Of a stretch of DNA of 64,000 nt, positions 1-64,000 are shown piece after piece. A model generated the notes under the pieces. The model did no database searches, was not told where the DNA came from, and saw only the letters and a program-made list of their open reading frames with translations. The translations under genes were made by a program, and so were the position numbers. The stretch comes from Enchytraeus crypticus (taxonomy: Eukaryota > Annelida > Clitellata > Enchytraeida > Enchytraeidae): NCBI GenBank assembly GCA_905160935.1, contig CAJHZI010000575.1:102501-166500 (forward strand). The letters run 5' to 3'. Each line of letters begins with the position of its first letter. Position 1 is the stretch's first letter.

Positions 1-9
1 GGTTGGTCA

Positions 10-14
<5 letters not shown>

Positions 15-58
<44 letters not shown>
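15..58. repeat. (TA)n microsatellite
   Basis: This is an uninterrupted TA dinucleotide run near the window edge. No gene is visible beside it. Confidence 0.9.
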
Positions 59-62
<4 letters not shown>

Positions 63-244
63 GCCTACATATAAAAGTTCAACAAATCTGTAATTATAAT
101 TATCTAAAAAACCTTTGAGGTGTATTCTTAGTATTTATCACGTTAATTTGATCTGCTTTAACAGATCGTTACCGTTCTCTTTCTCCAACAGCATAGCTGT
201 AGCCTACAGTACTTCATATATTTTCGGAATGATAACTTAGATGA

Positions 245-594
245 TGTTATGATGTCCTATCTGACCTAGTTCTTCTCCATTTCTCTGCTGCTTTTGACAC
301 CATAAACCTCAATATACTCCTTTTTAGACTTAGTTCTTGCTTCGGAATCTCTGACAAGGCTAATGGCCTCCTCTCCTCATACCTCTCACAGCGTACCCAA
401 TCTGTAATTATTGAAAACACTTTATCACCATCGTGCACTCTACCTTGTGGAGTCCCTCAGGGTTCTGTGTTTGGTCCCCTCCTTTTCACCTTATATACCA
501 CACCCTTACGTCACTTGCTAACTGATTCGATGCTGAAATTTTACTTTTGCGCTGATGATACCCAGACTTTCATCTCGTTCTCCAGCTCAGGCTG
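245..594 (+). pseudogene. L2/CR1-type LINE reverse transcriptase fragment
   Basis: One open frame of about 116 codons reads through the core of a non-LTR reverse transcriptase. It shows the block A motif FSAAFDTI, a fingers/palm stretch with SYLSQRTQSV, the GVPQGS motif followed by GPLLFTLYTTPL, and the catalytic box as FCADDTQ in place of the usual FYADDTQ. The frame opens just after a TGA at 242-244 and closes at 592-594. Both ends of the polymerase and any endonuclease are absent, so this is a dead internal fragment. The motif wording resembles L2/CR1-type elements. The clade call is from memory, while the RT identity is firm. Confidence 0.85.
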
Positions 595-2301
595 AGTACA
601 ATCAGACACAAAGACCTGTATCACCAGTCTAGTCGTAATATTATACGTCATCAGATATAAATTTGTAAAGGGAGAAAAATAAAAGAATTTCATACCTTAA
701 TTGGTGAGTCATCCCAACTTAAAGAGAAACATACATACCAGTACACACACATCACCTCCATACATACTATTCTGATCTACATAAAAACATACTTACTCAA
801 ACATACATGTACATGTATATGGCGTATTCACTTATATAGACGGATTAAATATATACACTTGCATACATTAAATTTGACTCATAGATACACATACATTTAT
901 AGATATTCATATTTGCATATATGTGTACATATATGCACACATATACACTTGCACATGTTCATGCGTACTTACACACATACATATATACATAAATACACAC
1001 ACATATACATACATATATACTCACTCTTATACATACATATATACTTGCACTGTTTTGATCTAGCTTTCTCTTGTGGTCTCTGTGTAGCCTACTCAGTAGT
1101 TATCGTGTGGGGCTTTGGCGCCTGTTTGTGTAGAGTTCGCAAGAGACATCCCTGACATTGCCTTATGGCTAGGAACCGGACTTTTAACTGTTATTGATTG
1201 ATTGATTGATTGAATGTTTATATTTTATGTTGATATTGTTATTTATATAATACATAATTATTATGATTATATATGAAACCATTTATACCACTGACAGTGT
1301 TTTTATGTGCTTATGTTTCAGTGCCTCTTATGACAGTGTTTTAATTCCTTTCCGTTTTAATGCCTTAATGCCTCATGTGACAGCATAGTCTACTGTATGT
1401 GCTTATTCTGCAGTGCTATCTATGTGTCTCTGATTCAGTGCGGCATGTGACAGTATAATCGTCATGTTTCTGGGGATATCACTGGTGGGAGACGACCATG
1501 AGTGGAACTATGGGTTCATTGCCTGGTCAATAGTCCTCTGTCTCGTCATCAGAATGCTCTATGAGTTCTACCTCATGTAATGTGCATTGTCTTAGTACAC
1601 TCTCAGTTCCAAATACCTCCTTCATTGTGCTTTGTGTTAGAGCACTCCTGAAGTTTTACAACTACCTCCTCTAATACTTATGCTCTAGCCTAGAGTTCTC
1701 TTTAAGTTCTGCCTGGCCTAGTAGATCATTATTATCTTTGAATGCTCTGTATATTCCGCGTACAATGCACCTCCCCTAACAAATTTCTATTTTTAAAATG
1801 TTTTAAGTTCTGCAGACATTTTCTAATATAACTGTACATATAGTCTCTTATTGTTTCATCATATACTATTGCTAATTGCCTAGATTTTAAATTTTTATGT
1901 AGAACTTAACGCTTGAAAATTGTACTTTTTTGCAGAATTTTTGAAGGCGCCAACTTAATATAGGCTACTGAAAATAAATTGTAACTAAACGGACTGGATT
2001 CAAGTAGAATCATTTGTCTAAAACTGACTGTACTAATAAAGTAATATATGTCTTTATCTTTGCCATTCAAATAAAAGAACACAGTTTATTGTTTTTGAAT
2101 CAATCTTTTTTTGTGTTAATGCAGTTACATTTGGATTAACTTACTTCGCGAATGCCAAGTACCGAGACAGAAAAATAAATCTACAAGAACAGCTTATAAT
2201 GGTTTGTTATTATTAGTTTTATTATATCATATGGATGGCCTATTTAGCAGCACACTGGTAATGATAATTCAGAAGGTTAATAGTTCTGATATGCAGGATA
2301 T
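595..2301. other. Gene-less stretch with ACATA-rich microsatellite
   Basis: Positions 720-1060 are a degenerate ACATA/CACATA-rich simple repeat; its open frame (859-1155) translates to a Tyr/His/Ile/Thr-rich string and is not a gene. 1190-1215 is a short TTGA run. The remainder to 2301 is AT-rich with no exon, RNA gene or repeat I recognise. Confidence 0.6.
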
Positions 2302-2776
2302 CACTTGTACTGATAAGCAGGAGGTCACTTGTAGTGATAAGCAGGAGGTCACTTGTACTGATAAGCAAGAGGCCATTTGCACTGATAAGCAGAAGGTCAC
2401 TTGTACTGATAAGTAGGAGGTCACTTGTACTGATAAGCAGAAGGTCACTTGTACTGATAAGCAGGAGGTCACTTGTACTGATAAGGATGAGGTCACTTGT
2501 ACTGATAAGCAGGAGGTCACTTGTACTGATAAGCAGGAGGTCACTTGTACTGATAAGCAGAAGGTCACTTGTACTGATAAGCAGAAGGTCACTTGTACTG
2601 ATAAGGATGAGGTCACTTGTACTGATAAGCAGGAGGTCACTTGTACTGATAAGCAGGAGGTCATTTGTACTGATAAGCAGGAGGTCACTTGTACTGATAA
2701 GCAGGAGGTCACTTGTACTGATAAGGATGAGGTCACTTGTACTGATAATGATGATGTCACTTGTACTGATAAGCAG
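2302..2776 (+). repeat. 24-bp minisatellite, about 20 copies
   Basis: The unit CACTTGTACTGATAAGCAGG plus AGGT is repeated head to tail with a period of exactly 24 bp (first unit at 2302, last start at 2758). Variation is concentrated in one place: CAGGAGG, CAGAAGG and GATGAGG alternate. Because 24 is a multiple of 3 and most units carry no stop in several frames, long frames stay open on both strands. They encode (CTDKQEVT)n-like, (VLISRRSL)n-like and, on the minus strand, (SVQVTSCL)n-like peptides. No start context, splice site or flanking exon supports translation. Confidence 0.95.
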
Positions 2777-2960
2777 TGTCGTAAAAAGTATTCAGAAAAA
2801 TACTTTAAGTAAAAGTAGAAGTAAATGGTTAGCAAAGTAAAAGTAAAAAGTACTCTATCAACTTTTTAATTAAGTAAAAAGTAAAAGTACTCGAGAAAAA
2901 TAAGTACTCCTAAGTAGAAATTAAAAGTACTCTGAATTTTTTAAGAACACAAATACCTTG
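2774..2960 (+). mobile_element. hAT-like transposon end (candidate)
   Basis: Immediately after the minisatellite, the sequence begins CAGTGTCGTAAAAAGTATTC and continues with repeated AAGTAAAAGTA and AAAAGTACT words. This resembles the CAGNGGTGTAAAGTACTTGAGTAAAA-type ends that I recall from hAT non-autonomous elements in animals. No matching opposite end or 8-bp target duplication was found, so it is either a single end or a coincidental AT-rich repeat. Confidence 0.4.
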
Positions 2961-4411
2961 ATAGAAAAGTTTTACATGTTCTTAAATTATTAAGTTGGTT
3001 ACTCGATTTAATTCTAATTAAGAAAGAAACTTTGAATTCGATGTCTGAAGTTTCTGAACTAAAAGAACATTCGACCCACATGCGCATGCTTATATTAAAT
3101 TTTAACATTTTGTATTAGATTTAATTTTTGCATTCCTAATTAAGTTAAATTAACATGCTAACTCAGACTCTCTCTCCAGTGTCCTATCAAGGACGTAACA
3201 GGTCCAATTCCTACTATTCATATTCCTACACACATGCAACCTTCACTAACTTCACGCTTCATAAGAGAACTCTATCGACAAACGAGTTAATCCCTGAGCA
3301 AAGACCATGAATTACTCAGATCTTAATTTAGCCGACAGCTTAACTAGGAATAATGTGAACTCTGAGAGAGTTTCCTGTTGTCGTTCTCTGATCTTATTCA
3401 GTCGCCTCTTACGACGCTTGTAGCTTATGCACGGTTAATTCTTCTCTGTGTCCCGAACACAACAAAACTTTAATTCTTTAAAATAAAAATTATCATTGAC
3501 ATTTTAGAGAGGTCCACAAAATATATAACTGTAAGTTCATGATTTATGTTTTCATCTTTATGCTATCATTATTAAATGGAGCATATTACGAATAAAGTAT
3601 GTGAATTTTTGATAATTATATTTCATCACTCCTACTATCGAACCTACTACTGTAGGTTCTCTACTGAAGATTTTTTAAATAATAGTCAACTCTGTCAACT
3701 CACAAATCATTATGCTAAGATGTACTTTAAAAAAAATATTAGCAAAAATATTTTAAGCTGACTATTCTTACACAATTAGGCATATATAAGTAAGTTTCCT
3801 GATAGATAATTAACGTAGGCCTACCTAAACTTTCAATTACTAATTTTTATAAGAACCCAAGTTTCTCAAATAGTTTGACTGTCATTCGATTCGCCTCTGT
3901 GTCACAACTAACATAGCAGCACAAATAAATATAATCGTTGAACAGCTGCACCGTCAGACAGGGGGTGTTAACATAAACATGAACACCAAAATTTAATAAA
4001 CGAAAAGGAAGCGAGTTCAATGCTGTAAGTAAAATAATTAGGCCTATCATGGTAGTTAGCTAGATAAGATACTCTGTATCTTCACTGACGACCAATTTTT
4101 CTCCCGATATGAATTTTGTATCTTTGCTGAAACTAAACGTATTATTATTATCTATTTTCCGGGAGAAATCCTTTAAGTATGTGTTTACGAAGATAGACAA
4201 TGTGCCCCTTGAGTATTGAGTGATAATATGTTGTAATATCCTGAGTGAGAGAGAGAGGGAAAGAGAAAGAGAGAGAGAGAGAAACAGCGACATAGACAGA
4301 GAGACAGAGAGGGATGCGTAGTAGGATTGTTTCAGGAATATATAGTTATAGGATTCTTTTCTTAAGTTTCTTATAAATATAACAAATATTTAATTCTTAT
4401 TCTCATCAACA
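2961..4411. other. AT-rich intergenic stretch
   Basis: No gene is recognised. About 3380-3466 carries, on the minus strand, the head of a dispersed repeat (words GTCGTAAGAGGCGACT and TGTTGTGT..CGGG) that recurs near 29400, 30150 and 61590. Positions 4240-4312 are a GA-rich microsatellite, and the open frame through it is an artefact. Confidence 0.5.
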
Positions 4412-4837
4412 TCAGTTCTTTGAGTTCTGTACAGAACATAGGGCGGCAACATTCCTCCTTTCATTTTTATCTTCAGCAATCATCACAGTGTCTTCCCATG
4501 AAATGTTTAATGCTCTCAAATCCTTGTTGATCGTATTTAGCCTAGTACGTCTAGGTCTTCCTCATTTCCTGTTTCCTTGAGTTGGCTTCCAGTTAACAGA
4601 AGTCTTTGCGTATCTATCCTCAGACATTCTCACTAGATGACCTAAAAACCCCAACCTTCTCTCAGAAACTATTTCATCTAATTTTCTTTGTCCACTCCTT
4701 TCGAGTACTGTTTCATTTTTGACGTGGTCCCAATAGTGGATATTTAAAATTCTTCTGAGGCATCTTTGTTGAAAACTGTTTAATTTGTGCTTTATTTTAT
4801 TAGTACTTTCCCAGGTTTCACTTGCATAGACCTTCAT
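4412..4837 (-). pseudogene. LINE ORF2 C-terminal fragment (second LINE lineage)
   Basis: The minus strand encodes the tail of an endonuclease-reverse transcriptase of the kind often mis-annotated as craniofacial development protein 2-like. Features seen are YASETWE, FQQRCLRRILNIHYWDHVKNE, GFLGHLVRM, then after one in-frame TGA (4552-4554) GRPRRT, DLRALNISWED and RRNVAALC, closing with TGA at 4412-4414. The block order (ETW, RRIL..W, GH..RM, GRP, W..A, VAAL) is typical of this C-terminal region. The RT core is absent. The wording differs from the family at 31.6-32.7 kb, so it is a separate lineage. Confidence 0.85.
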
Positions 4838-5139
4838 AAAAACTGGTTGAATAATTGAATAATTGACAAACTGATTGAAAAATTCAAATAAAATGTTAAT
4901 AAAAATAATAATTGTTGAATATATTTTTATCTTTTATTGTTCCTCAATCTTATTACTCTTCCAATTATATTGGAGCTTTTGGAATTCTTATTCTACATGT
5001 ACATAATTGGAAAAAATGCAGTCCCTAGCAACAATAGCAAAGGTTTAACTCTTTTACATCTCTATTTCTAATCTTGCATTAAGTTATGACTTAATGCAAG
5101 AGAGACTTCACAACAATTGAAAATTTTTACAAGATGTAC

Positions 5140-5335
5140 AATTTGTAGATGACCATGGAATGGTACCGGGCAGCGAGTTTAGACTGCAGAAGATAATAGA
5201 TAGCTGAATGATACGGCATTGATATATGGCATGAAGATTAATATAAAAAAGATCAAGGTACGAGAGTGTTCAATAATAAAGGTGAAGTTAATATCACAAT
5301 AAATGGTACGAAATTGTTCCAATTTCGTACCATTT
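5140..5335 (+). pseudogene. LINE fragment, same family as 31.6-32.7 kb, ending in a hairpin
   Basis: The plus strand carries a degenerate copy of the RT catalytic region of the LINE at 31.6-32.7 kb: (V)DDHGMVPGSE, LQKIID, MKINIKK, then VNITINGTKL. It is truncated on both sides. The 3' end (5301-5316) is followed by a 3-nt loop and its own reverse complement (5320-5335), a snap-back inversion at the point where homology to the element stops. Confidence 0.7.
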
Positions 5336-5339
5336 AAAA

Positions 5340-5535
5340 ATGGAGGCGGGATTAGCGCATTCGGTTAAGCCGCGCGCCAGTTGAATCAAGTTAAGCTCCA
5401 TCGCGCCGGCTAGTACTTTGTGGGCGACCACCTTAACAGACCGATTGTTGAGAGCTCTGAAAGAAAAATCCCGAGGGTATTGGAAGGTTATTCTTAAATC
5501 CGCGCCGGCTGCAATTGATGCGCCAACAAAAGGCA
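5340..5535 (+). repeat. Possible tRNA-head SINE fragment
   Basis: GGCGGGATTAGCGCATTCGG is A-box-like and the stretch is GC-richer than its surroundings. There is no clear B box, acceptor stem or second copy in the window, so this is only a candidate. Confidence 0.25.
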
Positions 5536-5680
5536 ACGATTACTAATAACCATGGAGGGGAATGGAGAAAATATCGAAAACTACAAAACAGAAACTAGGA
5601 AAGGAAACTATGTAGCACATGTGGGATGTCATGTGTGTAACTACGCGAACAAAAAAAACAAGTAAGGAGTTTCAAAACTA

Positions 5681-7087
5681 CGGTGGCTCGCAACTGCCAT
5701 AAATTTTATTTTTTTAAACAAAAAGTCAAAAAAACCAAAAAAACACAAAAACAAACAAATCTTTGTTACTATAAATAGCCAACTAGCAGTATTTATATCA
5801 TACATAGTCGATGACAACATCCAGCACTCGATCTTGAATCAAAGGCCAGTCTATGTGCAAAAAATAAAGTTTATTGTCAATGACAACATCGAGCACTCGA
5901 TCTCGAGCCAAATCCAAACCGATGAGCACAAAATTAGGTCAAAAACGGTGCAAATCCAAAATTCAGGTAATTAGTCATGTTAAGTGAATTCGTCAATGAC
6001 AACATCGAGCACGCGATGTCAAACCAAAGCCAAGCCGATGAGCAAAAAGGAGGTTAAAACTGTGCAAATTCAATATTCAGTTAATTAGTCATACTAAGTT
6101 AATTTGTTTATGACAATATCGAGCACTCGATCTTGAGCCAAAGCCAAACCGATTAGCACAAAATTAGGTCAAAAGCGGTGATAATTGCAAGGTGAAAGTC
6201 TTTGGACTGATTTTCTGCATTTTGGAATTTGCACCGTTTTTGACCTAATTTTGTGCTCATCGGTTTGGCTTTGGTTTGACATCGCGTGCTCGATGTTGTC
6301 TTTGACGAATTCACTTAACATGACTAATTAACTGAATTTTGGATTTGCACCGTTTTTGACATAATTTTGTGCTCATCGGTTTGGCTTTGGCTCGAGATCG
6401 AGTGCTCGATGTTGTCATTGACAATAGACTTTATTTTTTGCACATAGGCTGGCCTTTGATTCAAGATCGAGTGCTGGATGTTGTCATCGACTATGTGTGA
6501 TATAGATACTGCTAGTGTGCTATTTATAGTAACAAAGTGGCTATTTATAGTAACAAAGATTTGTTTTGTTTTTTGTTTTTTTGTTTTTTGTTTTTTGATT
6601 TTTTGTTTAAAAATAAAATAAAATTTATGGCAGTTGCGAGCCACCGTATCAATGACAACATCGAGCACTCGATCTCGAGCCAAAGCCAAACCGATGAGCA
6701 CAAAATTAGGTCAAAAACGGTGCAAATCCAAAATTCAGTTAATTAGTCATGTTAAGTGAATTCGTCAATGACAACATGGAGCACGCGTTTAATTAATTTG
6801 CACCGTTTTTGACATAATTTTGTGCTCATCGGTTTGGATTTGGCTCGAGATCGAGTGCTCGATGTTGTCATTGACAATAAACTTTATTTTTTGCACATAG
6901 ACTGGCCTTTGATTCAAGATCGAGTGCTGGATGTTGTCATCGACTATGTGTGATATAGATACTGCTATTGAGCTATTTATAGTAACAAAGTGGCTATTTA
7001 TAGTAACAAAGATTTGTTTGTTTTTTGTTTCTTTGTTTTTTTGATTTTTTGTTTCAAAAAAAAAATTATGGCAGTTGCGAGCCACCG
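5681..7087. mobile_element. Foldback/MITE-type transposon with nested inverted repeats
   Basis: A terminal sequence CGGTGGCTCGCAACTGCCAT at 5681 is repeated in reverse complement ending at 6646 and again ending at 7087. Each is followed outward by TA, and a TA also precedes 5681. Between the termini lie poly(A)-rich arms, direct copies of a roughly 115-bp module (words GACAACATCGAGCACTCGAT, CCGATGAGCACAAAATTAGG, AACGGTGCAAATCC at about 5876, 5993 and 6110), and the same module inverted at about 6215-6500 and 6650-6900. No transposase frame is present. The nested symmetry suggests one element (5681-6646) plus a partial inverted second copy to 7087. A TA target would fit Tc1/mariner- or PIF-like mobilisation, but this is inferred. 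Confidence 0.7.
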
Positions 7088-8676
7088 TACAAAACAAGCG
7101 GTTCATGGAAGGAACGATTTCCATGAGTATTGCGTATGAGCACAATAATTTTAATAATTTTTTATATGTTATTATGATTGTCTAGTACGATAAGTTGACA
7201 TCAAGTATTCAATCGTGTTCAAACGGAAGCCCCGATAGCGTAGGGGTATAGAGCTAGGCTTTAGATCATGGGATTCGGGGTTTTTCGATTCTGGCCCGAG
7301 TGACTTTAATTTTTTAAAGTTCAAGTTATTAAGTTTGATTAGTTCCATAAAAATATGGTTAGTTAGGGTTAGGGTGAAGGGTAGGGGATAGGATTAGGGA
7401 TAGTTAAAGAATTAAAATTTGTAACTTTTTAACGCAAAATTTGCAACACCAGGAAAATGTGTTTATAGTTGCAAAGAGTTTAATGGTTTGACAGTGATAT
7501 GTTTGGATGAAATTTGTCGTTTCATTGTCGCTATGCTGAAGACGTATTATATGATTTTGTCGAGAGTTCTTGTTGAGTCATTTTAAAACGTTGTGATAAT
7601 AGAGGTGGTAAAATAGTAACATTTGCCGGTAGATTAATTTACTGCTACTAAATATGCTCTCCGCTTCCTGTTGATGACGTAATCTCTGTTTAACGTGTAC
7701 TTTAGTTGTCGCTTGCGAAACACTTGCGGGTTTTTAACGTTTTACACCTATCTCTCCATACCTGCAGTCGTGCACAATATTATTATCTAATCGTGAATTC
7801 TTTTATATGTTGTGATTTGTTTGTTTTGTGAGCAGAATCGCTGAATTTCGTTAGATTTCAGCTGTGTTAGATCAGGCTGTTTTGAATTTTAAAAGAACGA
7901 TCGGAATTCTGATTATTAATTTTATTATTCACTTGATATGTATTTCATACAATAAAATATGGTATCAGTTACAGGTCATGGCTTGGCTGGATTCACATCG
8001 CTAATGATATACCTACTTTCGAATATGAGGAGGTGGGACTGTGTGTTCGACTCTCGCCCGAGGACTACCTATCTGTTTCGCTGCAGCCGCTCATTTGCAT
8101 TGCTAACTGACCGCTCGACACAAAGAACAACAGAAGAACCTTTACTGCCCTCGAGCTGTCCACGAGAGGTAAGAACCACAAGGCAGGTTTAATATACATG
8201 TGTACGATATAACGGTAACAACTTTAAGTTCTTTGAGTAATTTTCATGATATTCACTTTTGTTTATGGAGGAAATCAAGCACTTTGATTTGTAGTTAAAT
8301 TTAGAATAGAATTGGACAAACCTGGCATACATGCAGGCCTACTAATCAAGCGAACTTTATATAACGTCTGCTCAATTCAGTAACAAAAAATCATTACAAT
8401 TAAATTATGCTTTCTTATTTAAAATCATCATCTCAACTCCACTAGCAGCCATTACTTTTTTGTTACTGTGTTTTTTTACCTTGTAATTTTGTACTTGTTA
8501 TTTGTTTATGTTGTCACAAGAATTGTAAATGCAAACATACTTAACTAGCAAATAAACAAACAACCAAGAAGAAGAAGATTCCAGCATTCCTAGCTCACCT
8601 TGGCCCACTTTCAACTATATATTTATGTTATATTTTCAACAGAGTACAAAAAGAGAAAGTGATGCCTAGAGACTAG
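7088..8676. other. Intergenic stretch with tRNA-like and telomere-like pieces
   Basis: 7225-7305 looks like a decayed tRNA-derived SINE head (GATAGCGTAGGGGTATAGAG followed by a TTTTTCGATTCTGG B-box-like word). 7358-7405 has degenerate TTAGGG-like words. 7975-8065 is another tRNA-like stretch with GTGTTCGACTCTCGCCCG. The open frame at 7959-8192 runs through that last piece and is not convincing as a gene. Nothing else is recognised. Confidence 0.45.
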
Positions 8677-10233
8677 AGGCAAGCCAAGGTGATTGCAACT
8701 CTTAAACCGGGTAAGGACCCAAAATGTGCATCTAACTACCGCCCGATTTCATTGCTGAGTGTATGTTATAAGGTTTTTAAAAGAATCATTCTTCGACGAA
8801 TCCAGCCAATCGTATAGAATATATTACCAATTGAACAAGCTGGTATTCGTCCTGGAAGATTCACTTCCGATCAAGTCCTAGCCCTAACGACCTACATTGA
8901 GAAAGGTTTTCAAGAAGGTCTCAAAACAGGTGCAGTATTCCTTGACCTCACAGCAGCGTACGACACTGTATGGCATAAGGGTCTGCTAGTAAAGCTCTCA
9001 AAATGTATGCCACAATGGTTCACAGATATAGTGCATACGATTATGAAGGATAGACATTTCAGAGTTCATATGAACGACGGAAAAAGTCGATGGAGGAATC
9101 AAATGAGCGGTCTCCCACAGGGATCTGTTCTCTCTCCTACCCTACATAACCTTTACATCAGTGACCTGCCTCCGACTACTGCGCGACAGTTCGCTTACGC
9201 GGATGACATTTGTTGCGCTGTCCAAGGTCGAACATTTGGAGAAATCGAGCGTACATTAAATAACGATCTGTTGCTGATGACTAAATATCTAAAGAAATGG
9301 CGTCTCATTCCAAGCTCCACAAAAACAGTCACAAGTGTGTTTCATCTCCATAATGCTAAAGCTAACTACAAGCTCAATGTGTCTATGGATGGTATACAGT
9401 TACCCTTTGATCCTCTACCGGTTTATCTTGGTGTAAAAAAATTGGATCGTACGCTGTCGTTCAAGGAGAATTTGAGTAAAACGGCAGCAAAAATAAAATC
9501 AAGAAATAATCTGTTGCAGAAATTGGCGGGAACAACCTGGGGCACAGATGCAGTCACATTAAGAATATCAGGGATTGCTCTGTGCTATTCGGTGGCTGAA
9601 TACTGCTGTCCATCATGGGAACGTTCGCCTCATACAAAACTCGTCGATGCACGTCTCAATGACTCCATGCGCATAGTTTCTGGGACAATCAAATCGACTC
9701 CAACGCCGTGGCTCCCAGTTCTTTGTAACATACTGCCCCCTCATATCCGTCGTAAGGAGATAACACACAAGCAACTGCAGAGGGTCCGTGAAAATCATGC
9801 CCTCCCTTTATCATTGGACTTGTCTAATCCTCCTCCGAAGAGACTCAAATCTCAATATCCTGTTTGAGAGATACTGCAGCAATGTGATCACTTGGCGTCT
9901 ATGTCCCAGTGGAGATTAGAGTGGTCAAATGATGTTGATGCTGATGTTAGAAACCACCATCTGGTTCAGGATCCGTCTCAAGCGCTACCAGGAATGAATC
10001 TCTGCAGAGGAAGTTGGTGCCATTTGAATCGTTTCCGTACGGGTCATGGTAGATGCAGAGAAAGTGAGTTTCGCTGGGGAATTTGTGATTCACCGCTTTG
10101 CGACTGCGGCCAATCGCAAAACATGAAACATATCGTTGAGGAGTGCCCTCTAACCTGCCTACCGGGTGGACTATCTACGCTAAGTTGCCAAACAAGTGAA
10201 GCAACTATCTGGATTAACGCATACGCTAAATAA
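8677..10233 (+). pseudogene. Jockey-like LINE reverse transcriptase, two internal stops
   Basis: A single frame runs 8677-10233, broken only by TAG at 8815-8817 and TGA at 9865-9867. In order it shows KVIATLKPGKDP, SNYRPISLLSV, EQAGIRPGRFTSDQV, the block A FLDLTAAYDTVWHKG, GLPQGSVLSP, the catalytic AYADDICC, KKWRL and YLGV, and a C-terminal gag-knuckle-like segment FRTGHGRC..CDCGQSQNMKHIVEEC ending near the stop. The N-terminal apurinic endonuclease is missing. With two stops in about 519 codons, decay is moderate. Jockey/CR1-group placement is from motif wording only. Confidence 0.9.
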
Positions 10234-10265
10234 AATTAGCTAAACAGGGATGATAGCTGTTCTGC

Positions 10266-10376
10266 TTCAGAGAAATAAGATCTGATCAGATCAGATCAGA
10301 TAAAATAAGATGAGATAAGATAAGAAAAGATCAGATAAGATAAGATCATATAAGATAAGAAAAGATCAGATAAGAA
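10266..10376 (+). repeat. GATAA/GATCAGATA simple repeat
   Basis: Runs of AGATAAGATAAGATCAGATA immediately follow the 3' end of the jockey-like element at 10233. This could be its tail or its insertion site. Confidence 0.8.
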
Positions 10377-11387
10377 AATCTTTAATTCATGAAATTCACA
10401 ATAGAATCCATAAATATCAGGTTTAAAACGTGAATACGAACATACGAGCTCAAAAGCACTTATATCCGCCAGCAGAATAGAAGAAAATTGATAAATGTGC
10501 AAATAAAAATATGAATAGAATGCACATAAAAACGAATCGGTTCAAATATTAACTCTGTTAGCTTGTTACATGCATACACACAATCAGTTGTAGGCGCTAA
10601 GAAATTTATAGCGGTGTATAACAATGACGGACAGTTAATGGCAGAACGAGGCGCTGAACGCATATTAATTAGACGTCAGAGGCATCGCGTCATTGTCTAC
10701 ACCGAGTGCTTGTAGTGTTGGTGGTGGGGCGTAATAGCGAGCAGAACTGTTTCTACGTTTATGCTACATTTATATTAAGAAATCCATTAAGAATTAGATA
10801 TTATTTTGTTTGAATGTTTATTTTGTTTAATATTTTTAATTTAAAATGTATCAAAGAATAATATTTGATAGAAATCTATTATTGGAATAATTTCTGACCT
10901 AGTTTAACTGCTAATTAAACTGCTAATTATTTGTGGTAGTCGTATTTTATGAGCATGTGCAGTTGTCAATCGAATACTTCAATTTTTGTGAGAATAGGCC
11001 TGTAATCGAAGAACTGAGAAACAAAACTTTATTTATCGTACACTAATCCTAATCTTAGTCATTTCCAGAATTCTATGGTAGACGGATTAGGCATAAATTC
11101 ATTATATAAGTCACTTCAATAATTAAGCCTAAGTAATAATTTATTAGTAGCCTGCACTTTAAGCTACTTATTATAGCTCTTTTTATCAAATGTCTTTACT
11201 GTTCCAGTTTTTAGAATAAGAAGAAAAATCATAGACTGAGGACTAAAGAGTTTGTGGTTCTTAAACGAACGTCAAAGGATATTCTAACTATTCAGAATTA
11301 ATTACTAGAATTGTGGAAATTACTCTGGGCTGCAGCTTTGCAATGCAATTGTATTAACATAAGTTTAACAATGTCACATTAAACCTG
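10377..11387. other. Upstream region of the 1262-residue membrane-protein gene
   Basis: The region is AT-rich, with one GC-richer patch at about 10655-10760 that could hold a promoter or 5' leader. I see no convincing TATA box, initiator or upstream coding exon. Short open frames here are not conserved-looking. Confidence 0.4.
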
Positions 11388-14300
11388 ATGATGTACAGTA
11401 TAAGTATACTATTGCCTACCTTTTTTATCTTGGAGATTGTTTGTATCAAAGCCAGCAACTCTTTATCAGAAAGCTATCCGAATGATTTCAAATTTGACTC
11501 AAGAAAATGGTCGAATTCATCTCGAGTGGCGAATCTGGTCTTACAGGAAAAGATGACCTTCGCGGAGGACCCACCATCAAAGCAGGCGAGTCTTGAAAAC
11601 AAAATGAGCAATTCGGATTCAGTCCATTTACCGGCAGAAGAAGCAACTGACTCCCGCAGAACAAATTTTGAGGCAAAATCTGCAGCAAATTTGAAGGAAA
11701 TGAACGGAAGTCAACCAATTTTAGCTCATGCCTCGTCTCAGTCAACCGACAGAGGCTATAGAGCGTCAGAATCTGTCTCCTCAAACTCAAAGTCTCAACC
11801 TGATCTTTTTGAAAATGGTAATGAAAATACTAGAGATGGAATCATTCAAACAAAGAAGAATTATGAATCTAAAGCTAATGACGAGGCAGAAATTTCCACT
11901 CAGACAGATTCCACGTTTTTCGGCAATGATTTGCATGAAAAAATGGAAATGAAATCGGATATGAAAAGCTCTGCCAATGGATTTGAAAAGAAAACTCTTC
12001 CACTACATCAGGAGATGGCTACAAATGAAAATTTGAAAGACTATGCCGACAGTAGATTAAAACTTGCAGCAGGTACGAACCAGCAAGAGACTGACAAATT
12101 CAGGCACAATGATGGACATAATGATAGGCTGAAAAATCAGATTCCAACATCTGACAAATTGCCAGGCAAATCCGCCGAAGAAGAAACGTCCAAGACCGGA
12201 GTTGAACGGGAAGGCAGCATTAAGCAATCCGTTATTGAGACACAATTAAATATTAACATGAAAATTAATTATGATTCAGCAGGAGGGGGTAAAATTGTGT
12301 CAACGGAGTCTAGATTGTCAGACACGGACGTTCAACAACGAGATTCCTTAAAGCATGACTCGAATATGTTTCCACCTGAGCCAAACAGCAAGAAAGTCAC
12401 CAAAGAAATCAGTCAGTCTGAGAAGGGGACCGAGTTGGATGAAGATAATTTAAAAATCGAATCCAAATATACTCTCTCAACCGAGCAGCCTCCAACTGCA
12501 GTGGAAATTAGCAACATTAGCGAAGACAAGTCTACACTTTCTAAAGCTTTACCAAAAAGAAATAAAACGCATTCCAATACTAACGTTTACATAAAGCCAC
12601 TAAGTGAATTTACGCTTAATCAACATAAGTTTAAAAGCTACATAGCAGATGAAATAGTCAAAGAAAGACCCAACACAGCCGAAAAGAATGATGTCAGAAT
12701 TAAGTATAGTGGCAATATATTATCATCTTCCCCTGTAGACACTTTGGATGTTAATAAGTTGGATTTAAGCGAAGATCAGGCGAAAATGACAACCACTCTC
12801 TCACTAGATGGAATGGCAAATCTTGACGAAGCTAAACTGTTTTCAATCGATAAAAGTGAAAACAGTAAACAACAGCAGGCTGGAAAAGTCGATATGTCTG
12901 AAGTAAATGTGGATATTCCAGACAAAGAATCGGTTTGTATATGCTATTTTATGTGAAAGTTGATTTATTGAATCGTTTATAGCATTTATAATCAGTGATG
13001 AGTTCGAGTTAAATTTCCGTATTCCATTATTTTTATGTAGTAATTAGTAAATAAGAAAAACTATGTTCATTTTGTTTTGAAATTTAAAATAAACATTAAT
13101 TTTTGAAAATGCCTCTCTAAATGGTTTCACATATTTTCTGCCTGTTTATTTCAGGCAATCTGACATCTCAACCATCTCAATTTCCATTTCCGCGCCAACG
13201 TTTCCGCCTTGCGTGTGACCATTCATTATATTTGCCTTGAGAAAATGGCTTTATCGCGGAATAAAGTACTCTTCTGCAAAAATATACTTTAACAATATGC
13301 ATATTTTATAAATCTCGCCGTTGTTTTTATAAATAGAAATTATCTGCCGGGAAAAAGGTCACTGACGAAAGCAGGTCAAATGATAGGGTCAAGGACGACA
13401 AGATGTCTGGCAGCGAGGTCAAAGACGACTCAGAGTTCAGTAAAACCAACGATGACGATGATATGATTACTTCGGGAACTCATTTGTCCGCTTCATCCAC
13501 TGAAACTCCGACCGTCTTTTTGGTGGAAAATTCTCCAGAGAAAGAAAAGCATAACGATGATTTAAGTAAAGAGAGAAATAACCTAAAGATAAACGGTGAT
13601 AGCAAAACTCAAAGTGATGGCAGTAGAATTAAGGAAATGGAACAAAGCTTTAAGACGAGTAACATCAACTTTAATATTCGCATTGGCGATGGAACAGCTG
13701 GAAAAATCGAGATGGACAAAGAAGAGAATCGAATGAAACCAGACGTCTCTATGGGCAAAGAAAAGTCTCAGACAGAAGAAGGTGCGACAAAAAAAGATAT
13801 ATTGAAAAATGACAAGGCGGGAAATAGTTTCAGACCCGGTGATGAAAGAATTAGCAAAATTAATCTCAATCTGCATTTTGATGTAAATGGTGACGCACAA
13901 GTAAAAAAAGTACAGAATATGAACCTCAGTACACCTCAGGCTGCACCAAACAGGGGCGAAATTATCAATGATAAGAAAGATGTAATTACAGAGTCAAAGA
14001 ACAAGCAAAGTTATGTCAAACCGGACGAAGTTTTAAGCTCGGAGAAAAATACTCAAGAAGATAAAACTTCTGCCAAGGCAAAATCTAATGAATTCGAACA
14101 TACGCTAGAAATTAATATCAATAAAGGATCCGAAATGATGTCAGAAGATGCCAAGTCATTTAATAAGTCCCATGATATGACGAGTGGTATGCGCAAACAG
14201 CCAGAAGAATCCATCAAAATTCAGTGGAGAATAAAGAACCCAGACGGTGGTGGTGCAATCGTTTCCAGCGGCAAGAACGAAGAAAGTGTGAATGCGCATA

Positions 14301-17300
14301 AGGATCGGGAGAGTGGTGAGGATCTATCCAAAGAAAAGAAAGAGGAGCCTAATAGTCAAGGTATAGGTCAAAGCAATGATCAAGAAACAACTCTAAATAT
14401 AGACGAAAGTCAAGACCAGGGCAAGGACAACGAGAGCGGTGTGGAAAAAGGACATAGCGTTGATGAAGAAGAAGAGACCACTGGAGTTCTGGACAGATCC
14501 TCAGAGGAAAGTAAACTGGCAACTCAGAGCCAGTCAGATGTTGTGCAGTCTTCTACTCCAAGTGATGGAACGACTTCGACATATATGTTATCTAAAGTTG
14601 CAGCAACAATACTGGAATCAGAAATAAGTGATGAAATAATGCAGAAACCTACTTTTTCTTCTCAGCCAACCTCAAAGACAATTTTCACAACTACTGGTGG
14701 CGTGGAATTGATTTCCACCATCATAAGTTCTAGGCTAAAGGAAGATAAAGATGCAATTCAGCACACTACTAGAGTTATGGTTGCCGACATTCTAGATTCT
14801 ACCGTCGCAACTGGAGAACTGAAGATTGGTGAAAATCTGCAACGAAATCCCTTGAATAAAGTGTTCGTTTCAGGTTGGTTTTACTAGTTGATTTACTATC
14901 AATGTTGCCTCTACATGTTCATGATCAAGAAGTCACTGGTTCAGTTCCGAGATAGATCTGTCCCTGACATCAGGTTTACACGTAGAAACAAGCGAATCAA
15001 AGCTTAGCCTGCAGTTTTATTACAGACTGCCAGCAATTACTAGATTTACCAAGTATATGATGAAAAATCCTGTTATAATGGACCCCCGGTTTACTATTTG
15101 TACCTTTTGATAAACAGTTTTGGGGATATTTCTCGTTGCTTTCTGGTTTTATACTATTTTACATCATCCTTAAATAAAATAAAAACAGAATAGCGGCACA
15201 CAAAATTTACATTTAGATTATATAAGTAGGCTATATGAATGTTTAGAAATATTTTAGCAGGGTTTTATGGATTTTTCGTTTAGAAATTCTCAAATTGCTT
15301 AGCTTGTGGTTTGTCAGATAAATACCAAGACCCTTGAAATGACCGATTCTGCGGTGAATTGAACACACATGGGTTCGATTCCTGTTGAAGCGGCTTAGAA
15401 AGTAAAATTTCCATGTTTACAGGACTAGTAAAATGCATAATATATTGAGCTGCCAAATGAATTATGTATGTTAAGTTAAAAAGTGGTAGCTAGATGAGAA
15501 CATGGTTGATCATTTCAATATAATGTGCCTTAACCTCTTCTGGATTTCTTATCCACAGAAAATAAAAAATAAAATAACAAAATATATATTATTATAAAAT
15601 TTAACATAAATAATAGACAAATTATAACATTGTTAATTAATAATAATAATCATAATAATAATAATAATAATAATTCGAAGACGGAAATTTAAGAGCCGCC
15701 GTGCGAATCCTGTGCTCAGAAGAGTCGCTGGCCCCGAATAATGATGAAACATACAGAGAGCTGAGTCTGAAACATCCATCAGCGGACAGTACACCCCGAA
15801 GTCTTCTTAGCTCAGCCTCTCCCCAAGCGAATACGCTCCAAGTCACTGAAGCGGAGGTAATGGAAGCCGTGAAAAGTTTCCCCGCCGGTTCTTCTGGGGG
15901 CCCGGATGGTCTGAGGCCACAGCACATCCTGCAGCTGGTGACGTGCCCCATAATGGGCAGGGAGACTCTAACAGCCATTACCGGTTTTGTAAATCTCCTT
16001 TTGCTCGGTAAATGTCATCAGGAAGTCAAGCCGTTTCTTTTTGGAGCCAACCTGATTGCTCTGAAGAAAAAGACCGGCGGGTTTAGACCGATTGCTGTGG
16101 GCTACTCTTGGCGCAGGATCGCTGCCAAATGTGCTAATTCCTTCGCCCTAGACAGGCTCTCAAACTTTCTTCAACCTATCCAGGTAGGCGTGGGTGTCAA
16201 AGGAGGTTGTGAAGCCGCAGTGCATGCCACCCGACGATTCATTAGCAGCATGCCAGACGATTGGGTAGTGGCTAAACTGGACTTTCGCAACGCTTTCAAC
16301 TCCCTGAAAAGGGTTCCCATGCTAGAAGCTGTAGACTCTTCACTACCTGAGCTGGGGCCTTTCTGCCGTCTGTCCTATGAAGACCCAAGTGTTCTACGTT
16401 TCGGTCAACGGGTGATCATGTCTAGCGAGGGGGTACAACAGGGTGACCCTTTGGGCCCTCTCCTGTTCAGTTTGACAATACACCCGTTGCTCCAGTCGCT
16501 ATCTTCTTCTCTGAAAATAGGTTACTTAGACGACATAACTGTGGGCGGGGTTGAGTCTACCGTGGCGGATGATATCTCAAGGCTGATGGTTGCGGGAAAG
16601 GCTTTGGGGCTAAGCCTGAATATAAATAAATGTGAGCTCATTACCACTCGATCCGACAGTAACTTTCCGGCCATCAATACATTCATTCGTGTAAAGCCTG
16701 TCGAAGCCAGTCTACTTGGAGCTCCATTGCAGACGGGTCAAGCTATGGATTTGGCTCTCAATACTCAGTGCTCTAAACTAGAGAGAGCCGCGAGCCGGTT
16801 GAAGCTCATCTCCGCACACGACGCTCTAACGATATTGCGGAGCTGTGTAGGTTCTTCAAAACTCATATACTTATTGCGTGCCTCTCCATGTGCGGGTCAT
16901 CCAGCATTGCAGAATTATGATTCCATCATGCGAAAGTCGCTCAGTAGCATCGTTAATATTAATGTTAACGAAGCTCAATGGATTCAGGCTAGCCTGCCAA
17001 TATGCTACGGAGGATTGGGTATACGCTCTGTCTCGTCGCTGGCACCTTCTGCCTTTTTGGCTTCAGCCGCGGGGACTGGCGTTCTACAGGATTCAATCCT
17101 TTCCGGATTCTTTCAAATTCCCGACTTGGAGATATCCAGGATTCAGGGCATTTGGACTGCTCTGTCCACATCCGAACCTCCAATCGGTATGATGGCTAAT
17201 AGCATGAAGGCTTGGGACTCAAAGGTCACTACTGCTTTGCACACGGAACTCCTTGCGAAGCCACTTTTGCCACAAGAAAAGGCGCGGCTGCTCGCAGTGT

Positions 17301-20019
17301 CGGCCCCCCATAGTGGAGACTGGATCAAGGCTTTACCAATCTCATCATGCGGCCTCCGTCTGGACGACGAAGCAGTCAGAGTCGCGGCCGGTCTTCGTCT
17401 GGGCACTACCTTATGTGAGCCACACAACTGCATTTGTGGTGTCTCAGTCAATGCGTTAGGCATTCACGGCCTGTCGTGCAAGCGTAGTGCCGGCAGAATC
17501 AGCAGACATCAGTTCATAAACGACTTGATCTGGCGCGCCCTGAGTCGAGCGAATATCCCAGCCATTAAAGAGCCCCTGGGATTGATCCGCACTGATGGTA
17601 AACGTCCAGACGGTGTCTCTCAAATCCCATGGGCAGAGGGGAAGTGTGTTAGCTGGGACGTCACTGTTACGGACACTTTTTCAATAAGCAATCTCGGCCT
17701 TTCTTGCGCTGCTGCTGGTGCTGCAGCAGAGGCCGCGGCTAATAGGAAAACTCTGAAGTATGCCGAAATCTCTGGCAACTATATCTTCATGCCCATTGCC
17801 TTTGAGACCCTGGGGCCCATCAACTCTCTCGCATCAGACTTTATTGACGAAATAGGAAGGAGGACCAGCGCCATTACTGGTGATAAGCGCGAAAAATCTT
17901 TTCTGTGGCAGCGACTGACTATCTATTGCTCTCCAGCGATTCAGTGCAGTCTGCTTCAGTGGCACTTTGGCTAAAGCGTCTTCCCAGAGTGCAGAGGAAT
18001 TATTTTAATCGCTTTTTAAATAAAAAAACTTTTAATTAAATAAAGTCTCTTTTATCTTATTTTTTAGCCCAGGGCCCTTTACAGCCCAGGGCATTAAAAA
18101 AAAATAATAATAATAATAATAATACTAATAATCATCTTCCCTTGAATCCCAGGTGAACTAGGGTCGAGATACGAATAGACTGTCTCAAATCCTCTCTATC
18201 CTACATCATGTCATCCATCAGTCAATCCCCTATTTGAGACGACATTTTCCATTCGTTTAAATTTTTGTAGCAATTTCTGGAGCCTAGGCGCGCTCACCAA
18301 CCAAATGCCTTTTCTGACGCAGGTTTGGATCTTAGTGCTTAAGTCGCCTTCTACGACACGTGCAGCCACCGGTTGGCCAATTCTTCAAATATCCCGGACA
18401 CATCACGGGAAAAAGTTAATTAATAATAATATACAATAATAATATAAAATTTAATTCAGATAACCAGAATGAGGAGACAGAGAGCGACAATGTCGAGGTG
18501 AAGCGAGAGACTGAACAAGAGGGTAAGAGTATCAAATCTGAGTCGAGCACAGCTATTGGTATATCTGCTTTGGTCGTCACTGGTCTACTCATAGTGCTCA
18601 TTGTGGTTAGTGTAATCTATCTGTCTATCAATCAGTCAATCAGTTCGTCAATAAATTAATAATATTATATGCATTTTAATTGAGTAGCAAAGTGCACTCA
18701 ATCTATCGTTTGATAGAATATTTCCTCAATATATTGCACGACTAAAAAAGTCTTTTCTCTCTAGATTAAGCTGTAAATTCTGTTTCTGTACACATGAGCA
18801 ATGTGAGATCTCTTTAATAAATCTTATTCCCGGTTCCTTTCGTCTAGAATACTATTTTAATTGACTAATTTCTGTAAAGCGACATTTCAAATATCTCTGA
18901 TATCAGTCTCCGGTGAAGATTGTGACGATAAATCTCTGTTTGTGCATAGTATTTTAGTATATTGAGTCTTTTTCTTCATACCAAAAGATACTGTCGGTGT
19001 CGGTTCGGCTGAAATTCAAATCCGTGGCATCTTAGTTATCAGTCAGAATTTATCTAGCTTTTACATAAGTACATGCAATTAAATAGTAATTTCTTAACTA
19101 ATTAAATAGTAATTACATATCAAAGCTAAGTCTGATGTATGAATCCGATCTGGTCTGGATAGTTATCAGTCATTAAACTAAAGTCTATCAATTGATAAAA
19201 ACTAATGTTAACGTTAGTTTCCTCACTCGAAAACGATAGCAGTGACGCGCGAGCCCAGAATTTGCACCACGCACATACTGATCCGCGGTCGAATATCTTA
19301 CCGACATCGCCACCGGCTCCAGCCAGTCGTGGAATTGATATATCATTAACCTTTTTCCCCGTTTAGTATCGTTTATTTGTTCATCACAGCACAGATCATA
19401 TAAACAATAGTAACGTGCATGTAGTTAGATAAACAACTAACAATACATTATGTTTCAGAACATAATGTACCGGAGGTCCCTGAAGCTATGCGGGGTCTCA
19501 CTAGGCACTGACGGCTCACCGCTCGGAGCATCTCTTCCAGCAGAGCCGAGGCCGGTCTTCTTCCTCCACGCCAATCGCCAATCCTACGGGCGCTGGCGAG
19601 GCCTAAGGTCCTACCCCTCGTGGGTTCTGAGAACCTACTCTGAGCGCTACTCCCCCTCAGCCAGAATGAGATGGTTTCAGAGTCACGAGAACCGCAAGGT
19701 CGATCAACCCGCTCAGGCTTTATCGGAGCTGAATTCAGTCTCAGGAAGTATTAGTCTGAAGTCCTCGAGCTCAAGCTGTGGCAGCATCCACCGAGCCTCC
19801 AAGATGAAGCAATGCTCTGAGCTCAAATATTCCTCCGTCAGATTAGGCGAATGTTCTTTGGCGGAGAATAGAAGAAACGAAGTTCTGGTTGAGTTGGAAA
19901 ATCACGCTGGATTTGGAGGTGAAAAGTGTAGCAATGAACATTTGAACCTGTGCAGTCGATGCTCGAGCCAGAGTTGTATTCCGAATGACCACGATCAACA
20001 AGCTACATCTAGTGTGTAG
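11388..20019 (+). CDS. Large single-pass membrane protein with disordered ectodomain, 4 exons, unknown family
   Basis: Exons are 11388-12932, 13337-14873, 18460-18605 and 19459-20019, with splice phases 0, 1 and 0 all consistent. The product is 1262 residues. The ATG (tandem ATG at 11388/11391) is followed by a hydrophobic signal peptide (residues 2-22, SISILLPTFFILEIVCIKAS). The ectodomain to about 1057 is rich in Lys, Glu, Ser, Asp and Asn with almost no Cys. It is interrupted by five short alternating-hydrophobic motifs near residues 285, 623, 688, 770 and 805 (LNINMKINYDSAGGGKIV, INFNIRIGDGTAGKIEMD and relatives). A TM helix lies at about 1058-1076, followed by a basic stop-transfer YRRSLK. 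The tail is Ser/Arg-rich with late Cys pairs (CSRCSSQSC). I do not recognise the family. A mucin-like or matrix-tether role is possible but unproven. Intron 2 (3.6 kb) contains a SINE, an RLE-type LINE and a CATC-tailed repeat. Confidence 0.75.
15330..15530 (+). mobile_element. SINE family 2 copy (tRNA-like)
   Basis: This copy shares its order of words with 45196-45417 and 34544-34795: GGTGAATTGAAC, then a B-box-like GGGTTCGATTCC, then GTTTACAGGACTAGTAAA, and finally GGTTGATCATTTCA..TAATGTG. It is diverged and lies in intron 2 of the membrane-protein gene. Confidence 0.65.
15674..17974 (+). mobile_element. RLE-type non-LTR retrotransposon (R4/Dong-like?), 5'-truncated but ORF intact
   Basis: An uninterrupted frame of 766 codons runs from a TAA microsatellite (ending at 15673) to TAA at 17972-17974. 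Seen in order are FEDGNLRAAV (an interior start, so the N terminus is truncated), VMEAVKSFPAGSSGGPDGLR, GGFRPIAV, the block A VAKLDFRNAFNS, SSEGVQQGDPLGPLLFSL, the catalytic IGYLDDITVGG (YLDD, not YADD), a C-terminal zinc knuckle CICGVSVNALGIHGLSC (CxC..H..C), and GKRPDGV followed 15 residues later by WDVTVTD. The last resembles a PD-(D/E)xK restriction-like endonuclease rather than an APE. That architecture belongs to the R2/R4/NeSL/Utopia-type groups. Insertion beside (TAA)n recalls Dong/R4 target preference. The lack of stops implies a recent insertion. It lies in an intron, in the same orientation as the gene. Confidence 0.85.
18113..18412 (-). repeat. CATC/GATG-tailed dispersed repeat, near full length
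   Basis: This is the longest copy of a family seen also at 20577, 31170, 39076, 46290, 49440 and 63810. Read on the minus strand it has a head with GTGTCGTAGAAGGCGACTTA, a middle GCGCCTAGGCTCCAGAAATT, an end with CCTAGTTCACCTGGGATTCA, and a GATG/TAA-rich tail. It has no coding capacity. It is SINE- or LINE-tail-like; the head word is not tRNA-like. Confidence 0.7.
18460..18605 (+). CDS. Transmembrane exon of the 1262-residue protein
   Basis: The acceptor is TTTAATTCAG before 18460. The exon completes a Gly-to-Asp split codon from the preceding donor (phase 1), then reads an acidic stalk (NQNEETESDNVEVKRETEQE) and the helix AIGISALVVTGLLIVLIV. The donor GTTAGT starts at 18606. Frame and phase match both neighbours, which is the main support for joining the exons. 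Confidence 0.8.
19198..19326 (-). mobile_element. SINE family 1 copy
   Basis: A minus-strand copy of the tRNA-derived family described at 20298-20428. It is diverged at the B box (AATTTGCACC in place of GGATTTGAAC). It lies in intron 3 of the membrane-protein gene, just before its last exon. Confidence 0.85.
19459..20019 (+). CDS. Last exon: basic, Ser-rich cytoplasmic tail
   Basis: The acceptor ATGTTTCAG precedes 19459 and the exon is read in phase 0 to TAG at 20017-20019. It encodes NIMYRRSLKLCG right after the TM helix, then an Arg-rich region (LRSYPSWVLRTYSERYSPSA), a Ser run (ISLKSSSSSCGS) and a Cys-bearing C terminus. No catalytic or SH3/SH2-type motif is evident. A candidate AATAAA sits at 20520, beyond a SINE, so the 3' UTR may include that SINE. 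Confidence 0.75.
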   Translation, partial: NIMYRRSLKLCGVSLGTDGSPLGASLPAEPRPVFFLHANRQSYGRWRGLRSYPSWVLRTYSERYSPSARMRWFQSHENRKVDQPAQALSELNSVSGSISLKSSSSSCGSIHRASKMKQCSELKYSSVRLGECSLAENRRNEVLVELENHAGFGGEKCSNEHLNLCSRCSSQSCIPNDHDQQATSSV

Positions 20020-20297
20020 CTGCTGCAGCCGATGACGAAGTTCTGCGATTATTAGATGTTTACTTGCTTTTAATGAACAACAATGAAATCATTTGATGCT
20101 GGCGACAGTATTGCTTGTACTTTAATTAGAAAGAGGTACCCAAGGAGAAAATTTTTAATTTTTAATTTTTTACTAGCGTGAACTTTTATATTTTCTTAGC
20201 TTTGAAAAGTAATTATTTTCTATGTTAATATTATTTCAATTATTCTTATTCAGATGCTATATCTTAATGGCAATTATTATCTCTGTATTTCTCTCGG

Positions 20298-20428
20298 TTG
20301 GAGCCAGTGGCGATATCGGTAAGATATTCGACTGCGGATCAGTATGTGCGGGATTCAAATCCTGGGTTCGCCCGTCACTGACATCGCTTTCGAGTGAGGA
20401 ATCAGACATTAACATTAGCTTTACCTGC
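20298..20428 (+). mobile_element. SINE family 1 copy (reference description)
   Basis: The family consensus seen across nine copies starts GGAGCCAGTGGCGATGTCGG, continues TAAGATACTCGACCGCGGAT and CAGTATGTGCGGGGTTCAAA, and ends near TTAGCTTTACC. GGTTCAAATCC is a canonical RNA polymerase III B box. The 5' CAGTGGCGATGTC and the later GTCACTGACATCG can pair as a stem. There is no coding capacity and no poly(A) tail. Copies in the window: 19198, 20298, 27340, 28196, 30440, 35603, 39918, 41493 and 59341. Confidence 0.85.
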
Positions 20429-20576
20429 CTTTATCATGTTAATCCAAATGGTTGGTTCCAAGCTTAGATTTCTATTAGGAGTCTTCTTCTACTTCACTAC
20501 ATGTAAATCAAAATCTTTAAATAAAAGTATGATGAATTCCATGACGATTTTGCCAAAGTTTTAGCACGTTAAATCA

Positions 20577-20800
20577 ATCATCATCATCATCATCAACGTC
20601 ATCATTATCATCTTGCCTTGAATAACAGTCTAACTAAGGTCGGAATTAGACATTTTTTTATCAATTTTTGGAGCCTAGGCGCTCACAAATCGAACGCCCT
20701 TTCTGAAGTTGGTTTAGATCTTAGTGCTTTGCCTTCCTGTTACGACACGTGCAGTCCACGGCTAGTCTATTCTTCAGCAACCTGGAAACACAACATGGAT
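20577..20800 (-). repeat. CATC/GATG-tailed repeat copy
   Basis: It begins on the plus strand with (CAT)n, then CCTTGAATAACAG, TTTTTGGAGCCTAGGCGCTC and TACGACACGTGCAGTCCACG. It matches 18113-18412 throughout, minus an internal segment. Confidence 0.8.
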
Positions 20801-21945
20801 ATCCTTTACTAAATCATTAGCAAACCTTAATGTTGCTCTTAACGCGAGGAAGCTATGACTTTTTAGATTTTTGCCATATCCTTATTAAATCCTTCGTAAT
20901 TACTTTCCTCTTTGATATTAATTTATTTTAAATTTTAAATATAAAGTATATAAGAATGTTTAAAAATTCTTACAAAGCTGCTAGAATGCGCTGAAGGCAA
21001 TAATGCTTGGATTGTTGAGAAATTTAGGAATTTAATCTTGCATCACAACAGTAATGATAACTTTTAATAAAGTTACTAATCAATTCTTGAGGTAGATTAT
21101 TTGAGCACAGATTGAGAAAATACTACAAGCGTCATATACTTAAACGAAACAAAAATTACGCAATTATTCTAAATAGTTCTTAAATTAAGTAATTATGTGA
21201 ACGATGTGAATTGTTAACCTTAAATAACAATAAAATCTCAGTTTGATTGCTACTATCGCGCATGTTAAAAATAATCGAAACTACGAAGCCAAGCTAATAA
21301 GACAAGGAAAAATTTAATCATTGTAATCATAGGCCTACAAAGTAATACATTGTAGATATTCAGAGACATTCAGATTCAGTTTGCACACATGTTTATGTAA
21401 CAGTAACCCTTAACTATAACTCTTCATATGCCCTTCAGACTATTGGTAACTAGTATTACGTTGAATATTCAAATACATAAAACTGAATGTATCGAAGAGC
21501 AGATAAAATCGCGAATGTTAGATGACAGATCCTGAGGTGAAGTGAACTGGACTCTAATTGGTGATATTCCTGACTGAACTGAACTGAACTCTGATATGCC
21601 TGACTAAACTGTACTGAACTCTAATATTCCTGACTGAACTGAACCGAATTCTAATGGGTGATATTCCTGACTGAACTGTTTCAGAGAGAGAGAGAGAGAA
21701 AGAGGAAGAGAGAGAGAGATAGAGAGAGACATCTTAGACATTCGCAAAACCGGTAAATGACTAATCGATTTAAAATCAGCTTAACAGTTTAAACACATCG
21801 TACTTATAGCGATGTTCACTGTGTTGTGTACTTCTTACGCTGTTACGCATTCATATTATTTGCACATTTTTCACAATTTTAAGAAACAATTGAAGAACAG
21901 AGCAGCAGCAAAGATCAAAGCTAATTAATGCCCAATGTTATCACA
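20801..21945. other. Intergenic region between two convergent genes
   Basis: The stretch is AT-rich. 21526-21545 is a scrap of SINE family 2 (GACAGATCCTGAGGTGAA), followed by about four degenerate copies of a TGATATTCCTGACTGAACTG unit to 21680 and a GA-rich run at 21684-21730. No gene is recognised. The 3' UTR of the ataxin-1-like gene should start here on the minus strand, but no polyadenylation signal could be assigned. Confidence 0.5.
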
Positions 21946-22395
21946 TCAACCGCATTTAAATAATTCAAGAGACACAGAGGTGTTGTTAGATGGTTTCCAT
22001 GCACATGTTTCATAATGTTCACCAGTCCTCCACTGAGATCGTTGTTCCGTATCGTCATTTAGACGTGTGTCATGCTTCCGGTCTGAAATCCTAGGACTCT
22101 TGCGCTGCTCTGGTGACCTTTGACCCTGAGTTCCAGCAGTAGATTCAGAATTTCCACGTCCACTCGCTGAAGTGTTTGAGGAACTTTGTTCTTCAGATCC
22201 AAGCGGGGCGTGGTTAGTATGACCGTCACGTGACGTGGGAGGAGCTTCGCCCTGAATGATTGATATACATCGGTCACCAATGGCGAGTGAGCGACAGACG
22301 AGACCGTATCTAAACTCTGTAAGTCTGGGGTTATAGGAGGACCAACCCCTGTTGTACACAAAAAATGGATGTTCAACGGCGGCTTCAATTCTGAC
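21946..22395 (-). CDS. ATXN1: Ataxin-1-like exon 2: second half of AXH and C-terminal tail
   Basis: The acceptor CAG lies at 22396-22398 on the minus strand. The exon reads VRIEAAVEHPFFVYNRGWSS, then PRLTEFRYGLVCRSLAIGDR, and a polar tail of about 100 residues ending at 21946. The AXH fold is therefore split by a 2.1-kb intron between two of its beta strands. Confidence 0.9.
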   Translation of the reverse strand, partial: VRIEAAVEHPFFVYNRGWSSYNPRLTEFRYGLVCRSLAIGDRCISIIQGEAPPTSRDGHTNHAPLGSEEQSSSNTSASGRGNSESTAGTQGQRSPEQRKSPRISDRKHDTRLNDDTEQRSQWRTGEHYETCAWKPSNNTSVSLELFKCG

Positions 22396-25300
22396 CTGAA
22401 AAGATCAATTATTATGATCAAATCTTCATAGTAATTATAGTAGTAGTAATAATGGAAGCAATATAAAAATATATTTTACAAATAATAATAGTAATAATGA
22501 TGATGCTGATGCTGATGATGATGATGATGATGATATTGATGATGATAATGATCATGATGATGATGATGATGATGATGATGATAATGATGATACGAATACT
22601 AATGATATTAATAATAGTAATAATAATAATAATTTTTATTATTATTATAAATATAATAATTTTAATATTTACACTATTTATAATAATAATAATATTTCTA
22701 ATAATACAGATATGTTTACTCATACAATAATTATGTCAGGGAAGCCACATTTATCGTAAACAATTATAGTTTTATGATCATATTTCTTCTTAGTTTAATT
22801 CTAAGACAAAGTATATAATTTCAATTCGAACTGTGAGGAAATCACAACACCAGTTCTTCATAATTTTATGCCAATATAATTATATTAATTATTAATTACA
22901 TTTAAATGTTAAATTACACCTCAATTATGACAATTGTTTAAATAAATATTCTTAAGTACCAATAATTCAGATATATTCAAAAGTACCAATACTAATAAAG
23001 TACCAGCATAAAGTATATGACTAAATTATATACACTGAACATTATGTAAACCCTGTCATGATGCCCGGTGTTCTAACAGTGAAGATATTCATTTTTGAAG
23101 AAAGTGTGGATTAAATTCAAAATTCGTTTGACAAAAATTCTTCTTATAGTGTGTATTCTATATGCTTCAATTAATTTATGTGTTGTTTCTGGAGCGACTA
23201 CGACCACAAACTTTCCTGTGGACCTTCATTGGCTTCAGATATCTTCTTCCTAGTTCTTGTACGAATATGAAGTATGGACGATAAGAAAGGAGGATATTCA
23301 GAAACTGAAAGCGTTCTAAATTTCGCTAGTGGGAAAAAGTGGAGAACCTCAGTTGGACCGACATGACTACGAACGAAGAAGTGCTTAACAGGATTTGCAC
23401 AAATAGACACATGATACATAGTATATGGACTATGGAGATGTTGTTTTATATAAAAAATACAAGCAACAGCAGATAGTTAGGCACTCCAGTACATAATGTA
23501 CAATGCCTACCATGACATAGCAATGCAAAACACAAATAGTTTCAGTTTAGTAGCGTCTTTTAATGTCATACGAGTTACTAAGTTTTATTTATTAAAGGAG
23601 CCACACAGATTCTTTTAGCAACCTTTCTTAGAGTTGGATCTACATGTTAGTTCAGTGCGGATAAAAGAGGAGCGAGTAGATGATCAGAGATATAAGGAAC
23701 TTGTTTTAATTGGTTTGTTATCCGGTAATGGAGAGAAATCTTCAAAAGTGGACTCATCGCTATGAAAGCCTGACTTTTAGCTAATCTTAGACATGCTTCT
23801 AGTCGGTTAAGCAGTAGTTAAGCTCCTATAAAATCGTGAGGCGTAGAGTAGTTTACTGAGAGTGCAGGCCTGGAACCCTCTCTGAAGAAGTGTTCATTGG
23901 ATGGAAACTTTGTACCCAAAGAGTATAGTGCAAAATATAATGTTCGAATATGAGGATGCAAGACAAGGTCAAGAAAAGAGGAAATTGCAAGAAATTATTA
24001 ATCTTAAGCATTTTGTATCAGATCACTATTTCTGTACCTTTTAGACAATGCAATTTAATTGTCTGACTCCAGTGTTTGGTCATCTGAAGAGAATATTTAA
24101 AGATTTTCTTCTGTCTAGTCACAGATTTTTTACTTTATAAGCAGGGGCCTAGTATGCGTAGCCCAGTTTTCTATGTGAATTAATTATATTAAACCAAAAT
24201 ACGATGATAAAGTACGTATATAAACTGAAACATTTAGTAGAGAGTTTTTTGAAAGCAATGTATCTAGATCAAACTCAACAACAGTACTTGCGGGAGGGCC
24301 AAAGGCAGAGCTTTTGATAAAACTTGAATCAATTGTTTAGGAGACGATGTTTGACCTTACAAGAAGAGAGTATGAGAACGATCTCATTAAAAGAAGTCAA
24401 TCGCTTTTTCGATATCTTACTCAGTGGTGCATTATTCTTTACCTAATCTAAACGAATAGTATCATTTAGTACCTACCTGAGTGTTACCCTGACCGATGGC
24501 GAATCCTATAACGACGGTACCACGCTCGTGGTTTTCACTCATGTGAACCACAGCACTGGAATCAATCTTCAGTCCTGGGTTCATTCCAGAGCTGTTGATG
24601 AAGTCCTCTGTCTCCAATCCTTCCACTGGACATAGTCGTCCACTCGCCAACTGAATCAGAGATCCTCGTTTGAAGTGGGCAGGGTAGTAGGATCCATGGA
24701 GCATTCCCGATGTGGACGATGAACTGATCATATTGGATTCCACGTCCGGAGATCCCAAAGACGATTCTGGGAATTGCTGATTGGATGCTGCTGAACTCGA
24801 TATCTTAGACCCTATAACATCAGCCGTTTTAATTACTGAATAGCCGCCATAAATAGCCTCCGGTGTATATGAAGGGATAGAGTCTGTCATCCGGGACTCA
24901 GATTGAATAGAAGCCGATGTATTCATTTTACGCATTCGTTGACATGAAACTGTCGATGAAATAGCTTTTCCATGATACTCTTTTGCAGCAGCAGTTGTAG
25001 AAGATGTTGAAACTGTGCACAAAAGCGGATCAGTAATATTTGAAGTCTTAATTCGACTTAAAGTTGAAATCGTTGGAATACTGAATGAAGCAGTCTTACT
25101 TGCTGGCGGCAGAGTAAAGTTTCTAAGCGATGAAGTAGTAGAAGGCGAATATGTTGAGGTAGATAACATTTCTAATACTTCAGATTGAACGCTGTACCCT
25201 GGTCCTGATATTTTCATGGTATCAGATCTTATTTCTGATCCTAAACTAGATAAAGCTAAAGCTCCTGATTCAGAATTTGAACTAGTTTTCAACACGGAAA

Positions 25301-26654
25301 TGAACCTTTCAGTAGAAGAGGAACCGGATGTTGCTAAATATTCGGCACTATCTGGACATATATGCCTTTTAACATCTTGGTTTGAGAAATACTCTAAATC
25401 CCGTGCTGAAAATGCTCTTTCGTTTCGTCCTACTTCCGAGAAAGACGGATTTGATTCCACCGGTCCATACTTCATTCCACTACTGTAGAACAATGACCCA
25501 CCAGTTAAGAAATCGAGCGGAGGCAGAGAATTCATTGTAGATATCAAAGATAAACGAGGTCTCTTTCGAAAATCTGAAATTGACGAGGAATTAGAGGCAG
25601 TTTGTTCTGCGTAAATTGTTTGCCGTTTAGCTAGTTCCGATACGTTTGTTTCAGTGTCTTCAACTTCTTGCTTGATTGCCTGAGCCATACGGAACTGTGA
25701 CGTTTCTCTTTCACTTCGCTCTGAAATCTCTCTTGTAGATATAGATCTAGATCGAAGATCGGTAGAGTTGCAGACTGATGAGAAAGGTTCCGCAGAGAAA
25801 GATCTGCTGGTCAAGTGAACTATAGATCGTAAAGGTTCAGCAGATGATGAAAGTCGAGACATCATCTGAGGTGTTTGCTCTCCTCTCCACGGAGACGCTT
25901 CTTGTCTGAGTGGAGGTAGTGGAGATGATTGGTTAGATAGTGAGAACATATAAGGGGACGTCGTTTGAAATGGTGGTATACGGTAAGTAAAAGAGAGCGG
26001 TCGATTATTGACGTGAGGTAAAAATTGGGGACATCGAGGCGCAAAGGTAACACTCTTCTCCAAGCTTGCAGCAGTGAATTTAGGGAATGGCGCCTGGATG
26101 ACCTGATTTACTTCAATATGACGAGCTTCAGGTGGTCTATTCCACGGAGCATTGCAGTCCAGTACAGGCGGAATTGGATGGAATCTCGAAAGAAGTTTAG
26201 TAGGTAACACGCTGCTTGTGACAGTTGGAGAAGTGTGAGATAAATTGAGTTGAAAGGGTGACGACGATCGAAATGTTCCCACTGAGTTAATTGGTGTAGA
26301 AATATTCTGCAGGTTATTAACGTAGACAACATCTTGTGAACCATGCCCGGGTGACCGTATAATATCTTCGATACTTCTATAGGAACCTTGAATGATTCCA
26401 AATGGAAGTGATGAAGAAGTTCTAGGTCTAAAAGTGGGCTGAAGTCCTTGATAGATATGTGTAGATTCTCTTACGGTATTGGCATTTTGTGGACTGGATT
26501 CAGAATGGACCTGACAATCCATGGATTCTACAATTGGCTTGAGCTTATACGGCACATCGCATGAAGTAGAGATGATAGCGTCTGAGCCCATCCTTCTGGA
26601 ATTCTCTTCCTCGTCACCTTCTTCATTGCCTTGAATTCCTTGCTTCTCACTCAT
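21946..26654 (-). CDS. ATXN1: Ataxin-1-like protein with complete AXH domain, 2 coding exons
   Basis: The coding exons are 26654-24477 and 22395-21946, joined in phase 0 through donor CAG|GTAGGT and acceptor TCTTTTCAG, giving 875 residues. The first ATG in frame (26654) is used. The N-terminal 650 residues are Ser/Thr/Pro-rich and look disordered, with an acidic start, an IKQE sumoylation-type site (about 327-330) and a basic KRPRL nuclear-signal candidate (about 364-368). The AXH domain starts near residue 656 with YYPAHFKRGSLIQLASGRL. It continues with PVEGLETEDF and LKIDSSAV up to the exon end, and resumes after the splice with VEHPFFVYNRGWSS and LVCRSLAIGDRCISI (to about 772). AXH domains of ataxin-1 and its paralogue mediate dimerisation and binding to transcriptional repressors such as Capicua. 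The tail carries RKSPRISDRK, loosely like the ataxin-1 C-terminal NLS/14-3-3 region. There is no polyglutamine tract. Confidence 0.92.
22484..22720. repeat. GAT/TAA trinucleotide microsatellite in ataxin-1-like intron
   Basis: GATGATGATGATGATAATGA-type runs merge into AAT/TTA runs. The Met/Ile-only open frames on both strands are artefacts. Confidence 0.95.
23255..23430 (+). pseudogene. Decayed LINE C-terminal fragment (31.6-kb family) in intron
   Basis: The plus strand reads YEVWTIRKEDIQKLKAF and, after frame damage, words equivalent to NEEVLNRI. These correspond to CETWTLRKEDIRKLEAL and TNEEVLERV of the element at 31620-32747. It lies within the ataxin-1-like intron. The rest of that intron (22721-24476) shows nothing I recognise. 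Confidence 0.65.
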
Positions 26655-27326
26655 TGACACTGACTTCCTACATGTAGTGGCGTTTCTCCTTTCGATGATC
26701 TCGAAATTACTTCAACAATTTCACTGAAACTTGAATAGGTCATTTCTATTACACTCTAGCATTCCATCATTTGATAGTATGAAGTGATATCAAATCTGAA
26801 ATCTGTAAGTAAATATTTTAGTCACTCTAATTAAATTAACACTTCGGCTGAAATTAAATTTCCAATAGTTTACAAACGTGAATTTACCAGAAAGTCAGGA
26901 AATTTATCAACGAATAATTATATAATATACAATATACTAAATATACAATTCAGAAATATTATAAGAATTGTTTAAATTTTGCTTGATTAAATGCTCACTT
27001 ATTGCAATGAGCAAAAAAACCCAAAAATTATTTTTTAATATAAGTGAAATAATATTGTTTTAATTGCGTTTTGATCTGATAAAGATTGTTCCTACATGAC
27101 AGTTCCAGTGGTGCGGAATGTTAGGTTTCCGTATTAGAACTGATAGATGTAATCTTCGAATCCGCATAGTAACTGAAAAAAATTAAACTGGCAACTGGCT
27201 TACGCAGAGACGAAACTCGGCTTTCTTAAATTTCTTTAGCCCTCTACCTCAGCATTTTTAGAGGTAAACCAATAAGCTAAGCACTGTTACGAAGTACATA
27301 TACATGTATATATGATGCTATTTCGA

Positions 27327-27480
27327 ATCTTACCGACTTCGGTAAGAAGTCTTACGCGAAGTCGGTAAGATACTCGACCGCGGATCAGTATGTGCAGTGG
27401 TAGTTCAAATCCTGAGCTAGTCCGCCACTGACATCGCTTTCGAATGAGAAAACTGACATTAACCTTAGCTTTACCAGCTA
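27327..27480 (+). mobile_element. SINE family 1 copy with inverted 5' end
   Basis: The SINE body from about 27358 is normal, but its usual 5' GGAGCCAGTGGC is replaced by an inverted duplicate of its own start. 27327-27340 (ATCTTACCGACTTC) is the reverse complement of 27358-27371, with a 17-nt spacer. Confidence 0.85.
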
Positions 27481-28195
27481 TCAGATTATTCTACATTTCA
27501 AATTAACATCAAGATCTGAAAAATCTGCTCAGAAGTTCTGCTGACTACAAAATCTAGGACAGCCAGAGAAGTTTGACTCGACTCTAGACCGCAGATTGAC
27601 CGTACAACACACGACAAGCTTATTTCTGCAACAAACCCACGCGAGGTCTACTTTTGTTACAAAGTATGACTCATTGGATCGATCCATCGTCAACGATATC
27701 GCTAGAGTTAAGCTTAAGTCTGCCCATGCATAATTAAATGATTGATTCATTTGTCGCCAGACTTCAGCGTAGTTATTTAAATAGTTGTGTACTATATATA
27801 GGTAGGCAGTCGTTAATTATTTTGCAAGAAATTTCCATTTTTATATTTTTCATTTTAGTGATTTTATCACATCATTCTCTGAGTCTCTAGCTATATTTAT
27901 TCGCTTAGTGTTTCGCAAAACTCCTCATGACATATTTACAAATAATAGTTTTTATTCAATTTTTACGTAAGAACACTATATTGCTTCAGATATGTGCGAA
28001 TGAAAGTGTCCTTTAGTCTCAAGCAATGATTATTTTTCAATCAAATGCAAATATATATTTAGCTACATTTGATTGAATATCAGCGAGTGTAAGAATTGAA
28101 AACAACTAACTTTATGGCTACGAATTTTACTGCTATGATCTCAACCCCTTCCAGAATAGTCCATACTATCATCTTACCACTTATCATCGCGATTG

Positions 28196-28324
28196 GTGGA
28201 GCCAGTGGCCATGTCGGTAAGATATTCGACCGCGGATCGATATGGGCGGGATTCAAATCCTGGGCTCTCCCGTCATTGACATAGCTTTCGAGTGAGGAAA
28301 CTTACGTTAACATTAGCTTTACCA
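28196..28324 (+). mobile_element. SINE family 1 copy
   Basis: Full-length match to the family from GGAGCCAGTGGCCATGTCGG to ACATTAGCTTTACC. Its B-box word is GGATTCAAATCC. Confidence 0.88.
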
Positions 28325-30439
28325 AAATATTAAACATGTATATATTATAAGGTTCATACATAAATGCCAATATATAGACACTTCGGAAATGAATTAGTAT
28401 AAAAACTAATTCGCACAAATGTAAAATAATAACTTGAGTAATTTGATATTCAGCTAATATTGCATTTCACTAATTCCTTGAAATAAGATTTCAAATTCTT
28501 CACAGATTCATAAGAGTTCAACTTGAGTTTTTGGCTTAGTAGCCTAATTTATACCTTTTCTCAATTAAGTTCTATAGACCTACGCCATAAAATAGAGAGA
28601 TAGGATCCTTTACCTTTAACAATATTTTACCTCTAGGTTTAACTTAAATAGCTTATTTAAGTAAGTGCATTCATGTGCCCTTAATTGTGTAGAAGAGACC
28701 GGCCGAAGATAGAAATATGTGAAGAAGTTATATGCCTTGGACCTGCCCATAGGCAGTGCAAGTGCACTAAGACAGAAAATGTGTACACTTAATCTTAGAG
28801 CAGTAGAGCAAGGGGAGTGACAAACAGACAAAAGAACGAAATTTCAAGCAGATCGAACGAAGAGCACGTTGATAATAATTGTGTAAAAGAGTTGAACATT
28901 TTACGAAGTCAAACAGATCAAACAGATGGAGTCAAGTCAATAATATCGTATAAAAGTGCGTAGTTATGAGATCAGATGTCACTAACGATTGGTTTTATTG
29001 TATGTCGAGTGTCGCCAGCCCCCCAGTCTACTGGTCTCAAGTTTCTACGACAACATTGGGAGACAACAGAACGCCATGTGTTCTTCGTGGCTCGACCTTC
29101 TCAATAACCTTCAGTTGTCGGTCCCCACGCAGAAGTAATTTGATGAATCAGAGAGGCATAGCAAGTCACGTTTGACGCCAATTTCGTTGTTCATATGGTG
29201 CTGTTATCTTAGGCTTACTTTCAGATTCAAATTCTTTAGTTTTCTTAGGACATCTGCCAAGAAAGCGTGGTCATTGTATTTCTAGGGTGTTGCCTTTTGA
29301 AGTTCAGTGTAGATAAAGATTTATGTGTCCAAACTTTCATACTAAGTTCATTGTTCATAATTATATAGTCAGTAAAATATTCCTTGTTGTGTTCGAGGCA
29401 TTGAAGAATTGACCAATCGTTCATTGCACGTGTTATAAAAGGTCACTAAACAAGAACTGAAGAAGGGAATTGGAAACCCCCTCAAGCCTTTATTCTCAAG
29501 CAATATGCTAAATTAAAGTATGGTTATTCTATAGCCCTAATTCATGGATTAACTTTATAATCGGTGAAACGCTCGTTTTGTGGATTGACAACAGAATGTG
29601 AATAGTAATATGTACCTTGGACCTGCCATTTGGCAGAACACTTGAGATAGATACATGTAGATATAATAAATCATAGATTACCATGAAACTACACATTCAA
29701 TTCAAGATAACCGCATCCAGAAGAGCTTAATTACTACACATATTCATAAGAAATCATCAGAATTGAAGCTGTACAATGGTCTTTGACTAAAACTCCTAAC
29801 CTGACCTTAACCTATCCCACCCTAAGCGACTTATACTATTCGGTTTAACATCTCTAGAGCTCTGACGGTATAGAAATGGCATTGCTACATTCTATAAAAT
29901 TATGAACAACTATGATAGTAGTTACTACACTGGCCTTAATCCGCCGATCATTTACGCCTCTGATGTGGCGTAAACTACGAATCAGAAATGTCGGTATTCA
30001 CTCATAAATTTAGAGCCAAGCAAATTTCTAATTCCCCCAAGTACCAACACTCGCGGTCACTCTAGCCGTTATAACTTATAAGCTACCCAAGGCGCGTCTT
30101 AAACCTCTCGGCACTTCCGAACTTACGATGCATATGCATTGCCGGTATCCTTGTTGTGTCCGGGTTGCTGTGAGAACTGCCCGAGAACAGTTTTATAAGT
30201 TTTATCGATGAATTAACGTGTTGAAAGCTCTCGTCGTTTATAAATAGTTTAATTTCTGAACACTTATCTAAATTAATACCTTTTAATTAGTTATTCTATG
30301 CTTGCTATAGGCCCACCTTATCAACGTCTACTTATCATTTTCTGTGTCTACATAATTTTTTACTTTTTTTACTTTTAACGTAAAGACATCCTAGACAAAG
30401 ATGTTCCACCGACATCCGACCTCCGACTAAGTTACCGAC

Positions 30440-30562
30440 ATCCAGTGGCGATGTTAGTAAGATATACGACCGCGGATCAGTATGTGCGGGGTTCAAATCC
30501 TGGGCTCTCCCGTCACTAACATCGCTTTAGAGCGAGGAAACGTACGATAGCATTAGCTTTTT
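30440..30562 (+). mobile_element. SINE family 1 copy
   Basis: It starts at CCAGTGGCGATGTTAGTAAG (5' end short by a few bases), keeps an intact GGGTTCAAATCCTGGGC, and ends at GCATTAGCTTTTTTTGC. Confidence 0.88.
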
Positions 30563-31169
30563 TTGCTTTAAGTTTCTGACATCTATAGCTGATATTTAGT
30601 CTGTATTCTACAGTATTTTATGTACATGTATATCCAGTTAGGGTCCTTATACGTGCCTTGTGCCTTAGGCCAATCCTGAATGCTGAATCAATCCTGATAT
30701 TGCACGTATGTGTCTACCTGCTGTGCTGTATACCTACGATGTTAATGTACTAATCGGATTCAGTGAATGAATTTTAAGAAGATCTTATTTAGGAGATATT
30801 GAGCTTAAATATTAATAGAAACCTAGCAGACTTGTCTCCAATAGAAGCCTAGAAGGCTAGGCCTTTATTGTTTCAGAATCAGACAACACTTAGGCTCTCC
30901 AGTCTCTATGGAACCCAGTAAGTATCGAAGAATCCGCTTGAGCCACAGTGTGAACATGGAATTAGACTTCTGGTAATACAGCGTAGATATCGAAGAGTCT
31001 TGCTTATAAAATAAAGCGCCTATACGAATTGCGTGCAGACGTTTGTTTAAAGTGTACAGTAGCTAAAGTCACAGAAATGCAGCGACGTGATTTATCTTTA
31101 AATACTGTTAATAAAATAACTTATAAATCACACTAAATTTAGCCAATCTCTTCGTAATACGTGTATGTA

Positions 31170-31390
31170 TCATCATTATCGTCTTCTTCCCTTGAATTCC
31201 AGTGTATCTAGGGTCGGGATTAGAACATTTTGTAGCGATTTCTGGAACCTAGGCGTTCACCAACTGATTCAACTGATTACCCTTTTTGACGTTAGTTTGG
31301 ATCTTAGCGCTTTGTCGCTTTTTACGACACGTGCAGTCCACGATTGGTCTAAACTGCAGCAATCCGTGCACAATATGGTTATCGCAATAC
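31170..31390 (-). repeat. CATC/GATG-tailed repeat copy
   Basis: The words CTTGAATTCCAGTGTATCTA, GATTTCTGGAACCTAGGCGT and TACGACACGTGCAGTCCACG match the family at 18113-18412. The open frame across it is spurious. Confidence 0.78.
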
Positions 31391-31488
31391 ATGTATATTT
31401 TATATTATTTTCACTCTTTAAACGTCCTTGTTTACCAAAACTGGCAAGACAAAATATTTAATATATAAAAACCAATCTGTAGCTGACA

Positions 31489-31552
31489 GCTGCTTATAGT
31501 TCTTACACCAAGTAGAAAACTTGCTTATAGTTCTTACACCATGTAGTAAACT
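31489..31552 (+). repeat. 32-bp direct duplication
   Basis: Two adjacent copies of CTTATAGTTCTTACACCA followed by GTAG..AAACT, differing at a couple of bases. Confidence 0.8.
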
Positions 31553-31566
31553 ACGATGGCAATATA

Positions 31567-31605
<39 letters not shown>
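31567..31605. repeat. (TA)n run at LINE 3' end
   Basis: The TA run directly adjoins the 3' end (minus strand) of the LINE at 31620. The same juxtaposition recurs at 60480, where GA and TA runs follow an equivalent end. The runs may be tail-derived. Confidence 0.85.
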
Positions 31606-31607
<2 letters not shown>

Positions 31608-31619
31608 TAGTGCACTGCC

Positions 31620-32747
31620 TACTGGCAGGTCCATGGTACATAACGCCTCCACTCTTCTCTGTCTTCCGCCTTCCTCTTCATTTCCACATATGAGTGGGTC
31701 TTTAAATCATCTAACATACCTAATCTCGGCCTGCCCCTGCCTCTTTTTCCTTCCATTCTACCTTCTATGACCTCTTTTAATAGACCTTCCCCCCTTAGAA
31801 TGTGTCCTATCCATCTCTTCTTCCTATTTCTTAATACATTTATCAACTGTCTATCTGTGCCAACTCTCTCCAGGACTTCCTCATTTGTAACCTTTTGAGT
31901 CCAGCTAATCCTCTCCATTCTTCTCCAAATCCACATTTCCAATGCCTCCAGTTTCCTAATATCTTCCTTCCTTAAGGTCCATGTTTCACATCCATACAAT
32001 AGCGTGGTCCAAACCAAAGTTTTCACTATCTTTATCTTTGTGTCTTTCTTTAGACATTTTGTTAATAGTTCTTTCTACTACCAAAGGCCGCTTTTGCTTG
32101 TGCAATCCTACTGCATATTTCCGTCTCACATTTCCCATCATCGGTTATAGTATGACCCAAATATTTGAAACTCCTTACCTGTTCCAATTTCGTACCATTT
32201 ATTGTGATATTAACTTCACCTTTATTATTGGACACTCTCATAACCTTGGTCTTTTTTATGTTAATCTTCATGCCATATCTTAGGGCCGTATCATTCAGCT
32301 TATCCATTATCTTCTGCAATCCAATCTCGCTGCCCGCTACCATTCCTTGGTCATCTGCAATTCGTACATCCTTCTTCCAAGTCTTCCATGGCTTCCTCCA
32401 TCATTGCCTCAGCATAAATGTTAAACAGCAGCGGCGAAATGCTACAACCTTGTCTTACTCCACGTCCTATTTCACCTTCTTCTGAGTATTCTTGTTGGAT
32501 TTTTATTACTGCTCTTTGATTCATGTATAAGTTCAAAGTTAGACTTCTATCTCTCCAGTGATTCCTATTCTTTTTAAGATATTCATCATCGTTATCCAAT
32601 CAATCCTGTCAAAGGCCTTCTCGAAGTCTACAAAGCATACAAAAACGTCATTTCCATATTCTAAACTTCTTTCGCAAAGAACCCGTATTACTCCTATTGC
32701 TTCTCTTGTGCCGTATCCTTTCCTAAAACCAAATTGTGTCTTGCAGT
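31620..32747 (-). pseudogene. LINE endonuclease-RT family, frame-shifted copy
   Basis: Read on the minus strand, successive frames encode [46 protein letters not shown], a damaged catalytic box (IADDQGMVAGSE, normally F/YADD), MKINIKKTKVM, FKYLGHTI, YGCETWTLRKEDIRKLEA, WIWRRMERISWTQKVTNEEV, RWIGHILR and GRGRPRLGMLDDL, ending in YVPWTC. At least three frameshifts separate these blocks and the N-terminal endonuclease is missing. The coding end lies only a few bases before a TA run, so the 3' UTR is almost absent. This is the best copy of a family with fragments at 5140, 23255, 59998, 60315 and other 3' ends. Confidence 0.92.
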
Positions 32748-32752
32748 ATAAT

Positions 32753-32757
32753 ATATA

Positions 32758-32846
<89 letters not shown>
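32753..32846. repeat. (TA)n microsatellite at truncated LINE 5' end
   Basis: A long TA run adjoins the 5' truncation point of the LINE. Open frames here translate to YIYI strings and are artefacts. Confidence 0.95.
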
Positions 32847-32847
<1 letters not shown>

Positions 32848-34350
32848 CCTATATATACTATAGCTCTGTAGCTCTATTGTATAGTCTCTCCGAGTTTATC
32901 ATAGAACAAAATCTCAGATATTATCAAAGCCAATATTTATTAAACTGCCAAATTATTTAAACAAGTGCAGTAAAACTTCAAAATTTCGTAATGGCTGAGA
33001 ATTTCATCATAACTTGAGCAGAACCATAGTGCTGTATTTCTGTGTTGCTGTGCTGTGTGTTATACGAAAATTCATCTCTTTAAACATCAAGGAAGAGATA
33101 ATCCATTTCAACAGTTAAGACTATATGCTATATTAGAGCATTAAATTATTTCCTACCCCAGAAATTACTTTAATATCAACCCTCCTCTAAAATGTTTTGT
33201 ATCGCGATTTATCAATGAAGCTCCTAATAGCTGTTCGATTGGCCTAAAAAATGACAGCTCGATGCAGATTCTTGATTGGACAAAAGTCTGCTGATATTAG
33301 AATGTTCTAATTCTAGTCGAAATAGATTGATTGCCATGAAATAGAGAGGCTTAATTTTAGTTTCCAAGAAATATGAGCAAGAAAAACTGTAACACTAATG
33401 ACAGGGTTAGGCCTACTAGAATTTAATATTCATTTCATGGGTAGGATTCAGTCGGTATAGTCTAATTCTTCAATCACATGTACATGTAGATAACTGAGCC
33501 AAACGCTGTTGGACTTAGCTCAAATTCACTTCCTTACCTAATAGTAGCCTAGGCATAGCTAATTGTAGCCTCTTTGTTTCCTTAATCTTCATTTCTCTCT
33601 CTCTCTCTCTCTCTCTCGCACTCTCTCGTACGTGACAGGTTCACGGTACATATTCATAGTCAGAGTATGCTTTCACGCTCCATAAAGAGGACTCGAAGAA
33701 GAACATTTTTATATAAAATATTTCCTCTGAGATCAAATCCAGCTCATATTAATTACCTATGCAGGACGCTTTTACTTTTATTTTATTTTATTTTATTCAA
33801 TGATTTATCCAATACAAGATACGGTCATCATGGGCTGAATTTCGTTATAAATAACAATTTGTAAGTTCTAGCTATTAACTTTACATAAGTGCATTCACTA
33901 GTAAGCTTATCCTTCATAAACGCAAAATTCTTTAATTCTAGTTTAGAATTGTCTAAGTATTAAAACTACTGCCCTATATTGAATCTTAGACCCCTATCGA
34001 TTAATAGATAGACTACTCGGCTAGACTAAAAGTAAATGAGTTAAGTGACTGTAGGAGAAAGCGACAAGCTACGCGCTCTGCTATTTTGTAAAACGGCTCT
34101 TCGTTGTGAATAAACTGTTTACGTAATCCTAACCAAACTAATAGTAAAGTGTGTCTGCTAGGAGAACCCACTCTGTAACTCATTAGTTTCTCTCTTTCTC
34201 CCTCTCTCTCTCGCTCTTTCTCTCTCACCTTCTCTCCCTTAGTCTCTTACCTGCTGTCTTTCTCTTTCTCTCTCACCTTATCTCTTTCTCTTTCTCTCTC
34301 TGTCTTTCTCTACCTCTCTGTCACACTCTCTATCACTCTCTGTTTATTTC

Positions 34351-34402
<52 letters not shown>

Positions 34403-34543
34403 TCTCTCTCTCAGTGCATGCACCTTCTTCATCGCGAAATTTAAATATAAATTGGCTACTATAAATGTTAAATAAATTTAACGTTAGACCAAATACACGA
34501 AAATTTGGCAAGCAATTTTCGGTTATTTACAGTAAGCAAGCAT
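32847..34543. other. Intergenic with CT-rich microsatellites
   Basis: 33591-33618 and 34184-34412 are CT/CTCT runs. The latter is about 230 bp of degenerate pyrimidine tract with one long pure stretch. No exon, RNA gene or element is recognised in the rest. Confidence 0.6.
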
Positions 34544-34795
34544 TATAGTGAAATGATCAACTATGTTGATATACATGTATATCACTTTTAATACCAGATG
34601 TTTAAACCGTTAGGCAATTTAGGCCATTGTCTAAGTGTAACCAGTTCAGTGAATGTCCGAGATTTTCTCAGATTGAAGTGAATTGAACTCTCGTGGGTTG
34701 GAATCCCAGCGAGGCTGGGATTCCAACCCACGAGAGTTCAATTCACCACAGGATCTGTCATTTAAAATTTCACGACATTACCCCTACGCTATTAA
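34544..34795 (-). mobile_element. SINE family 2 copy carrying a perfect palindrome
   Basis: The whole segment matches the reverse complement of 45196-45417. At the B-box region (TTGGAATCCCAGC) the SINE is duplicated in inverted orientation: 34678-34710 and 34714-34746 are perfect 33-bp reverse complements around a 3-nt loop. The repeat-internal homology continues on both sides of the palindrome. Confidence 0.85.
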
Positions 34796-35602
34796 AAATT
34801 CAACTATTATTATTACTACTACTTCTTTACTAGGCCCTCAAATTTGGCACATTTCAGCAACTGTTTGTCAATAAATGTGAAGACAGCGGATAGTTTTAAT
34901 CATAAGTTTGGAGACTGTCCGAGAAGATCGAGATCAAGCGATGCAAAAAAGCAAGTAAATTAGAGGAAGAGGCAGCAATTTGGAAGTTAGTTGAAATAAT
35001 TTACTTTTCGCTTTCCATATCAATGTACGACTATCTTCATTTCTTTTAAATTTTCACACGACAGTAAATAAACTGATGACAAGTTAGTCCTTTATTTGTA
35101 TTTTCCTTATTTGCGAAGACGAAAGTGCTTTAGTTTTCTATCTAAATTTTATTTTAACTCAAGAAAAATGCTTTCGCGCAACAATCTTGTATATCTCTCA
35201 ATTTTTGCTGCTACAGTCGTCTGACTAGCCTGGTTGACCTCCCATTACCGCTAACCTACTCTAGCCAATGTGTTATGTTTTAGTTTATGATCTTGCAAAC
35301 AACTCTAATGACTCTTGGATTATTTATAAATCACTTCGGTATTAATTTCTCACAACAAAGTCAGCGCTAAGCGCTTCGTCTCAAAACTATTCACAACTCA
35401 AACGTAAACCATCCTCCTAGGATTCTGACAAGTTAAACCGATGGCTAACAGAGTTCTAAGTTAAGGTTTTTGAATATAGATGGTTTCGAGAACTTTAAAT
35501 TATCTCTTTTTACTTGAAAATCGAAGAATACTATCGTACTCACCGATTCAAGACCACATTCCTGTTAACTGTCAGATCCAGTGTATATATTCTGCTATAT
35601 TC
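34796..35602. other. Intergenic, nothing recognised
   Basis: AT-rich sequence with no supported exon or repeat. Confidence 0.5.
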
Positions 35603-35719
35603 TGCGAAGTCGGAATGATACTTGACCGTGGATCAGTATGTGCGGGGTTCAAATCCTGGGCTCGCCCGTCACTGACATCGCTTTCGAGTGAAGAAATTGA
35701 CGTTAACCTTAGCTTTACC
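35603..35719 (+). mobile_element. SINE family 1 copy, 5'-short
   Basis: Starts at GCGAAGTCGGAATGATAC, keeps GGGTTCAAATCCTGGGC, and ends CCTTAGCTTTACC. Confidence 0.87.
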
Positions 35720-37527
35720 AGCTTTAGAGCAGTGTGGCTACCAACACATTGACCACATCTGCGTTGTACTGAAACTTCACGATACCAGACATTATCGTTT
35801 AGAAAACAGTGCCATTATAGAAAGATTTTCGATTGTATTCCTTCAATTCTTAATTAGCCTATACAATCAGGTTCCCTTAAAAGCACAAGCGTAGTTTTGC
35901 TCAATTTCATAACTTAAGCAGCCTAAACTAACAGAAAAATGATAAATATTTTATTAAAATTGAGCTAAATAATTAGAAGTTCATAATATTGCTCTTTCAA
36001 GAAAATTATCATGTATTTTCGTATCGTAGGAACTAATCGACGGGGTTCTGTGTTTCATAAGTAACAGTTTACATCAATCTGCGACTGCTATATTAGTGCC
36101 ACTGCTACCTGAGTGCTTCTTGAAGAAATATGTCAGGTTGCTGAGTACTTTGCGGTTTCTCTGGTTTCTAAATGGCTGAGAGATACTGTTTTTCAAAGGT
36201 TTCAAAGTATTGTAGCCTTTGTAGGCCCTATTCTTTTAGTCAAAAGGACTACGAGGCTAACTATCTGGCTAACTATCTATTTCTACCCGTGATGCAACAC
36301 ATGCATCACGGGTAGAAATAAAAGTAAACGATTATACTGTAATGAATGTATGTCAATACTTCTAGCGAAATTAGTATGACTCTCATTGAAGTCTTCAATA
36401 GTAAAACTACTTTAAAAGGTAGGCATCGTGGAAGTTATGCACGCTCATTAAATAACCAAAAGTGTGCCTCCTCACAGGTTAGTAATTACATCGTACTGTA
36501 TGAACTTCTGAGAAGTTAATGTCATATTAATTAGGCTTATTAATGGAGACAATTTGACAAATTATGCAGATTTTTACGGAAAATTTATTGCGATTAGATC
36601 AAAACACTCTGTCTAGTCATATGTGTTTAAAAATTTCCTCGTGGCTGATTAAAGTGACATTATTCGGCAAGGTGCAACTAGTGGTCAATTTGCTTCTATT
36701 CCCTCAAACCCTTATTTCAGTAACTTTCTTACTGATCACGAGGCATCAGAATCACAAGAAATATTTCACTATTGAAGACATGAATAGCTGCTGTTTTGCC
36801 ATTTGATTTCAATCTTAAAAGATCAGCCATGTTATCAATATGCTAAGAGTAAAGTTATAGCTACAGATAACTTAATGTACTCGGTGTTCTGTATCGCATT
36901 GGTTAAAATCACAGTTTTGTATCGAGGCCTTCTATTGGTTAAAATTACATTCTTGTATCGCAGCCTTTCATTGGTTAAAATCATGTTGTCAATCTGTCGA
37001 CACTATCGCCTGTGAAGATACAGTGAATGCATATTACAATGTTTCTCTATAGAAGTAAAATTCGCAATACAGGACAGGAATGGCCTACAGCTACAACTAG
37101 TACGGCTTTTATATACTACAGATGACCTTTATTGTGTTCAGAGACGTAAATAAATATATAAATACACAGTCTACCGGCAATTAAACTATACATATAAAGA
37201 TGGTCGTATCAAATGAGTACCCATGCTGTAAGCTACTATATATGTATTACACCTTAAATATTTGAATACATTTGCATAATATTTCTCATTGAGAACCGGA
37301 TCATCATACAGTCAAGTCTGACTGCTGCTTTGGTTAGTTGGTTATTTGGATTAACAACGGCAATGGTCGGGTTTGTTGATCTTAAAGAGAAGACTTCGGG
37401 TTTCTGACCTTGACGTTAAATCTACAAAAGCTACATTAATTTCTGTGCTTCTGTAATGTACATACTGTATACTTAATTGTATATTGGTCTTAACATACAT
37501 GTAGCTATACAAGTAAGCACACATTTA
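35720..37527. other. Intergenic with a palindrome and short tandem repeat
   Basis: 36279-36295 and 36303-36319 are perfect 17-bp inverted copies around a 7-nt loop. 36889-37000 holds three degenerate tandem copies (about 37 bp) of TTGTATCG..ATTGGTTAAAATCA. Nothing else is recognised. Confidence 0.6.
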
Positions 37528-38005
37528 CTGAAGCGCTTATTCAGAGAGGAATTTATTCTGAGAGGCACTTATTAAGTTATTCACCTAGATACTTATTCAT
37601 TGAGGTACTTATTTATTGATGTACTTATTCATTGAGGTGCTTATTCAGAGAGGTACTTATTCAGAGAGATACTTATTCAGAGTGGTACTTATTCAGAGAG
37701 GTACTTATTCAGAGAGGTACTTATTCATTGAGGTGCTTATTCAGAGAGGTACTTATTCATTGAGGTACTTATTCATTGAGGTGCTTATTCAGAGAGGTAC
37801 TTATTCATTGAGGTGCTTATTCAGAGAGGTACTTATTCAGAGAGATACTTATTCAGAGAGGTACTTATTCAGAGAGGTACTTATTTATTGAGGTGCTTAT
37901 TCCGAGAGGTACTTATTCATTGAGGTACTTATTCATTGAGGTGCTTATTCAGAGAGGTACTTATTCAATGAGGTACTTATTCATTGAGGTACTTATTCGT
38001 AAAGT
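37528..38005 (+). repeat. 16-bp minisatellite, about 29 copies
   Basis: The unit is GGTACTTATTCA followed by GAGA or TTGA. The two versions and a GGTGCTTATT variant are interspersed in mixed order, giving higher-order blocks such as GAGA-GAGA-TTGA. The period of 16 breaks any long reading frame, although one 91-codon frame happens to stay open. Confidence 0.93.
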
Positions 38006-39073
38006 TATTTGTTCAGTATGTTATATCATAATTAAAAAATAGTAATATACAGCATATTATAACAATTGAAAATGCAACAACAATTATACACATGCTCAAT
38101 TAGTCATTAAGCTAGGTAAGGAAGTTATTATGTTAGAATTTACATGTACATGTGTTACTAAACATCTTAGCATCGAATTCTGCAGTATTCTGTCATCTGT
38201 GAAACATATGTTAAATTTATTTATTACTTACACTTAGTATCGGCTCAATAAATAATATTCATCAAAAAATGTATAAGGTGAAGAATTGACATTATGTAAG
38301 CTTCTGAGATGGTTTATCGGTGCCTTCATTAGTTCTTACTTGGCCATTTTTACATAGACTATCTCAGGTTATGGTTGATCTATTATATACAATTATACAT
38401 GTATCCAGCAGACACATGTATAAACATGTATATACTTGTGTATACATGCATATAGGCCTATATGTACATTGTACACGTAGATTTACACGTAAAATCCGTG
38501 TTATGTTTGAAACTTACAGAATAGATCAACCGCAAGCTGTACGTATAGTAAGAGGCTTCTATACTCAGAAACTGAGAAAGGCAATTAAAAATCAGCTCGA
38601 GTGTCATTTTCAAAGATATAATAGTAATAATAAAGGTCTAACGTCCGTTTCCTCATCCAAGGATGATTCCAGGTACAAAATATGCAACGAGATGGGACGA
38701 GATATACAAAATAAAGATTCGGCTAATGCTAGTTTTCGTAATTGAATCAACTGGACCTGGTTAGTAACGTAATTTTCAGCACCTAACGAGAAAACCAGGC
38801 TTCGAGCAGATATGTAATAAGCCCTATGGCTTGACCTTATAAGAAAATTTGAGTGTGAGAGATACTTGTAAAGAGTACACCTACATTCGTCAAATATTAA
38901 TGAAGAAAAATGAATAATTTCAAGACAATTAATGATTAATTAAGAAAACTATTTCGTTGCTATCGATGTAATATACAAATTACAAACACATCTACGGGGT
39001 TTCTTCCATCCAAGCGCAACTAGTCACAATTTTAACGAAGGAAGTTCTTGAATTAAAAAGCAATAAGACTACG

Positions 39074-39129
<56 letters not shown>

Positions 39130-39917
39130 AATCCTCTCATGAACAGTTTAACCAGGGTCGGGATACAAACAGCAATAAGACTACGATAAAACGGTGAATC
39201 TATCCAACCATTAGGCCAACTAATCAGACTAATCAGTGAGTGATGAATCAAACTCAAACATATTAGCCACCGGCACAAAACAATATCATAGAAAGTGAGG
39301 TATAGACAGCTAGACACAGCTTCAAGCTAAGCGACAACTAATGTAACTCTGAGACTTGGCAACGAGCAGACGTGTAGTGAGAAACACTGATACAGGTTAC
39401 GCCCTAGTGAGTCCCGCTCGTGTTGGAAGCTAGTATGTCAAGTTACATGCACTTGTTTCGTTGTATCAGTCTAAGCCAGTAGGCTATAGGCCTTTAGGTC
39501 TAGAAGCATGCAGAATTAACGATTTGGAAAAGCTCATGAATATAGAGACCGAAACAAGAAATGACGTGGTATAATATTCTTAATAGGAGAGAGAGAGAGA
39601 GAGAGAGAAGTTCCATTTGTCAGAAATAATTATTATCAAAATCTAAATGATAAGTGCAATAGGTCCATGCAAAAATTTGCATACCAAATTGAAAAAAGCT
39701 GGGTCATCAAAGATCTAGGACAAAATGCGACCTATCTAGTTGAATACCCTATTTGAACACTTAACAAAGTGAAAAGGAGCTTATAGATTCTAGATTTTAA
39801 GTCAGAGGATTTAAAGGTGGCCGATCAGAAAGTATTTAATAATAAAAGGACAACCATTAATTTTACAAGTATGTTCACTCCTTTACACGTTCTCTCTAAT
39901 TAATAGCCACCAAAAAA
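38006..39917. other. Intergenic with small repeats
   Basis: 38618-38680 is a copy of the short hairpin repeat described at 45421. 39076-39170 is a (CAT)n run followed by a truncated CATC-tailed repeat end (CAGTTTAACCAGGGTCGGGA). 39587-39609 is a GA run. The 141-codon frame at 38320-38745 runs into the repeat and has no family features. Confidence 0.55.
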
Positions 39918-40047
39918 CTAAAGCTAATGTTAACGTCAGTTTCCTTAATCGAAAGAGAGGTCAGTGACAGGCGAACCCAAGATTTAAACCTGCACATACT
40001 GATCCGCGGTCGAGTATCTTACCGACATCGTCACTGGCTCCAGCCTC
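39918..40047 (-). mobile_element. SINE family 1 copy
   Basis: A minus-strand, full-length copy from AAGCTAATGTTAACGTCAGT to CGTCACTGGCTCCAGCC. Confidence 0.87.
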
Positions 40048-40151
40048 TACAAAGAGACTTTGCATAACCGCTCAATTGTCGAGGAATCGATTCAACTGAA
40101 GTTATTTCAATCTGCGACCTGGCAGAATTATATATATTTTAACTCAATTAA

Positions 40152-40440
40152 AAATATTAATAATAATAATAATAGCAATAATAATAATAGTAATACTCAG
40201 ACTTATAAACGACTAATATCAGACTTTATAAACGAATTAGCTAGGCAGGAGGACCAGTTCTGCTACTGTTGATCAAAGTGAAATAGCTTTTCTTTGGCAG
40301 AAAATATCTATTGCTCTCCAGCGCTTCAATGCTGCTTGTTTCGTTGTTTCCGGTGCTCTTTGGTTAAAATTGCGGCTTCCCAGAGAGCGGAAGATGTATT
40401 TTAACCGCTTCATTTTTTACTTTTAATTACAGTCTTTTTT
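40152..40440 (+). pseudogene. 3' end of the RLE-type LINE family, inserted at TAA repeat
   Basis: After an AATAATAATAATAAT run the sequence encodes SDFINELARQEDQ and then, in shifted frames, LAENIYCSPALQC and the equivalents of LWLKLRLPRERKMYFNRF. This parallels SDFIDEIGRRTSA, LWQRLTIYCSPAIQC and the post-stop region (AAAGCGTCTTCCCAGAGTGC) of the element at 15674-17974. It is strongly 5'-truncated and frame-shifted, and the AT-rich 3' UTR is shared. Confidence 0.8.
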
Positions 40441-40639
40441 ACATTTTTCAGATCAGGCCGCTACAATTGTAAACGATTTTTATTGTTTGGTTAATCAGGT
40501 TCGATAAATCAGTTTCTGGTCAGTTTATGATTAGTTAAAAGTTTTTCTCTTTGATCTTTCCTGTCCATGAACTGACACCAACATGTAAACCTCAATTTTG
40601 CTATAGTACCTTCCTTGGACTGAATAGCCGGATTTGGCT

Positions 40640-40720
40640 AGCACCGTTTATGACCACCCACATTCTGTTCATAGGTTTTGATTTGGTTCTATAACGTTCG
40701 ATGTTGTCATGGACAACATT
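40640..40720. repeat. Foldback-element fragment
   Basis: TTTTGATTTGGTTCTATAAC and CGATGTTGTCATGGACAACA resemble the module of the elements at 5681-7087 and 56.1-57.0 kb, in decayed form. Confidence 0.45.
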
Positions 40721-40926
40721 AGATCTCTAATCGCATTGTTGTTGTTGTTGTTGTTGATACATCTTTAAAGAAGAATAGAAATAAGGCCAAGCGCACCTGT
40801 CGACATTGTTTACAATTTTGGAAGCGTGATGATTATGTTTTCATACCTGATTTGAATGATTCAACTTTTACGTTAAAATAATTAATTTATCTTGAAGCTT
40901 TTTTAAGGGTTCAACTCGTTAGCAAG

Positions 40927-43900
40927 ATGATTTCTTGTATTCTCCTCATCATACCTTTATTGGCCCATCTCGCAGTATCGCGTAAGTCACTTTGAATTCA
41001 AAATTTGTCTGTGCCTACAGGGTTCAGAATAAAATTTATCGATTTCGTAGAAGTAGCTATGACTCGTGCTTTTTAATATAGCTCAATATGTAGTTGTATT
41101 GACTATTTTATCCACTGGATGACTATTCTTACTTAATTCTGATAATAATTATAATTATGTAAGTAGTGTACTAGTGTTTAGTTTAACGATTAGTTTTTTA
41201 AGCTTTTTTGTCTTTCTCTGCTTGTATTTTATGATTTTAAAATATACTAAGTAACTAGTTAACTAAATATTGTTGCATATTGTATTAATTCCATATTTAT
41301 CATTATTTTAGAAATGAATAATTGCAATTTTTACAGTGAACAGATTTTAATTTAATTGTAGACTTGCGGGCATGCGTCAGAGCCTTCCGGCCTCTATGTC
41401 CATTTTTCACATCGTTCTATGTACAATGTCATTGTGATTTTCGTGGAAAAAATATCTATCTATTTAACTACATAAGCATCCCATGTTTTAAAAAGCTAAA
41501 CAAGCTAAGGTTAATGTCAGTTTCCTCACTCGAAAGCAATGTCAGTGACGGGCGAGCCCAGGATTTGAACCCCGCACTTACTGATCCGCGGTCGAGTGTC
41601 TTACCGACTTCGTCACTGGCTCCAGCCAAATTAGAAATATGATATTCAGATTGATTCTACCTGGAAATTGCATTACAATAGTGTCTTACAAGATTGTGTT
41701 TAACTTTTTTAGAGACGTCACCATCAGAAAACATAGTTATTCTACACTCTGCAGATCAGCTACTGCAGTGTCCTATATCCAGCCAAGATTGTACAAATGT
41801 TCAGTGGAATCTCGTGACGACAGATGGAGAAGTCTTTGTAATTGGGAATGGGCTCAACGTTTATGATCAATATAAACTTGATTATCAAATAAATTCTACG
41901 GCGGGATACTGCATGCTGAATATAAAAAGTGCTGTAGTGGATGGTACCGCTGGTCACATCAACTGCTTAAGTTTGGATAATGGGAAACCTGTGAAAGCAT
42001 TTCACATCTATGTTATAGGTTTCATTGACTATTTCATTTATGTTTTTATGTCTAGTTTTAGTTTTGAGTCTGATTATAGAATCATTGAAGTATGAATTAA
42101 ACATTAACTTGTTTTAATTAGGACAAGAGGCTAATATATTTACGAGGTAAATATCCTTACCTAAATATTGAATTGCTGCCAAAGATTAGCATTTACAAAT
42201 GTCTGTTGAAGAAATTTCTCTAATTCATGATTACACTCATATACTGTGTATGTTCAACATGCGTACATTTGATTTGAACCTCTGCATCAGCCTTTAGTTT
42301 TCTATGAACCATGCTATATAGCAGTTTATGACCTACCATTTTGATATCTCTTCTCCATCTGATCACTTGAGTTGTGACCAGTATGTAAACCTATTCTCCT
42401 TTGATTATATTTATAGCATTGGACTGGATCTCTGTATGCTGTATTTGTTAAATATTGCTTGTTGGCTTGACTTTGGCTCATTATAGTCATTGACAACAAT
42501 AACACTCAAATTGCTGTTGATGTTGTACATTTCATTTCAGATTGACTTTCTCCAAAATAGTAGATTAATTCTATTATATTTAAAACCAATTATCATTTTT
42601 GCTTGTCTATGAGTATTCTGCTTCAAATTTACTCCTCTGTTTTACAAGTTATTTAGCAATTGACATTTATTATATAATTATTTTTTTGTTTTTGGGTTTG
42701 TATCACAGCGGCACCACCCAAATGCAGCTCCAATGTGCAGAACTCTGATGGTTACGCTAATCTTGGTGACTCTCTTACGTACACTTGTGATCTATCTTAT
42801 GGCGGCGGAGGAGCCACTGGTCTAGTGGAAATGATTTGGTTGAATAATCACATGTCTCCAGTTTCTGCAATTGCAGTAGGCGATCATAAACTCATATCCT
42901 CGACCTTTGAAGTGACGGTGAATAGAACAACGATTCCACAGTACGTGTGTCGTGTGACGTTTGGAAATAGGAATGGATCGACAACTGTTGTTAACCAAGA
43001 TTGTACTGTTAATCCAGTCAGTGTTAAGTGTAAGTGCTTGAATTTTTTAACCACTTCTTTTTTGTCTTGTAGGGGTATCAAAATCATAAACAATTTTTTT
43101 GTAACTTTGCTTGTTTTGGACCTGCCAGCAGTGAGATAACATGATAGATGGTAAATATGTATAATCTTAAACATTTTGTAGGGAAGTATGTTTCATCATT
43201 AAGTACTGTATTGTTTTTTAAATAAAATTTCATTAAGAATAATGTGAAATTTTACATTGAATCCCGTCTGTTGATAATAATCTATTAACTTAAAGTAATT
43301 TTTTTGTTAATATTTAGAAAATATGTGTATATTTTTTTAGTATCAGTAACAAATATTTTAAAACTATATTCACTTATGTATACATTTATATTCGTACACA
43401 TGGTTTAATTAATTTTTGTTCTATAGTCTGTCAGAAACTACTAATTAAGTAGTAAATGTCAATTGTGTTGTGTTATCTCCAGATTGGTAATATCAAGGCA
43501 TATATTTAGATTCTTTTAGTTTGATAAATTGTACCATGAATCTTTCTGCAACTGTGATTCCCTTTCTTGCTAACTCATTTCATTGAAAGCTAAGATATTG
43601 ACCAAAATATTAATCAATGTTTAAATCTAAATACAAATGAATACAAATATATTTGCCAGATTCAGTGAAAATCTTAAAGTATTTAAGAGAACTAATTAAA
43701 TGTTTAATCGAATTTGGGGGTGGGAAAGAATTTGACTGTTGTTGACAATTATTTAACTTACCTAAAAGAACTGTGTCAGACTAAGTAAAAATCTCATGCC
43801 ATATTATACAATATTATATGTATAATACCATGCAGTGAAAATTTATTATCCATTCACACAATATAATTTGTGAATGTATTGTATTTTACTGTATGGGTTA

Positions 43901-46900
43901 ACAAGCATTTTCATTATTATTTCTAGATGCTGCTACACAAGTGAGAATATCTGACGATGGATCAAATGTTGTTCCCGGGAGTAACATCTCGTGTATAGCT
44001 GATGGAATTCCTATTCCAAACATACGCTGGGTGGAATCATCATCAGGAGCTGTAGTGTTCAATGATTCCAATTTCTTTGTTGGCTTTGACAGCGCCGGGA
44101 CGTATTTCTGTGAGGCCTGGAATCAGTTGAACAGTCAGCCTATCCGATCCGCACCTGTAACATTCAACAACACATTTATGTTAGGTATGGCAATGAAGTG
44201 CATCAGTTTTATTTAAATTTCTCCTATGGTACTGATTTAGTACAATAACAAATATAATAGTGCTCAGATTTTCGTATCTTAATAGCTTTTTGTTCTTTCG
44301 ACTGTAAGTATTGTTATTGTTATGCTTTTTGTTCCGTCGACTGTGAGTATTGTTGTATGTGGACAAATGTAAATGAATCAAATTAACAATCATTTAATAT
44401 GATGATAATGTTAATGTAATGTTAGCTAATTATATTTCACGGACCAGACTGAGGATGGGCACTGGAGTTTTGTTGTCTCTAGGTCAAACGTTTGAACAAT
44501 CATCCTGCTGGTCTCATGCAGTCAGATCTATCTCTTCTGAAGAAGCAACCATGCATATAATTAACTACTTTAGAGTTTCTGTGACTTATTGCATGAAGCG
44601 GTGCTCACATATATTCCCTTCTATTATAACTATTATTGTTAACTTATGACCTATTCCTCCTAATAAGAAGGAATACACGGATTTGCATCTAGACCATCTC
44701 TTACTTTATTGTTGTGTAACAGAAACGGACTTTTGAACAAGCTCAACTAATTTAATTTATTTGAATGAAATTTTATGATGTTTATATTAAGCAATTATTT
44801 AACATGTAAGTAAAAATACTGCGTTAATATTAATTGTTATGTGATCATGAAGATATACTTTTTGTACTGCAATTTATAAATTGATTGAATTTATACATTT
44901 ATTGAAATATTCTAACGAGGCAATGAAATTATTTATACTTGAATGCTTTTTTCTGTTGGCAGAAAGGCCGCAGTCTGCTGCTTTCGCTGCTTGGATTGTC
45001 CCTGTTGTTATATGCGTGCCACTCGCAGTCCTTCTCGTCATCATCATCCTGTGTCTCGCGTGTCCTTGCTGTCCTCTGAACAGATCCATCAAGGAACGAA
45101 GCAACAACAAGTACCCTGTGAAAGGTTTGTTTGACGCTAACAAGGTTCCTAATAATAAATACAATAGCATAGAATATAATAAATATAATATAATAGCGTA
45201 GGGGTAACGTCATGAAGTTTTAAATGACAGATCCTGAGGTGAATTGAACCCTCGTGAGTTCGAATCCCGGCCGCGCTGATCTGAGAGTAAAATCTCGACA
45301 TTCACTGGACTGGTTAAACGGAAGATGGTCTAAATTGCCTAACGGTTTGAACATGTGGTATTAAAAAGTGATAGATATCAACATAGTTGATCATTTCACT
45401 CTAATGTGTGTTTACTTTTTTATAATAATAATAAAGGTTTACGTCCACTTCCTCATCCAGGGATGATGTCAGGAACGTCAATATACACTATCTTTACTAC
45501 TGTATATGTAGTAGCTACCTAGAGTCAGTAGAGTGTTAACTAATTTTGAAAGCATTCATACTTTATGTAGACGATCTAGATTCTCGTTTAATTGTTATCT
45601 TCAATTGATGGATATATGTTAAGAAATATAGATATATATTAATATAACGTGTAGTCTGGCATAGCACAAGTGAAGCAAGTTAACACTCTTTAGCTTTTTA
45701 TTAAATATATCAAGATGATAATTTATGGCATACTATTTGAGCATTTGAGGTATGATTAAAGTAATATTTGAACATCTTCACAATTAAACAGTTGTATTAG
45801 TAAATTACCACTGTCGTCCATGACACTACTCTCTATGGAGCCCAAGATGAAACAGATTTTTGCAAGTGTCCAGCCACTGTCATTAATTAATCTTCACTCA
45901 TATATTGTGAAAAAAATGTCTCCGGAATGACTGCTGTAGCTAATAGAATCATGAAGTAATTTCAGGATATTTCTTGTCAGTAGTTAATACCTCCTTTTAC
46001 TTCTATAGCGTGATATTACTCCACCTCCACACTTATACAGGTTGTAATGAATGACAGTCTAAAATCAAATTCTCTTTTGTAAAATACTTTTCCTATTTAT
46101 AAGTTTGTTAATGATTATATGTGTAGTGCTATGTGTAATTTTGCTTTTTTGTTTGTTTCATTTACAGAGAAGATGAGGTATGTACTAAAGAATCATCATT
46201 TCAGAAACATAAACGGCACAGTGTTTAATTCAGCTGCACTATATTACTTTTGTTATTTTTGCTACATTAACTAATAAAGTCTGAAAGCCAACATCAGAAA
46301 GGGCATTCGGTTGGTAAGCGCCTAGAATCCAGAAATTGCTACAAAAATTTATCCCAACACTAGTTAAACTTGGATTCAAGGGAAGATGATGATTATGATG
46401 ATGCACTAACTAATAAATCTTGATTGAATTACTAGTATGACAGTAGCACTCTAATTGTTGTTATTGTTATTATTATTAGTATATAGCGATTTTTATGTTT
46501 AATTTGATCAAGAAAGCTTGTCAATTGCAAACTATTGTATTTATAAAACTAATTCTAGGTAGCATTGAAGATTTTGCTTATAGTATAATATTGTTTAAAA
46601 TAATTATTTAAAGTATTGTAACTTAAAAATGTTTGAAATGTAAATATAATCAATCAATCTATTTAACATTGTTCTATCTATGAATATCGTCCAGCTGCTC
46701 CAGATGTACATTTCATTGTAAATGATCCTTGCTCAGCACGGAGTATTTAATATATTACTTTTGTATTGGCTTTTTTCGTATCATTCCACAGCATGTTTCC
46801 TCGCTTAGTTGATGTTTCCACAGTCTGCATATCGGATTGTAATTTTCATCGTATGTTATTGTGGACTCCGGTGTCCCTGTAATTAGGTGTTGTTATCATA

Positions 46901-48341
46901 CTCTGTATTACACTGAACATTTGGGTCACTCTTTATCGTGCTCCTGTCGCAGACCTGATGAGAAGCAGAATGGACTGAGCATCGTTCCTCTACAGTCCTC
47001 ACCCGGTGCCGAGTATCCTGAGAACTTCTCCAATCCCAGGCCTAGGCCGCGCTCTTCAACGAGCAACAGGGCCAATCTGTCCAACAATGACGACTCGTTC
47101 TCCACCCAGGGCTCTTTGAATCAGAGCACCCTCACGCAGCACGTCCCCGCTCCCTCCAAGAAACCTCTGGTAGGGATTATGACTCTTATTATGATTATGA
47201 CTATTATTATGATTATGATTATTATGACTATTATTACGATTATGACTCATGACTGTGACTATTATTATGATTATGACTTATGACTATTATTATGATTATT
47301 ATGACTATTATTACGATTATGACTCATGACTGTGACTATTATTATGATTATGATTATTATGACTATGATTATTATGACTATTATTATGATTATGACTATT
47401 ATTATGTTTATTATTATGACTATTATTATGATTATGATTATTAATTATGATTATTACTATTTTATGATTATGACTATTATTATGATTATGACTATTATTA
47501 TGATTATGTCTATTATTATGATTATTACTATTATTATGGTTATGACTATTATTATGATTATAATTATTATTACTCCTTTGCCAATGTTTTATTCATCAAA
47601 AAGTTAGTAAGGTTTTTAAAAATATGAGTAAAATGTTCCTTTAAGAATTTTGTTATAGTTCACACATATTAATTGTACGTTCTATGCAGCCTTTAATGCT
47701 TTAAATTCTATTCCAATCTAGGTAAAATCCCAATTTTAATGTCGCTAGTCATCTATTCAAATCTACCTCTATACCGTGTTTCTTATATGACCATTTTTTA
47801 TTTATTCTAATGATATTCTATTTTAAATTATACTGCAAAAAGTTATTAACTATATGCAACTAAAGGTTTTGCATACTTTTATTGGTTTTAATACTATTTC
47901 ATTACCTTCCTTGTTACTTTAAATAAATAGTAAATTTTTGAAATATTTCGTTAGAGTTGACGGACTAGTTAAGCCTAAAATTTAGTTAATCCCTTTCTCC
48001 CACTATTTTGCCACTTCAAGAGTAGATAATGATGTCTTACATTTATATTGTACAAAGTTATCACTGTTTAAGTAATAGAAATAGTTGAGATGTATAGACA
48101 ACTTATTTACAACTTTTACTTGCAGTGTGATGTTTAAATTTGAATATTAATAATAGTTTTTGAGTTATATTTTGATTGACAGCTGTCAGGAGCAGGTGCT
48201 GGTAGTTCACCCAATGATCTTCTCTACGTTGATGTTGCTAGTAACGCCTCCTCGCCTGATATGGCCAGCAGGCCACGCCCCATGCGACCTGGCGCGAAAC
48301 CTCAGTCTAAGACTATCTACACCCCTGTTCTTCGAAGCTAA
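40927..48341 (+). CDS. Ig-superfamily receptor: signal peptide, 3 Ig domains, TM, ITIM and ITSM tail
   Basis: Eight exons (40927-40981, 41713-42018, 42709-43029, 43927-44184, 44963-45124, 46168-46177, 46953-47169, 48183-48341) give 495 residues with every junction in phase. Residues 1-18 are a signal peptide (MISCILLIIPLLAHLAVS). Exons 2, 3 and 4 each encode one Ig-like domain with paired Cys and Trp: C38/W50/C103 in the first, YTC..MIW..YVC in the second, ISC..IRW..YFC in the third. All are bounded by phase-1 introns. TM is about 323-345 (WIVPVVICVPLAVLLVIIIL), followed by CPCCP, a palmitoylation-type Cys cluster. The roughly 145-residue tail holds LLYVDV (Y458), matching the ITIM consensus, and TIYTPV (Y489), matching the ITSM consensus TxYxx(V/I). 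An inhibitory or adhesion receptor acting through SH2-domain proteins is inferred. The family is not named. Confidence 0.85.
41493..41628 (-). mobile_element. SINE family 1 copy in Ig-receptor intron 1
   Basis: A full-length minus-strand copy from AAGCTAAGGTTAATGTCAGT to CGTCACTGGCTCCAGCC, ending about 85 bp before exon 2. Confidence 0.88.
41713..42018 (+). CDS. Ig-receptor exon 2: first Ig-like domain
   Basis: The acceptor TTTTTTAG precedes 41713 and the donor ATAG|GTTTCA follows 42018. Phase 1 at both ends. It encodes QTSPSENIVILHSADQLLQC through HIYVI. The usual Tyr before the second Cys (DxGxYxC) is replaced (DGTAGHINC), so the domain is atypical. Confidence 0.82.
45196..45417 (+). mobile_element. 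SINE family 2 copy in Ig-receptor intron 5
   Basis: This is the least damaged copy. It starts GCGTAGGGGTAACGTCATGA, has a B-box GAGTTCGAATCCC, then GACATTCACTGGACTGG, and ends GTTGATCATTTCACTCTAAT. The others are at 15330 and 34544. Confidence 0.8.
45421..45482 (+). repeat. Short hairpin repeat copy
   Basis: TAATAATAAAGGTTTACGTC continues with CACTTCCTCATCCAGGGATG and ATGTCAGGAACGTC. It recurs at 38618-38680 and 61148-61210. ACGTCC/GGACGT and TCATCC/GGATGA can pair as a small stem-loop. Confidence 0.65.
46168..46177 (+). CDS. 10-nt microexon of the Ig receptor
   Basis: The sequence TTTACAG|AGAAGATGAG|GTATGT gives a 10-nt exon that converts a phase-1 donor (exon 5) to the phase-2 acceptor needed by exon 7, encoding E-K-M plus two bases. 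Without it, exon 5 to exon 7 would be out of frame. It sits just inside the membrane-proximal tail. Confidence 0.7.
46290..46405 (+). repeat. CATC/GATG-tailed repeat fragment
   Basis: CATCAGAAAGGGCATTCGGT, GCGCCTAGAATCCAGAAATT and GGATTCAAGGGAAGATGATG match the family, in tail orientation, inside intron 6 of the receptor. Confidence 0.8.
46436..46475 (+). repeat. Foldback-element terminal fragment
   Basis: ATGACAGTAGCACTCTAATT followed by GTTGTTATTGTTATTATTAT is nearly identical to the terminus at 56925-56965 of the 56-57-kb foldback copies. Confidence 0.7.
46953..47169 (+). CDS. Ig-receptor exon 7: membrane-proximal tail
   Basis: The acceptor CTGTCGCAG precedes 46953 and the donor GTAGGG starts at 47170 (phase 0). 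It encodes RPDEKQNGLSIVPLQSSPGA, a Pro/Arg patch PRPRPRSSTSN, and a Ser/Asn-rich linker ending PAPSKKPL. Confidence 0.8.
47175..47575. repeat. ATTATGACTATT-type microsatellite in intron 7
   Basis: About 400 bp of TTATTATGATTATGACTATT units starts almost at the exon 7 donor. Met/Ile/Thr-only frames here are artefacts. Confidence 0.95.
48183..48341 (+). CDS. Ig-receptor last exon: ITIM and ITSM
   Basis: The acceptor GATTGACAG precedes 48183. Phase 0. It encodes LSGAGAGSSPNDLLYVDVAS (ITIM tyrosine Y458), an intervening Pro/Arg segment, and SKTIYTPVLRS (ITSM tyrosine Y489), then TAA. The two tyrosines are 31 residues apart, so this is not an ITAM (6-12 spacing). The ITIM-then-ITSM order near the C terminus resembles PD-1-type tails. 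Confidence 0.82.
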   Translation: MSGAGAGSSPNDLLYVDVASNASSPDMASRPRPMRPGAKPQSKTIYTPVLRS

Positions 48342-51335
48342 ACTGATCGAATAAGAGAAACGAGAAAGGACTAAGAACTAAGTTGTAAGATTCAGTGATG
48401 ACTCATGACAGGGAAAGAGTTATAGTATGACTACAAAAATAATCTTTACAGTAAACAAAGGAAGAGAATATGTGTTTTCTTTAAATATGCTATTGTCTTA
48501 ATCTTTAATAGAAAAGTTGAAATCAAACTTAATTAATTGATCACCTGAACTTCTTCTAGTATATTTGTATTCTTATTCATATTCATCTCATTCTAAACTC
48601 ATTGATTTATGTGGTACCTTTGTTTAGCCAAAAAATGTTTACTGTGCTTGCCACTATTGATGGCTGCACGTGTAAGTCCATGTTTGTGCTTTTGATCATT
48701 TAACTAATGAACTAATGTTACTGGTTTTTAATCGGTAATACTCTGTAATTTGAAACGATGATAGTTATGATAGTGAATAGTATGCTTTTATGATCGATTG
48801 ACAACAACAATGACACCAACACACTGTTCTACTCCCATTCATGAAACCACCCCAACTATAAAATCGATCAGCAGAATAATAATAAAAAGTCTATTAAACC
48901 GGTTAATATTGGGTAGTATGGGTTATAATATGCACTATTTAATAAGTGCATATTATAACCCATACTACCCAATATTAACCGGTCCCAGGGTTGCACAATT
49001 TCAATATAATGTGATAATGTAATTCTGTTGCTATTGTATTTGGACACAATACAAGTAACATTCAATCAATCTACGAGATTAGCTTTACTCAGTACAAGAG
49101 TCACCAGGCTAGATTAGTTCTAGGTTCCCTCCATCTAAGAGTTCTGAAACTTTATCTTGTATTTTATTCATGCAATTTTAGTGTATTGGTCTGACAGGAG
49201 GAGCATTTAGCTTACTTTGATGCTTTTATAAATGAAAGTTTTTGCATGTTTTTCAAATTCTCTTGCTATAAATGAAAAGCTTAATATTTCTAAAGATTTC
49301 TTTATTGTCCTGTGTTTCTCTCAGATTAAAGGGATTCTCTCCATAGAGATGTTTAGTACTGTTGAGTGCAGTAATACTAGACAGTGCCTAATGCTAACAT
49401 TTAAATACTATCACATTCTATACTCTTTGTACTATTACAGTCACCATCATCATCGTCCATTAAATCCCAGTTTAACTAGGGTCGGGATACAAATGGACCT
49501 TCTGACTCCTCTTTGTCCCATACCATATCAAAATCTCTTCCATTCGTTTTAGACAATTTTGTGGAAATTTCTGGAACCTAGCGCTCTTTGTGTTATTACA
49601 GTAATGTGGATTAAAAGAATACATCTTCAATATATAAATATCTAAGTCCTTTTTGACTGAATCGGTTACTTTGTTCACATTTAGTATAATTTCATAAAAA
49701 ATAATGGAACTTAAATGTATTTTCTTTAAATGTATTTTTATGTAATTTTGTGTAACTATTTGTATTAATATTACTTACTTGTATGTAATTTCGCGCTTCA
49801 TTCACATAATGTTTGTCTGATTGATTAGATATGTTGTTTGATAATAATAGATTTATTTATTGAATGATTGATTGAATATTTCATGCATCTGCTATTTATC
49901 ACCAAATCTTCAGAAAACTAGATTTGCTAATATGTCTCGATACTAAGCTGTTGTGTAATGTCTGCATCATTTTATATGTATAATTTTATTGTAGATTTCT
50001 TTATCTGATGTTTGGCTGCCTGGTTGACTTGATTGATATTTCATTTTAATATTAAAATTTTATATGTATTTGCAAAAATGTTCCAAAATCTGTTAGAAAA
50101 ATTTGCCTATGATTTCTATGGACTTATTGAATTTTAATATCTTGATTTTATAATTGATTAAACATGGGATCTGATATACATGTACAATTGCTTAATCCTG
50201 TAAGTGCATTCTGTATTTTAAAATATTTTGTATTGTATATATTTTAGCAGAGTTTTTGTACGACTTACGCAGACATTTTTTTCTTTTGAATTAGTGCTAT
50301 TTGGCTCTATGACTTTCGATGCAAATCTCACAAGCAAATGGCTGCATTCTGATTTTGCATAATATACTTTGCCTTGTGTCTGTGGCTGTGCGGATAAATA
50401 TTGCATTATTCTGACTGATATTATATATTTTTACTGTCATACTGAAATTTCTCGAGAGATCTGTTTATTTTTTTACTCTCTAGCTTTGCGATAGCCCGTT
50501 CTACTGCAGTGCCCATTTAGACTGATGTTACAAGTCCCCCGACTTCCAGTATAATTAAGTTAAGAATATTACTGATGCTCTGTTGCTGAATTCCAGGGGT
50601 TTTGAGTTTGACATTTCTTTCTTTCAAAGGGCACTTTCGGTAAATGTCTGCCAACGAAAATCTGCTTCAAAGCCGTATTTTTCTGACTTGAGCGTTTAGC
50701 ATTCGTTCTGAATTCCATTGGTGCTCAGTTCGAATGACAAATTCTAGTTGTCTGGTGATCTGATTATGAATTTGTATTTCTTTTTGTTTAATAGATTTTA
50801 AATCGCTGTATAGGTCTCATTCTTTTTAAATGATCAAATTGATTACGATGAGCGACACTGAACATAAATTTGTGCCTTGATTATTAGTACTTCTCTTTAT
50901 GTATAGGCCTACTATGTAACCTAAGTTAGGCATGAGAGTAGCATACTGAATATTTGCTAATGACAGTTGTTTTGCAGATTTGATTATGTTTGAACTATGA
51001 AATGCTGAAGATGACATTAAATCTCCGTATTCAGATTACTATCTGAGATAAGATTAAATATCTATAGGTAAGTGTATCGGTTATCAAACAATCAAACTAG
51101 TGGAGTAAGTATCTAAACATCAAATGGCTTTATAACTCCACATTACAAATTTATGTGAGGTAATATATATAACTCATTTATCTATAATTGCATTTTATGT
51201 TATGTCACACTGTATTTTGTGTATAGTACTGTGTATAGACGTTTATGCTTTTATATATTTTAGATCATCTTTAGAGTTATTAAAAAATTGTGAATGTGAC
51301 TGAATACATGTGTCTTTGTAGTTGTTTATTATGAA
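48342..51335. other. Intergenic; 3' flank of the Ig receptor
   Basis: A candidate AATAAA at 48881 lies just before a perfect palindrome. 49440-49590 is a CATC-tailed repeat copy (CCCAGTTTAACTAGGGTCGG, TTTCTGGAACCTAGCGCTC). The rest is AT-rich with no gene recognised. Confidence 0.55.
48898..48983. repeat. Perfect 39-bp-arm palindrome
   Basis: 48898-48936 (begins ACCGGTTAATATTGGGTAGT) and 48945-48983 are exact reverse complements around the 8-nt loop ATTTAATA. Neither arm matches another repeat in the window. Confidence 0.95.
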
Positions 51336-52900
51336 TTATTTTAAAATATTTAGCATGGTTCTACTCATAAAGTAGTGATAGGCTATTGTCGCGAACAGCC
51401 TTGCTGCCTGTTCGTCCTCGAGCGGTTGTCTATTTCTGGACTCGCTCTTTGGTCGGCAGTGCTTCGAGACGGCAGCTTTATCGTCGAATGTTTTACTAAG
51501 GGTACCGCTTGTCAGGAGGAACCGAATTGCTGCGTCTTCAGATGACACTTCTTTCCCGGCATCATCCGTCTCGATAGGCCTTTCTCGTTCATTTCCGACT
51601 GAGTAGGCCAAGGTCCAACCCCCCTTGCCTACTTCGTAATTGGGTTCTCGGGAACTCGGTGCACAGCGTCGGCGCTGTCCCCGAGTCGGGAATAGGAGCG
51701 TACTCCACGTCTTCTACGAATTTAGGCGATGACGGTTGAGTTTCTGCCATGCTTCTTAGTAGATTTTCTTCCGTGGTTCTCGGGGCGAAGTGATATGGTG
51801 ACCCGAACCCGGGTATGGAAGCATCTGCAATCTTTCAGGCGTCTTCGATTTGGTTTTCCGCCCTGCTTCTTAGTCTTTAAACTTGTAGTAGTTAATTATA
51901 TGATTGGTTGTTTTAACTGCGACGAACTTTATTATTCTTTACCCTATAAAACTTCCCTACACCTTTTTATACTTATTCTTCCCTATCCTTTTAATATTGG
52001 TCTTTCCGTAGTTTCTTCTCTCGTCCATCGTTGCTGAAGTGGTGTAATGGGCCTTTCGCTTAATGTGGTGAAATCCGTGGATAGTCTTCTGGTCATTGGT
52101 AATCCCGCTTCTGCATCCTTTTAATACTGGTCTTCCCGTAGTTCCTTCTCTCGTACAACGTTGCTGAAGGTGGTACAATGGCTTTCTTGCAGTCACTAAA
52201 TTCGTGGATAGTCAACTGGTCATTAGTAATCGTGCTCCCGCCTGCAGGGGCGAACTCCATTAAGGCGCTTAGCAAATACCTGCAGAGACGAACTCCGTTC
52301 AGGCAATGCCGTCGCTAGCCCCCGCCTGCAGAGACGAACTCCGTCCAGGCGCCTAACAAATACCTGCAGAAACGAACTCGACCCGAGTATTGCCGTGGAC
52401 TACCAGCCTCCTCGCCTGCAGAGACACACTCGACCCAGGCGCTTAGCAAATACCCGCAGAGACGAACTCGACCCGAGTATTGCCATGGACTACCAGCCTC
52501 TTACCTGCGCCTACCCAGGGGGACACCGAACTCTCTCGCCTCCAATTAGCCTTCACGGTTTGGGAAACTATCCAACCTGAGGGGCCCCCTTACCTATCCC
52601 GTAGAGAGTCAGTAAGAGGATCATTGAGACTCGATCCTTTATGAGCACTACACGTTGTACACCGTATGGATTCATCGGAGCCGCCCTCCTGGGAACCTAC
52701 TCAGACGAACCAAGTAGGCCCCCGGCCCCAACTTGTTTCTACTGTATCTAAGCTTCTCCTTATATACACCGCTGTTGATCGATTTCAAACGCTTCTATCG
52801 AATCATAGCGCTTCTTTACTTAGCTAATTTACGACGCAGCTGCGTCATTTCGGAAATACCCTGCGTAATAACCTAGCTATGCCCACTTACAACCTCGGCT
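51336..52900 (-). other. GC-rich anomalous block, possible LTR-element remnant
   Basis: This block is sharply GC-richer than its surroundings. It has a tandem pair of about 125 bp at 51985-52235 (TTTCCGTAGTTTCTTCTCTC words), then about three degenerate copies of an 86-bp unit with an inner half-repeat at 52236-52510 (CTGCAGAGACGAACTC). On the minus strand a TATATAAGG box lies near 52757, followed by a GC-rich leader-like region and a 91-codon ORF (51611-51336). That ORF has charged, non-repetitive composition (GNERERPIETDDAGKEVSSE) but no recognised family, and its first codon should be checked. It could be an LTR plus leader of a degraded retroelement, or a host promoter and first exon. Confidence 0.4.
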
Positions 52901-54319
52901 TATATCATCTATTATAAATCTTTGGAAAACCCCTACGACACTTAGTATTTATAAATAACTGCTGTATAATATCTGTTTCGATTTATAATATAAATTTCTT
53001 AATATAAAAATTGTGAACAAGGCGTGTTCATTACAGCTATATAATGATATATAACGATAGGCTATATAATGATAGGCCTATATTTACTCTAAGGTTCTAC
53101 TAGATACTCTTCTAGGACTTTCATCTTTCGCATTTCACATATCATGATATCAGATACTAACCCAAGTCTCATTTCCAATGGTATCAAAGCAATTTGATCG
53201 ATGCAGACATCCTTTGATATGCTTGACTATAACAGAAGTGTGTATTTCGTATAAAAAGAATTTCGACATAAAGCGTTGAAGACCAAACCAAGCGTATAGG
53301 CCTTTGTTTAACATTAAATTTAGAGCACAGCCGGTCTATAAGAGGTTATCGCGTCGTAGAATATATTTTTAAACGTTCGTTTTGAGAAATTGAATTTTGA
53401 CTTGATGGTTCATTTGTCCGATTAAATGAGTAAATGCAACCAAACGTCTCATATTTTGTATGCACATGTGTTCCAAAATTGTAAAAAAAATTAACTAGTG
53501 TATTATATGGATACGCAGGTTTTTATGATGGGATATTTATTTGCTGTAGAATACCCTTTACGCATGACCTATTTGAGTTAATAGTAGACAAATATATTGT
53601 GGTTGGATGACACCTGTAGATAACGCGCTTGCTTGATAAACAGGTCATCAGTTCGAATCTCAGCCAGATCATCTCTAGCGTTATCGATCCTTTGTGCCAC
53701 CAAGGCAGACGTTAAATTGAGTATCTATGTTGGGTTCTCCAATCCTCTCTCCGTTATAGGAGTTCGTAAATGGAGTCGTGGGTTCTATTTTTCCAACTCT
53801 TCATGCTTTGGCGGTATTAATCTTGAGGATGCAAGGATCTCTTGCTCATGTAGCCAGTTAGAGGCTAAGTCAATGAGACTGAAGCTGCTAAGAACAGAAC
53901 TCATGTTTATTCGTTCAATGTATGATAATTATAGTATTTGTGTATTATTTGTGACTATCTCTATAAATCTATCTAAATTAGAATATTGACAACAAAAACT
54001 TGTGATTTGTTATTTTAAACGATTTATTATTAACAAAGGAACACAATAGCAATATAACGAATTAAAACATTAAACATATTAATAAAATAGAATATTAAAC
54101 GAATACTACGTAACAATTAATATAATGCTGAAAAAGGCGATAAATATAAAGTCAATCTACTTCTAATTAGTTAGCTAAATGTCTGTATTTGAAATTAAAA
54201 TATAAAATGGGAGACGAGTTATTGGCTTCAAGACACTTCTCGCTTATATGATTTGATACTTTCCCTCTTTTCTTCTTTCTTATGACTGTTAACACGAGAG
54301 GTGTTATTTTTTTAGTCGT
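52901..54319. other. Intergenic with a tRNA-like SINE head
   Basis: 53605-53690 holds GATAACGCGCTTGCTTGATA and CAGTTCGAATCTCAGCC (B-box-like) without foldable tRNA arms, so it is probably a third SINE family. Nothing else is recognised. Confidence 0.45.
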
Positions 54320-54960
54320 TCACCTGAATCTGTGAAGAAGACGCTTTAACTAGAATAGGCAACTGCGCTTTTAAAATTTATTCGTAAATTTTAAGATCTG
54401 CAATCGCCTGACTGAATTCTAGAAGGAAAGCGCTTATCTAGAGTGGACAACTAGAAAATTGGCGTTCTTCATAGAATTTCAGTGTTATATCTTCTGTCTT
54501 CTATCTTTGACTTCTATCTTCTTAATTTGCAGTCGTCTAACTGAATCTATGGCAAAGACACTAAAACTAGATTACGCACTAGTAAATCGCGCTTTCCGTA
54601 GAATTCAGGATTGTAGTCATGTAGCTGAATTCTATGAAAGAAACACCTATCTAGCTAAGGCACTAGAAAATTAGCGTTCTTCATAGAATTTCAGTATTTC
54701 TTCTGTCTGCTGACTTCTATCTTCCCTTCTTTCTTCTATCTTCAATTCTTTCTTCTATCTTCTATCTTCCCTTCTTTCTTCTAACTTCAATTCTTTCTTC
54801 TATCTTCACTGCCAACAACAAGTGTCGAATTGCAGCTATTTCTACCTGAATTGACGAGAAAACGCTTTATCTAGATTCAACTCTAGTAATCGGCGTTTCT
54901 GGTACAATCAGGTAGCTGAATTTACAATTCAATTTATACGTTCAATGGATTGAGATATTG
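54320..54960. repeat. Degenerate satellite-like array
   Basis: Several diverged copies of roughly 100-120 bp carry CTGAATTCTA, AAAGCGCTTATCTAGA, ACTAGAAAATTGGCGTTCTT and CATAGAATTTCAGT. They are separated by TTCTTCTATCTTC pyrimidine runs (54680-54810). The open frame at 54459-54674 is a by-product. Confidence 0.65.
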
Positions 54961-55879
54961 AAATGGGTTCGTGATTAACCGACCTACAGAAGGTTAGACG
55001 ACAATTCCACACAAAATCTGCAATCCCGTGAGGCACAATGGTTTCAATATAGATTTCGTATTTTTCGTGCTAACTATCACCGACCTATAGAAGGTGTATA
55101 TTAGAACTATTACATACGAAGCTTGTATGAAATCTACTAGTTTATGTATTGTCGCAATAATTCATTAAAAATTATATTTAGACAAGTTCAGCTAGTAATT
55201 CCGTATAAGCCAGAGTTCAGGAGTGTACTAAAATTTCATTGCCTATCGCCTGGTAATATAGCATTAATCGAGGCCATGCTCAACAGCCAATCAGAATCGT
55301 AGGTTTACATAGTCGTCAACCAATCAGAATTTAGCTCTTCAATCCTCTTCATAATTATTTATCCGCCCCAATTTCACGGTTGGTATAATTGCAAGCCTTT
55401 TTCAATGCAATTTTATTTGTAGCCTATTGTTTCTGTACTTAATTAAATAAGATACAGTGTTGTCAAACACGAAATTCTTGTATCTGTAATTATACATGTA
55501 TACGAATTTCCTCGGTATTTATCTCTAGTGTCTCTTGCTCTGTCTAAGCGTGCTGAGCTACAATACAAGTGCACGGCATAGACAATTCGCCCAATAAAGC
55601 AAATTTATCTCTCCATATTTAATATAGCCCAAGGTGTCATTCAGTACTTTTATCTATTCTGCTGTATCGATACAAGTTAGTGGCATTATACTCTATAAAT
55701 CCATGATGATATATATCAGCTTTAACATTTAGTCCAATATATATTCATTTAGTCATGTAACTATCCACCTTGCAAGATTTCAAGATTATAATCTGTGATC
55801 GGATTGGTCAAGATTCGATGCCACTACATCATGAACTGCATTGTGCTACCATACGCTCTCATCGCGAACTCATTGTACA
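54961..55879. other. Intergenic, nothing recognised
   Basis: AT-rich sequence with no supported gene or repeat. Confidence 0.45.
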
Positions 55880-56646
55880 AAAGTTCTCTTTAACATGTTA
55901 GCAAATTATCTAACTTACTTATTTAATTGTGTCTCTTCACTAGCATGTCAGGATCTGGTAAAGAAGATACAATTGCAATTTCGACTGCAATTTGTAATCA
56001 TGTTACTCATTAGGCCTACACAAGATTACTTTAAATAATTAATTTAATATAGTTCGGGTCAGTAAAACGGTAGAGTGCAATTAGTGTTGGCAACAGTAAT
56101 AGTAACAATAATAACAACAATTAGAGTGCTACAGTCATCAATGACAACATCGAGTACTATTGAGACAAAATCAAGCCGACGAGCTAAAAGCAGGTCCAAA
56201 AATGGTGCAAATTTCAAAATCCAAAAAAAATTTATTTATTTATGTTTCCAGAATATCAGTCCAAAGTACTCTTTAACATGTTAGCAAATTATCTAACTTA
56301 CTTATTTAATTGTGTCTCTTCACTAGCATGTCAGGATCTGGTAAAGAAGATACAATTGCAATTTCGACTGCAATTTGTAATCATGTTACTCATTAGGCCT
56401 ACACAAGATTACTTTAAATAATTAATTTAATATAGTTCGGGTCAGTAAAACGGTAGAGTGCAATTAGTGTTGGCAACAGTAATAGTAACAATAATAACAA
56501 CAATTAGAGTGCTACAGTCATCAATGACAACATCGAGTACTATTGAGACAAAATCAAGCCGACGAGCTAAAAGCAGATCCAAAAATGGTGCAAATTTCAA
56601 AATCCAAAAAATAATTATTTATTTATGTTTCCAGAATATCAGTCCA
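55880..56646 (+). repeat. 383-bp near-identical tandem duplication containing a foldback arm
   Basis: 55880-56262 and 56263-56646 are head-to-tail copies differing at only a few bases (GCAGGTCC/GCAGATCC and an A-run difference). Each contains the foldback terminus (AACAACAATTAGAGTGCTAC) and module (GACAACATCGAGTACTATTG). Confidence 0.92.
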
Positions 56647-56819
56647 AAGTAATCCAAAGTAACAGTGCATATTTTAACTTAAAATATTATTATAATACCT
56701 CTGGTATATATTTATTCTTCCTTTCATTTGGAGTTAAATATTAAAGTGTAAACAAAAAGGCTTAAATAATTTATACCTGTAGACGTATATGGGCTAAATA
56801 TTAGGTTCATTATTTATTA

Positions 56820-56968
56820 CTTTGAACTGAATTTCTGGATTTTGGAATTTGCACCGTTTTTGGACCTTCTTTTTTGCTCGCCGGCTTGATTTTGTCTCAA
56901 TAGTGCTCGATGATGTCATTGATGACAGTAGCACTCTAATTGTTGTTATTGTTATTGTTATTATTCAA
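56820..56968 (-). mobile_element. Opposite arm of the foldback element
   Basis: GGAATTTGCACCGTTTTTGG, GCCGGCTTGATTTTGTCTCA and GCACTCTAATTGTTGTTATT are the reverse complement of the module and terminus in the 383-bp repeats, so 56.08-56.97 kb forms a foldback unit. It ends about 40 bp before the ITFG1 start codon. Confidence 0.8.
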
Positions 56969-57007
56969 TAAAAATTAGTAATCATTGGTAGCACTTGATG
57001 TTTAAAA

Positions 57008-60000
57008 ATGGCGGTGATTTATTTATCAACAAAACTTTCTATCTTAATTTTTATTTTTTACATACAGTTAGGCGAAAATGGCAGTTCGGGCGATGAATTC
57101 AATGTTGAAACTGATCGTGTAATAGATAACACTGATGGCGACGTTTTGGCAGGTTTTGGTGATTTTAATGGAGACAAATTAGTCGACATATTCGTCCTAA
57201 GAAATTTAGGTATATTCCTTGTGACTAATATTTGTATGATTTTTTACGGAAATAAAAGATAAATATTAATCAAATTGGTTAGTAATCTAAAGAATCTCCT
57301 CACGGTGTGTAGTACCTAGGGCAGGTTCATGGCAAAATGTTCTTTCAAGTATTTTTATCCTATGTGTTTCGTTTCATATCCTGTACGAATTGGTCGTTAA
57401 ATAATTCTACAATTCAAATCTCGACCTTCCCCTGCTCTTCTTTCTATAGCGTAATATATTCTATCAGTTTCCTCTTGTTATTAACTTAGCTGAGTACTTC
57501 TTCATTTTAATTTTAGGAGTTAATTCATTTAAAGGAGCCAGTCACAATCAAATTTCTCTAACCATATCTATTTAATTTTCTCCATATAATTCATTTCACA
57601 CTTCAGGTCTCTGAATCTCATCCTTCTGTCTAAAAATATTTGTGCTGTATGAATATAGTTTTATATTCTACAATATGAAATTTACTTTAGTATTATTTAT
57701 GACATTAAAAATTATGATTTTAAAATATCTTTGTAAAATATATGTGCAAGTTAAATTTAAAGCTCATTTTGTGCATTGACCGACTACTATTATGTAGTAA
57801 CGATGCCTAATACTAATAAGTAATCGTGTGCATATGTATGCAAGTTGTATTTTTAGTTCAACTTATGCGCAGGGTTGTCTATCGATCTAGTAGATAAAGA
57901 CAGAATTTTGTTAGCTATTAAGTGTATTGAAAGCAGGTATATAGTTGTAACATTTGACAATATTCACATTGCATATTGAAAATTATCTTGTAATTCAATA
58001 ATTAGTGCAATTGGAACACAAAATCCAAATTACACTATAAATCTTACTAAATGATGAGACAATGAAATCATATTTTAATTAATATTTTCTCTCAATATTT
58101 TATATTTTCTAGGTACGCAGATTGATGTGCTACTAGCTGTACAGGATAAGAAATATCGGAGACACACTCTTATTAATGGAACACTGGAACAGAATCGGAT
58201 TACTGGTCTAATACCTGCAGACTTTGATAATGATGTTCAAATGGATTTGCTGCTAATAACTGAGGAAAAAGCTAAATCAGTTGATCTCAAAAAGAAGTTT
58301 GCTATATATTGGGGAATTGAACATAATACATCATTAGGCAAGTATAGTTGTCTTGCTATAAATGTACTACAAAGCTATGCTATAATTATGCTAAAACTAG
58401 ACTATAAATTCACTTCTAAAGGCATAAGTATGTACTGTATATTAAGTCTTGTACAAATTTATTTTAAACATAAAGAATAAAAAATTATTAACTTAAATTA
58501 TATTAATTGCAAATTGATGTATTAGTAACCCTGATTTATAAATATTTTACAGGCATGATTGAATTTTTAACATTGTCTCTATTTTAAATTTAATTTTTAT
58601 GATTAGAATTAGGGAAACTGGTTTTACATGTCTGAACTGGAATTGTGTTTTTTGTAACATATTTGCAGAAGACATTCCATTTGAGTTTAACGAAACCTTT
58701 AAGGATGATCCTGTATTCTTTATGTAAGTATTCCGTGGCGCATATAGTAAAATATAATTAATTCTAGAACTCCCTACCTCCTGATCTTTTACTATTATTA
58801 CTTTTATTATGTCTTTTTTAACTAATGCCATGGTCTCTAAAAGGCCCTGTTCTAAAAATAGATAAGATGCTTTATTTAATAATGTTTTTAATGAAGCTTT
58901 TAAAATTGAGACTCTGCCATCTGAGAAGCCTCATCAGCAAATGTGTAGTGTATGCAGACAGCATTATAGCGCTAGAGTGCAATTGAGAGGCTCTGCCACA
59001 GAAATGTTTTTCATGCTGATCCCGTTTGACATCTTTTATTCTCCTGCCCAATTTATTAGGCAAGTATAGTTGTCTTGCTATAAATGTACTAAAATTAGAC
59101 TGATCAATTCTGAGGCAATAAATATCTTTGGTTGTTTTAAAAAAATTTTTATAGGGCCCAGGATCTCAAAAGCAAGGGCATGAAGATGTAGCTGCTATTG
59201 TTACTACTGTTACTATTTAAAAATCCCAGACATTAGGCCATGGTGTCCTATAAATACAATTTAAACTAAAGAACATTTGTAATTGCAGCCTGGCAGGTTG
59301 AAATCATTCAGTTTAATATTATCAGAAATATTCTTATAGTTGGCTGGAGCCAGTGGCGACGTTGATATGCTACTCAACCGCGGATCAGTATGTGCGGGGA
59401 TCAAATCCTGGGCTCACCCGTCACTGACGTCACTTTCGCGTGGGGAAACTGACGTTTACCTTAGCTTTTTTAGCTTTACCAGTTATTACGCATGGATAAT
59501 TATTTATCTACTATCAGGAACAGCACGTCACTTCAGCCTACACTGCTAGCCACTGTAGGTGAAACGAATGTAATATGGACTTCAAAAGGCAAAAACTTCA
59601 CAAAATCAACAGAGTATTTTAGTGGAGTTGAAATGAAGGTACCACATTCTTGTGCATTCATAGATCTACAAGAAGATTACAATGCAGGTCTGTATTCTAT
59701 TTTTATTGGAACTCTTTGTACTTATAGTTTGATTTATTTGGTAGCTTAGCATTCATATAATTATCTGATGGAAACCTTCCAAAATACATACCTTATATCT
59801 TTCTAGATTTTTGTATACTCAGAATTTGGTCCATATTGAATTTATCAGAATAAGTTTATTTAGTATTTTTGCACTGTATTTGCACAGCACAAGCTGTGAG
59901 TATTAGTTTTTTTGTGAATCTTACATATGAAGAAAAGCTAATTTAATGTGCTTTTTAATGCTGTACATCTGTGCTGTATATTTGTTATTCTAACTTCTCT

Positions 60001-60206
60001 CTTTCTTAGTGCATTACCCATTGGCAGGTCCATGGCATATAACTTCTCCACATATTTCCATCCTCTGCTTCTCTCTTCATACATGGGAACATTGGAATTA
60101 GTTATCAGATTATCCAATGATCCAGCATCTCTTGTCTCTAGTCTCTAATTTTGCTAACTTGAGTATTATTTACTAGCTGTGAAGCCTATAAACTGATGGA
60201 CTAAAC

Positions 60207-60301
<95 letters not shown>

Positions 60302-63300
60302 GAGGTATATAAATAGAGGTCATAGAAGGTAGAATGGAAGGAAAAAGAGGCAGGGGCAGGCCGAGATTAGGTATGTTAGATGATTTAAAGACCCACTCAT
60401 ATGTGGAAATGAAGAGGAAGGCGGAAGACAGAGAAGAGTGGAGGCGTTATGTACCATGGACCTGCCAGTAGGCAGTGCACTAAGAGAGAGAGAGAGATAT
60501 ATAATATATATATATATTTATATATATATTTATATGTATACTTATTTGTTATATTTATTTATTTATTGATATATTTAAATATACAGAAAGGTGCTTTATA
60601 ATGTGGTATGCTTTGAAATGTTCTTTTGCTGAAATATTATTATGATGAATTAATCAATATAATTAAGTTTTTGTAGAATGTTTGAAGAATATTATTTATT
60701 TATTATACTTGAAAATCGTTATGTTTTATGTACAGATCTCCTCCTAACAAACAAGACTGGGTTTTCTCTTTATGCTAATGGAAAAGTAAGTATTAAATAT
60801 TTTTACTTCTATTTAAAGGTACTGTATTAATTTCTAAGTGGAATCCAATTTTCTATCTTTGTAATTAGGAGACAGTCCATGAGAAAACAGCAATAATTTT
60901 TAAAACTGTTAGACTTTTTCTGTTGGTTTTGATCACTTTGTAATAGATTATTGAGTAATATATATCTATTGAAAGTAGAAATATAATATGTAATATATCC
61001 TGGAAACAGTTGTTGAAGTTCCTAATTGCCTAAATGGCCTAACTGCCGTAAATTATAGATACTATCATACTACAGCCTACAGCAGTCTGCTTAGATAATG
61101 TGATTGATGACATTGTGTTTTATTGTCATCAACTCTTTACGCAGTTAAATAGTAATAATAAAAGTTTAACGCCCGTTTCCACAAACAAGGATGATGTCAG
61201 GGACGTCAAACAGAAGAAACGAATAAATAGCTATAACGTTCTGCCAGTAATAGCTTTTCAATGCTACGTCGAGTATTGTGAACATACCTGATGTAACAAA
61301 ACTCGTCTAGCTTTGTACTGCAGATCTATCTGTATTACATCAACAATGCTATATCCTGCTTTACTGGCCAAGTTGCTATTTCAATGGTTTTCTTTCTGTC
61401 CATTCTACTCGAATTATCATCACTTTGTTTAAGTACTGCTTCTGACTCTCTGACTGTACCAGCAATGCTATTATTATGCTCTGTCACAATGTACTTTTTC
61501 TTTGTCCTGATATTTCAGTTTTCTACAGTGATATTTAAATTTTCTACTATTTTTATTTCTATTGCTTGTGGCTCTTCTCATGTTGTCTAGGGACATTGAA
61601 GAATAGACCAATCTTTAACTGTGTGTGTCGTAAGAGGCGACTAAGTATGAATTGATGAAGACAACAAGAAACGACCTTAAAGGGCTTGTTTTTTCAAGTT
61701 ATAGGCTACATAAGATATAAGTATGTCATAGACTTTTGGTAAATGGATTAACCTGTTTATCTGTGAAGTGCTGTCTACGGAGTGTGGTAGCTGATTGTAA
61801 GTATGAATAAGTACTCTGAGCCTGCTTTTAGCAGAATACTTGAGAGAGAATATTGTGACTAACATGAATTTTTTATTTTCTTTGTACTATAGTTTGACAA
61901 GGTTGATACTTTCTATGAAATTCCTCCAGGAGCGAAGTACACGGGACAGTCTAGCTTTTCAGATTTCAGTAAGTGCAGAATATGATCCCCATGACAGATA
62001 TACAGCAGAAATGATTTTATTTATTGTATTTCCTGTGAATTATAAATCACATGACATTATTATTCCCATGACAGATATACAGCAGAAATGATTTTATTTA
62101 TTGTATTTCCTGTGAATTATAAATCACATTCTGTTTGTATCAATCAGTCTTTATCTTACATTCTGGCCTATATATTTTTGGTTTATTTTATTTTTTGCTA
62201 TAGAAATTGCTATATTTTCTCTTGTTAATTTCTTTTGTTTGGTTGGTGAAATAAAATCACATAAGGTTCACACATAGATACACAATGGTACATGGTACGA
62301 TGGTAGATCACATAGTATTTATGAAAAGTTGTTTAAATTACTTAGCCAAACTTAGGTATCTATTTTCTGTATAGGTCCCCTACGTGTCAACCTCCAAAAC
62401 TATGACATATTTTAGTAGAAAATTTTTTATATTGCAAAGTAAATTAGCTTGTTTCAGGGTTTTTTCTGAGCAATTTATTTGTTTAATTATTTAGTAAACT
62501 CTCTCCTAGTATTAATTTAGATTCAGAGTAAGCAGCTTCATCCCTCTATCAGGTTCTGCCTTGTAAAGGGATGGTGTGATTTATACAATGACATCTATGT
62601 TGATTTATTTTGATTTATAAACATCTAACAAATATCCAACACTTATGTGATGTGATGTGTGTATGTAGAACAAGATAAGAGAATAGATGACTTGTTTGTG
62701 ATGTGATGTGTATGTGTAGATCAAGATCGTAAAATTGATTACTTGTATATGGCATGATGTATATGTGTAGATCAAAACGGCAAGATAGATCACATTATAC
62801 CAGTGTGCAATGAGGAAGACTGTAGTGGACTAAGTGAAATAAAATACAGAGATAAGAACGAGGTAATAATTCTGTAAACATTAAGCATTTCCTGCTCGTT
62901 GAATAGTTTGCACTTATAACGTTTTCACTGTACATTTTATAGTGAAATTTCGAACTTAATAAAAAGATTAAAACCTAATTAACTTTAAAGCCAGGTTCCT
63001 GACTATAAAACATATCAGTGATGAGCAGGCTCCGGATTTGACCACAGTTTGACAACTAATTAGTATATGAGCGACTCAACCAGTTGCTCTTAATGAATGG
63101 GATAGGATATTATTCTAGAATTCTCTGATGACCTATTATTTAACTATGCTGATAAATGCTATCAAATTATATCCATTTCAAACGTTTTAAATATGCTTTA
63201 CATTTTGCTAAATTGGTTAGGAAAATTTGGTACCACTTTAAGAAATTGTCAGCATTATAATATTTACTGTTTTAATGCTGTTTCAGAAGCTTTGATAGTA

Positions 63301-63735
63301 TGTTGGAGATATTTATGTATGGCATTAGTATTATGAAAATCCTATGAGTCAAGAAAAAGGGTAATGAACTAATTTCTTGGTGCTCAGTTTAGCTGACACT
63401 GGAGCTTCGAATAAGGAAACGGACTTGAACTTTAGATTGTTTAGGTTTAGGATTCTTGTATACAGAGAATTATTGATATTTCTAACCGTAATAAACATGA
63501 AAGTTTTACATGTTTAAATCCGATGTAGAAAGAGGCTTTAAATTTGTAATAATATGTTTGGTTTAATTTTTTTGCAGTCGATAACACTATGGAGTTCAGA
63601 CACAGAGAATAAATGGAGATTTCCCAGTAATCCTATGACACCTGTAGAGAACCTGAAGCTTTACACTACTCTACACGTGGGTGACTATGATATAGACGGC
63701 TTTCCTGACCTCCTGGTTGTAATGATCGATAAAGA
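57008..63735 (+). CDS. ITFG1: ITFG1/TIP homologue (T-cell immunomodulatory protein), 5' half, 8 exons seen
   Basis: Exons are 57008-57209, 58113-58337, 58669-58723, 59518-59687, 60736-60785, 61893-61968, 62771-62862 and 63578-63735; the gene continues beyond the window. The ATG at 57008 starts a hydrophobic signal peptide (ILIFIFYIQLG). The product then follows the family order: VLAGFGDFNGDKLVDIFVLR, PADFDNDVQMDLLLITEE, YWG, FNETFKDDPVF, VPHSCAFIDLQEDYNAD, GQSSFSDFNQNGKIDHIIPVC, and LYTTLHVGDYDIDGFPDLLV. The repeated DFDGDG/D-type loops are FG-GAP-like calcium motifs of an integrin-alpha-like beta-propeller. The human relative is a single-pass membrane glycoprotein; its TM would lie outside this window. 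The family segment DFNGDxxPDIFG between exons 3 and 4 is not found. Intron 2 appears to use a GC donor. Confidence 0.92.
58113..58337 (+). CDS. ITFG1: ITFG1 exon 2, ending at a probable GC donor
   Basis: The exon runs from GTACGCAGATTGATGTGC to AATACATCATTAG, with GCAAGT as the next six bases. A GC donor leaves one base and joins exon 3 in frame (Glu-Asp-Ile). The nearby GT (GTATAG, 58342) would leave two bases and create a stop soon after the splice. The exon holds PADFDNDVQMD, the second propeller loop. Confidence 0.85.
59341..59482 (+). mobile_element. SINE family 1 copy immediately before an ITFG1 exon
   Basis: GGAGCCAGTGGCGACGTTGA to TTAGCTTTTTTAGCTTTACC, B box GGATCAAATCC. It ends about 35 bp upstream of the exon at 59518, so it may occupy the branch-point region. 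Confidence 0.87.
59998..60062 (-). repeat. Short 3' end of the 31.6-kb LINE family
   Basis: TTAGTGCATTACCCATTGGCAGGTCCATGG on the plus strand is the reverse complement of the family 3' terminus. It lies inside ITFG1 intron 4. Confidence 0.7.
60210..60298. repeat. (TA)n microsatellite in ITFG1 intron
   Basis: TA dinucleotide run with a few AATA interruptions, flanking the LINE 3' end at 60315. Confidence 0.95.
60315..60482 (+). mobile_element. 5'-truncated LINE 3' end (31.6-kb family)
   Basis: The plus strand encodes EVIEGRMEGKRGRGRPRLGM, LDDLKTHSYVEMKRKAEDRE and EWRRYVPWTCQ, identical or nearly so to the C terminus of 31620-32747. It then gives GCACTAAGAGAGAGAG. Near-identity implies that the two copies are recent. 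It lies in ITFG1 intron 4. Confidence 0.92.
61148..61210 (+). repeat. Short hairpin repeat copy
   Basis: AATAGTAATAATAAAAGTTT, AACGCCCGTTTCCACAAACA and AGGATGATGTCAGGGACGTC match 45421 and 38618. It lies in ITFG1 intron 5. Confidence 0.65.
61585..61850 (+). repeat. Repeat head plus LINE-like 3' end
   Basis: 61585-61690 has GAAGAATAGACCAATC, GTCGTAAGAGGCGACTAA and GACCTTAAAGGGCTTG. 61795-61850 has AGCCTGCTTTTAGCAGAATACTTGAGAG, like 29630-29660. Together they suggest one decayed element ending about 40 bp before the exon at 61893. Confidence 0.5.
61988..62140 (+). repeat. 77-bp tandem duplication just after an exon
   Basis: CCCATGACAGATATACAGCA through TGTGAATTATAAATCACAT occurs twice (61988 and 62065) with no visible differences over most of its length. 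Confidence 0.92.
62645..62793 (+). repeat. 51-bp tandem triplication of an intron acceptor and exon start
   Basis: Three units place an AG acceptor at 62667-62668, 62718-62719 and 62769-62770, exactly 51 bp apart. After each comes a related codon string: KQDKRIDD, NQDRKIDY and NQNGKIDH. Only the third is followed by the open exon; the first two meet an in-frame TGA after a few codons. Confidence 0.85.
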
Positions 63736-63809
63736 GTTAGTATTAGGAGGTTATATTTTGACTAGATTTTATCAATTATTATTCAGATGTATAATTTTAC
63801 TGCTCCAAG

Positions 63810-63935
63810 ATCAAAACCAAAGTCAGAAAGGGCACTTGGTTCGTGACTAGGCTCCAGGATTTGCTACAAAATTTTTAATCCCGACCCTAGTTAAACTAGC
63901 ATTCATGGGAAGATGATGATGATGATGATAGTTTT
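63810..63935 (+). repeat. CATC/GATG-tailed repeat fragment
   Basis: GTCAGAAAGGGCACTTGGTT, GGCTCCAGGATTTGCTACAA and CCCGACCCTAGTTAAACTAG end in GATGATGATGATGATG. It lies in the last visible ITFG1 intron. Confidence 0.82.
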
Positions 63936-64000
63936 ACTATTATTTTTTAAACAAACTTTGAAATACAAGTCTCAGCTTTAACAACATCTTCATCTTTAAT

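Follow-up and report, generated by a model that had tools for sequence, protein, structure and literature searches.

An inhibitory-type Ig receptor that docks its partners through phosphotyrosine is the best, and on balance a probable, explanation of the gene that we found at 40927-48341 of the window, the whole stretch of 64,000 nucleotides of Enchytraeus crypticus DNA analyzed here. By its gene order, the mitochondrion looks annelid. The evidence that carries this reading is a pair of tyrosine motifs at the end of the cytoplasmic tail and the retention of both in a sister gene on another contig.

Gene model and predicted product

The eight exons (Table 1) have GT-AG borders throughout and enter in phases 0,1,1,1,1,1,2,0 (exons 1-8), giving a product of 495 aa and bearing out the eight-exon model with consistent phases proposed in an earlier note on this DNA. 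The signal peptide, three Ig-like domains, and TM segment described there are present in the product as well, the leader and the TM being judged by eye. The product is thus predicted to be a type I membrane receptor with a V-like D1, a D2 with an extra cysteine pair, an I-set-like D3, a TM segment, and a tail of ~146 residues. We infer that the receptor is expressed. Both tyrosine motifs, LLYVDV (Y458) and TIYTPV (Y489), were located where they had been reported, within the last 40 residues. The description of exon 8 as the only long tail exon was mistaken: the tail is built from exons 5-8, of which exon 7 is longer.

Table 1. Exons and tail tyrosine motifs of the receptor gene, with positions in the window
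Feature	Position	Strand	Content
Exon 1	40927-40981	+	Start codon and hydrophobic signal-peptide-like leader (by eye)
Exon 2, phase 1-1	41713-42018	+	D1, V-set-like Ig domain
Exon 3, phase 1-1	42709-43029	+	D2, Ig-like domain
Exon 4, phase 1-1	43927-44184	+	D3, I-set-like Ig domain
Exon 5	44963-45124	+	TM about 44992-45063 (by eye); Cys-rich juxtamembrane CPCCP
Exon 6	46168-46177	+	10-bp microexon
Exon 7	46953-47169	+	Ser/Pro/Asn-rich mid-tail, 217 bp, GC 0.57
Exon 8	48183-48341	+	C-terminal tail, both tyrosine motifs, stop
LLYVDV, residues 456-461, Y458	48219-48236	+	ITIM-type; sister gene LLYADI
TIYTPV, residues 487-492, Y489	48312-48329	+	ITSM-form; sister gene TIYTPV

Scored against the GTs in the window, 6 of the 7 donors lie at or above the 93.7th percentile, and the exon-2 donor (ATAG/GTTTCA) is weak (40.8th percentile). 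The microexon has a strong donor (99.8th percentile), and the sister gene on contig C446 has a 10-bp counterpart that matches it in phase (C446:61918-61927); on these grounds we rejected the possibility that it is an artefact. Skipping it with the standard exon-5 donor leads to a truncated protein. An alternative, weaker exon-5 donor used without the microexon keeps the remaining tail and both motifs in frame, so that the motifs do not depend on the microexon. A scan of the window against Rfam returned 0 matches.

The Ig identity of the three domains is supported by their Cys/Trp pattern and by low-confidence models. D1 has cysteines 38/103, presumably paired, plus an extra 45/85 and W50; D2 has cysteines 147/201 plus an extra 126/219 and W164; D3 has C250/C289 and W262. 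Every Pfam Ig match falls under its curated cut-off, including those of D2 (ig, E 9.6e-4) and of D3 (Ig_2, E 1.5e-5, 25.6 bits vs a cut-off of 27), and no sushi domain was matched in the receptor at E<=1. In the PDB sequence search, D3 matched the Ig of MALT1 (E 2.8e-4), and the next nearest matches include contactin-1, neurotrimin, and neuronal growth regulator 1. Structure prediction, which the earlier note had proposed as a check, gave single-sequence models of low confidence for both D1 (pLDDT 60.5) and D2 (pLDDT 62.9). Among the PDB fold matches listed for D1, most have titles that name V domains (CD8, TCR, antibody), a weak hint with none at E<=0.001. The D2 model matched mixed beta-sandwiches, in which LAIR-1, KIR2DS4, and LILRB1 appear among many unrelated folds, and this hint is likewise weak.

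Tail motifs and relatives in the genome

As in ITIM-type Ig receptors generally, an Ig-type ectodomain and a single TM are combined here with a cytoplasmic (I/V/L/S)xYxx(I/V/L). The ITSM of SLAM/PD-1-type receptors is defined by its partner, adaptors of the SAP or EAT-2 type, and we apply the label to TIYTPV as a match to TxYxx(V/I) in form only. Taken alone, before comparison with the sister gene, the two motifs are suggestive: among shuffles of the 146-aa window tail, 15% contained one or more ITIMs and 1.0% one or more ITSMs; two motifs of either kind arose in 1.1%, and an ITIM together with an ITSM in 0.11%.

The C446 sister gene is 43% identical to the window receptor and keeps 10/10 ectodomain cysteines, with 54/100 identical residues in D1. 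Identity amounts to 23 of 61 aligned residues in the exon 7 region (residues 369-443) and to 23 of 49 in exon 8. The last exon of the sister gene agrees with that of the window gene in phase and C-terminal ending (8/9 of the last nine residues identical), and the only tyrosines of its tail are those of LLYADI and TIYTPV, a combination of both motifs found in 0.03% of shuffles of that tail. Since 10/12 motif columns are identical between the two genes, against 53/146 tail columns (permutation P 0.0007), the motifs appear to be more than a product of chance, an origin that we rejected on the shuffle rates and this enriched identity. The two tyrosines are spaced by 31 in the window tail and by 28 in the C446 tail. 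Overall, dS is 2.63 and dN 0.58, which implies an old duplication under purifying selection; dS is uneven among the parts, with 0.85 for the TM exon, 1.88 for the tail, 2.43 for D2, and no estimate obtainable for D1 or D3, so that the age of the duplication is not firm from every part.

A more distant pair of genes, on contigs C330 and C552, has the D2-D3 layout in common with the window gene, and the four-Cys pattern of D2 is common to the window, C446, and C330 genes. The C552 tail carries TSYNPV (TxYxxV) and YVDL (YxxL) and no strict ITIM. Conservation of the tyrosine motifs, compared within this genome for the C446 and C552 tails, accordingly holds for C446, which keeps both, but not in strict form for C552. 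The earlier note had named orthologues lacking both motifs as a refutation; put to these relatives within the genome, the check came out in favor of the motifs for C446 and only in part for C552. Weak genome matches outside the four genes have E values of 0.009 to 0.95. The relatives were not drawn from a first I-set search, which gave 150 scored matches; among the eight loci viewed, several were muscle-type by eye. Outside the genome, 0 of 7989 scored candidates reached E<=0.01, in a protein collection in which animal sequences may be scarce.

Competing explanations

Two other roles for the tail have to be weighed, both of which we consider unlikely. In the first, unphosphorylated Y458 and Y489 would bind AP-2 mu and set the internalisation rate of an adhesion-type Ig receptor, with no inhibitory signalling. 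YVDV/YADI and YTPV indeed all fit the endocytic YxxPhi consensus, Yxx[bulky hydrophobic], and the C552 tail, which lacks a strict ITIM, still has two Yxx[VILMF] sites, a number reached in 22% of its shuffles. The identity between the window and C446 genes nevertheless exceeds YxxPhi, as it includes L-L before Y458, T-I before Y489, and the Asp at Y458+2; the ITIM/ITSM consensus includes positions preceding the tyrosine.

Of similarly low probability is a neural or epithelial cell-adhesion molecule, the tail tyrosines of which would bind SH2 proteins of an activating or adaptor kind (Src family, Grb2-type) instead of SHP and would exert no immune brake. The order of an ITIM followed by an ITSM at the C-terminus is that of PD-1 and CD33, and LLYADI is near a textbook ITIM, both of which speak for the inhibitory receptor; the I-set-like D3, with the PDB sequences named above after MALT1, speaks for the adhesion molecule, and the copies found, which are few, dispersed, and old, come closer to adhesion genes than to immune repertoires.

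Allorecognition in the manner of Hydractinia Alr, a family typified by homophilic binding and strong allelic polymorphism, is very improbable, even though it would suit a receptor that has three tandem Ig domains on phase 1-1 exons, the distal one V-like, and a tail of the ITIM type. A search of 228,944 of the 231,444 bases of the window's contig (2,500 bases are N) turned up no further copy, which led us to reject a local gene cluster, and the four family genes found lie on four contigs (the window's, C446, C330, and C552), unlike the Hydractinia Alr and Botryllus FcoR families, which are clustered. The self-recognition suggested in the earlier note is therefore not supported; what stands of its interpretation is a non-vertebrate Ig receptor whose ITIM/ITSM-form pair is, as the comparison with C446 indicates, under constraint. 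Just as improbable are motifs arisen by chance in a disordered tail or a last exon that is not spliced in, since the ease with which shuffling yields a lone ITIM and the weakness of the exon-2 donor are set against a sister gene with a matching last exon, phase, C-terminal ending, and both motifs.

Proposed signalling and comparison with known receptors

For the favored inhibitory receptor, we propose that the ectodomain would engage a ligand and that a Src-type kinase would phosphorylate Y458 and Y489. The doubly phosphorylated C-terminus could then recruit a tandem-SH2 phosphatase of the SHP/corkscrew type, which would damp neighbouring kinase signalling. Four loci in the genome (C136, C631, C410, and C453) have two SH2 matches and then PTP matches on the same strand within 8-15 kb; the matches were paired by comparing two match lists, and several SH2 matches read through stops. 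By domain order, these loci appear to have the SHP/corkscrew layout, and inhibitory signalling by the receptor is plausible because such SH2-SH2-PTP loci exist in the genome.

If this reading holds, annelids too have inhibitory receptors of the Ig type in which phosphotyrosine motifs are paired, which would strengthen the case for ITIM-type braking as an old or repeatedly recruited module and not a vertebrate invention. It would also make these two protostome genes a test case, in which the conserved tyrosine pair would make simple peptide pull-downs directly informative. A bolder idea, possible but on the doubtful side, is that a small, old, and dispersed gene family of the annelids' own encodes checkpoint receptors that resemble PD-1/CD33 in having two motifs, an ITIM and then an ITSM-form one, at the C-terminus. 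These would act via tandem-SH2 phosphatases, for which the four SH2-SH2-PTP loci are candidates, as an innate coelomocyte brake that arose in parallel to those of vertebrates.

PD-1 and CD33 carry an ITIM and then an ITSM-form motif near the C-terminus, with a tyrosine spacing of about 25 and 18, respectively. The window receptor resembles them as a type I Ig receptor with a V-like distal domain and the same order of motifs, but its tyrosine spacing and that of the C446 gene are wider. Neither the Pfam nor the PDB sequence search gave specific homology to PD-1/CD33-type receptors.

Among invertebrates, oyster, Botryllus, and Hydractinia are already known to have Ig receptors of the ITIM type, and the window gene adds another; among the open-access literature matches listed, and as judged from those listings, none describes one from an annelid. 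In Hydractinia, ITIM/ITAM motifs are noted on candidate Alr genes (PMC12065747). The Alr complex comprises 41 genes in one place, unlike the window gene, for which no cluster was found on the contig bases searched. PMC12065747 also describes the Botryllus fester co-receptors (FcoR) as type I receptors with a variable-type Ig domain and a long tail with ITIM, hemITAM or YxxI/L/V motifs, a plan that the window receptor, with its V-like D1 and ITIM-type tail, resembles. According to that description, FcoR combines a V-Ig, a sushi, and two C2-Ig domains and is encoded at 53 loci in polymorphic haplotypes, whereas the window receptor has three Ig-like domains and gave no match to sushi, and the genes found for its family are four and dispersed.

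For Crassostrea gigas, one title cited in PMC11999971 has IgIT signalling inhibiting the antimicrobial response and another calls CgIgIT2 an inhibitory receptor; PMC11999971 itself, contrary to the cited title, calls the motif of CgIgIT2 an ITAM. These mollusc Ig receptors are like the window receptor in having a TM and a tyrosine-based tail motif. Compared by description, CgIgIT2 has five Ig domains, and the window receptor has three together with its ITIM and ITSM-form pair.

Structure of the Ig receptor gene

The eight-exon model proposed in the earlier note was borne out, giving an open frame of 495 residues with GT-AG at all borders and phase-1 borders flanking each Ig exon. Six of the seven donors are strong; that of exon 2 is weak, ranking at the 40.8th percentile among the window's GTs. 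The protein comprises a hydrophobic leader, three Ig-like domains (D1 to D3) and one TM (leader and TM named by eye), followed by a juxtamembrane stretch rich in Cys and a tail rich in Ser and Pro. All Ig matches in Pfam were below cut-off (D3, Ig_2, E 1.5e-5; D2, ig, E 9.6e-4), and the top PDB sequence matches (MALT1 Ig, contactin-1, neuronal growth regulator 1, neurotrimin) fell on D3. The frames of D1 (C38-W50-C103) and D2 (C147-W164-C201) are each accompanied by an extra cysteine pair, C45/C85 and C126/C219, respectively, with the pairing inferred. The single-sequence model of D1 (pLDDT 60.5) matched V domains for the most part, with no match reaching E ≤ 0.001, and that of D2 (pLDDT 62.9) matched LAIR-1 alongside many unrelated beta-sandwiches. 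An inverted repeat lies ~560 bases 3' of the stop codon; its 39-nt arms match perfectly and enclose a loop of 8 nt.

Coordinates of the receptor genes, candidate phosphatase loci and neighbouring features (C482, contig of the window; other C numbers, further contigs of the same genome)
Feature	Location	Strand	Remark
Window gene exons	window 40927-40981, 41713-42018, 42709-43029, 43927-44184, 44963-45124, 46168-46177, 46953-47169, 48183-48341	+	splicing
Sister gene	C446:57281-64373		nine exons, 487 residues + stop, every intron GT-AG; model from overlapping loci
More distant Ig receptor pair	C330 about 2756219-2757778; C552 about 1014029-1018070		common D2-D3 layout
SH2-SH2-PTP locus	C136:442792-451318	+	
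SH2-SH2-PTP locus	C631:152199-143978	-	
SH2-SH2-PTP locus	C410:1623716-1608810	-	
SH2-SH2-PTP locus	C453:1602674-1590449	-	
SOCS6-type gene	C482:199728-201440 (L022:3228-4940)	-	SH2 + SOCS box
Inverted repeat	window 48898-48983		
AXH-containing frame	window 24462-26711	-	749 codons
ITFG1/TIP-type exons	window 56999-63850	+	by eye

Tail motifs in a diverged sister gene

A whole-genome search with the window protein returned 13 matches at E ≤ 0.1. Six were the gene's own exons, five on C446 corresponded, in that order, to the D1, D2, D3, TM and C-terminal exons, and C330 and C552 each gave one weak D3 match. The sister gene on C446 differs from the window gene by an additional intron that divides D3; a second copy of its exon-5 acceptor occurs just upstream because the exon-5 start sits in a short direct repeat. 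A 10-bp microexon follows the TM exon in both genes (C446:61918-61927 in the sister), with equal length and phase and altered coding sequence. Identity over aligned residues is 1/18 in the leader, 54/100 in D1, 46/107 in D2, 39/87 in D3, 20/53 in the TM exon, 23/61 in residues 369-443 and 23/49 in the last exon, and all ten ectodomain cysteines are common to both.

The proposed check on conservation of Y458 and Y489, run on this in-genome relative, found both tyrosines kept. The other two of the four window tail tyrosines are replaced (Y364 by L, Y392 by H), and the sister tail holds only the counterparts of Y458 and Y489. The motifs read LLYVDV and LLYADI (ITIM-type) and TIYTPV in both genes (ITSM-form); eight of the last nine residues are identical, compared to 7/22 between the motifs. 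Identical columns amount to 10/12 in the motifs versus 53/146 in the whole tail (permutation P 0.0007). Overall dS is 2.63 and dN 0.58; by region, dS falls from 2.43 (D2) through 1.88 (tail) to 0.85 (TM exon), with D1 and D3 giving no estimate. Given this divergence and the motif conservation, the duplication looks old and both motifs have been maintained by selection. In shuffles of the 146-residue window tail, an ITIM occurred at least once in 15% of cases, an ITSM likewise in 1.0%, and the two together in 0.11%. Taken alone, this co-occurrence would be only suggestive, and the motifs were picked after the fact.

ITIM-bearing Ig receptors outside vertebrates are already established as a kind, to which the window gene adds a member. 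Passages of PMC12065747 describe Botryllus FcoRs with ITIM/hemITAM and ITIM-bearing Ig receptor candidates in Hydractinia; for the oyster, PMC11999971 and titles in its reference list point to IgIT/CgIgIT2. A limited search of open-access papers found no annelid ITIM Ig receptor. The conserved pair of ITIM and ITSM-form is unusually clean.

Candidate signalling partners and dispersed relatives

Y458 and Y489 sit close to the C-terminus, 31 residues apart; in the sister gene the distance is 28. In vertebrate ITIM+ITSM receptors, paired phosphotyrosines form a bidentate site for tandem-SH2 phosphatases. Once phosphorylated, Y458 and Y489 would probably constitute such a site; beyond the conserved motifs, we infer every step of this mechanism. 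The genome holds 91 SH2 matches (134 candidates, all scored) and at least 150 PTP matches (150 of 236 candidates scored). Comparing the two lists by reading, we found at least four loci with two SH2 matches and PTP matches on one strand in SHP order. Some of these SH2 matches cross stops, as intron-spanning matches do. By layout, the four loci look like candidate SHP/corkscrew-type phosphatases. One or two SHP genes are expected in an invertebrate, and four separate loci make an SHP expansion possible. The SOCS6-type gene (best PDB match SOCS6 SH2, E 6.7e-51) lies ~49 kb downstream of the receptor gene.

The main alternative to a phosphatase-binding tail is that the motifs serve as an endocytic YxxPhi signal, followed by an adhesion receptor whose tail docks other SH2 proteins. 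Self-recognition, also put forward in the earlier note, draws on general resemblance alone, and the dispersal of the gene copies argues against an Alr-like complex: on the window's contig, no second copy was found in 228,944 of 231,444 bases searched (2,500 read N; best other match E 0.12). For large families, the member numbers given by such searches are lower bounds.

The sister gene as query matched D2 and D3 on C330 and D3 on C552 (E 7.7e-4 to 0.02). With the C330 domains, C552 ranked first (D2 58%, D3 69%), followed by D3 of the window gene (E 4.9e-4) and of the C446 gene (E 7.4e-4); C446 D2 reached E 0.037. C330 D2 has the four-cysteine pattern of window D2. In C552, tail and TM share a single exon, and the five tail tyrosines include one TxYxxV (TSYNPV), found in 2.5% of shuffles of this tail, and a C-terminal DVYVDL, which is YxxL and not a strict ITIM.

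Mitochondrial contig and other genes

COX1 on the 15.2-kb mitochondrial contig contains 12 internal TGA. Named by eye, the protein genes other than atp8 share one strand and run cox1 cox2 cox3 nad6 cob atp6 nad5 nad4L nad4 and, after a gap roomy enough for the rRNAs, nad1 nad3 nad2, which we take to be the usual annelid order. Known annelid mitochondrial genes lie on a single strand in generally conserved order, as a passage of PMC4505326 states; one-strand coding also occurs in brachiopods and others, according to part of PMC2728741. An annelid source is thus likely but short of proof. In the window, only the last of the exons resembling an ITFG1/TIP-type FG-GAP gene was matched, weakly (PF13517, E 0.0036, below cut-off). 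At its end, the 749-codon frame encodes the initial portion (positions 1-69 out of 116) of an AXH domain (ataxin-1/HBP1; E 7.8e-10).
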